Assembly (NCBI GenBank): GCA_021737875.1
Contig: JAIPDD010000004.1
Coordinates: forward strand, 1 to 41,631
DNA length: 41,631 nucleotides
Source of the DNA: Sulfuritalea sp.
GTDB lineage: Bacteria > Pseudomonadota > Gammaproteobacteria > Burkholderiales > Burkholderiaceae_C
Direction of reading: 5' to 3'
This document shows positions 1 through 41,631 of this stretch, one piece after another. A program made the translations under genes and the position numbers. Positions within the stretch are counted from its first letter, which is position 1. Each line of letters opens with the position of its first letter. Under the pieces are notes generated by a model. That model saw only the letters and a list, made by a program, of their open reading frames with translations. It was not told the DNA's origin and made no database searches.

Positions 1-169
1 CGTCGGCCCAGTTGTCGATCACCTGATCGGCCACCACCAACATGGCAGCCATCACACCGGCGAGCAAGAGCCCCGCCAAGGTGCGTGCGGCCTCCGATTT
101 GGGAGCCGTTACGGGAGTGCCCGTGAAGGATGGGGCACCTGCAAATTCAACAAAAGTAAAGCGAGACAT
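1..169 (-). CDS. Partial membrane protein of unknown function (N-terminus only)
   Basis: The first 56 codons of a leftward gene run off the window edge. The ATG at 169 is preceded by AAGGA at a 6-nt spacing. The product begins MSRFTFVEFAGAPSF, has a short polar stretch, and then one hydrophobic segment at about residues 30-48 (LAGLLLAGVMAAMLVV), so it is probably an inner-membrane protein. I do not recognise the family. It is divergent from the LysR-type regulator at 271 and shares its 101-nt upstream region, which carries two perfect inverted repeats. It is therefore a likely target of that regulator (inference). Confidence 0.6.
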   Translation of the reverse strand, partial: MSRFTFVEFAGAPSFTGTPVTAPKSEAARTLAGLLLAGVMAAMLVVADQVIDNWAD

Positions 170-196
170 CAAAGAATCCTTAAAGAATATGGCGCG

Positions 197-218
197 ATAC
201 TAGGGTTTACACTAGTAT
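197..218. promoter_or_regulatory. Inverted repeat ATACTAG-N8-CTAGTAT (candidate operator)
   Basis: This is a perfect 7-bp inverted repeat with an 8-nt spacer, between the divergent partial membrane protein and the LysR regulator. Position and symmetry suggest an operator or part of a promoter. Protein binding is inferred. Confidence 0.4.
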
Positions 219-231
219 TAGTCCACTTTAC

Positions 232-257
232 TTTGGTGATTAATACCATTCACCAAA
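232..257. promoter_or_regulatory. Inverted repeat TTTGGTGA-N10-TCACCAAA (candidate LysR operator)
   Basis: This perfect 8-bp inverted repeat with a 10-nt spacer ends 13 nt before the ATG of the LysR-type gene at 271. LysR regulators commonly bind dyads overlapping their own promoter, so autoregulation is plausible. Confidence 0.45.
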
Positions 258-270
258 TCTATACATACAC

Positions 271-1236
271 ATGCTTCCCCTCAACATCCGCACGTTTGAC
301 CTGAATTTGCTGAAAGTCTTTGATGTCGTCATGGCCGAAGGCAGCCTTACCAAAGCGGCCAACGTGCTGGCCTTAACGCAACCGGCTGTGAGCAATGCAT
401 TGCGCCGTTTGCGATTGGCACTCGATGATGAGCTGCTTGTTCGCCAAGGCCGTGGCTTGCAACCGACTGCGCGGGCATTGGCCTTGTGGCCTGCGGTTCG
501 CGAAACGCTGCAGCATTTAGAACTGACGCTGGCGCCACAAAAATTTTCTCCTGCGACCACGAACAACACCTTCGTGCTGACCTTGGCCGATGCCACCGCC
601 GCCGAACTGATGGTGGAGTTGGTGAACACCGTTACCAGCCAAGCGCCTGGCGTTTCGTTGCGCGTGGTGCCGCTGACCACACGCGACCCCAGGCGTTTGC
701 TCGAAGAGGGCCACGCCGACTTAGCGATCGGCCATTTCCCTGGCGTTTTATCGGAGCTCTCCGCGCTGACCCAAGCGGGCGGCTCACCGCGGTTTTTTCA
801 CCAGCGCCTTTTTGCCAGTGATTATGTTTGCGTGATGCGCAAAGACCATCCCTTGGCGTCGCAAACGCTCACGCTCGACGGCTACTGCCAAGCCCAGCAC
901 ACGCTGGTGAGTTTTTCAGGCCGCGCTTTTGGACTGATTGACGAGGCCCTCGCCGCCCTCAACAAAACCCGGCGCGTGGTGTTGACGGTCAACCAATTTT
1001 TTACGACGGGCAAAGTCGTTGCGCATTCTGATTTATTGGCCGTGTTGCCACGCCATTTTTTAAACGTCACCGGCTTTGAATCTCAGCTTGCCGTGCGCGA
1101 ATTACCTTTTGAGGTGGCGCCCATTCACGTCGATGCGCTTTGGCACAGCCGCCACAACCAAGACAGCGCGCACACCTGGTTTCGCGACCAAATTCAGGCC
1201 GTGGCAACCCAGGCTTTTCCTTCCCAAACCCCATAG
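271..1236 (+). CDS. LysR-family transcriptional regulator
   Basis: The 321-aa product has the usual LysR size. An N-terminal winged helix-turn-helix spans about residues 8-67 (FDLNLLKVFDVVMAEGSLTK, then TQPAVSNALRRLR). A periplasmic-binding-protein-like effector domain follows from about residue 95. The sequence shows the family but not the ligand. The TQPAVSNALRRLR recognition helix resembles the NodD/NahR/LinR-like branch. It is divergent from a membrane-protein gene, with two dyads between them. A metallophosphoesterase starts 7 nt after its stop, so the two may be co-transcribed. The ATG at 271 fits the family N-terminus. Confidence 0.88.
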   Translation: MLPLNIRTFDLNLLKVFDVVMAEGSLTKAANVLALTQPAVSNALRRLRLALDDELLVRQGRGLQPTARALALWPAVRETLQHLELTLAPQKFSPATTNNTFVLTLADATAAELMVELVNTVTSQAPGVSLRVVPLTTRDPRRLLEEGHADLAIGHFPGVLSELSALTQAGGSPRFFHQRLFASDYVCVMRKDHPLASQTLTLDGYCQAQHTLVSFSGRAFGLIDEALAALNKTRRVVLTVNQFFTTGKVVAHSDLLAVLPRHFLNVTGFESQLAVRELPFEVAPIHVDALWHSRHNQDSAHTWFRDQIQAVATQAFPSQTP

Positions 1237-1243
1237 CTGACCT

Positions 1244-2092
1244 ATGAAGTTGCAACTTTTTTCCGATCTGCATTTGGAATCTCAGCCGCAGTTTTTGTCT
1301 TCGCCACAAGCCCAGAGCGCGCCCGACGCAGACCTCTTGGTCTTGGCCGGTGACATTGGCTCCTACCAAAGCGGCTCCTTGCTCCAAGACGCTGATTTTG
1401 GTTTGGCCGGCTTCTCTCCATTGCAGGGCTGGCCCACGCCCGTCTTGTACCTGCCCGGAAACCACGAATACGACGGCATGGACTTTGACGAAGCCCACAC
1501 GCGCTTGCGCGAAACCTGCAAACGCTTAGGCATGGTGTGGTTGGAGCGCGAAGTGTGGCTGGCACCCTGGACCGACCGGGCAGGCAAACCCGTGCGCTTT
1601 ATTGGAACCACGCTGTGGACGGACTTTGATGCCTTGTGCCCCGACACACCCCATTCACCTTCGCAGCTCACCCAACAACTCAAAGCCCGTGACAAAGCCT
1701 TTCGCGCAGCGAATTTTTACCTCAAAAAAACCAACACCACCAGAAACGGTTTGCCTTTTTTAGCGCAAGAGGTACGCGAACATGCACTGCAATGCCAAGC
1801 GTGGCTGCGCCAGGCCTTGGCCCAGCCCTTTGACGGAACAACGGTGGTTGTCACCCACTTTGCGCCTAGCGTGCGCAGTGCCGATCCGCGCTACGGCTTG
1901 GTGCCGGGAACGGCAGGGTTTTGTAATGCGCTCGATGATTTGCTGGCGCACGCGCAGCTGTGGTTGCATGGCCATTTGCATTCGCCGCAAGACTATGTGC
2001 ACCAGGGATGCCGCGTGGTCGCCAACCCCTTGGGCTATGCACGAAAAAACGAACAGGCCTTTTTTCGGGCCGGCGCAACGATAGAAATTTAG
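1244..2092 (+). CDS. Calcineurin-like metallophosphoesterase
   Basis: The 282-aa product carries the full set of metallophosphoesterase metal-binding blocks in order: FSDLHLE near residue 6, LAGDIG near residue 34, the catalytic GNHEYD near residue 72, VTHFAP near residue 205 and the C-terminal GHLH near residue 242. These ligate the two-metal centre that hydrolyses phosphoesters. The natural substrate cannot be read from sequence. No signal peptide is seen, so it is probably cytosolic. It starts 7 nt after the LysR gene without a strong ribosome-binding site, which fits translation coupled to the upstream gene. It is convergent with the TetR gene that follows. Confidence 0.85.
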   Translation: MKLQLFSDLHLESQPQFLSSPQAQSAPDADLLVLAGDIGSYQSGSLLQDADFGLAGFSPLQGWPTPVLYLPGNHEYDGMDFDEAHTRLRETCKRLGMVWLEREVWLAPWTDRAGKPVRFIGTTLWTDFDALCPDTPHSPSQLTQQLKARDKAFRAANFYLKKTNTTRNGLPFLAQEVREHALQCQAWLRQALAQPFDGTTVVVTHFAPSVRSADPRYGLVPGTAGFCNALDDLLAHAQLWLHGHLHSPQDYVHQGCRVVANPLGYARKNEQAFFRAGATIEI

Positions 2093-2109
2093 CGCAGGCT
2101 TGGTGCCCC

Positions 2110-2724
2110 TTAACGCGCAGCGAGTCCTTCAAAACAGCTGCACATGACCAGGTCAATGATTTGGGCGTCCTCGTGTTGGCCGCCCATTTTTAAGAACTCC
2201 AACACCGGATCACACGCACGGGCGTACAAGGTGTACAGCACGGCAATGGCGGGCAGCTGGGGGTTGATTTGCCCCTGGGCTTGGGCGGCTTCAATCCAAG
2301 CGCCAAGCCGGTCACTCACCTCGATCAGCCCGTCCATATAGGCTTTGTCGGCGATCAACTTGGCCCGCAAGGTGGAGTTTTGGCTGGGCAGGTTGGGCAT
2401 TTCGCCTTTGAGCTTGAGCTCCATGGTCCAGCGCGCTACGGTGCGCAGCTGCGCCATGGCCGACTGCGCTGGCAGCGCTCCAATGTAGTCTTGGGCCCGA
2501 CGCATGAGTTGCACCATCGCCGCCGCTGCGAGGTCTTCTTTGCTGGGAAAGTGTTTGTACAAACTGGCTTTGGCAATGCCCACACTAGCGGCCACTTCGT
2601 CCACCGTCATGGCTTCAAACCCTTTTTCGGCGAGCAAGCGACTGGCCGTTTTGATGATCGCGTCTTCGCGCGCCTGCAACATCTGGGCTTTGAAAGACAC
2701 TTTAGGTTGCAGCGTGGAAGTCAT
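2110..2724 (-). CDS. TetR/AcrR-family transcriptional regulator
   Basis: The 204-aa protein has a typical TetR helix-turn-helix at about residues 16-65. It reads IIKTASRLLAEKGFEAMTVD, then VAASVGIAKASLYKHFPSKE, which is the classic K-x-[ST]-LYKHF-x-[ST]-K-E signature. The C-terminal part is helical and presumably holds the ligand pocket and dimer interface. It lies 47 nt downstream of the ArgP-like gene on the same strand and is convergent with the metallophosphoesterase. Target and ligand are unknown. The general resemblance is to repressors of efflux or fatty-acid/aromatic genes, but nothing in the neighbourhood identifies the regulon. Confidence 0.85.
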   Translation of the reverse strand: MTSTLQPKVSFKAQMLQAREDAIIKTASRLLAEKGFEAMTVDEVAASVGIAKASLYKHFPSKEDLAAAAMVQLMRRAQDYIGALPAQSAMAQLRTVARWTMELKLKGEMPNLPSQNSTLRAKLIADKAYMDGLIEVSDRLGAWIEAAQAQGQINPQLPAIAVLYTLYARACDPVLEFLKMGGQHEDAQIIDLVMCSCFEGLAAR

Positions 2725-2771
2725 GCGTGAATTTTAGCCCTTTGCTCTTTAAAGTATGGGCACCGGTTTTT

Positions 2772-3689
2772 TTATGACTCTGCCGTATTTTTCGCGAACG
2801 CTTGTTCTGCCGCACCGACCAAGGCCGCGCTCAGGCGGTCGATCACTTGCGAGTCGAGGTTCCAGCAGTGCCAGTACAAATCGACCGGTAAGGAGTGCAC
2901 CGGTGCCAGATTCACCAGGTCACCCGCATCCAAATACGTTTGAACGCGCAGCCGCGGCAACACCGCCGCCCCCCAGCCAGACAAAGCGGCCCGCAATTGC
3001 CCGTCTGCGCTTGGAACAAAGCGCTGGTTCAAAGCCACCCGCTTAAGCCCCAAAGCGCGCCCCACAAATTCTGCAGGCCCGTCGTCTTTGCGGTTGAAAG
3101 CGACAAAAGCAAGATCGCGGAAATTGTGGGGCGTGAGGCCTTGCGGGCAATGCGCTTGCGCGTAACTGCTGCTGGCCACGGCCACGTAATGCATCGCACC
3201 CAAGGGCACGACCTTGCACCCCCGCAAGGCCTGCTTAAGCGTTGTCACACAGCCCAGAACCAGGCCTTCGCGCAGCCAGTCGTGGGTAAAGTCTTGGTCG
3301 TCGGTGATGATTTCCAAAGGCAAGCCTGCATGGATCAGCGGATCCAAGGCCCCCAAGGCCCAGGTGGCAATGCTGTCGGCGTTGATTGCGATAGAGACCC
3401 GGTCCTCCTCTTTGCTCGCGCCAGGGGCCAGGTCTTTTAAATCGGTTTCCAAATCAGCCCGCAGCAAACGCATTTGCATCGCGTGCTTGATCAACAAACG
3501 CCCGGCGCCGGTGGGTTTGACAGGGCGACTGCGCACCAACAGCACCGTTCCCACTTGGGCCTCTAAGGCCCGCAAGCGTTGCGACACCGCCGACTGCGTA
3601 ATCGACAAACGCACCGCCGCGCGTTCAAACCCGCCTTGCTCCACAATGGTGGCCAGGCACTCTAAGGCGTCAGAATCGTAATTTCGCAT
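2772..3689 (-). CDS. argP: ArgP/LysG-type LysR regulator
   Basis: I place the start at the ATG at 3689 (305 aa, N-terminus MRNYDSDALECLATIVEQGG). An upstream in-frame TTG at 3707 is less likely. The helix-turn-helix block GFERAAVRLSITQSAVSQRL is characteristic of ArgP (IciA), the lysine/arginine-responsive LysR regulator that in known cases controls basic-amino-acid exporters. Here the divergent neighbour is a D-amino-acid dehydrogenase rather than an ArgO/LysE exporter, so its target may have changed (inference). The 85-nt intergenic region holds a TAGT-N9-ACTA dyad directly upstream of the start codon. Confidence 0.82.
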   Translation of the reverse strand: MRNYDSDALECLATIVEQGGFERAAVRLSITQSAVSQRLRALEAQVGTVLLVRSRPVKPTGAGRLLIKHAMQMRLLRADLETDLKDLAPGASKEEDRVSIAINADSIATWALGALDPLIHAGLPLEIITDDQDFTHDWLREGLVLGCVTTLKQALRGCKVVPLGAMHYVAVASSSYAQAHCPQGLTPHNFRDLAFVAFNRKDDGPAEFVGRALGLKRVALNQRFVPSADGQLRAALSGWGAAVLPRLRVQTYLDAGDLVNLAPVHSLPVDLYWHCWNLDSQVIDRLSAALVGAAEQAFAKNTAES

Positions 3690-3694
3690 GGCCC

Positions 3695-3711
3695 TAGTAT
3701 TAACCAAACTA
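3695..3711. promoter_or_regulatory. TAGT-N9-ACTA dyad (candidate ArgP operator)
   Basis: This 17-bp dyad contains the T-N11-A spacing typical of LysR-type boxes. It lies 5 nt upstream of the ArgP-like start codon, between the divergent argP-like and dadA genes. Autoregulation or control of dadA is inferred. Confidence 0.35.
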
Positions 3712-3774
3712 ATGTTTTCGCAAAGAAGGTGATTTTGCTGTTACAAATCCCCCCTATCCGTCACACTGCCCTCT

Positions 3775-5061
3775 ATGAAAATTATTGTTGTAGGCGCCGG
3801 CATCATCGGCATCAGCACCGCTTGGCATTTGGCTGAGCGCGGCCATGCGGTGACGGTCATTGAGCGCCAAAGTGACGCCGCCATGGAGACCAGTTTTGCC
3901 AACGCGGGGCAAATTTCTGTGAGCTACTGTGAGCCTTGGGCCAACCGCGAAGCGCCTTGGAAGGCCTTGAAGTGGATGTTTAGCAAAGAGGCACCTTTGT
4001 TGTTTCGCCCCCAAAATCCGCTGGGCGAAGGTTGGCGCCAATACCGCTGGGGTTTGCAATTTTTAGCCAATTGCAACGACCATGCGTTTGAGCGCAATGT
4101 GCAGCAACTCGTCGCGCTTGGCGCCTACAGCCACCGCGCGCTCAAGGACATCATTACTGCCACAGGCATTGACTTTCAACGCGTTGAGCGCGGCATTGCC
4201 CATTACTACAGCGACGAAGTCTCGTTTGAATCCGCCGCTAAAGCCGCGGCCTTGATGGGTAAGTACGGTGTGGACCGCAAAGTCATCAGCCGCGAAGAGC
4301 TGTTAACTATTGAGCCTTCGCTGAAAAATTTTGCACACAAAATTGTCGGTGGAACATTCACCGCCAGTGACGAGTCCGGCGATGCCATGGTGTTCACCCA
4401 GGCCTTGGCACAACGCTGTGCTGCGCGCGGTGTCACGTTTTTATACAAGCAGGCGATCGAAGGGATTGCGCGCAATCACCAAGGCCAACCCACCGTCACG
4501 TTACAAGGCACAGGCCAAACGCTCAGCGCAGACCATGTGGTGGTGGCTTGCGGGTCGTACAGCGCGCCCTTGCTGCGTGGCGCAGGTATTGATTTGCCCA
4601 TTTACCCGGGCAAAGGCTACAGCGCCACCTTCGACATTCTCAAGCCCCACGATGCGCCCATGGTCTCCACCATTGACGACGCAAAAAAAATCGCCATCAC
4701 CCGCTTAGGCGATCAAATCCGCGTAGCCGGCACCATCGAGGTCGGCGGCTACAACCTCACGCTCGAGAGCCCTTTGGCGCGCGCGCGCTGCCATATGCTG
4801 TCTAAGCGCGTAGAAGAAGTGTGGCCTGGCATGTGCGACACCCGCACTGAAGAACAAGGCGGCAACCCGCGCTACTGGACGGGTTTGCGCCCCGCCACGC
4901 CCACCAACATTCCCTTTATTGGTCAAACCAAAATCAAAGGCCTGTGGGTCAACGCAGGCCACGGCACCTTGGGTTGGACCCATGGCGCAGGCTCAGGCAA
5001 AGCCTTGGCCGAGCTGATCTGTGGCGAGTCCCCTGCGATGGCATTTAAGTTTATGGCGTAA
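3775..5061 (+). CDS. dadA: D-amino-acid dehydrogenase (FAD), small-subunit type
   Basis: The 428-aa protein matches DadA in length and architecture. It opens with the FAD Rossmann motif VVGAGIIGISTAWHLAERG (residues 5-23) and the acidic ribose-binding ERQSDAA. The family block ETSFANAGQISVSYCEPWAN follows at about residues 39-58. The C-terminus carries GLRPATPTNIPFIG and the NAGHGTLGWTHGAGSGKALA motif. DadA oxidatively deaminates D-amino acids to 2-oxo acids and passes electrons to the quinone pool from the cytoplasmic face of the inner membrane. No alanine racemase is adjacent. It is divergent from the ArgP-like regulator, so lysine- or arginine-linked control is possible. It ends 9 nt from the convergent AT-rich gene. 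Confidence 0.92.
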   Translation: MKIIVVGAGIIGISTAWHLAERGHAVTVIERQSDAAMETSFANAGQISVSYCEPWANREAPWKALKWMFSKEAPLLFRPQNPLGEGWRQYRWGLQFLANCNDHAFERNVQQLVALGAYSHRALKDIITATGIDFQRVERGIAHYYSDEVSFESAAKAAALMGKYGVDRKVISREELLTIEPSLKNFAHKIVGGTFTASDESGDAMVFTQALAQRCAARGVTFLYKQAIEGIARNHQGQPTVTLQGTGQTLSADHVVVACGSYSAPLLRGAGIDLPIYPGKGYSATFDILKPHDAPMVSTIDDAKKIAITRLGDQIRVAGTIEVGGYNLTLESPLARARCHMLSKRVEEVWPGMCDTRTEEQGGNPRYWTGLRPATPTNIPFIGQTKIKGLWVNAGHGTLGWTHGAGSGKALAELICGESPAMAFKFMA

Positions 5062-5070
5062 TTCGTTACC

Positions 5071-5868
5071 CTAGCTGCTTAGGAATAACCTTACGAACCA
5101 CGTATATATATTGCAATAAATATAGGCTTCAATTCTTTTTGCAATTTTAACTTTGTGAAAACTTTCGCTTGCGTGGATACCATTTGAACGAACTCGGCTT
5201 GCTCGTACAAATGTTGTTTGTAATTTTACGGCTCCATGCATTAGTGCAAACATCAGTAATCTCTCGCTATGCAAAGGGCGTTTGTTTTTTAAACAAAAAT
5301 CAATCGCCTTTGTAATTCGCAATCCATAGGCCTTGTAGGCTAGCCTTCCACAGGCTGAAAATCGATCATTTAATCCACCGCTCCATTGCCAACTTGGGAT
5401 CACGACCGATTCGGAATCCACCGTTTTTTTCCATAAAGAAATTGGAAGAGCATCATGGAACAACATGTCAGGTCTAGCGTAAATTATTAAATCAAAATCT
5501 CCTTTGCTCTCGATTGCGTGAGTAACTCGCTCCAAAGATATTAATTGACGCAAAATATTACGCAAGGACTGGCCCGTATCCTCCCAAGCATTACCATAAG
5601 GCAACAACGCTGATAAGTAATACTCCTCCAGTTCATTGCTAATATCTTCAATTATTACCGTATCAGCATTCAACAACTTCCACTCGTTTATATTTAACTC
5701 CCCGACTTCCTGCGTTCGGGGGTTATCTATGTATTTTTGCTCAAAAAAATGACAAAATACAGTTGTTTCTCCTTCAAGCTTAGCTGGCTCAATTATATTT
5801 TTTTGAATGCTTTGCGCTGTAAAACTCAAAGAACGCGTAATACCATAAAAAGCAATTGCGATTCTCAT
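5071..5868 (-). CDS. AT-rich orphan gene, glycosyltransferase-like hypothetical
   Basis: The 265-aa product is of uncertain function. It begins MRIAIAFYGITRSL and carries DLIIYARPDMLFHD at about residues 128-141, followed by a W-rich SWQWSGGLNDRFSACGRLAY block. This pattern resembles bacterial surface-polysaccharide proteins distantly related to nucleotide-sugar glycosyltransferases, where the R-x-D part would mimic a DxD site. I infer this from pattern alone. Base composition is far below its neighbours (many 60-nt stretches near 30-40% GC), and isoleucine, asparagine and AAA codons abound, which suggests recent horizontal acquisition. Its ATG overlaps the TGA of a 35-codon upstream reading frame (ATGA), so translation is probably coupled. 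Confidence 0.6.
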   Translation of the reverse strand: MRIAIAFYGITRSLSFTAQSIQKNIIEPAKLEGETTVFCHFFEQKYIDNPRTQEVGELNINEWKLLNADTVIIEDISNELEEYYLSALLPYGNAWEDTGQSLRNILRQLISLERVTHAIESKGDFDLIIYARPDMLFHDALPISLWKKTVDSESVVIPSWQWSGGLNDRFSACGRLAYKAYGLRITKAIDFCLKNKRPLHSERLLMFALMHGAVKLQTTFVRASRVRSNGIHASESFHKVKIAKRIEAYIYCNIYTWFVRLFLSS

Positions 5869-5972
5869 TTTACCGCTCGTTGTTGTTGCAAAAGGTATGA
5901 CTTTCTTCTTTGAAATCGAATTGCTCTTCTAAAACTTAGTATTGATTTACCTAAGGTTTTTTTAGTCTCCAT
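5865..5972 (-). CDS. Small basic 35-aa ORF coupled to the AT-rich gene
   Basis: An ATG at 5972, preceded by AGGCG at a 4-nt spacing, opens a 35-codon frame (starts METKKTLGKSILSFRR, ends LLQQQRAVK). Its TGA overlaps the ATG of the 265-aa gene in the form ATGA. The product is strongly basic (about 11 Lys/Arg) and lacks a membrane segment. It could be a real small protein, a leader peptide that couples translation, or the decayed end of a transferred gene. Its A+T richness matches the downstream gene, so both probably arrived together. I do not recognise the sequence. Confidence 0.4.
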   Translation of the reverse strand: METKKTLGKSILSFRRAIRFQRRKSYLLQQQRAVK

Positions 5973-6006
5973 TTGACGCCTTTTATATATTGCTTGGATT
6001 AAATTT

Positions 6007-6948
6007 TCACATATGTGATTTTTCTAAAAACCCCAAAAAAGCCCTAGTCGCTCGATTCGCCTGGGGCGAGCGGCGGGTGATCGCAAAAAAATCACAATCG
6101 TATTGAAACAGCTCGGGTTTGACGGCCTGCATTTTTCCGGCAGTAACAAAGCTCTGTGCGTAATGGTCTGGCAGGAAGCCTAAATAGCGGCCCGACAAAA
6201 TAAACGTAGCGATCGACTCTTGATCAAAGCCGGTGGCCGCGCGCGTCAGGTTCAAGCGTTGGCTCACTTGCAAATTAGGCGAGTGGTAACCCAGGCCGGC
6301 AAAAGGCTGGGCGCGCACCGCGTCCCAATCGAGCGCGCCATGGTGGGCGCCAAAAAACGCATGGCCTGCGCCGCAGTACAAGAGCATGCTTTCGCCAAAC
6401 AAGGGCGAGTAGGTCAAGGTATCGGAGTTGCGATGGCCCGGAATAATGCCCAAATGAAACTGGCCGTCAAGCACGCCGCGCTCAATGCCGTTGAGGGTGG
6501 CGACGTGCAGGTTGAGGCCGACATCGGGCGCGCGCTTGGAAAACAGCGCGATCGCTTGCGAAATTTTGGCCTGCGGGTTGCTCACTGTTTTGTCAAACAC
6601 CGCCACTTGCAACTGCCCGCCCATGCGCTGGTGGATTTCATCGACACTGCTTCGAAACGCATCGGTGGCCGCCAAGAGTTGGGTGGTTTGGGCATATATT
6701 TTTTGCCCTTCGGCGGTCAGCGCAAAACCGGCACGCCCCCTGCGGCACAACACCAGCCCCAAACGGGTTTCCAAATCTTTGATGTGGCGGCTCACGGTGG
6801 ACGTGCCAATGTTGAGCTCCAACTCCGCCGCTGCCATGCCGCCACAGTCCACCACCGCTCTAAAGACGCGCAGCAAGCGCAAATCCATGTCACTGAATTG
6901 ACCCAGCGCGGAGCGAACCGGGGCAGGGGAGGCGTTTGATAGTTTCAT
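6007..6948 (-). CDS. LysR-family regulator of the aminotransferase/mmsA locus
   Basis: The 313-aa LysR protein has its helix-turn-helix at about residues 21-80 (MDLRLLRVFRAVVDCGGMAA, then GTSTVSRHIKDLETRLG) and an effector-binding domain after residue 105. It is divergent from the omega-amino-acid aminotransferase across 102 nt that contain an LTTR-type dyad, so it probably controls aminotransferase-mmsA expression, perhaps in response to beta-alanine or a related amine (inference). A second methionine at residue 21 is a possible later start. The ATG at 6948 is kept because LysR proteins often carry a short N-terminal extension. Confidence 0.87.
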   Translation of the reverse strand: MKLSNASPAPVRSALGQFSDMDLRLLRVFRAVVDCGGMAAAELELNIGTSTVSRHIKDLETRLGLVLCRRGRAGFALTAEGQKIYAQTTQLLAATDAFRSSVDEIHQRMGGQLQVAVFDKTVSNPQAKISQAIALFSKRAPDVGLNLHVATLNGIERGVLDGQFHLGIIPGHRNSDTLTYSPLFGESMLLYCGAGHAFFGAHHGALDWDAVRAQPFAGLGYHSPNLQVSQRLNLTRAATGFDQESIATFILSGRYLGFLPDHYAQSFVTAGKMQAVKPELFQYDCDFFAITRRSPQANRATRAFLGFLEKSHM

Positions 6949-6971
6949 AAACTTGCAACTAAATAGTGATA

Positions 6972-6990
6972 ACTCTCACTTTGCGAGAGT
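6972..6990. promoter_or_regulatory. LTTR box ACTCTC-N7-GAGAGT
   Basis: This perfect 6-bp inverted repeat with a 7-nt spacer includes the T-N11-A signature (T6976/A6988). It lies between the LysR gene and the aminotransferase. A CACC-N6-GGTG dyad at 7000-7013 may be a second, activation-proximal half. Confidence 0.5.
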
Positions 6991-7050
6991 AACAGAAATC
7001 ACCACAATAGGTGTTTTGTCACTTCCACTCGACCCACACTGGAGAAACCT

Positions 7051-8427
7051 ATGAAGCTCAACGACAACACCCCACACCAAAGCCACCCCGCAGTGACCTC
7101 CACATCCACCTTCCCCAACGATGCGGCGTGGATGGAGTCGCATTGGATGCCTTATACCGGCAACCGCAACTTCAAAGCCAAGCCGCGCATGATGGTGAGC
7201 GCCAAAGGCGCGTACTACACCGACTCCCATGGCCGCAAAATTTTGGATGGTTTGTCAGGCTTGTGGTGCAGTGGTTTGGGCCACGGTCGCCCCGAAATTA
7301 CCGAAGCCGTCAGCCGCCAAATTGGCACGTTGGATTTCTCACCCGCGTTCCAGTTCGGCCACCCCTTGTCGTTTGAGTTGGCCAACAAAATAACTGAACT
7401 CACACCCGCAGGTTTAGACCATGTGTTTTTTACCGGCTCAGGCTCTGATTGCGCTGACACCTCTTTGAAGATGGCCCGCGCCTACTGGCGCGCCAAAGGC
7501 ATGGGCACCAAAACCCGATTGATCGGGCGTGAAAAAGGCTACCACGGCGTCAACTTTGCAGGTATTTCCGTGGGCGGCATTGGCGCCAACCGCAAAATGT
7601 TTGGCCAAGGCATTGAGGCCGACCATTTGCCCCACACCCAACTGGCCAGCAACGTGTATTCGCGTGGAATGCCGCCCAACGGCATTGAGTTGGCAGACGA
7701 ATTGCTCAAACTGATTACGCTGCACGACGCTTCTAACATTGCTGCTGTGATTGTCGAACCCATGTCGGGCTCGGGCGGTGTCGTGGTTCCGCCACCCGGC
7801 TATTTGCAACGCCTGCGTGAGATTTGCACGGCTAACAATATTTTGTTGATTTTTGATGAGGTCATTACCGGCTTTGGCCGCATGGGCGCATACACCGGCT
7901 CTGCTTATTTTGGAGTCACACCGGATATCTTGAACTGCGCCAAACAAATCACCAACGGTGCGCAACCCTTGGGCGCCGTCGTCGTCAAGAAAGACATGTA
8001 CGACACGTTTATGGCTGCAGGCGGCCCAGAGTACGCACTCGAGCTCGCCCACGGTTACACCTACTCAGCGCACCCTGTGGCATGCGCTGCGGGTATTGCG
8101 GCCTTAGATGTCTTGGTGAAAGAAAATATGGTGGAGCGTGTTGCCAGCATTGCGCCTTATTTTGAAGAAGCGGTGCACAGCCTCAAAGGCGGAAAAAACA
8201 TCACCGATATCCGCAACATCGGTTTGGCTGCTGGCATTACTTTCGCAGCCGTCCCCGGCGAGCCTTTGAAACGGCCTTACGAGATCGCGATGAAATGCCT
8301 TGAGAAAGGCTTTTATGTGCGCTACGGCGGTGACACGATTCAACTCGCACCGCCTTTTATCATCGAGAAGTCCGAAATTGACAGCTTGGTTAACGCCTTA
8401 GGCGAAGCCATCAACGCCACCGAATAA
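7051..8427 (+). CDS. bauA: Beta-alanine/omega-amino-acid:pyruvate aminotransferase
   Basis: The 458-aa class III PLP aminotransferase resembles the omega-amino-acid:pyruvate transaminases of Pseudomonas: HWMPYTGNRNF at residue 31, DGLSGLWCSGLGHGR, SPAFQFGHPLSFELANKI and IFDEVITGFGRMGA. Asp269 (IFDEV) would contact the pyridine nitrogen of PLP, and Lys298 (NCAKQITNGA) would form the Schiff base. It transfers an amino group from beta-alanine or another omega-amine to pyruvate. Such enzymes can accept taurine or GABA with variable efficiency. GGAG precedes the ATG at a 6-nt spacing. mmsA follows 26 nt later, giving a two-step route from beta-alanine through malonate semialdehyde to acetyl-CoA. 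Taurine activity is possible but untested. Confidence 0.9.
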   Translation: MKLNDNTPHQSHPAVTSTSTFPNDAAWMESHWMPYTGNRNFKAKPRMMVSAKGAYYTDSHGRKILDGLSGLWCSGLGHGRPEITEAVSRQIGTLDFSPAFQFGHPLSFELANKITELTPAGLDHVFFTGSGSDCADTSLKMARAYWRAKGMGTKTRLIGREKGYHGVNFAGISVGGIGANRKMFGQGIEADHLPHTQLASNVYSRGMPPNGIELADELLKLITLHDASNIAAVIVEPMSGSGGVVVPPPGYLQRLREICTANNILLIFDEVITGFGRMGAYTGSAYFGVTPDILNCAKQITNGAQPLGAVVVKKDMYDTFMAAGGPEYALELAHGYTYSAHPVACAAGIAALDVLVKENMVERVASIAPYFEEAVHSLKGGKNITDIRNIGLAAGITFAAVPGEPLKRPYEIAMKCLEKGFYVRYGGDTIQLAPPFIIEKSEIDSLVNALGEAINATE

Positions 8428-8453
8428 GCATTTTTAACTTTTACTTCCAACCC

Positions 8454-9959
8454 ATGTCCGCACTTCCCCTCATTGGCCACCTCATCGGCGGCAAGCCCAC
8501 CCAAGGCGGCACCCGCCAAGCCGACGTTTTTAACCCCGCTACAGGCAAGGCAGAAAAGCGTTTGCTCTTGGCCGACAAGCTCACCGTGGAACAAGCCATT
8601 GCCAACGCCCAAGCAGCTTTCCCCGCTTGGCGCAATACGCCCCCGCTCAAGCGCGCCCGCGTGATGAGCAAGCTCAAAGAGTTGTTGGAGCAGCACGCCG
8701 ATGAACTGTGCGCACTCGTCACCGCCGAGCACGGCAAAGTGTTGGCTGATGCCATGGGCGAATTGCAACGCGGTATTGAAAACGTCGAGTACGCCAGCTA
8801 CGCCCCCGAACTCCTCAAAGGCGAGCACAGCAAAAACGTGGGGCCGGCCATCGATTCTTGGAGCGAGTTTCAAGCCTTGGGCGTCACCGCGGGCATTACG
8901 CCGTTTAACTTTCCCATCATGGTGCCTTTGTGGATGTGGCCCATGGCGGTTGCGTGCGGAAACACGTTTATTCTCAAGCCCTCGGAGCGCGATCCCAGCA
9001 GCACCTTGCGGGTCGCGGAGTTGGCCTTAGAGGCTGGCTTGCCACCGGGCGTGTTGAATGTCGTCAACGGCGACAAAGAAGCTGTCGATACCTTGCTCAC
9101 CGACCCGCGCGTCAAAGCCATTAGCTTCGTTGGCTCGACCCCTATTGCCGAATACATTTATGCCACCGGTTGTGCCCACGGCAAACGCGTTCAGGCTTTG
9201 GGCGGCGCCAAGAACCACGCCGTGGTGATGCCCGACGCCGATGTGCCCAACGCCGTCAACGCCTTGATGGGCGCAGCTTACGGCTCGTGCGGTGAGCGCT
9301 GCATGGCGATTCCTTTGGTTGTTGCAGTAGGCGACGCTACTGCGGACGCAGTGATTGCAGGCCTCAAAGTGGAGATCGCCAAGATGAAAGTGGGCCCGGG
9401 CACCGATGCGGGCATGGACATGGGGCCCTTGGTCACCAAGGCGCATTTTGAAAAGGTCAAAGCCTACGTCGACCAAGGCGTTGCTGAAGGCGCGAACCTG
9501 ATCGTCGACGGGCGCAACGTCAAAGTCGCAGGCCACGAAGCCGGCTACTTTTTGGGCGCCTGCTTGTTTGACCATGTCAAGCCCGGGATGAAGATTTACC
9601 AAGAAGAGATTTTTGGACCGGTGTTGGGTGTGGTGCGCGTGAAAACATTGCAAGAAGCCATGGACTTGATTGACGCCCATGAGTACGGCAACGGCACCTG
9701 CATCTTCACCCGCGATGGTGAAGCCGCGCGCTACTTTACCGACAACATCTTGGTCGGCATGGTCGGTGTCAACGTTCCTTTGCCAGTGCCTGTGGCTTAC
9801 CACTCGTTTGGCGGTTGGAAGCGTTCTTTGTTTGGCGATTTGCACGCCTACGGCCCCGACGCTGCGCGTTTTTACACCAAACGCAAAACAATTACCCAGC
9901 GCTGGCCCTCTGCTGGTGTGCGCGAAGGCGCGATGTTTAGTTTCCCAAGTAGTAAATAA
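8454..9959 (+). CDS. mmsA: CoA-acylating (methyl)malonate-semialdehyde dehydrogenase
   Basis: The 501-aa aldehyde dehydrogenase is of the MmsA type. The nucleophile is Cys283 in GSCGERCMA. The general-base glutamate of ordinary aldehyde dehydrogenases is replaced, as in the MMSDH family, by the ALGGAKNH motif at residues 248-255. The reaction is malonate or methylmalonate semialdehyde + NAD+ + CoA giving acetyl- or propionyl-CoA + NADH + CO2. It lies directly downstream of the beta-alanine aminotransferase, a standard pairing for beta-alanine catabolism (bauA-bauC type). A hairpin with arms TGTGCG/CGCACA at 9969-9988 follows the stop codon but has no T-tract. Confidence 0.93.
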   Translation: MSALPLIGHLIGGKPTQGGTRQADVFNPATGKAEKRLLLADKLTVEQAIANAQAAFPAWRNTPPLKRARVMSKLKELLEQHADELCALVTAEHGKVLADAMGELQRGIENVEYASYAPELLKGEHSKNVGPAIDSWSEFQALGVTAGITPFNFPIMVPLWMWPMAVACGNTFILKPSERDPSSTLRVAELALEAGLPPGVLNVVNGDKEAVDTLLTDPRVKAISFVGSTPIAEYIYATGCAHGKRVQALGGAKNHAVVMPDADVPNAVNALMGAAYGSCGERCMAIPLVVAVGDATADAVIAGLKVEIAKMKVGPGTDAGMDMGPLVTKAHFEKVKAYVDQGVAEGANLIVDGRNVKVAGHEAGYFLGACLFDHVKPGMKIYQEEIFGPVLGVVRVKTLQEAMDLIDAHEYGNGTCIFTRDGEAARYFTDNILVGMVGVNVPLPVPVAYHSFGGWKRSLFGDLHAYGPDAARFYTKRKTITQRWPSAGVREGAMFSFPSSK

Positions 9960-9968
9960 GTCCCCCTC

Positions 9969-9988
9969 TGTGCGGCGAAAGGCGCACA
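9969..9988 (+). terminator. Possible weak terminator hairpin after mmsA
   Basis: The arms TGTGCG and CGCACA enclose an 8-nt loop 10 nt after the mmsA stop. No T-run follows, so it could equally stabilise a transcript end or be incidental. Confidence 0.25.
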
Positions 9989-10059
9989 ATGGGTCCACGG
10001 AGCGCCCTAACCCTTATTGAATAACCCAGTAAGAACTAGGGTATATTTCGCTTCGTTGG

Positions 10060-10079
10060 AAAACAACACCCGTTGTTTT
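10060..10079. promoter_or_regulatory. Inverted repeat AAAACAAC-N4-GTTGTTTT
   Basis: This perfect 8-bp dyad with a 4-nt centre lies 32 nt upstream of the first winged-helix gene. It may be an operator for that protein or its paralogue. Read as RNA it is also a hairpin with a T-rich right arm, so a terminator for the mmsA operon is the alternative. Confidence 0.4.
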
Positions 10080-10111
10080 AATTAATATGAGACCGCTCAA
10101 GCGGATCCACG

Positions 10112-10468
10112 ATGGCCAAAAATACAGACCTTTCACAGATGTATTTAAAGTACCTGCATCTTGTTCAAACCATCCGCGCGTTGCCAAGCTTCCCCGATCT
10201 CGACGCCGTAGAGGTTCAGATGCTCAATACCTTGGCCACGGCGTGGTTCAAGGAAAAGAAAATCACCGTTCTTGAAGCCATGGTGATGCTGCCTGAAATT
10301 TCCACCACCACCGCCCACCGCCGGCTCAAGCTTTTGCGCAAAAAAGGCATGATCGACTTGCATCTCGACGAAATCGACAACCGGGTGAAGTACGTCGTAT
10401 CGACCAAGGCTGCCCAACAGTACTTTGGCCAGCTGGGCAAATGCATGGCCTCAGCCAGCGCGGCTTGA
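10112..10468 (+). CDS. Winged-helix DNA-binding protein, paralogue 1
   Basis: The 118-aa protein (MAKNTDLSQMYLKYLHLVQ) has a MarR-like winged-helix layout. Helices at residues 35-62 lead into ISTTTAHRRLKLLRKKGMID as the recognition-helix region. The beta-wing DNRVKYVVSTK follows at about residues 90-100, and the C-terminus reads QYFGQLGKC. It is about half-identical to the next gene (10630-10986), so the pair is a tandem duplication. No ligand is evident. The ATG at 10112 has no strong ribosome-binding site. It could be a local repressor or a small nucleoid-type regulator. The mmsA operon lies upstream on the same strand. Confidence 0.7.
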   Translation: MAKNTDLSQMYLKYLHLVQTIRALPSFPDLDAVEVQMLNTLATAWFKEKKITVLEAMVMLPEISTTTAHRRLKLLRKKGMIDLHLDEIDNRVKYVVSTKAAQQYFGQLGKCMASASAA

Positions 10469-10629
10469 GAGGGTGGCTTGAAGGAGGGGTTTTGTAACGC
10501 TTGCTTCAGGGCTCGCGTGCGAAGCGGGAAAATAAATAGCACTTTATTAACCAAATAAATTAAATAAATGCTTTAATTCAGACAAATCTGTTTTAATCAT
10601 TTTTTTGATAACGAAGGGTGCTTCTTCTT

Positions 10630-10986
10630 ATGGCCAAGGCTTCTGATAACGCGTCGGTTTTTTTGAACTTCCTGAACTTGGTGGCAGCGGTTCGGTCCTT
10701 GCCCAGTTTTCCCAGTTTGGATGCCACCGATGAGCGCATGCTCTATATTTTGGGGCTGGCTTGGAACCGCAATAAGAAAATCACCGTGCTCGAAGCCATG
10801 GAAATCATGCCGGAGATCTCACCGTCGACGGCGCACCGCCGCTTGAAGCTGCTTCGCCAAAAGGGCTTGCTGGCACTTCAGCTCGACGATGAAGACAACC
10901 GCGTGAAGTACGTGATTCCTACCAAGGGCTCGAACCAGTATTTCGCGCAAATGGGCCAGTGCTTAGAAAAAGCCAAGGCCGCTTAG
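10630..10986 (+). CDS. Winged-helix DNA-binding protein, paralogue 2
   Basis: The 118-aa protein starts at the ATG at 10630 (MAKASDNASVFLNFLNLVAA). An in-frame GTG at 10618 is possible but less like the paralogue. It shares with paralogue 1 the blocks SLPSFPSLDA, KKITVLEAM, the PEIS...TAHRRLKLLRQKG recognition region, DNRVKYV and QYFAQMGQC. Both keep a cysteine about nine residues from the end and finish in a short Ala-rich tail. The 161 nt separating the two genes are AT-rich and probably contain a separate promoter. Function is unknown beyond probable DNA binding. Confidence 0.7.
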   Translation: MAKASDNASVFLNFLNLVAAVRSLPSFPSLDATDERMLYILGLAWNRNKKITVLEAMEIMPEISPSTAHRRLKLLRQKGLLALQLDDEDNRVKYVIPTKGSNQYFAQMGQCLEKAKAA

Positions 10987-11042
10987 ATTCACGCTGACTG
11001 GCCCTGCGCCTTTCAACGTGCAAGCATTAACTATTGGGTTAA

Positions 11043-11594
11043 GTGTGTGTTTTCTTGATTAGCGCCTGGCTTTTCGTTATCGGTACGGCCTTGGTGTATG
11101 CAGGCTTGTATTTTCTCAATTCAGCCCTGTTTCCCGCGCTCGTTTTATCAACCCATGTTTCTTTGATTTTTTTACCAAGCGGTGTGCGTCTCATCTGCGT
11201 TTTGCTTTTTTCGCAATGGGGCGCACTTGGCATTGTCCTAGGCAGCGCCCTCACCTCGCTCCTGGCCCCGCCTGAATTCTTGAGCCCCACGCTTATTGGC
11301 GCCTGGCTCATTTCCGGCTTGGCGCCGTGGTTGGCGCGTGAAGCAGGTATTCGCTTCTTGCAGATGGACCCGCAACTGTCCAACTTGTCAGGAACAGACT
11401 TGCTGAAGTTGTGTGTGGTGTTTGCGGCGTTCAACGCAGTGTTGCACCAACTCTGGTTCAGTTTGCAAGGCCGTGGCGGCGATTTCCTTAACCAAACCTG
11501 GTCGATGGCGGTGGGCGATTTGCTTGGAGCGGCCCTGTTGCTTTACGCTTTTAAGTTCGCACTTGCTGCAGGGGGGCGCCTGCGCAGGGGATAA
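11043..11594 (+). CDS. Multi-pass membrane protein, MASE1-like
   Basis: The 183-aa hydrophobic protein has about five or six predicted membrane segments: residues 3-24, 30-50, 54-75, 78-97, 118-136 and 155-175. The part STHVSLIFLPSGVRLICVLL followed by GALGIVLGSALTSLL recalls MASE1-type sensor domains, but no signalling output domain follows, so this is a weak family guess. The first possible codon is the GTG at 11043, since an in-frame stop immediately precedes it. No strong ribosome-binding site is visible. The Uup-type ABC-F gene begins 10 nt downstream, so they may be co-transcribed, although a functional link is not obvious. Confidence 0.6.
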   Translation: MCVFLISAWLFVIGTALVYAGLYFLNSALFPALVLSTHVSLIFLPSGVRLICVLLFSQWGALGIVLGSALTSLLAPPEFLSPTLIGAWLISGLAPWLAREAGIRFLQMDPQLSNLSGTDLLKLCVVFAAFNAVLHQLWFSLQGRGGDFLNQTWSMAVGDLLGAALLLYAFKFALAAGGRLRRG

Positions 11595-11604
11595 TCCCCC
11601 GCAC

Positions 11605-13587
11605 ATGGCACTGATCACTTTACTTGACGCCCAACTCGCTTTTGGGCACGTACCCCTGCTAGACCACGCAGGCTTTTCTCTCGAAACCGCAGAACGCGTA
11701 GGCCTGATTGGCCGCAACGGCGCAGGCAAATCGTCGATGCTCAAAATTTTGGGCGGCATGGAAAAGCCCGATGACGGCAGCCTGCAAATCCAAAACAACA
11801 CCCGCATCGCCTACGTTGCCCAAGAGCCCACGCTCGAGGCCGATGACACGATTTTCGACTCCGTGAGCTTGGGCTTGGCCCGGATCCGCCACCTGATTGA
11901 AGAGTACTCACAAGGCCACGGCGATTTAGACGCCATGCAAAGCGAGATTGAGTCGCTGGACGGCTGGAACTGGGAGCAACGCGTCAGCGAAACCCTGCAC
12001 CGCCTGCACCTGGACCCGCAAGCGGTGGTGCGAACGCTCTCTGGCGGCACCAAAAAACGCGTGGCACTGGCGCAGGCTTTGGTAACGCAACCGGACGTTT
12101 TGTTGCTAGACGAACCCACCAACCACCTGGACTTGGACTCCATTGAGTGGCTGGAAGACTTGCTCATTGAGTTCAAAGGCAGCGTGATCACCATCACCCA
12201 CGACCGCTCGTTTTTAGACCGGGTGGCGACCCGTATTGTGGAGTTAGACCGCGGACAGCTTTTGTCCTATCCGGGTAATTTTGCGGCCTATTTGCTGCAA
12301 AAAGAGGAGCAGATGGCGCAAGAAGCCGTCATTAACGCCCGCGCCGACAAACTTTTGGCGCAAGAAGAGGTCTGGATCCGCAAAGGCGTTGAAGCCCGCC
12401 GAACCCGCGCCCAGGGCCGTATTACACGCTTGGAAAACATGCGCGCTGTGCGTGAAGCGCGGCGCGACGCGGTCGGCAGCGTCAAACTCGACGTTGCCAG
12501 CGGCGCGGCCAGCGGAAAGCTGGTGGCCGAGTTAACCCATGTGAGCAAAACCTTTGCCTCTCGCTCGGGTGCCGGCCCTGACAAAACCATTGTTCGCGAT
12601 TTTTCAGCCACGATTTTGCGCGGCGACAAGGTCGGCCTGCTCGGCCCCAATGGCGCAGGAAAAACCACGCTGCTCAAACTGATACTGGGCGAGCTCGCAC
12701 CCGACCCCGCGCCTACCAACGCGCCCACCCCCAGCCCCGGCGAGAGCGCGTGGGGCACGGTGCGCCAAGGTGCCAATATCCAAGTGGCGTACTTTGACCA
12801 AATGCGCAATGCCCTCGACATGGACGCCACGCTGGAAGACTTCATCAGCCCGGGCAGCGAATGGATTGAAATTGGCAACAAGCGCCAACACGTTAAAAGC
12901 TACCTGGGCGACTTTTTGTTTTCCCCGGCCCGTGCCAACTCGCCCGTGCGCTCATTAAGCGGAGGCGAGCGCAACCGCTTGTTGCTGGCCCGTTTGTTTG
13001 CGCGCCCGGCCAATGTCTTGGTGCTCGATGAGCCGACCAACGACCTGGATATTGACACCTTGGAGCTGTTAGAAGACCTGCTGCAAAACTACGACGGAAC
13101 GGTTTTCTTGGTCAGCCATGACCGTACGTTTTTAGACAATGTGGTGACCAGCACCATTGCCTCGGAGGGCGAAGGCCGGTGGCGCGAGTACGAAGGCGGC
13201 GTGCAAGACTGGCTTATCCAAAGCAAACGCGCCAGCGCCTTGGCCCAAGCCCAAGGTCAAAAAGGCGCCAAGCCGTTTAACTACGGGCGCGACCAAGGTG
13301 CATCCACCGAACCCGCAACACCTGCCCCTGCCACCACTGCAGCTGCACCAGCGCAAGCTGCTGCCAAGGTTCGCAAACTCAGCTACAAAGAGCAACGCGA
13401 GTTAGACACGCTGCCCCAAACCATTTCCGACTTGGAAACAGAGCAAAAAAGCATCAACGCCTTGCTCGCCGATGGCAGCCTGTACGCCAAAGACAACGCC
13501 AAAGCCTTGGCCTTGGCCGCGCGCAGTGCACAGATTGATGACGCCCTTTTGCTTGCCCTTGAGCGATGGGATGTTTTAGGCGCGTGA
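11605..13587 (+). CDS. uup: Uup-type ABC-F ATPase
   Basis: The start is the ATG at 11605 (MALITLLDAQLAFGHVPLLD), giving 660 aa. The reading frame stays open further upstream only inside the previous gene. It is a cytosolic ABC-F protein with no membrane domain and two ABC domains. The first has Walker A GRNGAGKSS (about residues 37-45), signature LSGGTKKRVALAQ and LLDEPTNHLDLDS. The second has GPNGAGKTT, LSGGERNRLLLAR and VLDEPTNDLDIDT. A charged linker between them (about residues 230-290) is the P-site tRNA-interaction motif region. An Ala/Pro-rich tether leads to a C-terminal coiled-coil domain (LSYKEQRELDTLPQTISDLE) typical of Uup. Uup acts on ribosome- and DNA-associated structures and affects transposon excision. 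Confidence 0.92.
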   Translation: MALITLLDAQLAFGHVPLLDHAGFSLETAERVGLIGRNGAGKSSMLKILGGMEKPDDGSLQIQNNTRIAYVAQEPTLEADDTIFDSVSLGLARIRHLIEEYSQGHGDLDAMQSEIESLDGWNWEQRVSETLHRLHLDPQAVVRTLSGGTKKRVALAQALVTQPDVLLLDEPTNHLDLDSIEWLEDLLIEFKGSVITITHDRSFLDRVATRIVELDRGQLLSYPGNFAAYLLQKEEQMAQEAVINARADKLLAQEEVWIRKGVEARRTRAQGRITRLENMRAVREARRDAVGSVKLDVASGAASGKLVAELTHVSKTFASRSGAGPDKTIVRDFSATILRGDKVGLLGPNGAGKTTLLKLILGELAPDPAPTNAPTPSPGESAWGTVRQGANIQVAYFDQMRNALDMDATLEDFISPGSEWIEIGNKRQHVKSYLGDFLFSPARANSPVRSLSGGERNRLLLARLFARPANVLVLDEPTNDLDIDTLELLEDLLQNYDGTVFLVSHDRTFLDNVVTSTIASEGEGRWREYEGGVQDWLIQSKRASALAQAQGQKGAKPFNYGRDQGASTEPATPAPATTAAAPAQAAAKVRKLSYKEQRELDTLPQTISDLETEQKSINALLADGSLYAKDNAKALALAARSAQIDDALLLALERWDVLGA

Positions 13588-13595
13588 GCTCCGGG

Positions 13596-14846
13596 CTAGA
13601 CCACGGCCTGGTCGCGCAAGCTTTGGATCGCCTTGGCGTCCAACCCCAAGCCTGCCAGCACTTCGTCGGTGTGCTCCCCTAAGGCAGGAGGTGCACGGTG
13701 CAGTACCGCAGGCGTTCCCAGTAAACGCAAAGGGCTTGCAACGCTGGCAATCGAGGCCGTGTGTGTTTTTGCAGCCGCTGCGGGGGCCACGTCTTGCTTC
13801 ACCACCAGCTGCCTGGCTTGAACCTGCGCATCATCGAACGCTTGGGCAACCGTGTTGATGGGGCCACAAGGCACCGCATGGTGCTCCAGCAGCGCAATCC
13901 AATCGGCTGTGGTGCGTGTGCGAATCTCGGTTTGTAAAAGCTGCGTGAGTTCAGCGCGATGCAAAACGCGCTGGGTGTTGTTGGCGAACCGCACATCGGC
14001 CGCCCATTCGGGGTGTTGGGCCACCTGCGAAAAGCGGGCAAATTGGCCGTCGTTTCCAATGGCCAACAGCAGTGCGCCGTCAGCCGTTTCAAAGTCTTGG
14101 TACGGCACCAAACTCGGGTGGGTGTTGCCTTGGCGGGTCGGCACCTTGCCGGTGTTTAAAAAACCTGCGGCTTGGTTGGCCAACAAAGCCACACCGACAT
14201 CGAGCAAACTCATGTCGATCTGCTGGCCCTCACCGGTGCGATGGCGGGCCTCGACTGCAGCGAGTATGGCGCTGCAGGCATACACCCCCGTAAACAAATC
14301 GGTCAAGGCCACACCCACGCGCTGCGGCGTGCCGCCCGGCGTTCCTTCGGGTTTTCCGGTGATGCTCATCATGCCGCTCATCGCTTGAATCATCAGGTCG
14401 TAGCCCGCGCGTTCGGCATAGGGCCCGTCTTGGCCAAAGCCGGTGATAGAGCAATAAATCAAACGTGGGTTGATGGCTTGCAAGCTGGCGTAGTCCAAGC
14501 CGTAATGCGCCAAGCCGCCGACCTTGAAGTTCTCAACAAAAATGTCGCTTTGCAAGGCCAGTTGGCGAACCAGCGCTTGGCCTTCGGGCTTGGCAATGTC
14601 GATGGTCACCGAGCGTTTGTTGCGGTTGCAGGTGGTGAAGTAACTGGCGTGCGTGGTGTCCTTGCCTTGCGCGTCTTGTAAAAACGGGGGGCCCCAGTGG
14701 CGGGTGTCATCGCCATCGCCCGGCTTTTCAATTTTGATGACATCGGCACCCATGTCGGCCAGCATTTGGGTACACCACGGCCCGGCCAGCACCCGGGTCA
14801 GGTCCAAGACTTTCAGGTGCGGCAAGGCCGCTTGTTGCTGTGGCAT
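13596..14846 (-). CDS. Family III CoA-transferase, probably glutarate/succinate type
   Basis: The 416-aa CaiB/BaiF protein starts with VLDLTRVLAGPWCTQMLADM and contains GADVIKIEKPGDGDDTRHWG. Asp150 in ERAGYDLMIQA is the expected catalytic aspartate that forms the acyl-anhydride intermediate. Family III enzymes move CoA between carboxylic acids. It is 27 nt downstream of glutaryl-CoA dehydrogenase on the same strand. This matches the widespread pairing in which the transferase makes glutaryl-CoA from glutarate with succinyl-CoA as donor (SugCT type). The substrate is therefore inferred from context. It is convergent with the ABC-F gene, 8 nt apart. Confidence 0.85.
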   Translation of the reverse strand: MPQQQAALPHLKVLDLTRVLAGPWCTQMLADMGADVIKIEKPGDGDDTRHWGPPFLQDAQGKDTTHASYFTTCNRNKRSVTIDIAKPEGQALVRQLALQSDIFVENFKVGGLAHYGLDYASLQAINPRLIYCSITGFGQDGPYAERAGYDLMIQAMSGMMSITGKPEGTPGGTPQRVGVALTDLFTGVYACSAILAAVEARHRTGEGQQIDMSLLDVGVALLANQAAGFLNTGKVPTRQGNTHPSLVPYQDFETADGALLLAIGNDGQFARFSQVAQHPEWAADVRFANNTQRVLHRAELTQLLQTEIRTRTTADWIALLEHHAVPCGPINTVAQAFDDAQVQARQLVVKQDVAPAAAAKTHTASIASVASPLRLLGTPAVLHRAPPALGEHTDEVLAGLGLDAKAIQSLRDQAVV

Positions 14847-14873
14847 TTTTTGTGGTGCGATGACGTGCTTGTT

Positions 14874-16070
14874 TTAATTGGCAAACGCAGCGATACCCGT
14901 TTGGGCGCGGCCCAAGATCAGGGCGTGGATATCGTGCGTGCCTTCGTAGGTGTTGACCACTTCCAAATTCACCAAGTGCCTTGCCACACCAAATTCATCG
15001 CTGATACCGTTGCCGCCCATCATGTCACGCGCCATGCGGGCAATATCGAGCGCTTTGCCACACGAGTTGCGTTTCAAAATCGATGTGATTTCAACCGACG
15101 CAATCCCTTCGTCTTTCATTCGGCCCAGTCGCAAACAGCCTTGCAAACCCAGTGCAATCTCCGTTTGCATATCGGCCAATTTTTTTTGAATCAATTGGTT
15201 GGCTGCCAAAGGGCGACCGAATTGTTTGCGGTCGAGTGTGTACTGGCGCGAACGCAACCAACAGTCTTCTGCCGCGCCCAAGGCCCCCCAGGCGATACCG
15301 TAGCGCGCAGAGTTCAGGCATGTGAACGGGCCTTTGAGGCCGCGCACTTCGGGAAATGCATTTTCTTCAGGGCAAAACACGTTGTCCATCACAATTTCGC
15401 CAGTGATGCTGGCGCGCAATCCCACTTTGCCGTGGATGGCGGGGGCGCTCAAACCGGCCATCCCTTTGTCTAAGATAAAGCCGCGAATCGGGCCCACCTC
15501 TCCCGACGCGCTGACCTCTTTGGCCCAGACCACAAACACATCGGCAATGGGGCTGTTGGAGATCCACATTTTTGCGCCGCTGAGCTTGTAGCCCCCTGCG
15601 ACCTTTTGCGCCCGCGTCACCATGCTTTGGGGGTCTGAGCCATGGTCAGGCTCGGTCAGGCCAAAGCAGCCAATGGTGTGTCCGCTGGCCAGTGAGGGCA
15701 GGTATTTTTGGCGCTGCGCTTCGGTTCCAAATTCAAAAATAGGCAGCATGACCAAAGAGCTTTGCACACTCATCATCGACCGGTAGCCGCTGTCCACACG
15801 CTCTACTTCACGGGCAATCAAACCGTAGGCGACATAGTTCAAGGCCGGGCCACCATAGGCCTCAGGAAGGGTGGGTCCTAGCAATCCAAGTTCCCCCATT
15901 TCGCGAAAAATGGCGCTGTCTGTGGTGCCATCGCGAAACGCTTGGGTGACCCGGGGCAGCAAGCGGTCTTGGCAATATGCCGCTGACGCGTCGCGCACCA
16001 TGCGCTCATCGTCGCTGAGCTGAGAATCGAGCAAGAAAGGGTCTTGCCAATTGAATGCAGTCGATGCCAT
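14874..16070 (-). CDS. gcdH: Glutaryl-CoA dehydrogenase
   Basis: The ATG at 16070 is chosen because GGAG lies 9 nt upstream and the protein [20 protein letters not shown] then has the standard 398-aa length. A longer in-frame extension to 16148 is not family-like. Recognisable blocks are [17 protein letters not shown] (FAD/acyl-CoA binding), [23 protein letters not shown]-type [16 protein letters not shown] and the catalytic glutamate at about residue 376 in [15 protein letters not shown]. The enzyme oxidises and decarboxylates glutaryl-CoA to crotonyl-CoA, passing electrons to ETF. It serves lysine, tryptophan and glutarate breakdown, together with the downstream CoA-transferase and the divergent semialdehyde dehydrogenase. 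Confidence 0.94.
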
Positions 16071-16130
16071 TGAAAAATCTCCAAAAAACAAACGCACGCC
16101 CCCTTCACAGGGTGGCACAGTGGGTCCCAT

Positions 16131-16192
16131 GGTAACGGAGCGGCCCACGCCCAGGTTGGGGCTTTGCCGCTAGACTGCGAAGCAACGTTACC
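16131..16192. promoter_or_regulatory. Widely spaced GGTAACG / CGTTACC inverted repeat
   Basis: Arms at 16131-16137 and 16186-16192 form a perfect 7-bp inverted repeat 48 nt apart, in the 161-nt divergent region between gcdH and gabD. They may be two half-operators read by one regulator. No such regulator gene is adjacent. Confidence 0.3.
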
Positions 16193-16231
16193 TTATTTCA
16201 TTTTTTTGATACAAGCCACTGCGAGAACCGT

Positions 16232-17716
16232 ATGACCGCATCCCCACTCTCCCAACTCAAAGACCCCAGCCTGCTGCATACCGATGCGCTCATCAACGGC
16301 CAGTGGATCCCAGGCGCAAGCCGCTTTGACATTGTGGACCCGGCCACCGGACACAAACTCGCGGATGTGGCCAACCTGGGGCCCCAAGACGCCGAAGCGG
16401 CCATCGCAGCAGCCAACGCCGCCTGGCCCGCATGGAAGGCCAAAACCGCCAAAGAGCGCAGCATTATTTTGCGCAAGTGGTTTGATCTCTTGATGGCCAA
16501 CCAAGACGACATTGCACGCATCATGACGGCCGAACAAGGCAAGCCCTTGGCTGAGGCCAAAGGCGAAGTCGCCTACGGTGCCAGTTTTGTGGAGTGGTTT
16601 GCTGAAGAGGCCAAACGCGTCAACGGCGAGACGCTGCCCCAGTTTGACAACAACCGCCGCCTGATGGTGATAAAGCAAGCCATCGGCGTGTGTGCCGCCA
16701 TCACGCCATGGAACTTTCCGCTGGCCATGATCACCCGCAAAGTGGCACCCGCTCTTGCGGCGGGCTGCCCCGTCATCATCAAGCCCGCAGAGTTAACGCC
16801 TTTGACCGCGTTGGCCGCAGCCGCGCTGGCCATGCGCGCAGGCATTCCCGCAGGCGTTCTCAACATGGTGACGGCCGATGCCGAGAATTCGATTGCGGTG
16901 GGCAAAGTGATTTGCGCCAGCCCCGTCGTGCGCCATTTGAGCTTTACTGGCTCCACCGAAGTGGGCCGTATTTTGATGGCGCAAAGCGCGCCAACAGTCA
17001 AGAAACTCTCGCTCGAACTTGGCGGCAACGCGCCGTTTTTGGTCTTTGATGATGCCGACATTGACAGCGCCGTCGAAGGTGCGTTTGCCAGCAAGTACCG
17101 CAACGCCGGCCAAACCTGCGTTTGCTCGAACCGCATTTATGTGCAAAGCGGGGTGTACGAGCAATTTATCGAAAAGTTTGCCGCCAAAGTCCAAACCGCC
17201 AAAGTGGGCAATGGCTTTGATGCCGATGTGAACCAAGGCCCGCTGATTGAAGAAGCCGCACTCGTCAAAGTGGAGCGCCATGTGGCCGATGCGCTGGCTA
17301 AGGGGGCGCGGCTGCTGGTGGGTGGCAAGCGTTTAAGCCAGCTAGGCAGTGGCCAATTTTTTGAGCCGACGGTCGTGGCCGATGCCACGGCCGACATGCT
17401 GTGCGCCAAAGAAGAGACCTTTGGGCCCTTTGCGCCGGTGTTTAAGTTTCACACCGAACAAGAGGCGATCGACGCTGCCAACCACACCGAGTTTGGCTTG
17501 GCCAGTTATTTTTACAGCCGCGATATTGGCCGCATTTACCGCGTAGCAGAAGCCTTGGAATACGGCATGGTGGGAATCAACGTGGGCATCTTGGCCACCG
17601 AACACGTGCCCTTTGGCGGCGTGAAGCAATCAGGCTTAGGCCGCGAAGGCTCTCACTTTGGCATGGACGACTATGTGGAGGTGAAATACCTTTGCATCGG
17701 TGATGTGCAAAAGTAA
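16232..17716 (+). CDS. gabD: Succinate/glutarate-semialdehyde dehydrogenase
   Basis: The 494-aa NAD(P)-dependent aldehyde dehydrogenase has TPWNFPLAMITRKVAPALAA at residues 158-177, Glu262 in LELGGNAPF as general base and Cys296 in NAGQTCVCSN as nucleophile. The nearby Cys298 gives the C-x-C pair seen in GabD enzymes. It oxidises succinate semialdehyde to succinate, or glutarate semialdehyde to glutarate (DavD activity). Because the divergent neighbours are glutaryl-CoA dehydrogenase and a probable glutarate CoA-transferase, the glutarate route from lysine or 5-aminovalerate is the favoured role. No GABA or 5-aminovalerate aminotransferase is adjacent. Confidence 0.92.
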   Translation: MTASPLSQLKDPSLLHTDALINGQWIPGASRFDIVDPATGHKLADVANLGPQDAEAAIAAANAAWPAWKAKTAKERSIILRKWFDLLMANQDDIARIMTAEQGKPLAEAKGEVAYGASFVEWFAEEAKRVNGETLPQFDNNRRLMVIKQAIGVCAAITPWNFPLAMITRKVAPALAAGCPVIIKPAELTPLTALAAAALAMRAGIPAGVLNMVTADAENSIAVGKVICASPVVRHLSFTGSTEVGRILMAQSAPTVKKLSLELGGNAPFLVFDDADIDSAVEGAFASKYRNAGQTCVCSNRIYVQSGVYEQFIEKFAAKVQTAKVGNGFDADVNQGPLIEEAALVKVERHVADALAKGARLLVGGKRLSQLGSGQFFEPTVVADATADMLCAKEETFGPFAPVFKFHTEQEAIDAANHTEFGLASYFYSRDIGRIYRVAEALEYGMVGINVGILATEHVPFGGVKQSGLGREGSHFGMDDYVEVKYLCIGDVQK

Positions 17717-17728
17717 TACGCCTGCTTG

Positions 17729-17743
17729 GCGCGCTCAGCGCGC
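17729..17743. terminator. GC-rich hairpin between convergent genes
   Basis: GCGCGC-TCA-GCGCGC is a compact stem in the 27-nt gap between the stop codons of gabD and the DUF3047 gene. It may end transcription from either side, although no clear T-run follows. Confidence 0.35.
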
Positions 17744-18505
17744 TTAGCGCAAGCTGATGTCGCCGTAGTGGGCCAGCACGGTGCTTTTGGTGTTGTCACT
17801 GTCGGTCATGACCGCAATCCCCACGAGTGCGCCTGGGGCTTCGCCAAACACTTTTTCGTAATCCGCTCGGATATTGCGCTCATAGTCACGCCACTGTTGC
17901 AGGCCCGTGCTGCCCGACTCCACCACCAATTGGCGGATGCGGTCGGTTCGGTTGTTGTGCACCACCGACCCCACAGGCCGGCGATTGCACCAGACATACA
18001 TCAAGGTGGCATAGGGCATTTCTTCGCCCGTCAAGGTCAGAGACAGTTCGCTGAGCAAGGCGTTCTTCAAAGAGAAGGTGCTGCGATCACCCTCGAAGGC
18101 CAACACCACGCGCACCGGTGAGTCGTCACTGGCGCGCTCTCCCATATCCGCGTTGGCAATGAGTTGCGGCAGCAACCAAGAAAAGCGAACGGCACCCAGC
18201 TGCGAAGGTTCTATGCGCAGCGGTTTGCGCAACATGCTGACTGACGAATCCGCGCGCGCCACCAAGCTCAAGCGGGAGCCGAGGACTTGCGTCTGGTACT
18301 GGGTTGGCGTTTTTCCGGGAAACAGCACGGGCTCCCACAGCGCTTGCTCGGCAGGGCTCCAGTGGTGTGGGCTGCGGCCAGCTTGATCTCCGATGGCGTT
18401 GGCCACAGGCGCGTTGGCGCGCCGCTCTGGCAAGCCACTGCAGCCGCTGAGCAAAAGCACTCCCGTTGCCACCAGGCACGCTGCTGTGTTGAAACCAAAA
18501 TTCAT
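17744..18505 (-). CDS. DUF3047 lipoprotein
   Basis: The 253-aa protein has a signal peptide ending in the lipobox LLSGC, with Cys22 as lipidation site. Residue 23 is Ser rather than Asp, which predicts outer-membrane sorting. The n-region lacks Lys/Arg, which is unusual. The C-terminal half shows the DUF3047 pattern: TLMYVWCNRRPVGSVVHNNR, then RQLVVESGSTGLQQWRDYER and GIAVMTDSDNTKSTVLAHYG. The biochemical role of this family is not established. It lies 86 nt downstream of the IscR-like gene on the same strand and is convergent with gabD. Confidence 0.8.
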   Translation of the reverse strand: MNFGFNTAACLVATGVLLLSGCSGLPERRANAPVANAIGDQAGRSPHHWSPAEQALWEPVLFPGKTPTQYQTQVLGSRLSLVARADSSVSMLRKPLRIEPSQLGAVRFSWLLPQLIANADMGERASDDSPVRVVLAFEGDRSTFSLKNALLSELSLTLTGEEMPYATLMYVWCNRRPVGSVVHNNRTDRIRQLVVESGSTGLQQWRDYERNIRADYEKVFGEAPGALVGIAVMTDSDNTKSTVLAHYGDISLR

Positions 18506-18591
18506 GGGCGCGAGCTTAAAGGCGCAAGATGAAACTTTGGTTAACCATTACCCTGTAATGCCTGTGTTTGTAACAAATAAACCACAAAGAT

Positions 18592-19125
18592 CTAGCCGCG
18601 TGCTGGCAGCCACTGTCCTAATGCAAAGACAGAGTTCGGCGCGTTGGTTCGTAGAGCGGGTGCTACGGGTTTTTTCAAAATGCCTTTTTTGTTGCTTTTG
18701 CGCTTAGGAACTTGAAAGCCTTTGGCGCTTTGCTCTAAGGCCAGACTCTTCAAAGTGATCGTGCGCATGTGGGCCATGAGGGCTGTGTGCAACTGTTCCC
18801 ACAAGGCCTCCGTCATATCAGGAACATCCTGAGCCCCTTTGCGCGCATCGATGGCGGGGCTGGGCTCGTCGCTTTCAATGGCTGTCACGATATCGGCCAC
18901 CGAAATCGAATCACCGCGAAAGCCCATGGCGTAACCGCCGCCGGGTCCACGCGTACTTTCCACCAAACCATGTTGGCGCAACTTGGCAAATACCTGTTCC
19001 AGGTAGGACAGGGATATGCCGTGGCGCAAAGCCAACTCACTCAAAGGAACGGGGCTGTGCGGGTCACGCAAAGCCAAATCAATCATGGCGGTAATTGCAA
19101 ACCGGCCGCGGGTACTTAGACGCAT
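18592..19125 (-). CDS. Rrf2-family (IscR-like) regulator without cysteines
   Basis: The start is the ATG at 19125 (MRLSTRGRFAITAMIDLALR), which matches the conserved IscR N-terminus and gives 177 aa. The winged helix includes SLSYLEQVFAKLRQHGLVES and RGPGGGYAMG. After ISVADIVTAIESDE, IscR normally has three cysteines that ligate a [2Fe-2S] cluster. Here the equivalent stretch (SPAIDARKGAQDVPDM) has none, and the whole protein contains no cysteine. It is therefore a cluster-free Rrf2 regulator or one sensing a different signal. The downstream ALWEQLHTALMAHMRTITLK block still aligns with IscR. A basic C-terminal tail of about 40 residues is extra. No isc genes are nearby. Confidence 0.85.
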   Translation of the reverse strand: MRLSTRGRFAITAMIDLALRDPHSPVPLSELALRHGISLSYLEQVFAKLRQHGLVESTRGPGGGYAMGFRGDSISVADIVTAIESDEPSPAIDARKGAQDVPDMTEALWEQLHTALMAHMRTITLKSLALEQSAKGFQVPKRKSNKKGILKKPVAPALRTNAPNSVFALGQWLPARG

Positions 19126-19215
19126 GTGATGCTCCAAAAACGCCCACCTTGGGCTAAAGAAGCTCGACTTTAAAAGGGTTTATGCTTCGTGTAAATTCGT
19201 ATTTATGACTATTTC

Positions 19216-19234
19216 ACTTCGTTTTAACCGAAGT
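19216..19234. promoter_or_regulatory. LTTR box ACTTCG-N7-CGAAGT
   Basis: This perfect 6-bp inverted repeat with a 7-nt spacer has T-N11-A (T19219/A19231). It lies upstream of the NhaR-like LysR gene in the divergent region shared with the Rrf2 regulator. It is a strong candidate for autoregulation. Confidence 0.5.
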
Positions 19235-19255
19235 ATTTTGAACTTTTGAGGATCT

Positions 19256-19267
19256 ATGCGCGTATGA
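19256..19267 (+). promoter_or_regulatory. Three-codon mini-ORF (MRV) overlapping the nhaR-like start
   Basis: ATG CGC GTA TGA begins 4 nt after GAGGA. Its stop overlaps the ATG at 19264 of the LysR gene. The only good Shine-Dalgarno in the region is placed for the mini-ORF rather than the main gene, which suggests reinitiation-coupled translation. An in-frame TTG at 19246 is the competing start. Confidence 0.3.
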
Positions 19268-20157
19268 ACTTTAAACATTTGCACTATTTTTGGGTCACCG
19301 CCAAGGCCGGCGGCGTGATGCGGGCGGGCGAGCAGCTGCACACCACCCCCCAAACCCTGTCAGGACAAATTCATTTGCTAGAAGATTGGCTTGGGCGCAA
19401 ATTGTTCCAAAAACGCGGCCGCAATTTAGAGCTGACCGAGGACGGGCGGCTTGCTTTAAGTTACGCAGACCAAATTTTTACGCTCGGCAATGAGTTAGAA
19501 ACTGCGGTGCGCCAAGCCCATGGTGGTGAGAAGGTGTTGGAGTTTCGGGTTGGCGTGGCGGACTCGGTGAGCAAATCGGTCGCCTACCGCTTGCTCGAAC
19601 CCGCACTCAGCGTCGGCGAGCGCGTTCGCATGATTTGCAGCGAGGGCAAATTTGCAGAGTTGCTGGCCCAGCTGGCCTTGAACCGCTTAGACCTTGTCAT
19701 TGCCGATGAGCCGATGTCTCGGCGCATCAACGTGCGGGCCTTTAACCATCCCTTGGGTCGCAGCACCATGAGCTTTTTGAGTTCCCCCGCATTGGCCAAG
19801 CAACTCCAAGGAAAATTTCCTGCATGCTTGAGCAACGTACCCATGCTCATTCAAGGCGCCCACTCTTCGGTGCGCCAACAGCTCGAAGCCTGGTTTACCC
19901 GCCACGCTATTACGCCTCGCGTTGTGGGCGAGTTTGATGACGGCGCCTTGATGACGGCCTTTGGCAGAGAAGGGCGCGGCGTTTTCATGGTGCCCAAGGT
20001 GATGGAGGAAGAAACCATGGCGCAGTATGGCGTTCAGCTGATTGGACGCACAGAGGAATTGGTCGAAGAGTTTTTTGCGGTGTCCGTGGAGCGGCGCATC
20101 ACGCATCCTTGCGTGGTGGCTATCACGGATGCTGCGCGAGGCCAATTGTTTGGATGA
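19264..20157 (+). CDS. nhaR: NhaR-like LysR-family regulator
   Basis: Starting at ATG 19264 the protein has 297 aa and the typical NhaR opening MNFKHLHYFWVTAKAGGVMR, then TTPQTLSGQIHLLEDWLGRK and LFQKRGRNLELTEDGRLALS. NhaR proteins are LysR activators that in enterobacteria respond to sodium and control the antiporter NhaA. Here no antiporter is adjacent and the target is unknown. The downstream neighbour is a MipA/OmpV outer-membrane protein 71 nt away on the same strand. A LTTR dyad lies at 19216-19234. Translation may depend on the overlapping three-codon frame at 19256. Confidence 0.85.
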   Translation: MNFKHLHYFWVTAKAGGVMRAGEQLHTTPQTLSGQIHLLEDWLGRKLFQKRGRNLELTEDGRLALSYADQIFTLGNELETAVRQAHGGEKVLEFRVGVADSVSKSVAYRLLEPALSVGERVRMICSEGKFAELLAQLALNRLDLVIADEPMSRRINVRAFNHPLGRSTMSFLSSPALAKQLQGKFPACLSNVPMLIQGAHSSVRQQLEAWFTRHAITPRVVGEFDDGALMTAFGREGRGVFMVPKVMEEETMAQYGVQLIGRTEELVEEFFAVSVERRITHPCVVAITDAARGQLFG

Positions 20158-20228
20158 GCGCTGCATTGGCCATGCCTGTGATAGGCTCAAACCTCAAAAG
20201 GGAATGCCATTTCATTTCACGGACCGCC

Positions 20229-21074
20229 ATGCATTTATTAACCATACCGCGCACACTAGTCACTCCTCTCGCGCTCACAACGGCCTTGCTTTTTACGGCC
20301 AGCGTGCAAGCCCAAGACACCGGGCTTCCTTTGTGGGAAGCGGGTGTTTTTGGGGGGTCACTCTCCAGCCCCGCCTACCCGGGCTCGGCTGAGCGCCTAA
20401 CGCGGACCTTGGCCCTGCCGTATTTCATTTACCGCGGCGATGTTTTTCGGGTGGACCGTGGCGGCATCGGGGCTCGGATGATGATGGGGCCGGATGTCGA
20501 GCTGGATGTGGGTTTTGCCGGCTCATTGCCTGCAAGCTCTGCAGACATTGCGGTGCGCGACGGGATGCCTGATTTAGGGACCTTGCTGGAGTTTGGCCCA
20601 GTCTTGAAAGTGACCTTGGCAAGGCCCCAGCCCGGCTCCCGATTGGGTTTAGAAATACCGGTACGAGGTGTGTTCGAGCTCAATGGCGGGCTGCGTTCAC
20701 AAGGTTTTGCATTTCAACCGTCTTTGGTGTGGGAGACGCGCGATATCGGCGGCGGCTGGAGCCTGTCGGCCAGTGGCGGCTTGGTTTGGGGCGATGCGCA
20801 ACTCAACCAGTATTTCTACGGGGTTCCACAGGCCTACGCCACTGCACAACGCCCCGCCTTTGACGCCCAAGCCGGCCTCATCGGCATGCGCGCCAGCCTT
20901 AGCAGCAGCAAAAACTTGGGTCCCGACCTGCGGCTGTTTGCCTACGCGCGGCAAGATCAGTACAACCTAGGCGCCAACCTGAACAGCCCACTGGCCTTGC
21001 AGTCCACCGGCCAATCGTTGGGGCTGGGCTTGAGCTGGGTCTTTGGGCGCTCAGATACGCGGGTTGGCAATTAA
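20229..21074 (+). CDS. MipA/OmpV-family outer-membrane protein
   Basis: The ATG at 20229 is chosen because the protein then begins with a signal peptide (MHLLTIPRTLVTPLALTTAL, cleavage probably after SVQA at about residue 28) and has 281 aa, the usual family length. The mature chain starts with the family block LPLWEAGVFGGSLSSPAYPG and continues as alternating beta-strands, ending in an LGLGLSWVFGRSDTRVGN strand. MipA/OmpV proteins form outer-membrane barrels. In E. coli MipA is a scaffold linking MltA with PBP1b. A role in envelope maintenance or solute passage is possible. It is convergent with soeC, 19 nt apart. Confidence 0.86.
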   Translation: MHLLTIPRTLVTPLALTTALLFTASVQAQDTGLPLWEAGVFGGSLSSPAYPGSAERLTRTLALPYFIYRGDVFRVDRGGIGARMMMGPDVELDVGFAGSLPASSADIAVRDGMPDLGTLLEFGPVLKVTLARPQPGSRLGLEIPVRGVFELNGGLRSQGFAFQPSLVWETRDIGGGWSLSASGGLVWGDAQLNQYFYGVPQAYATAQRPAFDAQAGLIGMRASLSSSKNLGPDLRLFAYARQDQYNLGANLNSPLALQSTGQSLGLGLSWVFGRSDTRVGN

Positions 21075-21093
21075 CCCGGCAGGCTTGCGCAAA

Positions 21094-22026
21094 CTAAGAC
21101 ACCGTCTGGTAGTACAAGTTTTGCGGATGCTGCGCTTGGGCGAAGAAAAACCAGCGCTCTGGAATGAGTGCACTGGCCTGCATTAAAGCAATCACGGGCC
21201 ACAGCGAAGGGATGTTGTGCGTGATCGCCCACAAGGCCAATAGCGCTGGCGCGACAAACAATCCGACAATAAAAAACCATTTGGTATTTTTCACTACGGC
21301 GAGGCTTGCGCCGTGAAAAAATTCCCGGGTGTTAAAAGCCCCGGCGGACATGCCCATGGACTTTTGCACCAAGCGCTTCGCTGAAATTCCTGTAGCCGAT
21401 TGCAAAGTGGATACGGGCACCAAAGTGGCATTGCGCCGCAGGCTAAGCCAGCGCACCGCACCCGCCAACAGCGTGAGCCACAGCGCACACGGGCCCGCCA
21501 GGGAGAGCAAGGCCTGCTCATCGTAAGAAGCGGCCAAGGCGCAAGCCAACACCGCACCCGAAGACAAACCAATCAACACAAAATTCCACACCGTCAGCGG
21601 GTGCGCCCACTCACGGATAAATCGCAAGCACGCGTAAATCATTGCCGTGCAGTACCACAGGACCAAGGCGCCCACAATCACCACGACAGGCAAGACCTGC
21701 ATGACAAAGCCTTGTACATGCAAAGCCAAAGCCAACCACCACACAGCGACCAAACCGATAAACGCTGGCATCACGATCACTTCGCGCGACATCCAAGACG
21801 TGCGCCACATCAGCACCGCGCGCCAGGCCCGCATCTTGTGGCCCAAATGAAAAAACGACGCCGCCAAGCCCGCGACCAAAAGCACTTCGCCCAAAGCCAA
21901 GGCCTGCAAGAAAAACTCCCTGCCCATTGGAACGCCACACAGCAAGGCAACCGCCAGCGCCACGATCAGGCCTTGGGCAGCGCCCGCCAAGGTCGTGAAA
22001 AAGAGAATCGAAAAAGCCGGATGCAT
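21094..22026 (-). CDS. soeC: Sulfite dehydrogenase membrane anchor SoeC (DmsC family)
   Basis: The 310-aa hydrophobic protein of the DmsC/NrfD-like anchor family has about eight membrane segments. It begins MHPAFSILFFTTLAGAAQGL, which is the usual N-terminus of SoeC/DmsC, and ends in the soluble tail PERWFFFAQAQHPQNLYY. It would anchor the SoeAB catalytic module to the cytoplasmic side of the inner membrane and pass electrons to quinone. It is the last gene of the xsc-pta-soeABC run, 6 nt after soeB. The sulfite role rests on this context, since the sequence alone would also fit a DMSO-reductase anchor. Confidence 0.85.
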   Translation of the reverse strand: MHPAFSILFFTTLAGAAQGLIVALAVALLCGVPMGREFFLQALALGEVLLVAGLAASFFHLGHKMRAWRAVLMWRTSWMSREVIVMPAFIGLVAVWWLALALHVQGFVMQVLPVVVIVGALVLWYCTAMIYACLRFIREWAHPLTVWNFVLIGLSSGAVLACALAASYDEQALLSLAGPCALWLTLLAGAVRWLSLRRNATLVPVSTLQSATGISAKRLVQKSMGMSAGAFNTREFFHGASLAVVKNTKWFFIVGLFVAPALLALWAITHNIPSLWPVIALMQASALIPERWFFFAQAQHPQNLYYQTVS

Positions 22027-22032
22027 AGCGGT

Positions 22033-22785
22033 TTAGCCTTGAGAAGAGGGGGTGATGTGCCGCGGTAAATACATATTGGCCGGCTGGGTTTCCCACTCCG
22101 GCATCAGCGCGTAGCCACCGCGTTCGCGAATGGCTTTGGAGACGTCAGAGTCTGGGTCTTTCACGTCACCAAACAAACGCGCGTTGGTCGGGCAGGCTTT
22201 GACGCATGCCGGTTGGCGGTCTGCCTCGGGCAACAGCTCGTCATAAATGCGGTCTACGCACAGCGTGCATTTGGTCATGACCTGGCGCTCTTCATCTAAT
22301 TCGCGGGCGCCATAAGGACACGCCCATGCGCAGTATTTGCAGCCAATGCACTTGTCGTAATCCACCAAAACGATTCCGTCTTCGGCGCGCTTGTAGCTCG
22401 CGCCGGTAGGGCACACCGGCACACACGGCGGGTCTTCGCAGTGCAAGCAGCTTTTAGGAAAGTGAATGGTGTCGGTGTTGGGAAATTCACCTGACTCGTA
22501 GGTTTGAACGCGGTTAAAAAAGGTGCCTGTCGGGTTGGCGGCATACGGTGCCAAATCGGCCAAGGGGCCAGCGCTACCGGAGGTGTTCCACTGTTTGCAC
22601 GAGGTCACACAGGCATGGCAGCCCACGCACACATTGAGGTCAATCACCAAGGCCAATTGCTTGGCCAATGTCTCGCCCTGTTCGGCGCGAACCCGCTTGG
22701 GCGCTGGCGCAGTCGCAGGGGCGCGCCCTACGGGAGTGTCTTCCACCAAATGCGTTTGCATCAGGTCTTTCAGCCATTGAATCAT
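22033..22785 (-). CDS. soeB: Sulfite dehydrogenase iron-sulfur subunit SoeB
   Basis: The 250-aa ferredoxin-like protein carries four [4Fe-4S] cluster motifs: CVGCHACVTSCKQWN (about residue 53), SCLHCEDPPCVPVCP (about residue 112), CIGCKYCAWACPYGAR (about residue 147) and CTLCVDR with a partner CVKACP later. The arrangement is that of DmsB/PsrB/SoeB electron-transfer subunits. It conducts electrons between the molybdenum subunit and the SoeC quinone site. No signal peptide is present. Its ATG at 22785 overlaps the soeA stop by 4 nt, so translation is coupled and subunit ratios are probably matched. Confidence 0.9.
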   Translation of the reverse strand: MIQWLKDLMQTHLVEDTPVGRAPATAPAPKRVRAEQGETLAKQLALVIDLNVCVGCHACVTSCKQWNTSGSAGPLADLAPYAANPTGTFFNRVQTYESGEFPNTDTIHFPKSCLHCEDPPCVPVCPTGASYKRAEDGIVLVDYDKCIGCKYCAWACPYGARELDEERQVMTKCTLCVDRIYDELLPEADRQPACVKACPTNARLFGDVKDPDSDVSKAIRERGGYALMPEWETQPANMYLPRHITPSSQG

Positions 22786-25751
22786 GGTGTTTTTCCTCCT
22801 GCTTTTTTCTTGCCCGCAAAGTACGTCAAGACACTGGCCGCTTTGCCCACCACGCCCGGAACACTGGGCATGGTGCGCATTTGGGGAAACGTCTCCGCGG
22901 TCTCGTCGGGCTCTGCCGCTCGGATGCGTACGCGCACGTCATACCAACCGGCTTGGCCGGTGATGGGGTCAGAGTTGCTGATAGTTTTACCTTGGTCACC
23001 CAAAGGCAGCTCTTCAGAAATGAGATGGTTGAGCAAAAAGCCTTTGCGCGCTTCGTCAGCACCCGGCGCCAACTGCCACGCACCATCGGCTTTGCCGATG
23101 GCGTTCCAGGTCCACACCGTGCCGGGTTCAACCGCTTCGCTGTAACGGATCATGCAACGCACCTGGCCCCATTGGCTTTCCACCCACGCCCAACCGCCAT
23201 CCAAAATGCCGGCGGCTTTGGCGGTGAGGGGATTCACGTGCAAATAGTTGTGGCTGTGAATTTGTCGCAACCACGCATTTTGCGAATCCCAAGAGTGGTA
23301 CATCGCCATGGGGCGTTGGGTGATCGCGTTCAAAGGATAGGCCGCTAAATCCGTGGCATCTTCTTCCAGCGGCGCGTACCAAAACGGCAAGGGATCAAAG
23401 TAGGTGTCAATGCGCTCGCGCAGGTCCTGCGGCGGCTGGCGTCCCTGGGTTTTGCCTTGCGCGGCCAAGCGAAACGATTGCAAGGTGTCGGAGTAAATGG
23501 CCAGTTGCACCGGATCGTTCTTTTGGCGCCAGCCTTTTTCTTTGGCAAAGTCAAGGTAGTCGCGGTTCCAGTTGCGCATGTAATGCATGCTTTCTGGCAT
23601 GTGGTACTGAAACACGCAGTTGTTTTTTTCGTACGCTTCCCACTGCTTGGGGTTGGGCTCGCCGCGCAAATGTTCATCGCCATTTTTGCCGCGCCAACCC
23701 ATTAAAAACCCAATGCCGGGTTGGGGCTGAAAGTTCACGACAAAGTCGGTATAGCCGGTGTACTTGCGGGTGCCTTCGGGTGTTGTGAATGCGGGAAACT
23801 TCAAGCGCCCCGCCAACTCGATCAACACCTCTTGGAAAGGTTTGCACTCACCCAGTGGCGCGACCACGGGAATGCGCACCGAGTCCACTGGTCCGTCGAA
23901 TTCGGAGATCGGGCGGTCCAGCATGCCCATCACATCATGGCGTTCAAGGTAGGTGGTATCGGGCAAGACCAAATCAGCAAAGGCCACGGTTTCGCTTTGG
24001 AACGCGTCGCACACCACCAAGAAAGGAATCATGTACTCGCCATCGGCATCTTTGCGGTTCAACATCTCGCGCACACCCATGGTGTTCATCGAACTGTTCC
24101 ACGCCATATTGGCCATGAAGATCAGCAAGGTGTCGATGCGGTAGGGGTCGCCCTTGACCGCATTGGTGATGACGTTGTGCATCAAACCATGTGCTGAGAG
24201 CGGGTGCTCCCAAGAAAAGGCGTGGTCGATGCGAATCGGTGAGCCGTCTGGGTTGATGGCCAATTCATCGGGGTGCGCCGGAAAACCCAAGGGCGCTGCG
24301 TTGAGCGGCGTATTGGGTTGAATCATTTCAGGAGAATTGAAGGCGCGGTAGTTGGGAACGATGTGGCGCGGATAAGGCGCTTTGTGGCGAAAGCCCCCAG
24401 GCGCATCGATGGTTCCCAACACGCTCATCAAGACCGCCAAGGCACGCACGGTTTGAAATCCATTGGAGTGTGCAGCTAAGCCCCGCATGGCATGAAAAGC
24501 CAGAGGCCGCGCTTGCGTAGTGGGGTGCAACTTGCCCCACGCGTCGGTCCAAGGAATGGGTAATTCAAAGGCTTGCTTGAGGGCCGCGTCGCCCATTTCT
24601 AGCGCGAGTTTTTCAATCCGCTGCGCATCGATTCCGGTGATAGCTGCAGCCCATTGGGGCGTGCACTCGGCCACCCGGTTGCGCAGCAACTGGAATGCCG
24701 GCGTGACCTTGGTGCCATCGGCCAAGGTATAAAAACCTTGGGCAGGGGCCTCGAGCGCGGGGTCACAACCGTCAGCAATACCTTCAGGGTAGGCGTTGAG
24801 AAGCTGGCCGCTGGTTTTGTCAAAAATGAGTTTGTTGTGGGGGTTGCGGCCGTCGCCGGGCGGGCCCTTGGCAGGATCGGGATCAAAGGCAAACAAGCCT
24901 TCGCGTTCGCCTGCGTCTAACACCACCAGTTGCGGCGCATTGGTAAAGCGTTTTAGAAACGCATGGTCGATCAAATCTTTTTTGATCAAGACATGCAGCA
25001 AAGCCATCAAGAGCGCACCATCGGTGCCGGGCTTGATGGGAATCCACTCATCGGCAATCGCAGAGTAACCGGTGCGCACCGGGTTGATGGAGATAAAACG
25101 CCCGCCGCTGCGTTTGAATTTAGAGATGGCAATCTTCATCGGATTGCTGTGGTGGTCTTCGGCCGTACCCAGCATCACAAACACTTTGGCGCGATCTAAA
25201 TCAGGCCCGCCAAACTCCCAAAAACTTCCGCCTATCGTGTAGATCATTCCGGCGGCCATGTTGACGGAACAAAAGCCGCCATGGGCTGCGTAATTGGGCG
25301 TTCCAAACTGGCGTGCAAACAAACCCGTGAGCGCTTGCATTTGGTCACGCCCGGTGAACATCGCAAATTTTTTCGGGTCGCTTGCACGAATTTTGCCCAA
25401 GCGTTCAGTCAAAATTTCATAGGCTTTTTCCCATGAGATGGCTTCAAATTCTGAGGCGCCGCGCTCGCTGCCGGGTTTGCGCAAGAGGGGCTGCGTTAAG
25501 CGCGCAGGCGACTGCTGCTTCATGATGCCGGAGGCGCCCTTGGCACAAATCACGCCTTGGTTGAGCGGGTGATTGGGGTTGCCGTCGATGTAACGCACCT
25601 CTGGCCCGTTTTCGCCTTCGCGCAGGTGCACCCGAATGCCACAGCGACACGCACACATATAGCAGGTGGTGCATTTGATGGTGGTGTCTGCCGTAGGCGT
25701 TGGCGCTACCAATGGGTTGTGAACCGGCTCAGAAGAAAGAAACTTGAACAC
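22782..25751 (-). CDS. soeA: Molybdopterin sulfite dehydrogenase catalytic subunit SoeA
   Basis: The 989-aa DMSO-reductase-family enzyme starts at a GTG (25751) preceded by AAGGA 7 nt away, inside the end of pta. A [4Fe-4S] site is formed by Cys30-x2-Cys33-x3-Cys37-x31-Cys69, with extra cysteines at 27 and 35. Cys161 in HGGFCSVNMAAG is the probable Mo ligand. No twin-arginine signal is present, so the enzyme faces the cytoplasm. This is typical of SoeA and unlike periplasmic DmsA or PsrA. SoeABC oxidises cytoplasmic sulfite to sulfate and reduces quinone. Its place behind xsc and pta, which generate sulfite, is the main argument against a DMSO- or polysulfide-reductase role. Confidence 0.88.
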   Translation of the reverse strand: MFKFLSSEPVHNPLVAPTPTADTTIKCTTCYMCACRCGIRVHLREGENGPEVRYIDGNPNHPLNQGVICAKGASGIMKQQSPARLTQPLLRKPGSERGASEFEAISWEKAYEILTERLGKIRASDPKKFAMFTGRDQMQALTGLFARQFGTPNYAAHGGFCSVNMAAGMIYTIGGSFWEFGGPDLDRAKVFVMLGTAEDHHSNPMKIAISKFKRSGGRFISINPVRTGYSAIADEWIPIKPGTDGALLMALLHVLIKKDLIDHAFLKRFTNAPQLVVLDAGEREGLFAFDPDPAKGPPGDGRNPHNKLIFDKTSGQLLNAYPEGIADGCDPALEAPAQGFYTLADGTKVTPAFQLLRNRVAECTPQWAAAITGIDAQRIEKLALEMGDAALKQAFELPIPWTDAWGKLHPTTQARPLAFHAMRGLAAHSNGFQTVRALAVLMSVLGTIDAPGGFRHKAPYPRHIVPNYRAFNSPEMIQPNTPLNAAPLGFPAHPDELAINPDGSPIRIDHAFSWEHPLSAHGLMHNVITNAVKGDPYRIDTLLIFMANMAWNSSMNTMGVREMLNRKDADGEYMIPFLVVCDAFQSETVAFADLVLPDTTYLERHDVMGMLDRPISEFDGPVDSVRIPVVAPLGECKPFQEVLIELAGRLKFPAFTTPEGTRKYTGYTDFVVNFQPQPGIGFLMGWRGKNGDEHLRGEPNPKQWEAYEKNNCVFQYHMPESMHYMRNWNRDYLDFAKEKGWRQKNDPVQLAIYSDTLQSFRLAAQGKTQGRQPPQDLRERIDTYFDPLPFWYAPLEEDATDLAAYPLNAITQRPMAMYHSWDSQNAWLRQIHSHNYLHVNPLTAKAAGILDGGWAWVESQWGQVRCMIRYSEAVEPGTVWTWNAIGKADGAWQLAPGADEARKGFLLNHLISEELPLGDQGKTISNSDPITGQAGWYDVRVRIRAAEPDETAETFPQMRTMPSVPGVVGKAASVLTYFAGKKKAGGKTP

Positions 25752-25752
25752 G

Positions 25753-26703
25753 TTAGCGTCCTTTGGATAGTTGGGCCGGGTCGGCCAAGGCCAATACAGC
25801 CAACGCGACGGAAGCCAGGCGCGACTGCAAAGAGTCAGCGCGTGATGTCAACACAATGGGAACCGCAGCGCCGAGCACCAAGCCCGCACAGTCACCGCCG
25901 CCGATGTAGTTGAAACTTTTGTACAGCATGTTGCCGGCGTTGAGGTCGGGCATGATCAGAAGATCGGCGTCGCCTGCCACCTGCGAGTTCATTTTTTTAA
26001 TGCGCGCGGCCACTGCGGAAATCGCGTTGTCAAAACCCATGGGCCCTTCCACTACCGCGCCTGGCCAAGCGCCTTCTTGGGCCATCTGCACCAAGGCCTG
26101 TGCATCCAGGGTTGCGGCAATCGCGGGGTTGACTGTTTCCACCGCCGTCACGATGCCGACCTTGGGGTGGGAGATGCCCAGTTTTTGCAAGAGCGCAATC
26201 GCATTGCCCACAATGTCTTTTTTGGTTTTTAAATCCGGAACAATATTGACCACGCAATCGGCCAAAGCCAACAGTTTGGGGTAGCGCGGCAAATCAAACA
26301 CAAAGGCGTGGCTGATCCGTGTGCTACCGCGCAAGCCGGTGTCTTTGTTCACCACCGCTGACATGAGTTCATCGGTATGCAATGAACCTTTCATGAGCGC
26401 GTGCACCGCGCCACTGCGCGCCAAAGCGGTGGCCTGCAAAGCCGCATGGGGCGCATGCTCTCCCGTGTCTATCAGCTCAAAGTTGCGCAAGTCCACCTGG
26501 GCAGCTTCGGCTGCTTGGGCGATGGCGGTTTGCGGCCCCAGCAAAACCGGGCGCGCCATGGTGCTTGCCAAAATGCGCTGCGCTGCATCCATCGCCAGCG
26601 CATCGCAGGGGTAGACCATGGCCAAAGCAGGAGGCGACTTGCGCGCGCGCGCAACGGCTTGCGCCACCAAGCCATCCAGGCGAGGATGCTTGGGTGTGCT
26701 CAT
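25753..26703 (-). CDS. pta: Phosphate acetyltransferase
   Basis: The start is the ATG at 26703 (MSTPKHPRLDGLVAQAVARA), giving 316 aa, the short single-domain PTA/PTB form that typically accompanies xsc. Landmarks are VHALMKGSLHTDELMSAVVN, LRGSTRISHAFVFDLPRYPK, VEGPMGFDNAIS and MPDLNAGNMLYKSFNYIGGG. It converts acetyl phosphate made by Xsc into acetyl-CoA, recovering energy and carbon from the C2 sulfonate. It lies 35 nt after xsc and ends one base before the GTG of soeA, so it belongs to the same operon. Confidence 0.92.
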   Translation of the reverse strand: MSTPKHPRLDGLVAQAVARARKSPPALAMVYPCDALAMDAAQRILASTMARPVLLGPQTAIAQAAEAAQVDLRNFELIDTGEHAPHAALQATALARSGAVHALMKGSLHTDELMSAVVNKDTGLRGSTRISHAFVFDLPRYPKLLALADCVVNIVPDLKTKKDIVGNAIALLQKLGISHPKVGIVTAVETVNPAIAATLDAQALVQMAQEGAWPGAVVEGPMGFDNAISAVAARIKKMNSQVAGDADLLIMPDLNAGNMLYKSFNYIGGGDCAGLVLGAAVPIVLTSRADSLQSRLASVALAVLALADPAQLSKGR

Positions 26704-26738
26704 CCGTGGGGGCCCATCGTCATCACTGCGCCGCCGAC

Positions 26739-28556
26739 TTAAACGTAGTCTTTGTATTTGTCCAAGAAGCGAATAGGCTTGGCCAAGGCGTCGCGGCGGA
26801 AGGGGTCTCCGAGTTCGCGGGTGCACATGATCTCAATCACGCAGGTCTTGCCTTCTTTCATTTGCATCTCAATCGCACGCTTAAAGGCCGGGCCCACGTC
26901 TTCGAGTTTGTCCACCACAATGCCTTCGGCGCCCATGGCGATGGCAATGCCTGCAAAGCTTTCGCTTTCCAACTCACCGGCCACAAAACGGCGGTTGTAA
27001 AAGTCCACCTGGTTTTTCTTCTCTGCGCCCCATTGGCGGTTGTGAAACACCACCGCAGTCACAGGAATGTCGTGGCGTACGGCGGTCATCAACTCCGACA
27101 TGCTCATGCCCCACGCGCCGTCTCCGGCGTAAGCCACCGCAGGGCGGTCCATGGCCGCGGCCTTGGCACCGATCATGGTGGGCAGCGAGTAGCCGCAATT
27201 TCCAAAACTCATGGGCGCGAAGAAGCTGCGCGGCTCATCAAAGCGCAAATAGCTGTTGGCCACCGCGTTGATGTTGCCAATGTCGGTAGAGACCATCACC
27301 CGCGCAGGCATGGCTTTTTCCAACTCGCGCAGCACTTGGCGGGGATGGAGATAGGTGCCACCGGTGGGGGTGCGCTCGCCCTTGGCTTCGTCAATCATGT
27401 CCAAGCTGTAGGGGTCGCGCTCGTGGGTCCATGCGTCGAGTTCTTTCTCCCAAGCGGCTTTCTCTGCTTGGATGGTTGCCGCACGGTCTGCTTTGGTAGC
27501 GTCACACGCCAGCTTCACCGCGCTTAAACGCTTGAGCAATTCTTTGGCGACCGCTTTGGCATCACCATGGATGCCCACCGTGATTTTTTTCACCAAGCCC
27601 AAATTGGTATGGTCGGCTTCGACCTGAATGATCTTGGCGTCTTTGGGCCAGTAGTCCATGCCGTGCTGAGGTAAGGTTCCAAACGGCCCCATGCGTGAAC
27701 CCAGCGCAATCACCACGTCGGCTTGCGCCATGAGTTTCATTGCCGCTTTGGAGCCTTGGTAGCCCAAGGGGCCGGCCCACAAGGGGTGGCTTGCGGGGAA
27801 GGAATCGTTGCGCAAATAGCCGTTAGCCACCGGTGCGCCCAAGCGCTCGGCCAAGGCTTGGCACTCCGCTACCGCGTCGCCCATCACCACACCACCGCCC
27901 GACAAGATCATGGGGAACTTGGCGTTGGCCAGCAACTCGACTGCGGCAGCCAAGCTGTTTTCACCGCCCGCGCCGCGCTCCACGCGCATGGGCTTGGGAA
28001 TCTCGGTTTGAATTTCGCCGTAAAAATAATCCCGTGGAATATTGAGCTGGGTTGGGCCCATCTCTGACATGGCGCGGTCAAAACAGCGCCCTGTGTATTC
28101 AGCCATGCGCTTGGGGTTATTGACATGGCCTTGGTACTTGGTGAACTCTTGGAACATGGGCAACTGATTGGCTTCTTGAAAGCCCCCTAAGCCCATGCCC
28201 ATGGTGCCAGTCTCTGGCGTGATCATGACCACAGGGCTGTGGGCCCAGTAGGCCGCAGCAATCGCGGTTACGCAATTGCTAATGCCTGGGCCGTTTTGGC
28301 CAATCACCACGCCGTGGCGACCACTCACGCGGGCATAGCCATCGGCCATATGCGCGCCTCCCTGCTCATGCACCACGGGCACCAAGCGGATACCGGCCGG
28401 CGCAAAAATATCCATCGCATCCATAAAGGCTGAGCCCATGATGCCAAAAATATCGGTCACGCCATTGGCAACCATGGTTTCTACAAACGCCTCGGAAGGC
28501 GTCATTTTTTGGACTCCGCTTGCGACGGTGCGGGTATCTTTGGGGGCTTTGGGCAT
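26739..28556 (-). CDS. xsc: Sulfoacetaldehyde acetyltransferase
   Basis: The 605-aa thiamine-diphosphate enzyme has a strong AGGAG site 5 nt before the ATG at 28556. The N-terminal pyrimidine-binding domain includes GVTDIFGIMGSAFMDAMDIF and the catalytic glutamate of VVHEQGGAHMADGYARVSG. The C-terminal pyrophosphate-binding motif is GDGAWGMSMSELMTAVRHDI, with NRQWGAEKKNQVDFYNRRFV after it. These blocks are diagnostic for Xsc among acetolactate-synthase-like proteins. It cleaves sulfoacetaldehyde with phosphate to give acetyl phosphate and sulfite. It is first in the xsc-pta-soeABC run and divergent from an IclR regulator, with IclR-like dyads in the shared upstream region. Confidence 0.95.
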   Translation of the reverse strand: MPKAPKDTRTVASGVQKMTPSEAFVETMVANGVTDIFGIMGSAFMDAMDIFAPAGIRLVPVVHEQGGAHMADGYARVSGRHGVVIGQNGPGISNCVTAIAAAYWAHSPVVMITPETGTMGMGLGGFQEANQLPMFQEFTKYQGHVNNPKRMAEYTGRCFDRAMSEMGPTQLNIPRDYFYGEIQTEIPKPMRVERGAGGENSLAAAVELLANAKFPMILSGGGVVMGDAVAECQALAERLGAPVANGYLRNDSFPASHPLWAGPLGYQGSKAAMKLMAQADVVIALGSRMGPFGTLPQHGMDYWPKDAKIIQVEADHTNLGLVKKITVGIHGDAKAVAKELLKRLSAVKLACDATKADRAATIQAEKAAWEKELDAWTHERDPYSLDMIDEAKGERTPTGGTYLHPRQVLRELEKAMPARVMVSTDIGNINAVANSYLRFDEPRSFFAPMSFGNCGYSLPTMIGAKAAAMDRPAVAYAGDGAWGMSMSELMTAVRHDIPVTAVVFHNRQWGAEKKNQVDFYNRRFVAGELESESFAGIAIAMGAEGIVVDKLEDVGPAFKRAIEMQMKEGKTCVIEIMCTRELGDPFRRDALAKPIRFLDKYKDYV

Positions 28557-28593
28557 AGAAGACTCCTATTGAGCTCAGTTTTGAAACAGTTTG

Positions 28594-28608
28594 TTCCGAT
28601 AACCGGAA
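28594..28608. promoter_or_regulatory. IclR-type dyad TTCCG-N5-CGGAA
   Basis: This perfect inverted repeat has a 5-nt centre and begins 38 nt upstream of the xsc start codon. It shares the TTYCR-N5-YGRAA pattern with the dyad at 28652-28668, so the two probably bind the same dimeric regulator, most simply the adjacent IclR protein. Confidence 0.5.
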
Positions 28609-28651
28609 TTGAGATTGACTATAGCCACGAAATTTCTCTTGTGCAAGGTAA

Positions 28652-28668
28652 ATTTCATTTATTGAAAT
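28652..28668. promoter_or_regulatory. IclR-type dyad ATTTCA-N5-TGAAAT
   Basis: This perfect 6-bp inverted repeat has the same 5-nt centre as the dyad at 28594-28608. The two centres are 59 bp apart in the xsc/iclR divergent region. A further TCCACT-N4-AGTGGA dyad lies at 28676-28691, closer to the iclR start. Confidence 0.45.
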
Positions 28669-28719
28669 AAATTGTTCCACTTACTAGTGGATTTTCAGGT
28701 TTTACTTTATGATGCCCGC

Positions 28720-29544
28720 ATGAAATCCGTGACCACCGCCCTCCAAGCCGTCCCGATTGAACTCCACGGCGACACGCCCACGCTGCGTTTGTTTGCCCTG
28801 CTTGAAGTGATTGCGTCCAAAGACCAGTACTTTTCGCTCCAAAGCCTGGTCGACGAAACCGGCCTGCCCAAACCCACCTTGCACCGCATGCTGCAACAAC
28901 TCGAAACAGCACACTTGCTCGAGCGCAGCGGCGATGGGCGCTTGTTTGGCACGGGCGTGCGCTTGCGGCGTTTGGCAGAGAACCTTTTGCTCAATGACAC
29001 TGTGCATGGTGCACGCCACGCGGTGCTGCGCAACTTGGTGACCGAAGTGGGCGAGAGCTGCAACCTCACCGCCTTGAGTGGCAACGAAGTCATTTACATC
29101 GACCGGGTTGAAACCCCGGCGCCTTTGCGCTTTTACTTGCATTCGGGCTCACGCGTTCCGGTGCATTGCTCTGCCAGCGGCAAAATTTTCTTGAGCCAAA
29201 TGCCGCCCAGCCAACGCCTGCGCTTACTCAGCCATGCGCCCTTGGAAGCCTACACCCCGAAAACCATCACCCAGCCCGAGGCCTTAGAAGCAGAAATTAA
29301 ATTGGTCAAGCGCCAAGGCTTTGCGCTGGACAACGAAGAGTTTTTACCGGGCTTGCTGTGTGTGGCCATGCTGGTTCCCGCAAGCGTGGGGCGCTCTAAT
29401 TTATGCATCGCAGTCCAAGCGCCGCTGATGCGCTTAACGGCCGACAAAGCACTGGCCTTGCTGCCCGCTTTGCAACGTGCAGCGGACGCGCTGAGCCACA
29501 TTGAAAATGACGCCATACCCGCCATCGCAGAAGGCCGCGCATGA
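28720..29544 (+). CDS. IclR-family regulator of the sulfonate operon
   Basis: The start is the ATG at 28720 ([20 protein letters not shown]), 274 aa. The N-terminal winged helix contains [20 protein letters not shown] and [20 protein letters not shown]. The IclR effector domain follows, with [35 protein letters not shown] and the conserved [20 protein letters not shown]. Divergence from xsc and the paired dyads between them suggest that it controls xsc-pta-soeABC, perhaps sensing sulfoacetaldehyde, acetyl phosphate or sulfite (inference). Its TGA overlaps the ATG of the CobS-like gene (ATGA), tying the regulator to that module. Confidence 0.87.
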
Positions 29545-30524
29545 GCACCGACCGCGAAGCCGCGCAAAAAACACCCCCGCTGCGCAAGGCGTCCGTACGT
29601 GACGTTTTTGGAATTGACACTGCGCTGCAGGTCAACGCATTTAGCGAGCCCAGCGCGCATGTGCCCGATATCGATACCGCCTACCGGTTCAACCCGGAAG
29701 TCACCTTGGCTTTGCTCGCTGGCTTCGAGCACAACCGCCGGGTTTTGGTGCAAGGCATGCATGGCACCGGCAAATCCACCCACATTGAACAGGTGGCTGC
29801 CCGCTTGAACTGGCCTTGTGTGCGGGTGAATTTAGACGGGCACATCAGCCGCTTGGATTTGGTGGGCCGCGACGCCGTGGTGTTGCGTGACGGCCAACAG
29901 GTCACCGAGTTTCAAGAAGGCATCGTGCCCTGGGCCTTGCAGCGGCCAATGGCCCTCATCTTTGACGAATACGATGCTGGCCGGCCCGACGTGATGTTTG
30001 TGATCCAACGCATTTTGGAACGCGAAGGGCAATTTACCTTGCTCGATCAAAACCGCGTGATCCGCCCGCACCCCCACTTTCGTTTGTTCGCCACGAGTAA
30101 CACACTGGGCTTGGGCAATCTCAATGGCATGTACCACGGTGCCCAGCGCTTGAACCACGCGCAGTTGGACCGCTGGAATGTGGTGGCTGCGCTCAATTAC
30201 TTAAGCGCGGAAGAAGAAATGGCCATCGTCGCGGCGCGCGTTCCTGCGCTGGCTGGCCCCCATCACCAGGCCCTGCTGCGTTCGATGGTGGCCGTTGCCG
30301 ATCTCACCCGCAAAGGCTTTGCCTTGGGCGATGTATCGGCAGTCATGTCCCCGCGCACGGTGATGAGCTGGGCTGAAAATATTGAAATATTTAACGACCC
30401 CGGCTTGGCGTTTCGCTTGTCGTTTGTCAACAAATGCGATGAGGCCGAACGGCCCTTGGTCGCCGAGTATTTCCAGCGCTGCTTTGACCGCCCCTTGAAC
30501 CCGGACTCTGCGCCCACCGCCTAA
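29541..30524 (+). CDS. CobS-like AAA+ ATPase
   Basis: The 327-aa protein closely follows CobS, the AAA+ subunit of aerobic cobaltochelatase. It has the N-terminal VFGID motif (residue 22), Walker [15 protein letters not shown] (Gly72-Thr80), the family block [20 protein letters not shown], Walker [14 protein letters not shown] (about residues 139-151), sensor 1 [11 protein letters not shown] and [14 protein letters not shown]. CobS with CobT drives metal insertion by CobN in an ATP-dependent chelatase related to Mg-chelatase and to MoxR/VWA activation pairs. Its ATG overlaps the IclR stop. The VWA partner is 10 nt downstream. No CobN or other cobalamin gene is in the window, so its client here is open. 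Confidence 0.85.
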
Positions 30525-30534
30525 TGCTTGCGCC

Positions 30535-32259
30535 ATGAACAGCGCAGCCACCGCCCCCAGTTCCCCCACGCTGGTGCGCTACCAGCAACAATTAGACGCC
30601 TTGTGTGCGGCCACGCTGCGCGCCTTAACCGGGCAGGCGCAGCTGCATTTTCGGGGCCGCCAACTCTACCGCGCAGACCACCGCTTGCCCAGTTTTGCGC
30701 CCCATTTGCACCCGCACGCCCACTTTGATGATGCGCGCTCGTTTCGAGGTGCGGCCGATGGCGTTGCACTGCGCCTGCGCTACAGCGACAGCGCCTTGCA
30801 CCAACGCCTGCAACCTGCCCTTGCCCTTGCGCGCATGGTGTTTGATTTGCTAGAACAATTTCGCTGCGCTTCGCTGGTACCCGACCATTTGCCAGGCGTG
30901 CGCTCCAATATGCTGCACCGCTTTGAAGCCTGGTCGCTGGCTTTTGTACGGGCGCGCTTGCACGAATCAGCACAAGGTATTTTGCTGCTCACGGTGGCGC
31001 AGATCTGCCACGCCCGCGTAACTGCAGAACCCGTGAACGAGTCGTTAACCGACCTGATCGAAGCCACCCGATTTGGTTTGGCACCGCGCATCGGCGAAGC
31101 ACTGGCAGGCTTGCGACGCAGCCGAACTTCGCAGGCCGACTATGCCGTGCATGCCTTGCATATCGCCACCACCGTTGCCGCCTTGGTCGCCAGCGAAAAA
31201 GAGGCCCGTGCCCTTGCGCGCCAAGACGTCCCCGATGAAGAAGACGAAGACGCATGGCTGCAACTGTGGGTGGACTTTGAAAGCAGCGAAGACGGCGGCT
31301 TTGCAGTCGCTGACGCCGGGCGTGAAAGTTCTGATGCCGCCTTCGCGCCTTACCGCGTATTCACAACGGCCTACGACAAGGAAGTCGTGGCTTCCAACTT
31401 GGTTCGCGCTGAGCAACTGCAATCCTTGCGCTACACCCTGGACCAACACATCGCCGAGGCCGGTATCAGCGTCGCGCTGTTGGCGCGCCAACTCCAAGCC
31501 CTGCTGGCACAACCCCACCACGACGACTGGGACAGCGGCCAAGAAGAAGGCCGCATTGACGGGCGCCGATTGGCGCAACTGATCGCCAGCCCAACAGAGC
31601 GGCGCCTGTTTCGTACTGAACACCAAGAGCCTTTGGCCGATTGCATGGTGGCTTTCTTGGTCGACTGCTCGGGCTCGATGAAACAACACATGCCCGCCTT
31701 AACCACCATGATTGACCTGTTGGTGCGGGCAATGGAGTTGGCTGGCGTTTCTAGCCAAGTGCTGGGCTATACCACCGGTGCGTGGAACGGCGGTCGGGCA
31801 CTGCGCGACTGGCGCAAAGCGGGCAAGCCGCCAGACCCTGGCCGGCTCAATGAGCTGTGCCACATCGTATTCAAGGATGGTGAGACGCCTTGGCGTCGCG
31901 CACGCCGTGATATCGCCGCCTTGCTCAAGCCAGAGCTCTTTCGCGAGTGTATCGATGGCGAGGCCTTGCGATGGGCGAACCAACGCCTAGAAGAAGGTAG
32001 CGCAACGCAAAAAATACTGATCGTCTTCTCTGACGGCAGCCCCATGGACAGCGCCACCGTACTGGCAAACGACCCCCACTACCTCGACCGCGATTTGCAA
32101 ACCGCCGCCACCCAGATTGAGCGCGCCGGGCGCGTGACCTTGCGCGGAGTTGGCGTGGGATTGGATATGAGCCCTTACTACCAACGCAGCGTGGTCATTG
32201 ATGCAGTCAACTTTCCATTGCGTAGAAGTTTGCAAGACGTCTTGCAATTATTGGCCTAA
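30535..32259 (+). CDS. CobT-like VWA-domain protein
   Basis: The 574-aa partner of the CobS-like ATPase has a helical N-terminal half (residues 1-225), a short acidic stretch DEEDED at 234-239, and a C-terminal von Willebrand A domain. The MIDAS motif is DCSGSMK (Asp377). Further CobT landmarks are LGYTTGAWNGG, a KPPDPGRLNELCHIVFKD block, PWRRARRDI, IDGEALRWANQRL and FSDGSPMDS. It is somewhat shorter than canonical CobT (about 630 aa), and the acidic linker is much reduced. It would couple the AAA+ ring to a client protein. In known cases this is CobN, which is absent nearby. Confidence 0.83.
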   Translation: MNSAATAPSSPTLVRYQQQLDALCAATLRALTGQAQLHFRGRQLYRADHRLPSFAPHLHPHAHFDDARSFRGAADGVALRLRYSDSALHQRLQPALALARMVFDLLEQFRCASLVPDHLPGVRSNMLHRFEAWSLAFVRARLHESAQGILLLTVAQICHARVTAEPVNESLTDLIEATRFGLAPRIGEALAGLRRSRTSQADYAVHALHIATTVAALVASEKEARALARQDVPDEEDEDAWLQLWVDFESSEDGGFAVADAGRESSDAAFAPYRVFTTAYDKEVVASNLVRAEQLQSLRYTLDQHIAEAGISVALLARQLQALLAQPHHDDWDSGQEEGRIDGRRLAQLIASPTERRLFRTEHQEPLADCMVAFLVDCSGSMKQHMPALTTMIDLLVRAMELAGVSSQVLGYTTGAWNGGRALRDWRKAGKPPDPGRLNELCHIVFKDGETPWRRARRDIAALLKPELFRECIDGEALRWANQRLEEGSATQKILIVFSDGSPMDSATVLANDPHYLDRDLQTAATQIERAGRVTLRGVGVGLDMSPYYQRSVVIDAVNFPLRRSLQDVLQLLA

Positions 32260-32342
32260 GGTATTGCACCCGTTGTCGCGAGGCCCTTCGAGTAAAGTGC
32301 AAATTCTCAAATTACCGGACTTGCCTGAACGCAAGGTGCTGC

Positions 32343-33128
32343 TTGGCTGATCTTTCCGTCATCGAATGGGCGTATGTTTGCGTAGTGGTTTTTATCGGCG
32401 GGCTTGCGCGCGGATTTTCTGGGTTTGGGTTTTCTGCCTTGTGTGTCTCGGGGTTGTCCTTGCTGCTCTCACCTGCCCAAGTGATTCCACCGATTTTTAT
32501 CTTGGAAATTCTGGCCAGTCTGACCTTGTTGCGCCAAGCCCTCAAAGAGGCTGATTTTTCCTGGTTGAGTTGGTTGTTGTTGGGCAACGTGATTTGCATT
32601 CCTCTGGGAATTGCCATGCTTAATTTTGTTCCAGAGATCTATCTGCGCTTGCTCATTGGCATGGTGCTGGTGGTGCTGGTGGGCGTGCAACTTCGCGGGC
32701 TGCAATGGCATGGCAGTCCCACCCGTTTATTTCGCTTGCTCACGGGCTTGGTGGCTGGGCTGGTCAATGGCTTGACGGCGATGGGCGGCCTGGTCGTCGC
32801 GGCCATGATGAGCGCAACGCCTTTGCCCGCCATCGCCATGCGCGCCACCTTGGTCCTTCTTTTTTTCTTCGGCGACTTATACGCCTTGCTGTGCGCGGCG
32901 CTCATGCCCGTCAGCGCCGAAGTGGGCGCGCCCTTGCTTGGCTGGAGCGCGTTGACCATGGCCTTGTTCATGGCCGTTCCCATGGCCCTCGGAATGGCAG
33001 CCGGTCAGCGCTTTTTTACGCATACGACACCGCAACAGTTTCGTCGCCTGGTGTTGCGCCTGTTGATGCTGTTAGCCGTCATCACCGTTGGGCGCTCCCT
33101 CCTGCAACTGGTTGGTAGCGCCGTCTAA
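32343..33128 (+). CDS. tauE: TauE/SafE-family sulfite exporter
   Basis: The 261-aa protein has about eight membrane segments. The reading frame has no ATG at the N-terminus. The TTG at 32343 is preceded by AAGGTG at a 5-nt spacing and gives MADLSVIEWAYVCVVVFIGG, followed by the family block GLARGFSGFGFSALCVSGLS. The second half repeats the pattern (LLTGLVAGLVNGLTAMGGLV). TauE/SafE proteins export sulfite, sulfoacetate or related organosulfur anions. Next to xsc, export of excess sulfite is the obvious role (inference). It lies 83 nt after the CobT-like gene on the same strand. Confidence 0.85.
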   Translation: MADLSVIEWAYVCVVVFIGGLARGFSGFGFSALCVSGLSLLLSPAQVIPPIFILEILASLTLLRQALKEADFSWLSWLLLGNVICIPLGIAMLNFVPEIYLRLLIGMVLVVLVGVQLRGLQWHGSPTRLFRLLTGLVAGLVNGLTAMGGLVVAAMMSATPLPAIAMRATLVLLFFFGDLYALLCAALMPVSAEVGAPLLGWSALTMALFMAVPMALGMAAGQRFFTHTTPQQFRRLVLRLLMLLAVITVGRSLLQLVGSAV

Positions 33129-33143
33129 GGTGTGGGTTGCAGC

Positions 33144-33551
33144 TTAGAACAACAAGGACAGCGTAGGCGAGAAAATAGCGACTGTCAGGCCCAGTCCCAC
33201 CGACCACACAACGGTCCGCAATGCCGCAATATTGGCGAGGTACAAGGCGGTATAAACAATGCGCGCGCCAATAAAAGCCATGGCCAATTGATCGGTACGT
33301 GCTTGGTCTACACCGGCCATTTGCGCCGCGAGCACCGCAAATACAAACAAGGGCAGGGCTTCAAAACTATTGTTGTGTGCGGCGACTGCACGGGCGCGCC
33401 ACCCTTCTTGGGCCGCTGCAAATCCTCGGGGGTTGCTGTTGTCATAGCCACCTTCGCTGCGCTTTTTTCCCGCCATGCTGCCTTTGGCTAAGCCCATGGT
33501 TACAACGGGCATCAACGCTGCAATTAAAACGGTGGTGTTGGCGATAGTCAT
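33144..33551 (-). CDS. MAPEG-family membrane protein
   Basis: The start is fixed at the ATG at 33551 by an AGGAGG site 5 nt upstream, giving 135 aa. The protein has four membrane helices: MTIANTTVLIAALMPVVTMG, a central EALPLFVFAVLAAQMAG, MAFIGARIVYTALYLANI and a C-terminal VWSVGLGLTVAIFSPTLSLL. AHNNSFEALPLF is the MAPEG signature containing the glutathione-contacting Asn and Glu. MAPEG proteins are trimeric glutathione-dependent enzymes in eukaryotes. Bacterial members of this length mostly lack an assigned function. It is convergent with tauE and shows no clear link to sulfonate use. Confidence 0.85.
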   Translation of the reverse strand: MTIANTTVLIAALMPVVTMGLAKGSMAGKKRSEGGYDNSNPRGFAAAQEGWRARAVAAHNNSFEALPLFVFAVLAAQMAGVDQARTDQLAMAFIGARIVYTALYLANIAALRTVVWSVGLGLTVAIFSPTLSLLF

Positions 33552-33667
33552 AGAGCCTCCTGTGGTGTGTGAATCGTTGTGGATATTGCTTTCAAAATGT
33601 ACCACGGCCTGATTCGCTTGCATACGGCTTTGCGCTACCATCAGCCCACTTATTTTTGGGAGTTGGT

Positions 33668-34087
33668 GTGTTTATTTTCACTTTACGGCCGCGCTGTGTT
33701 GCCGCGATGGCACTGGTTTTGTTTTTGCCTTTTGCCGCTTGGGCCAAACCGCAGCTGCAATGTATTTTCGAAGTGAATTCTGAAATTCACCACCGGGTCT
33801 TTGCACTGGCGTCTGACCCTTACACGGTAGAAGGCGTTCCGATTGGCAATCGGTTTCGTTTCAAAGCCATTGTCTTGGGTGAAGGCGCGCACGTTGAGAG
33901 CGTCAACCTTTACGTCTACTACAACACCCGGCGCCAACCCATGGTTATGCAACACACCCAGTTTCTTCAACCGAAAGTTGTAAACGCTGCCGCCGAGGAC
34001 GCACTGACCGGCAGGGTCTCGGTGTACTCGCCCTTGCTCGGCAAAGAGTTGATGTACCGCTGCGCTTTGCAAGAGGTGTCTCAATGA
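33668..34087 (+). CDS. Secreted hypothetical protein coupled to a CapA-like gene
   Basis: I choose the GTG at 33668 because GGGAG lies 5 nt upstream and the product then starts with a good signal peptide (MFIFTLRPRCVAAMALVLFL, cleavage after AAWA at about residue 28), giving 139 aa. The mature part (KPQLQCIFEVNSEIHHRVFA) is predicted to be beta-rich, with VESVNLYVYYNTRRQPMVMQ, and keeps two cysteines near its ends (QLQCIF and MYRCALQ) that may form a disulfide. I do not recognise the family. Its stop overlaps the ATG of the CapA-like gene (ATGA), so both are likely exported together and may act as partners. Confidence 0.65.
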   Translation: MFIFTLRPRCVAAMALVLFLPFAAWAKPQLQCIFEVNSEIHHRVFALASDPYTVEGVPIGNRFRFKAIVLGEGAHVESVNLYVYYNTRRQPMVMQHTQFLQPKVVNAAAEDALTGRVSVYSPLLGKELMYRCALQEVSQ

Positions 34088-35031
34088 AGCGCTTTATCGT
34101 TTCAGGTCAGCAAGCGCTGTGTGCTTTGCTATTGGGCTTTTTTGCCACACACGCTTTAGCGCAAACAACTGCTGCAAGCTCCACTGTTTCTTTGGTGGTC
34201 GTGGGCGACATCATGCTCGAAGACGGCCCAAGCTTTGCCATGCGCAAAGGCAAAGACCCATTTGCAGGCTTCGCGCACTTTTTTAAAAACGCCGATATCC
34301 GCATTGGTAACTTGGAGTGCGTGGTCGCCACCATTGGCTCTCCTGAGGAAGACAAACCCAATGTGTTTCGCGTCTCGCCCAAAAGCCTGAAGTTTCTTAA
34401 GCGCCACTTTGATGCAGTCGGGCTGGCCAACAACCACTCTGGCGACTTTGGGCCCCAAGCCTTTGCACAAATGCTCGGACTGCTAGATAAAGAGGGCTTG
34501 GGCGTGTATGGCGGCGGCATGAATCTCGCCAAAGCCCACACGCCGTGGATTGTGGAGCGCAAAGGCTTGCGCGTTGCCATCTTGGGCTACGACGAGTTTC
34601 AACCCCGCACCTTTGAGGCCGATACCGACAAGCCCGGCGTGGCGTGGAGTGAAGACGCGCAAGTGGTGCGCGACATCCAAGCCGCCCGCAGCCGCTGGAA
34701 AGCCGACGTGGTCATTCCCATCATGCATTGGGGTTGGGAAGACCCGATTGCCAATGCGCGCCAACGACAATTGGCACACCTGATGATTGACGCAGGCGCC
34801 GACGCCGTGATCGGCGGCCACCCGCACCAAGTGCAAGACACCGAAACCTACCAAGGCAAACCGATTTTTTACAGCTTGGGCAACTTTGTGTTTGACGGTT
34901 TCAGCGACCCCATCAACAACACCGGCTGGGTCTTGCGAATGGAGCTCGACCGCAGCGGTGTTCGCAAAGTCGAAGTTCATGTCGCAAAAATTGGCCCCGG
35001 TGGAATCCCGCGGCCCGCTGGATTGCGATGA
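34084..35031 (+). CDS. CapA-family metallophosphatase-like exported protein
   Basis: The 315-aa protein has a signal peptide (MKRFIVSGQQALCALLLGFF, cleavage probably after THALA at residue 26). The CapA/YwtB fold follows, with VGDIMLEDGPSF, IGNLECVVATIG, GLANNHSGDFGPQAF, IPIMHWGWED and the metal-site IGGHPHQVQDTE, then FYSLGNFVFDGF. Named after the poly-gamma-glutamate capsule protein CapA, this family has a calcineurin-like phosphoesterase core. Many bacterial members are far from any capsule genes, as here, so a general periplasmic phosphoesterase or hydrolase role is safer. It overlaps the upstream secreted protein by 4 nt and is convergent with the SulP gene. Confidence 0.85.
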   Translation: MKRFIVSGQQALCALLLGFFATHALAQTTAASSTVSLVVVGDIMLEDGPSFAMRKGKDPFAGFAHFFKNADIRIGNLECVVATIGSPEEDKPNVFRVSPKSLKFLKRHFDAVGLANNHSGDFGPQAFAQMLGLLDKEGLGVYGGGMNLAKAHTPWIVERKGLRVAILGYDEFQPRTFEADTDKPGVAWSEDAQVVRDIQAARSRWKADVVIPIMHWGWEDPIANARQRQLAHLMIDAGADAVIGGHPHQVQDTETYQGKPIFYSLGNFVFDGFSDPINNTGWVLRMELDRSGVRKVEVHVAKIGPGGIPRPAGLR

Positions 35032-35037
35032 GTGCGC

Positions 35038-36786
35038 CTAAGGCGCAGTCTTGCAAGGCGTAAAAACCCGCGCCGTGCACTGTGCGCATGTGTCTTGGTT
35101 TAAACGCCGCTTGACGATAACCATGACATCGTCTCCCATGGCAAAGAAGTTGTCTGCGCCTATCGTTGCATAAGCACCGCTGCGCCGCAGCATGTCCATC
35201 GGCTCTTCTTTGACGTTAAAGAGGTAAAGCGCGCCACCGAGTGCGCGACGGCGCTGCGCTTCTTGGGCCAGCATGTGTGCGCCAGTGAGATCTACAAAAT
35301 TAATGCCCGAAGCAACCAGCAAGACATGTGTATGGTGCGGCTCGGTTTCATCGATGCCTTGCAAGGCTTCTTGAAGGTGGTTGGCCGCACCGAAAAAGAT
35401 CGAGCCATTGATGCGCACAATTTTGAGCTGCGGGCAATCTGCCAAACCGGTACTGTCACTAAAGGCAGGCGGCATTTGGCCAGGTACGGGTTTGACGTCA
35501 TCTAAGCTGGGTTGCGAGGTTCGCTTGAGGTACATCAGCAAAGACAAGCCCACGCCGATGTAAATCGCAAATTCCAATGGAATGCTTAAAGTTGCGATCA
35601 ACGTGGCAAACAAAATCGCAGCCTCCGAGCGGCTGGTGCGCACCACCTCACCAATGGCGTGAAAGTCAATCAAACCCCAGGCCACCACAAACAAAATACC
35701 TGCCATCGCAGCCACGGGCAAGTACTTTGCCAAGGGCGCTAAAAACAACATGATCAGCAGTAAAAAGCCAGCGGAATACACGGCAGCCAAAGGCGTTTTG
35801 GCACCCGCGGCTAAGTTCAGGCCGCTTCTGTTAAAGGAGCCGCTCGATGCATAGCCAGAGAAAAAACTACCCGCCAAATTCGACAAACCTTGGCCAATGA
35901 ACTCTTGGTTGCCATCAATGCGCTGCCCGCTTTTAAGGGCCATGGCGCGTGCGATGGACACGGCCTCGGTGAGCGCCAAAAGCGCGACTGCAAACGCAAT
36001 CGGTGCCAGTTGCTGCAAGGTGCTTGCGCTCAAGTCAGGCATCGACAAAGGCGGCAAACCAATCTGCAACGCGCCTATGCTGGTGATCTCCGTGAGCGCC
36101 TCACTCCATTGCGCGTTCAACCCAAAAGCCAACACGCTGCCACTGACCATGCCCACAATCATGTGCGGCACCTTGGGCCACCAGCGCTTGGCTGCAACAC
36201 AACTCACCACCGTCACCAAGGCAACGGCTGTAATAAACCCATTGATGTGCCCGGCTTGTTCAACCACGCTTTGTAAAACTTGGGCCACAGAAGCGCCACG
36301 GGGAATGGCGATGCCAAAAAAATTCTTCACCTGGCTGGCGGCAATCAATACCGCAGCGCCCGCCGTAAAACCCACCACGACCGTGTGCGAAACAAAATTG
36401 ACCAAGGATCCAAAGCGCAGCACCCCGAGCAGCAACTGAAACACGCCGACTAAAAAAGTCAGCGACAGCACCAGCTGCACATACGCTGCGCTGCCGGCCT
36501 CTGCCAAGGGACTCATGGTGGCAAAAACCACAATCGAAATAGCGGTCGTCGGGCCTGATACCAAATGCCATGACGAGCCCCACAAGGCAGCAACCACCGC
36601 AGGCAACATGGCGGCATACAAACCATACTCCGGCGGCATTCCGGCAATCGTGGCAAAGGCCACGCCTTGCGGCACCAAGATCAATCCACCGGTCAGTCCC
36701 GCAATGAGGTCCGCCCGTGAGGTCGTGCGGTTCACGCGCGGCCACCAACGCAAGAGGGGCAACCACGCGGTCCAATCGAATTTCAT
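35038..36786 (-). CDS. SulP-family anion transporter with STAS domain
   Basis: The start is the ATG at 36786 (MKFDWTAWLPLLRWWPRVNR), with AGGAG 9 nt upstream, giving 582 aa. The membrane domain has the SulP entry motif LIAGLTGGLILVPQGVAFAT, then GMPPEYGLYAAMLP and GLSNLAGSFFSGYASSGSFN. About 10-12 helices are followed by a STAS domain from about residue 435 (KIVRINGSIFFGAANHLQEA, then GINFVDLTGAHMLAQEAQRR). SulP proteins move sulfate, bicarbonate or other anions. The divergent tauABC operon and nearby sulfite-oxidising genes make sulfate a plausible substrate, but the sequence alone does not separate it from bicarbonate or a dicarboxylate. Confidence 0.88.
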   Translation of the reverse strand: MKFDWTAWLPLLRWWPRVNRTTSRADLIAGLTGGLILVPQGVAFATIAGMPPEYGLYAAMLPAVVAALWGSSWHLVSGPTTAISIVVFATMSPLAEAGSAAYVQLVLSLTFLVGVFQLLLGVLRFGSLVNFVSHTVVVGFTAGAAVLIAASQVKNFFGIAIPRGASVAQVLQSVVEQAGHINGFITAVALVTVVSCVAAKRWWPKVPHMIVGMVSGSVLAFGLNAQWSEALTEITSIGALQIGLPPLSMPDLSASTLQQLAPIAFAVALLALTEAVSIARAMALKSGQRIDGNQEFIGQGLSNLAGSFFSGYASSGSFNRSGLNLAAGAKTPLAAVYSAGFLLLIMLFLAPLAKYLPVAAMAGILFVVAWGLIDFHAIGEVVRTSRSEAAILFATLIATLSIPLEFAIYIGVGLSLLMYLKRTSQPSLDDVKPVPGQMPPAFSDSTGLADCPQLKIVRINGSIFFGAANHLQEALQGIDETEPHHTHVLLVASGINFVDLTGAHMLAQEAQRRRALGGALYLFNVKEEPMDMLRRSGAYATIGADNFFAMGDDVMVIVKRRLNQDTCAQCTARVFTPCKTAP

Positions 36787-37089
36787 GCTCAAATTTCTCC
36801 TAGGGATAAACCCGTAACCACATGGTGTTGCAAGGACACAGAATGCCATTGTTTTTTAACGGCATCGTGGGCAGATCACCAATGAAAAATGCACCAAATT
36901 GCGCCATGGCTTGGCACCAGTCCAGTGCAGTTTACGCGGGTTAACTGGCACTATAAAGGCATTCAACTGGCTCTACTCCCAAACCATGTCCGCGTACAAA
37001 CTTATAAGCTCATGCGGTAATGTTGTGTGAGCAGGCGTAGCATGAGTCCCCGTACATCGATACGCTTATTTTTTAACTGAAGGACCCTT
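36787..37089. promoter_or_regulatory. Divergent control region between sulP and tauA
   Basis: This 303-nt region has no credible gene. It holds the palindrome GCCATGGC at 36903-36910, a CTGGAC hexamer on the minus strand at 36920-36925, and a direct-repeat pair at 36943-36975 (listed separately). GCGTA/TACGC at 37035-37065 form a weak 5-bp stem followed by a T-rich run in the presumed tauA leader. GAAGGA lies 6 nt before the tauA ATG. No guanidine-riboswitch signature was recognised. Promoter boxes are not clear enough to call. Confidence 0.5.
36943..36975. promoter_or_regulatory. Direct repeat AACTGGCNCTA x2, 22 bp apart (candidate TauR/MocR operator)
   Basis: AACTGGCACTA (36943-36953) and AACTGGCTCTA (36965-36975) match at 10 of 11 positions and repeat every 22 bp, about two helical turns. 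MocR-type regulators such as TauR and GabR bind direct repeats of CTGG-containing motifs. The MocR gene at the right edge of the window is the natural candidate protein. Confidence 0.5.
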
Positions 37090-38109
37090 ATGAAAAAATC
37101 TGTGCTCCCCGTTCTTTCGAAGACTCTGGCCGGCTTGCTCGTGGCTGTGGGTATGGTCTCCGCTTTTGCGCAAGCAAAAAAGGAAGTGACCTTTGGCCAC
37201 CAAGACATGCAATTGCCTTGGCGCATCTTGATGGATTCTGAGCTTGAAAAAGCCACCGGTTACAAAATTAACTACCGCATGTTTGGCGGCGGCGGTGAAG
37301 TGATCAAGGCCATGAGCTCTGGTGACGTGCAAATTGGCGAAATTGGCTCCAGCCCCTTGGCGACAGCAACCAGCCAAGGCCAAGACCTGCGCTTGGTGTA
37401 CATCATGGATGACATCGCAGCTTCTGACCAATTGATTTCGCGAAACGGCGCTAGCGTTAACAGCTGGAAAGACTTGGTCGGTAAGAAAGTGGGAACGCCT
37501 TTCGCTTCCACCGCACATTACTCTCTTATGGTGGGTATGCGCCTTGAAGGTGTCGATGCCAAGAGCGTTAACGTGATGAACCTGACACCCCCCGCGATTG
37601 CAGCGGCTTGGGAGCGTGGTGACATTGATGCGGCATTCATTTGGGACCCCGTTTTGTCCAAAATCAAGCGCAACGGCAAGAAACTTGCCGACTCCGGCGA
37701 CATGGGCAAAAAAGGCTACCCCACCTTTGACGGCCTGGTTGTCGACGCGAAATGGGCGGCACAAAACCGTGACTTCATTGTTGCAGCCATCAAAGCCATT
37801 AGCAAAGCAGACGCCGACTACCGTGCCAATGCAGCGAAATGGACTGTGGGTTCTCCTCAGTTGAAGGCCATTGCGAAATGGACCAAAGCGGACGAGAAAG
37901 ACATTCCAGATGCTATGAAGGCGTTTGCCTTGCCAACACCGGCAGAGCAACTCTCTAACGCATGGTTGGGCGGCGGAGCTGCCGGCGGAGCTGCCAAAAC
38001 CTTGGAAAACAGCGCCAAGTTGTGGAAAGAAATTGGCCGTATCACGGACGTCAAGTCTGACTACGGCGTTTTCATTGACACCAGCTACTTGCGCGATGCC
38101 ATGAAGTAA
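37090..38109 (+). CDS. tauA: Taurine-type ABC transporter substrate-binding protein
   Basis: The 339-aa periplasmic protein has a Sec signal peptide (MKKSVLPVLSKTLAGLLVAV, cleavage near AFAQA at residue 30). The mature chain shows strong TauA features: VIKAMSSGDVQIGEIGSSPL, TPFASTAHYSLMVGMRLEGV and NLTPPAIAAAWERGDIDAAF. It would bind taurine or a similar aliphatic sulfonate or amine and deliver it to TauC. Because a ureohydrolase sits at the end of the operon, the ligand could also be a guanidino analogue. GAAGGA precedes the ATG at 6 nt. A strong terminator follows the gene and would make TauA more abundant than TauBC. Confidence 0.92.
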   Translation: MKKSVLPVLSKTLAGLLVAVGMVSAFAQAKKEVTFGHQDMQLPWRILMDSELEKATGYKINYRMFGGGGEVIKAMSSGDVQIGEIGSSPLATATSQGQDLRLVYIMDDIAASDQLISRNGASVNSWKDLVGKKVGTPFASTAHYSLMVGMRLEGVDAKSVNVMNLTPPAIAAAWERGDIDAAFIWDPVLSKIKRNGKKLADSGDMGKKGYPTFDGLVVDAKWAAQNRDFIVAAIKAISKADADYRANAAKWTVGSPQLKAIAKWTKADEKDIPDAMKAFALPTPAEQLSNAWLGGGAAGGAAKTLENSAKLWKEIGRITDVKSDYGVFIDTSYLRDAMK

Positions 38110-38136
38110 TTGGGTAACTGGTTACCGAGACCCAAC

Positions 38137-38170
38137 AAGGGGCGACTACGCATTAGTTCGCCCCTTTTTT
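38137..38170 (+). terminator. Intrinsic terminator inside the tau operon
   Basis: AAGGGGCGACTA and TAG-T-TCGCCCCTT form a 12-bp stem with one bulged T and a 5-nt loop, followed by TTTTTT. It stands between tauA and tauB with no new obvious promoter. Partial readthrough is the likely mode for tauBC and the ureohydrolase. A GGTAAC-TG-GTTACC palindrome at 38113-38126 lies just upstream. Confidence 0.8.
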
Positions 38171-38195
38171 ATTTGACTCTTTTTTTGACATAGAC

Positions 38196-38984
38196 ATGCC
38201 TACATTGAACATCAAGGACTTGACCTTAAATTACGCCATCAAAGGCGGAACTTTACAAGCGCTCGCTCCTGTCAACATGACCATGCACGACGGAGACTTT
38301 GTCGTTGCCCTGGGTGCATCGGGTTGCGGTAAAACCACGCTGCTCAATTGCATTGCCGGTTTTTTACCCCCCTCTTCGGGTGAAATATTGCTGGATGGCC
38401 AGCCCGTCGTAGGCCCTGGCGCAGACCGCGGCGTGGTCTTTCAAAAGCACGCCCTGATGCCTTGGCTCAATGTGCTTGACAACGTCGCCCTGGGTTTGCG
38501 CTTGAGCGGCGTCAACAGCGCAGCTCGCAACCGTATCGCCATGGAAAAACTCGGCCTCGTCGGCTTAGAAGCCTATGCCGAACGCGCGGTGTACGAACTC
38601 TCTGGCGGTATGCAACAGCGCGTAGGTATTGCCCGCGCTTTGGCAAGTGACCCCGCCGTGTTGTTAATGGACGAACCCATGGGCGCGTTGGATGCGTTTA
38701 CCCGTGAAACGGTTCAAGAAATTTTGCTGCGCGCTTGGGCGCAGTCCAACAAAATGGTGTTCTTTATTACCCACTCGGTAGAAGAAGCCTTGTTCTTGGC
38801 CACCCGCTTGATTGTGATGAGCCCCAGCCCCGGTCGCATCACCCACACCTATGACAACGTTCCGTTCTCGCGTGAGTTTTTATCCCACGGCGATGCGCGC
38901 AAAGTAAAGTCAGAACCCGAATTCATCCGCATGCGCGAAGAAGTCCTTGCCATCATTCACAACCGGGAGGCCGTCCATGTCTGA
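38196..38984 (+). CDS. tauB: Taurine-type ABC transporter ATP-binding protein
   Basis: The 262-aa nucleotide-binding subunit has Walker [12 protein letters not shown] (about residues 42-52), signature [15 protein letters not shown], Walker [13 protein letters not shown] and the switch histidine in [11 protein letters not shown]. The block [16 protein letters not shown] in the Q-loop region is typical of the nitrate/sulfonate/taurine importer family. It hydrolyses ATP on the cytoplasmic side of the TauC dimer. The ATG at 38196 has no strong ribosome-binding site and lies 26 nt after the T-tract of the intra-operon terminator, so its expression may be low. Its last 8 nt overlap tauC. Confidence 0.92.
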
Positions 38985-39810
38985 TGCCCGCACCACCACA
39001 AACCCATCCGCTCCACTGAAGACCAGTGCCTTCAAGGTGCCTGGTGAAGGCTCCAGCCTCTACATCAGCCTCACAACCATCGGCATCATGGCGGTGCTTT
39101 GGTATATCGCTACCAACTACGGCTGGATCAAACCGATCTTCTTGCCTTCGCCACAAGCGACCTACCAGCAGTTTTACGAGTACCTTACTGGTATTGCCAA
39201 TGACAAGCCGCTGTGGGAGCATTTCGCGGCCAGTATGCTGCGCGTTTTCTCGGCCTTTGCTTTGGGCTGCGTAACGGCGATTCCTATTGGTATTGCCATG
39301 GGGATGTCGCGGGTTTGGAAAGGGATTTTTGACCCCCCCATTGAGTTGCTGCGCCCACTACCCCCCTTGGCCTATTTGCCACTCATCATCATTTGGTTTG
39401 GCATTGGTGAAGTTCCCAAAGTCTTGCTCATTTTCTTGAGCTGCTTTGCGCCTTTGGCCATGGCCGCGCGTTCCGGTATGCGCAGCGCCTCACAAGAACA
39501 GATGAACGCGGCGTACTCCATGGGCGCGTCTTACAGCCAAGTGATCCGCCACGTTGTTTTACCCGCCGCCATGCCTGAGATTTTGGTGGGTATGCGCGTG
39601 TCCATTGGCTTTGGTTGGAGCACCTTGGTGGCCGCTGAAATGGTGGCTGCGAACGTGGGCTTGGGCCAAATGGTCTTGAACGCGTCGAACTTTTTACGCA
39701 CCGACATTGTGGTGATGGGCATCATTGTGATTGGCTCCGTGGCGTATTTGTTTGATTTATTGATGCGCTGGGTTGAGGACAAAGTGGTGCCCTGGAGAGG
39801 CAAAGTCTGA
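38977..39810 (+). CDS. tauC: Taurine-type ABC transporter permease
   Basis: The ATG at 38977 has GGGAGG 7 nt upstream and lies inside the end of tauB, giving a 277-aa protein ([20 protein letters not shown]). It has six membrane segments, beginning [17 protein letters not shown], and the permease EAA loop near [20 protein letters not shown], followed by [20 protein letters not shown]. It forms the inner-membrane channel of the importer with TauB. Its stop shares a base with the ureohydrolase start (TGATG), so the enzyme is made in step with the transporter. Confidence 0.91.
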
Positions 39811-40784
39811 TGGCGAATTCTTTTTTCACGCCGATAACGGGCTCCGTCATGCCCCGCTTTGCGGGCTTGGCAACGCTGATGCGCTTGCCGTATGTCGGGT
39901 TTGACGATGCGCAATTTGCCAATGTTGACATTGGCCTGATTGGTGTGCCTTGGGACGGTGGCACCACCAACCGCCCTGGCGCGCGCCACGGGCCACGCCA
40001 GGTGCGCGATATATCCACCATGGTTCGCAACGTCAACCGAGCCAGCGGCTTGAAGCCTTTTTCTATTTGCAATTGCGCCGACCTGGGTGACACGCCGGTC
40101 AACCCGGTGGACTTGATGGATTCGCTGCATCGCATCCATGCGTTTTATGACAAGGTGTGTGCTGCAGGGATTGCGCCTTTGTCGGTCGGGGGAGACCATT
40201 TGGTCTCGCTTCCCATCATGCGTGCTTTGGCTAAAAATGGGCCCATTGGGATGGTGCATTTTGATGCCCATACCGACACCTGGGATGGCTACTTTGGCGG
40301 CTTCAAGTACACCCACGGCACTCCGTTTCGCCGGGCGATTGAAGAAGGTCTGTTAGACCCCAAACGCACGATTCAAATTGGAATTCGCGGTGCGCTCTAC
40401 AGCGACGCAGAAGACACCTGGGGCCAAGAGCAAGGCATTCGCGTGATTGATATTGACGAGTTTCATGCCATGGGTCTTGAAGCCGTGATGGCCGAAGCGC
40501 GGCGCGTGGTTGGCGACGGGCAAACCTATGTCAGTTTTGATGTGGATGCCTTGGACCCGGTGTACGCACCTGGCACAGGCACCCCAGAAATTGGTGGGCT
40601 GACAACGCTTGAGGCGCAGCGCATGGTGCGGATGCTGCAAGGGCTGAACTTGGTGGGCGGCGACGTGGTTGAAGTGTCTCCGCCATTTGACCCCAGCGGC
40701 AACACCGCGCTGGTAGCAGCCACCATGATGTTTGAAATTTTGTGCGTGCTGGCCGACAGCGTGAGCAAAAAGAAAAGCGCTTAA
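39810..40784 (+). CDS. Agmatinase-family ureohydrolase, guanidinopropionase-like
   Basis: The 324-aa enzyme has all arginase-fold Mn ligands: His130 (GGDH), Asp152, His154 and Asp156 (FDAHTD), and Asp244 and Asp246 (SFDVDALDP). The N-terminal block IGLIGVPWDGGTTNRPGARH and the SVGGDHLVSLPIMRAL segment are, from memory, closest to Pseudomonas 3-guanidinopropionase (GpuA). Tyr161 in WDGYFGG sits where GpuA has the Tyr said to set specificity for short substrates; guanidinobutyrase has Met there. It would split an omega-guanidino acid into an amino acid and urea. Coupling to tauC points to taurocyamine or 3-guanidinopropionate (inference). Guanidine hydrolase is an alternative, but those proteins usually have a longer N-terminus and hypAB-like neighbours, not seen here. 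Confidence 0.85.
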   Translation: MANSFFTPITGSVMPRFAGLATLMRLPYVGFDDAQFANVDIGLIGVPWDGGTTNRPGARHGPRQVRDISTMVRNVNRASGLKPFSICNCADLGDTPVNPVDLMDSLHRIHAFYDKVCAAGIAPLSVGGDHLVSLPIMRALAKNGPIGMVHFDAHTDTWDGYFGGFKYTHGTPFRRAIEEGLLDPKRTIQIGIRGALYSDAEDTWGQEQGIRVIDIDEFHAMGLEAVMAEARRVVGDGQTYVSFDVDALDPVYAPGTGTPEIGGLTTLEAQRMVRMLQGLNLVGGDVVEVSPPFDPSGNTALVAATMMFEILCVLADSVSKKKSA

Positions 40785-40791
40785 ACCGGCC

Positions 40792-41631
40792 TTAAGCCAG
40801 CAACTGCAGTTTGCGCCGGGGCGTGCCCCGTGCGCGGGCCAGCGCATCCATCGCCAAGCCCAAGGCTTTGATGCCATCGGAGATTTGCTCAGCGGCAATC
40901 GACGACAAGCGCAACCGAAAGTAGGGGCAGGGGTAGGGCGGGCTCATAAAAAACGCCTCGCCTGCTTCAATCAAAACGCCATGCTCGCGCGCAATCAGCG
41001 CCAGCTCCGCAGAGTCCACCCAGTCCGGCGCACGCACCCAGACGGATGCGCCGCCGGAGGGCAGGGTAAATTCAAAATCTGGCAGGTACTTGGCCAAGGC
41101 GCGCGCCACCAAGGCCATGCGCTCTTGCATGGCGTGGTTAACGCGCCGGGCGTGCGCGTCATGGTGGCCCAAGGAAAGAAACAGCGCAAACGTGTGCTGC
41201 AAAAACGCACTGGGGTGGCGCACCATTGCGTGGCGCAACTCGCGCAGCTCGGCAATCAACGCGCGGGGTGCGACGATATAGCCCAACCGCAAGGTGGGCG
41301 AGAGGCTTTTTGAGACTGAGCCCACATAAATTACCCGGCCCACTTTGTCCAAGCTCTTGAGCGCAGGCATGGGGTCGCCTTCGTACAGGTTTTCTGCTTC
41401 GTAGTCGTCTTCAATGACTACAAAATTTTGAGCCTCGGCTTTTTTCAGCAACAGCTTACGCCGCTCTAAGCTCAGCGTGCTGGTCGTGGGGCTTTGGTGC
41501 GACGGCGTCACGAAAACATAGTCCACCGCCGGCATGCGCTCCACCACCAGGCCTTGTTCGTCTACCGCCACCGGAACACAACGCGGATGGCGTAAAGCAA
41601 AACTGTTGCGGGCGTGCGGGTGGCCCGGCTC
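40792..41631 (-). CDS. MocR-family (TauR-like) regulator, aminotransferase domain, partial
   Basis: The reading frame stays open from the stop at 40792 to the window edge, so the N-terminus (expected GntR helix-turn-helix) lies outside. The visible 279 residues are a fold-type I aminotransferase-like domain with YVFVTPSHQSPTTSTLSLER, FVVIEDDYEAENLYEG, the PLP lysine in YVGSVSKSLSPTLRLGY and FRLRLSSI near the C-terminus. MocR proteins use PLP as co-sensor for an amine ligand. TauR senses taurine and GabR senses GABA. It converges on the ureohydrolase 7 nt away and is the likely reader of the direct repeats upstream of tauA. Confidence 0.85.
   Translation of the reverse strand, partial: EPGHPHARNSFALRHPRCVPVAVDEQGLVVERMPAVDYVFVTPSHQSPTTSTLSLERRKLLLKKAEAQNFVVIEDDYEAENLYEGDPMPALKSLDKVGRVIYVGSVSKSLSPTLRLGYIVAPRALIAELRELRHAMVRHPSAFLQHTFALFLSLGHHDAHARRVNHAMQERMALVARALAKYLPDFEFTLPSGGASVWVRAPDWVDSAELALIAREHGVLIEAGEAFFMSPPYPCPYFRLRLSSIAAEQISDGIKALGLAMDALARARGTPRRKLQLLA

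Follow-up and report, generated by a model that had tools for sequence, protein, structure and literature searches.

The best match of the enzyme considered here among proteins in the PDB is GpuA, the 3-guanidinopropionase of Pseudomonas aeruginosa (PDB 3nip, 3niq), which works in the gpu gene cluster; 3-guanidinopropionases (EC 3.5.3.17) have been noted to act slowly on taurocyamine. A described cluster for the use of taurine, that on plasmid pB of Cereibacter sphaeroides 2.4.1, comprises a MocR regulator, a pair of genes for NTF2-like and FAD proteins, xsc, an exporter gene and pta, together with a TRAP importer. Human guanidino acid hydrolase (GDAH/AGMAT), a mitochondrial ureohydrolase with no operon, belongs to the same superfamily. 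According to one report, it is an efficient hydrolase of taurocyamine, has a capping arginine in one variant and is closer to GbuA; the same report states that some lower animals use taurocyamine to accept phosphate, and that the compound also occurs in human fluids (PMC9772407). Flukes possess taurocyamine kinases (PMC3836730, PMC12702037). Among the open-access PMC papers listed, judged by their titles and the opening lines of their abstracts, no description of bacterial recycling of taurocyamine was found.

The locus lies in a window (the whole stretch of Sulfuritalea sp. DNA analysed, 41,631 nucleotides) in which, as the initial annotation had stated, a complete tauABC set is followed by an agmatinase-family gene, the tauC stop codon (TGA, 39808-39810) and the ATG of the ureohydrolase having an A in common. 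The xsc, pta and soeABC-like genes that it had placed nearby are likewise present, along with a TauE-type gene (Table 1). Taurocyamine is the best-supported substrate of this ureohydrolase, at a probability of roughly 0.65, and the locus would be one for taurine dissimilation with an added entry step for a guanidino-sulfonate. We infer the substrate; what the sequences show is gene content, gene order, operator, co-occurrence and the joint variation of enzyme and TauA binding domain.

Table 1. Features of the window bearing on the proposed taurocyamine locus.
Feature	Position	Strand	Remarks
AptA omega-aminotransferase and methylmalonate-semialdehyde-type dehydrogenase	7051..9959	+	Part of the alternative beta-alanine reading
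soeABC-like molybdo-oxidoreductase, FeS and anchor subunits	21094..25751	-	Name Soe taken from context
pta, phosphate acetyltransferase	25753..26826	-	True start probably internal
xsc, sulfoacetaldehyde acetyltransferase	26739..28556	-	TIGR03457, 1037 vs 676 bits
IclR-type regulator	28672..29544	+	Adjoins xsc
TauE/SafE-type exporter	32343..33128	+	
SulP-type anion transporter	35038..36849	-	Divergent from tauA; also in relatives
Tandem direct repeat CTGGCACTA-N13-CTGGCTCTA	36945..36975	+	22-bp period; likely operator of TauR-type MocR regulator
tauA, periplasmic binding protein	37090..38109	+	Retains the taurine ligands apart from Glu106 (here Asp)
Terminator-like hairpin with T run, between tauA and tauB	38137..38170	+	Fold; by-eye comparison
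tauB, ABC ATPase	38196..38984	+	Profile match
tauC, permease	38977..39810	+	ATG 38977 likely start; overlaps tauB and ureohydrolase start
GpuA-type ureohydrolase, proposed taurocyamine hydrolase	39810..40784	+	324 aa
MocR-family, TauR-like regulator, C-terminal part	40792..41631	-	Cut by contig end

The ureohydrolase is 64% identical to GpuA, and the two fall in the same larger clade of the tree. Alignment confirmed the metal ligands claimed for it earlier (H130, D152, H154, D156, D244 and D246) and added the catalytic H169 and E288; Tyr161 of its WDGYFGG motif, previously called GpuA-like, indeed aligns with Tyr157 of GpuA, a position at which GbuA has Met161. Its R73 aligns with the acid-capping arginine R72 of GbuA, a feature also shared with GpuA. 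By its metal and catalytic residues, its closeness to GpuA and this arginine, the protein groups by sequence with the GpuA/GbuA-like guanidino-acid ureohydrolases. It differs from GpuA in being coupled to tauABC within a locus for taurine. No relative was present in the viral contigs searched.

TauA narrowly passes TIGR01729 (306.6 vs 304.25 bits), while for TauB and TauC the taurine-type models are the best matches but stay below their curated cut-offs (322 vs 357 and 276 vs 342, respectively). Compared with E. coli TauA (PDB 6ssy), to which it is 33% identical, the window protein conserves Q30, G61, G79, T132, W176 and D205 and differs in the amine ligand. The Asp at position 106 was rejected as a diagnostic mark, as alphaproteobacterial TauA proteins also have Asp, and Glu106 is kept in the enzyme-linked TauA of Aminobacter and Paraburkholderia. 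The TauA of locus L125 falls far under the TIGR01729 cut-off (165 vs 304).

As to expression, the earlier proposal that uptake and hydrolysis are expressed together agrees with the stop-start coupling of tauC and the ureohydrolase, but has to be qualified for tauA: because of the hairpin with its T run (-17.5 kcal/mol and z -4.6 for the window copy), which was seen by eye in all six tauA-tauB gaps printed, expression of tauA probably exceeds that of the other genes in the operon. A simple scan of positions 36850-40900 called five terminator-like sites (5.7 expected), this hairpin not among them and none lying in the tauA-tauB gap, and no promoter-like site (2.2 expected).

The regulator gene continues on contig C90 (L213) of the same genome, which overlaps the window end by 50 bases and bears the N-terminal part of the regulator and a tauX-tauY-like pair, named by homology to the C. 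sphaeroides pB cluster. With xsc and pta in the window and this pair on C90, the genes of taurine dissimilation through Xsc are present, and the conserved order reads SulP gene, tauABC-ureohydrolase, convergent regulator, tauX-tauY. The operator boxes are similar, but not identical, to the TauR-type CTGGACYTAA, and their architecture and 22-bp period are those of the pB operator; the pB cluster differs in its TRAP importer and shows no ureohydrolase in the stretch compared. The tandem operator was found upstream of tauA in 9/9 regions read. Across 11 genomes its exact sequence occurs nine times, always before tauA, and allowing up to two mismatches gave 55 matches (the nine exact ones included) vs 15 for a reversed control; no operator pair was found upstream of xsc. 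The regulator has 43% identity with that of pB and 44% with a further MocR protein from the genus; for both the window and the L125 regulators the best NCBIfam model is PdxR, the window fragment scoring below its cut-off. Judging from operators and position, a TauR-type regulator would control both tauABC-ureohydrolase and tauXY.

Comparison within the genus linked the enzyme to Xsc, which occurs in 10 of the 11 genomes with the ureohydrolase vs 2 of the 26 without it. The ureohydrolase adjoins tauC, or all of tauABC, in 9 of these 11 genomes (window included), the two exceptions being G018, where a contig end cuts the locus, and G004, which is 99% complete, has an ortholog (85%) next to two further ureohydrolases, lacks tauABC, and yielded neither TauA nor Xsc. 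AptA is present in 10/11 genomes with the enzyme vs 21/26 without; being found in 31 of the 37 genus genomes, it is not specific to the tauABC-ureohydrolase system, and the omega-transaminase at 7051, which the initial annotation had named among the nearby downstream steps, was rejected as the specific taurine step. In the nearest relative, G026, the locus is the same except that the ureohydrolase is missing; promoter, signal peptide, tauB and regulator there share 85-100% identity with their window counterparts, whereas the mature, ligand-binding part of TauA and the start of tauC have diverged, a joint variation of binding domain and enzyme that rests on this one pair of loci.

The link with taurine genes is found again on different branches of the tree. 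Paracoccus sp. IB05 has a LysR gene next to ureohydrolase-SSS-tauX-tauY-xsc-exporter-pta, a Rhizobiaceae-group MAG has pta-xsc-MocR next to ureohydrolase-tauABC, and Aminobacter SR38 shows a ureohydrolase-tauA arrangement; in R. viridis the ureohydrolase adjoins soeAB, with xsc about 15 kb off in a tau cluster. Other counts speak against the reading. Taurine-type markers lie within 7 kb in 6 of 80 ureohydrolase loci (L060, L061, L065, L107, L125 and L133). L060 and L061 come from the window's own genus, and in L065 the TauABC genes are about 4 kb off. Among 297 genomes from the order to which the Rhizobiaceae-group MAG belongs, 49 had matches at E <= 1e-110, at 50 places in all, the MAG included; the other 49 places, followed for some 7 kb or as far as the contig reached (four of these genomes also being behind the 80-locus set), all lacked TauA, Xsc (at least 35% identity), TauXY and SoeAB over that distance, two having an HpsN-like gene and two an exporter-like gene of YeiH type (48% and 34%). 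None of seven loci from the window's own order had TauA or Xsc nearby, and Gemmobacter fulvus carries the LysR-ureohydrolase-SSS unit of the IB05 type with no tau genes beside it. Among 224 plasmid records with a match, 11 were chosen by hand; for the ten counted (L204 left aside), four were tau-linked (L200, L205, L206, L208) and six were not (L201, L202, L203, L207, L209, L210).

The unlinked places in the broad draw and in the own order, Gemmobacter fulvus, G004 and the 64% identity to a 3-guanidinopropionase all speak against taurocyamine, as do the non-diagnostic Asp106, the low score of the L125 TauA, the PdxR model as best match of both regulators and the single pair of loci behind the G026 comparison. 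The foremost alternative is a plain 3-guanidinopropionase, fed by a TauABC-family importer of changed specificity and yielding beta-alanine and urea, with AptA and the dehydrogenase of the window to finish the route. It draws on the match to GpuA (454 bits), the common pocket tyrosine and clade, the frequency of NitT/TauT-type transporter genes near other family members, and the retention of the enzyme without Xsc in G004. We nevertheless regard it as doubtful, given that AptA, and not Xsc, is near-universal in the genus, that TauA conserves its sulfonate ligands, that operator and neighbours are of the taurine type, and that the enzyme sits in the xsc clusters of IB05 and L125. Somewhat less probable still is that tauABC imports taurine alone and the ureohydrolase, a broad guanidino-acid scavenger for nitrogen, stands in the operon by chance: the family is indeed widespread, with many different neighbours, and TauA retains most of its taurine ligands, but the recurrent tau link and the concerted difference in G026 argue otherwise. 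An agmatinase or guanidinase is very improbable, for although the protein clears the cut-off of the agmatinase model TIGR01230 (193 vs 174 bits) and plasmid relatives are annotated speB, it misses that of the subfamily model NF002564 (286 vs 302), GpuA far outscores E. coli agmatinase (212 bits) and guanidinase (155 bits; GdmH has Thr and Trp at two specificity sites, PMC11410670), the acid-capping arginine is matched, and the lack of any Rfam match in seven sources means that no guanidine riboswitch, an element not obligatory for guanidinases, is present there.

Under the preferred reading, with taurocyamine as substrate, the variant TauA with TauBC would import taurocyamine, and perhaps taurine too, and the GpuA-type dinuclear-metal enzyme would hydrolyse it to taurine and urea. 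TauXY would then convert taurine to sulfoacetaldehyde, Xsc would release sulfite and acetyl phosphate, Pta would form acetyl-CoA, the SoeABC-like enzyme would oxidise sulfite with the anion leaving by the exporters, and urea would pass to urease in hosts having it; the TauXY, Xsc, Pta, Soe and exporter steps are known chemistry of the named families. The core of the initial annotation, import and hydrolysis leading into C2-sulfonate metabolism, has gained the adjoining regulator and tauXY-like pair, the TauR-type operator, the Xsc co-occurrence, the G026 comparison, and the tauXY-xsc and xsc-pta/tauABC clusters elsewhere, whereas the transaminase at 7051 is not supported as the specific next step. 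We lean, by a little, towards a wider view: bacteria may have a dedicated taurocyamine catabolism, built by repeated recruitment of GpuA-type ureohydrolases to taurine loci that have TauABC or an SSS symporter. Within the genus, the hydrolase would come and go as one module with the ligand-binding domain of TauA and a portion of TauC, switching the locus between taurine and taurocyamine.

Should the enzyme indeed split taurocyamine, in which some invertebrates store energy, bacteria would be using this compound by a route not yet described. With the taurine so formed passed on to Xsc, a single molecule would supply carbon, nitrogen and sulfur. Such a hydrolase would also give meaning to some genes labelled agmatinase, while loci of the window and G026 types form a natural pair for testing how an ABC importer changes its ligand.

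Re-examination of the window upheld the open reading frames, families and coordinates of the initial annotation (Table), as well as the claimed coupling of tauC to the ureohydrolase gene, one base being common to the tauC TGA and the ureohydrolase ATG. The tauC ATG at 38977 lies within the end of tauB, so that these two genes overlap, and in the five relatives printed a GTG, read by eye as the ureohydrolase start, is overlapped by the tauC TGA. All six tauA-tauB gaps printed contain a hairpin with a T run (-17.5 kcal/mol, z = -4.6 for the window copy, the only one folded), which was absent from the list of a simple terminator scan. A RidA-type gene lies directly 3' of the ureohydrolase gene in the two relatives where it was identified, and none occupies the corresponding place in the window.

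Table. Positions and gene content of the loci discussed
Locus	Position (strand)	Content
Window	22282-22312	Weak operator match, 3 mismatches
Window	26739-28556 (-)	xsc
Window	29541-32259	Genes for cobaltochelatase subunits (CobS- and CobT-like), lying between xsc and a TauE-type gene
Window	35038-36849 (-)	SulP
Window	37090-38109	tauA
Window	38196-38984	tauB
Window	38977-39810	tauC
Window	39810-40784	Ureohydrolase
Window	40792-41631 (-)	MocR-family regulator, C-terminal portion
L037; L218 (relatives)	11345-11743; 1473-1847	RidA-type gene
L038 (G004)	14959-17998	Three consecutive ureohydrolase genes
L189 (G034); L191 (G010)	3336-8925; 1223-5256	Lone second-type TauA near CuyA-looking genes; in L189 also an HpsN-looking gene
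L107, L196 (Paracoccus sp. IB05)		LysR | ureohydrolase, SSS symporter, tauX, tauY, xsc, YeiH-type exporter, pta
L125 (Rhizobiaceae-group MAG)		pta, xsc, MocR | ureohydrolase, tauA, tauB, tauC
L194, L195 (Rhodobacter viridis)		Ureohydrolase adjoining soeAB; then tauCBA, aminotransferase, MocR regulator, xsc
Aminobacter SR38 plasmid		LysR | ureohydrolase-tauA
L205, L206, L208 (Paraburkholderia plasmids)		tauCBA and ureohydrolase convergent
L208 (annotated)	6210-9942	Ureohydrolase adjoining M20 hydrolase, urea carboxylase-associated gene and cupin; convergent with tauCBA
L249; L286; L257	11437-12735; 3397-4677; 7986-9014	Ureohydrolase family members; HpsN-like gene nearby (two), YeiH-type exporter-like gene (one)

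Compared with PDB entries, the window enzyme scored highest with GpuA, the 3-guanidinopropionase of Pseudomonas aeruginosa (454 bits), followed by GbuA (338), proclavaminate amidinohydrolase (227) and E. coli agmatinase (212), with guanidinase (155) below the latter. In a 20-sequence alignment, identity of the window enzyme was 85% with 9 genus orthologs, falling to 64% with GpuA and 49% with GbuA. As previously claimed, the metal ligands are all present, together with the catalytic residues, and Tyr161, proposed as a GpuA-like pocket residue, stands opposite GpuA Tyr157 (Met161 in GbuA), a site that we assume to set substrate preference. In a quick tree of 130 rows, limited by long branches and 46 open forks, the window enzyme, its genus and Aminobacter SR38 form a group of 13 rows (support 98), nested in a 62-row group (support 90) also holding GpuA and Paraburkholderia rows, and the enzymes of IB05, L125 and R. 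viridis fall on other branches. Arg73 aligns with GbuA Arg72, which, according to PMC9772407, caps the neighbouring subunit's active site and could contact the acid group.

Among 37 genomes of the genus, 11 carry an ortholog (84-86% identity), the window's own genome included. Xsc was found in 10 of these 11 versus 2 of the 26 others (G016 and G026); as the genomes are related, the Fisher P value of 1.9e-6 is descriptive only. TauY is present in 12 genomes and in 9 of the 11 carriers, while AptA, the omega-aminotransferase at 7051, is present in 31 and 10, respectively. Urease alpha (E below 1e-50) was detected in 7 of 13 genomes tested, including all 5 with at least 95% completeness, and gave no match in the window's genome (82% complete). 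G004, where neither TauA nor Xsc was matched, has three ureohydrolases that share 34%, 43% and 85% identity with that of the window.

The N-terminal portion of the MocR-family regulator stands at the end of C90 (L213), a second contig of the same genome, which overlaps window positions 41582-41631 by exactly 50 bases inside the regulator gene. This contig carries a tauX-tauY-like pair, named by homology, hidden from the window by the assembly break. In the eight genus loci reaching far enough (L031, L032, L033, L035, L036, L037, L039 and L040), the regulator with a TauX-like gene next was found in all eight, and TauY in six. On C. sphaeroides 2.4.1 pB, which we take to carry the studied taurine cluster, a regulator, TRAP importer, NTF2-like/FAD pair, xsc, exporter and pta occur together; which protein of the pair is X and which Y is likewise our assumption. 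These NTF2-like and FAD proteins share 73% and 84% identity, respectively, with the IB05 pair, and the genus TauY is about 52% identical to that of IB05. NCBIfam gave no taurine dehydrogenase model for either the NTF2-like or the FAD protein, the latter's best models (aminophosphonate or pipecolate oxidase) being below cut-off. The genus regulator shares 43% identity with its pB counterpart but 44% with a different MocR protein of the genus, and PdxR is its best NCBIfam model; position and operator are therefore what supports naming it TauR.

As for this operator, CTGGCNCTA-N13-CTGGCNCTA lies 5' of tauA in 9 of 9 upstream regions. Its exact form occurs nine times in 11 genus genomes, always about 110-145 bases ahead of tauA (G004 has no tauA, and the G002 upstream region is off the contig); allowing two mismatches yielded 46 further matches, versus 15 for a reversed control. 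In six of six relatives and in the window's own genome, tauX is preceded by less strict CTGG pairs with a spacing of 22 or 23 bases. Similarly, CTGGACCTA-N13-CTGGACATA is found on pB between the regulator and TRAP genes. PMC5320631 describes the taurine pathway and gives CTGGACYTAA as the R. capsulatus TauR consensus.

G026, the nearest relative encountered (99% identity in Xsc, 96% in AptA), shares the window's gene order (SulP, operator in its exact form, tauABC, regulator, tauXY), with no ureohydrolase in the locus nor any match in its 77%-complete genome. Compared with the window in 100-base steps, G026 is 93-100% identical at the beginning of tauA including the signal peptide, 88-97% in tauB and 85-95% in the regulator part, versus 52-76% in mature tauA and 64-74% in the first third of tauC. 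Thus, in this one pair of loci, the importer regions that face the ligand vary jointly with the hydrolase. With 85% identity, the G026 TauA matches a second TauA type, carried by 5 of 11 genus genomes. This type has Glu at position 106, a position occupied by Asp in all nine genus TauA compared that are linked to the enzyme. Glu106 of E. coli TauA makes contact with the amine of taurine, and its mutation to Ala abolishes binding (PMC6906117). In the only two second-type loci with genes listed (L189, L191), the neighbours, named by eye, resemble cysteate or sulfopropanediol catabolism genes.

Outside the genus, taurine genes accompany the ureohydrolase in several arrangements (Table). The L125 TauA scored 165 bits versus a cut-off of 304, and an imperfect operator pair was seen by eye ahead of its ureohydrolase, none being listed by the script; in R. 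viridis, xsc starts about 15 kb from the ureohydrolase. Conversely, six plasmid records with the ureohydrolase contained no taurine genes, seven loci of the window's own order (L053-L059) no TauA or Xsc, and 49 of 49 other places in genomes of L125's order no taurine linkage. Linkage to taurine genes thus recurs, but only occasionally, within this family, whose usual role probably concerns other guanidino acids. Because Xsc occurs in 24 of 43 genomes, hand-picked among those behind 80 loci, nearness to Xsc in two of the 80 is modest evidence alone, and the gene orders weigh more. The HpsN-like and YeiH-type neighbours of some family members are possible links to other sulfonates.

The phrase "taurocyamine hydrolase" had no match in the open-access literature, and, in agreement with the initial annotation, no bacterial taurocyamine hydrolase or operon was found among the open-access titles and abstract starts listed (40 of 61 papers for taurocyamine alone), a corpus outside which most subscription journals fall. 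Overall, this is a real, conserved, taurine-type locus that additionally encodes a guanidino-acid hydrolase. Taurocyamine, although unproven, is the substrate best fitting the importer, operator, neighbours and co-occurrence, and its hydrolysis would give taurine and urea.
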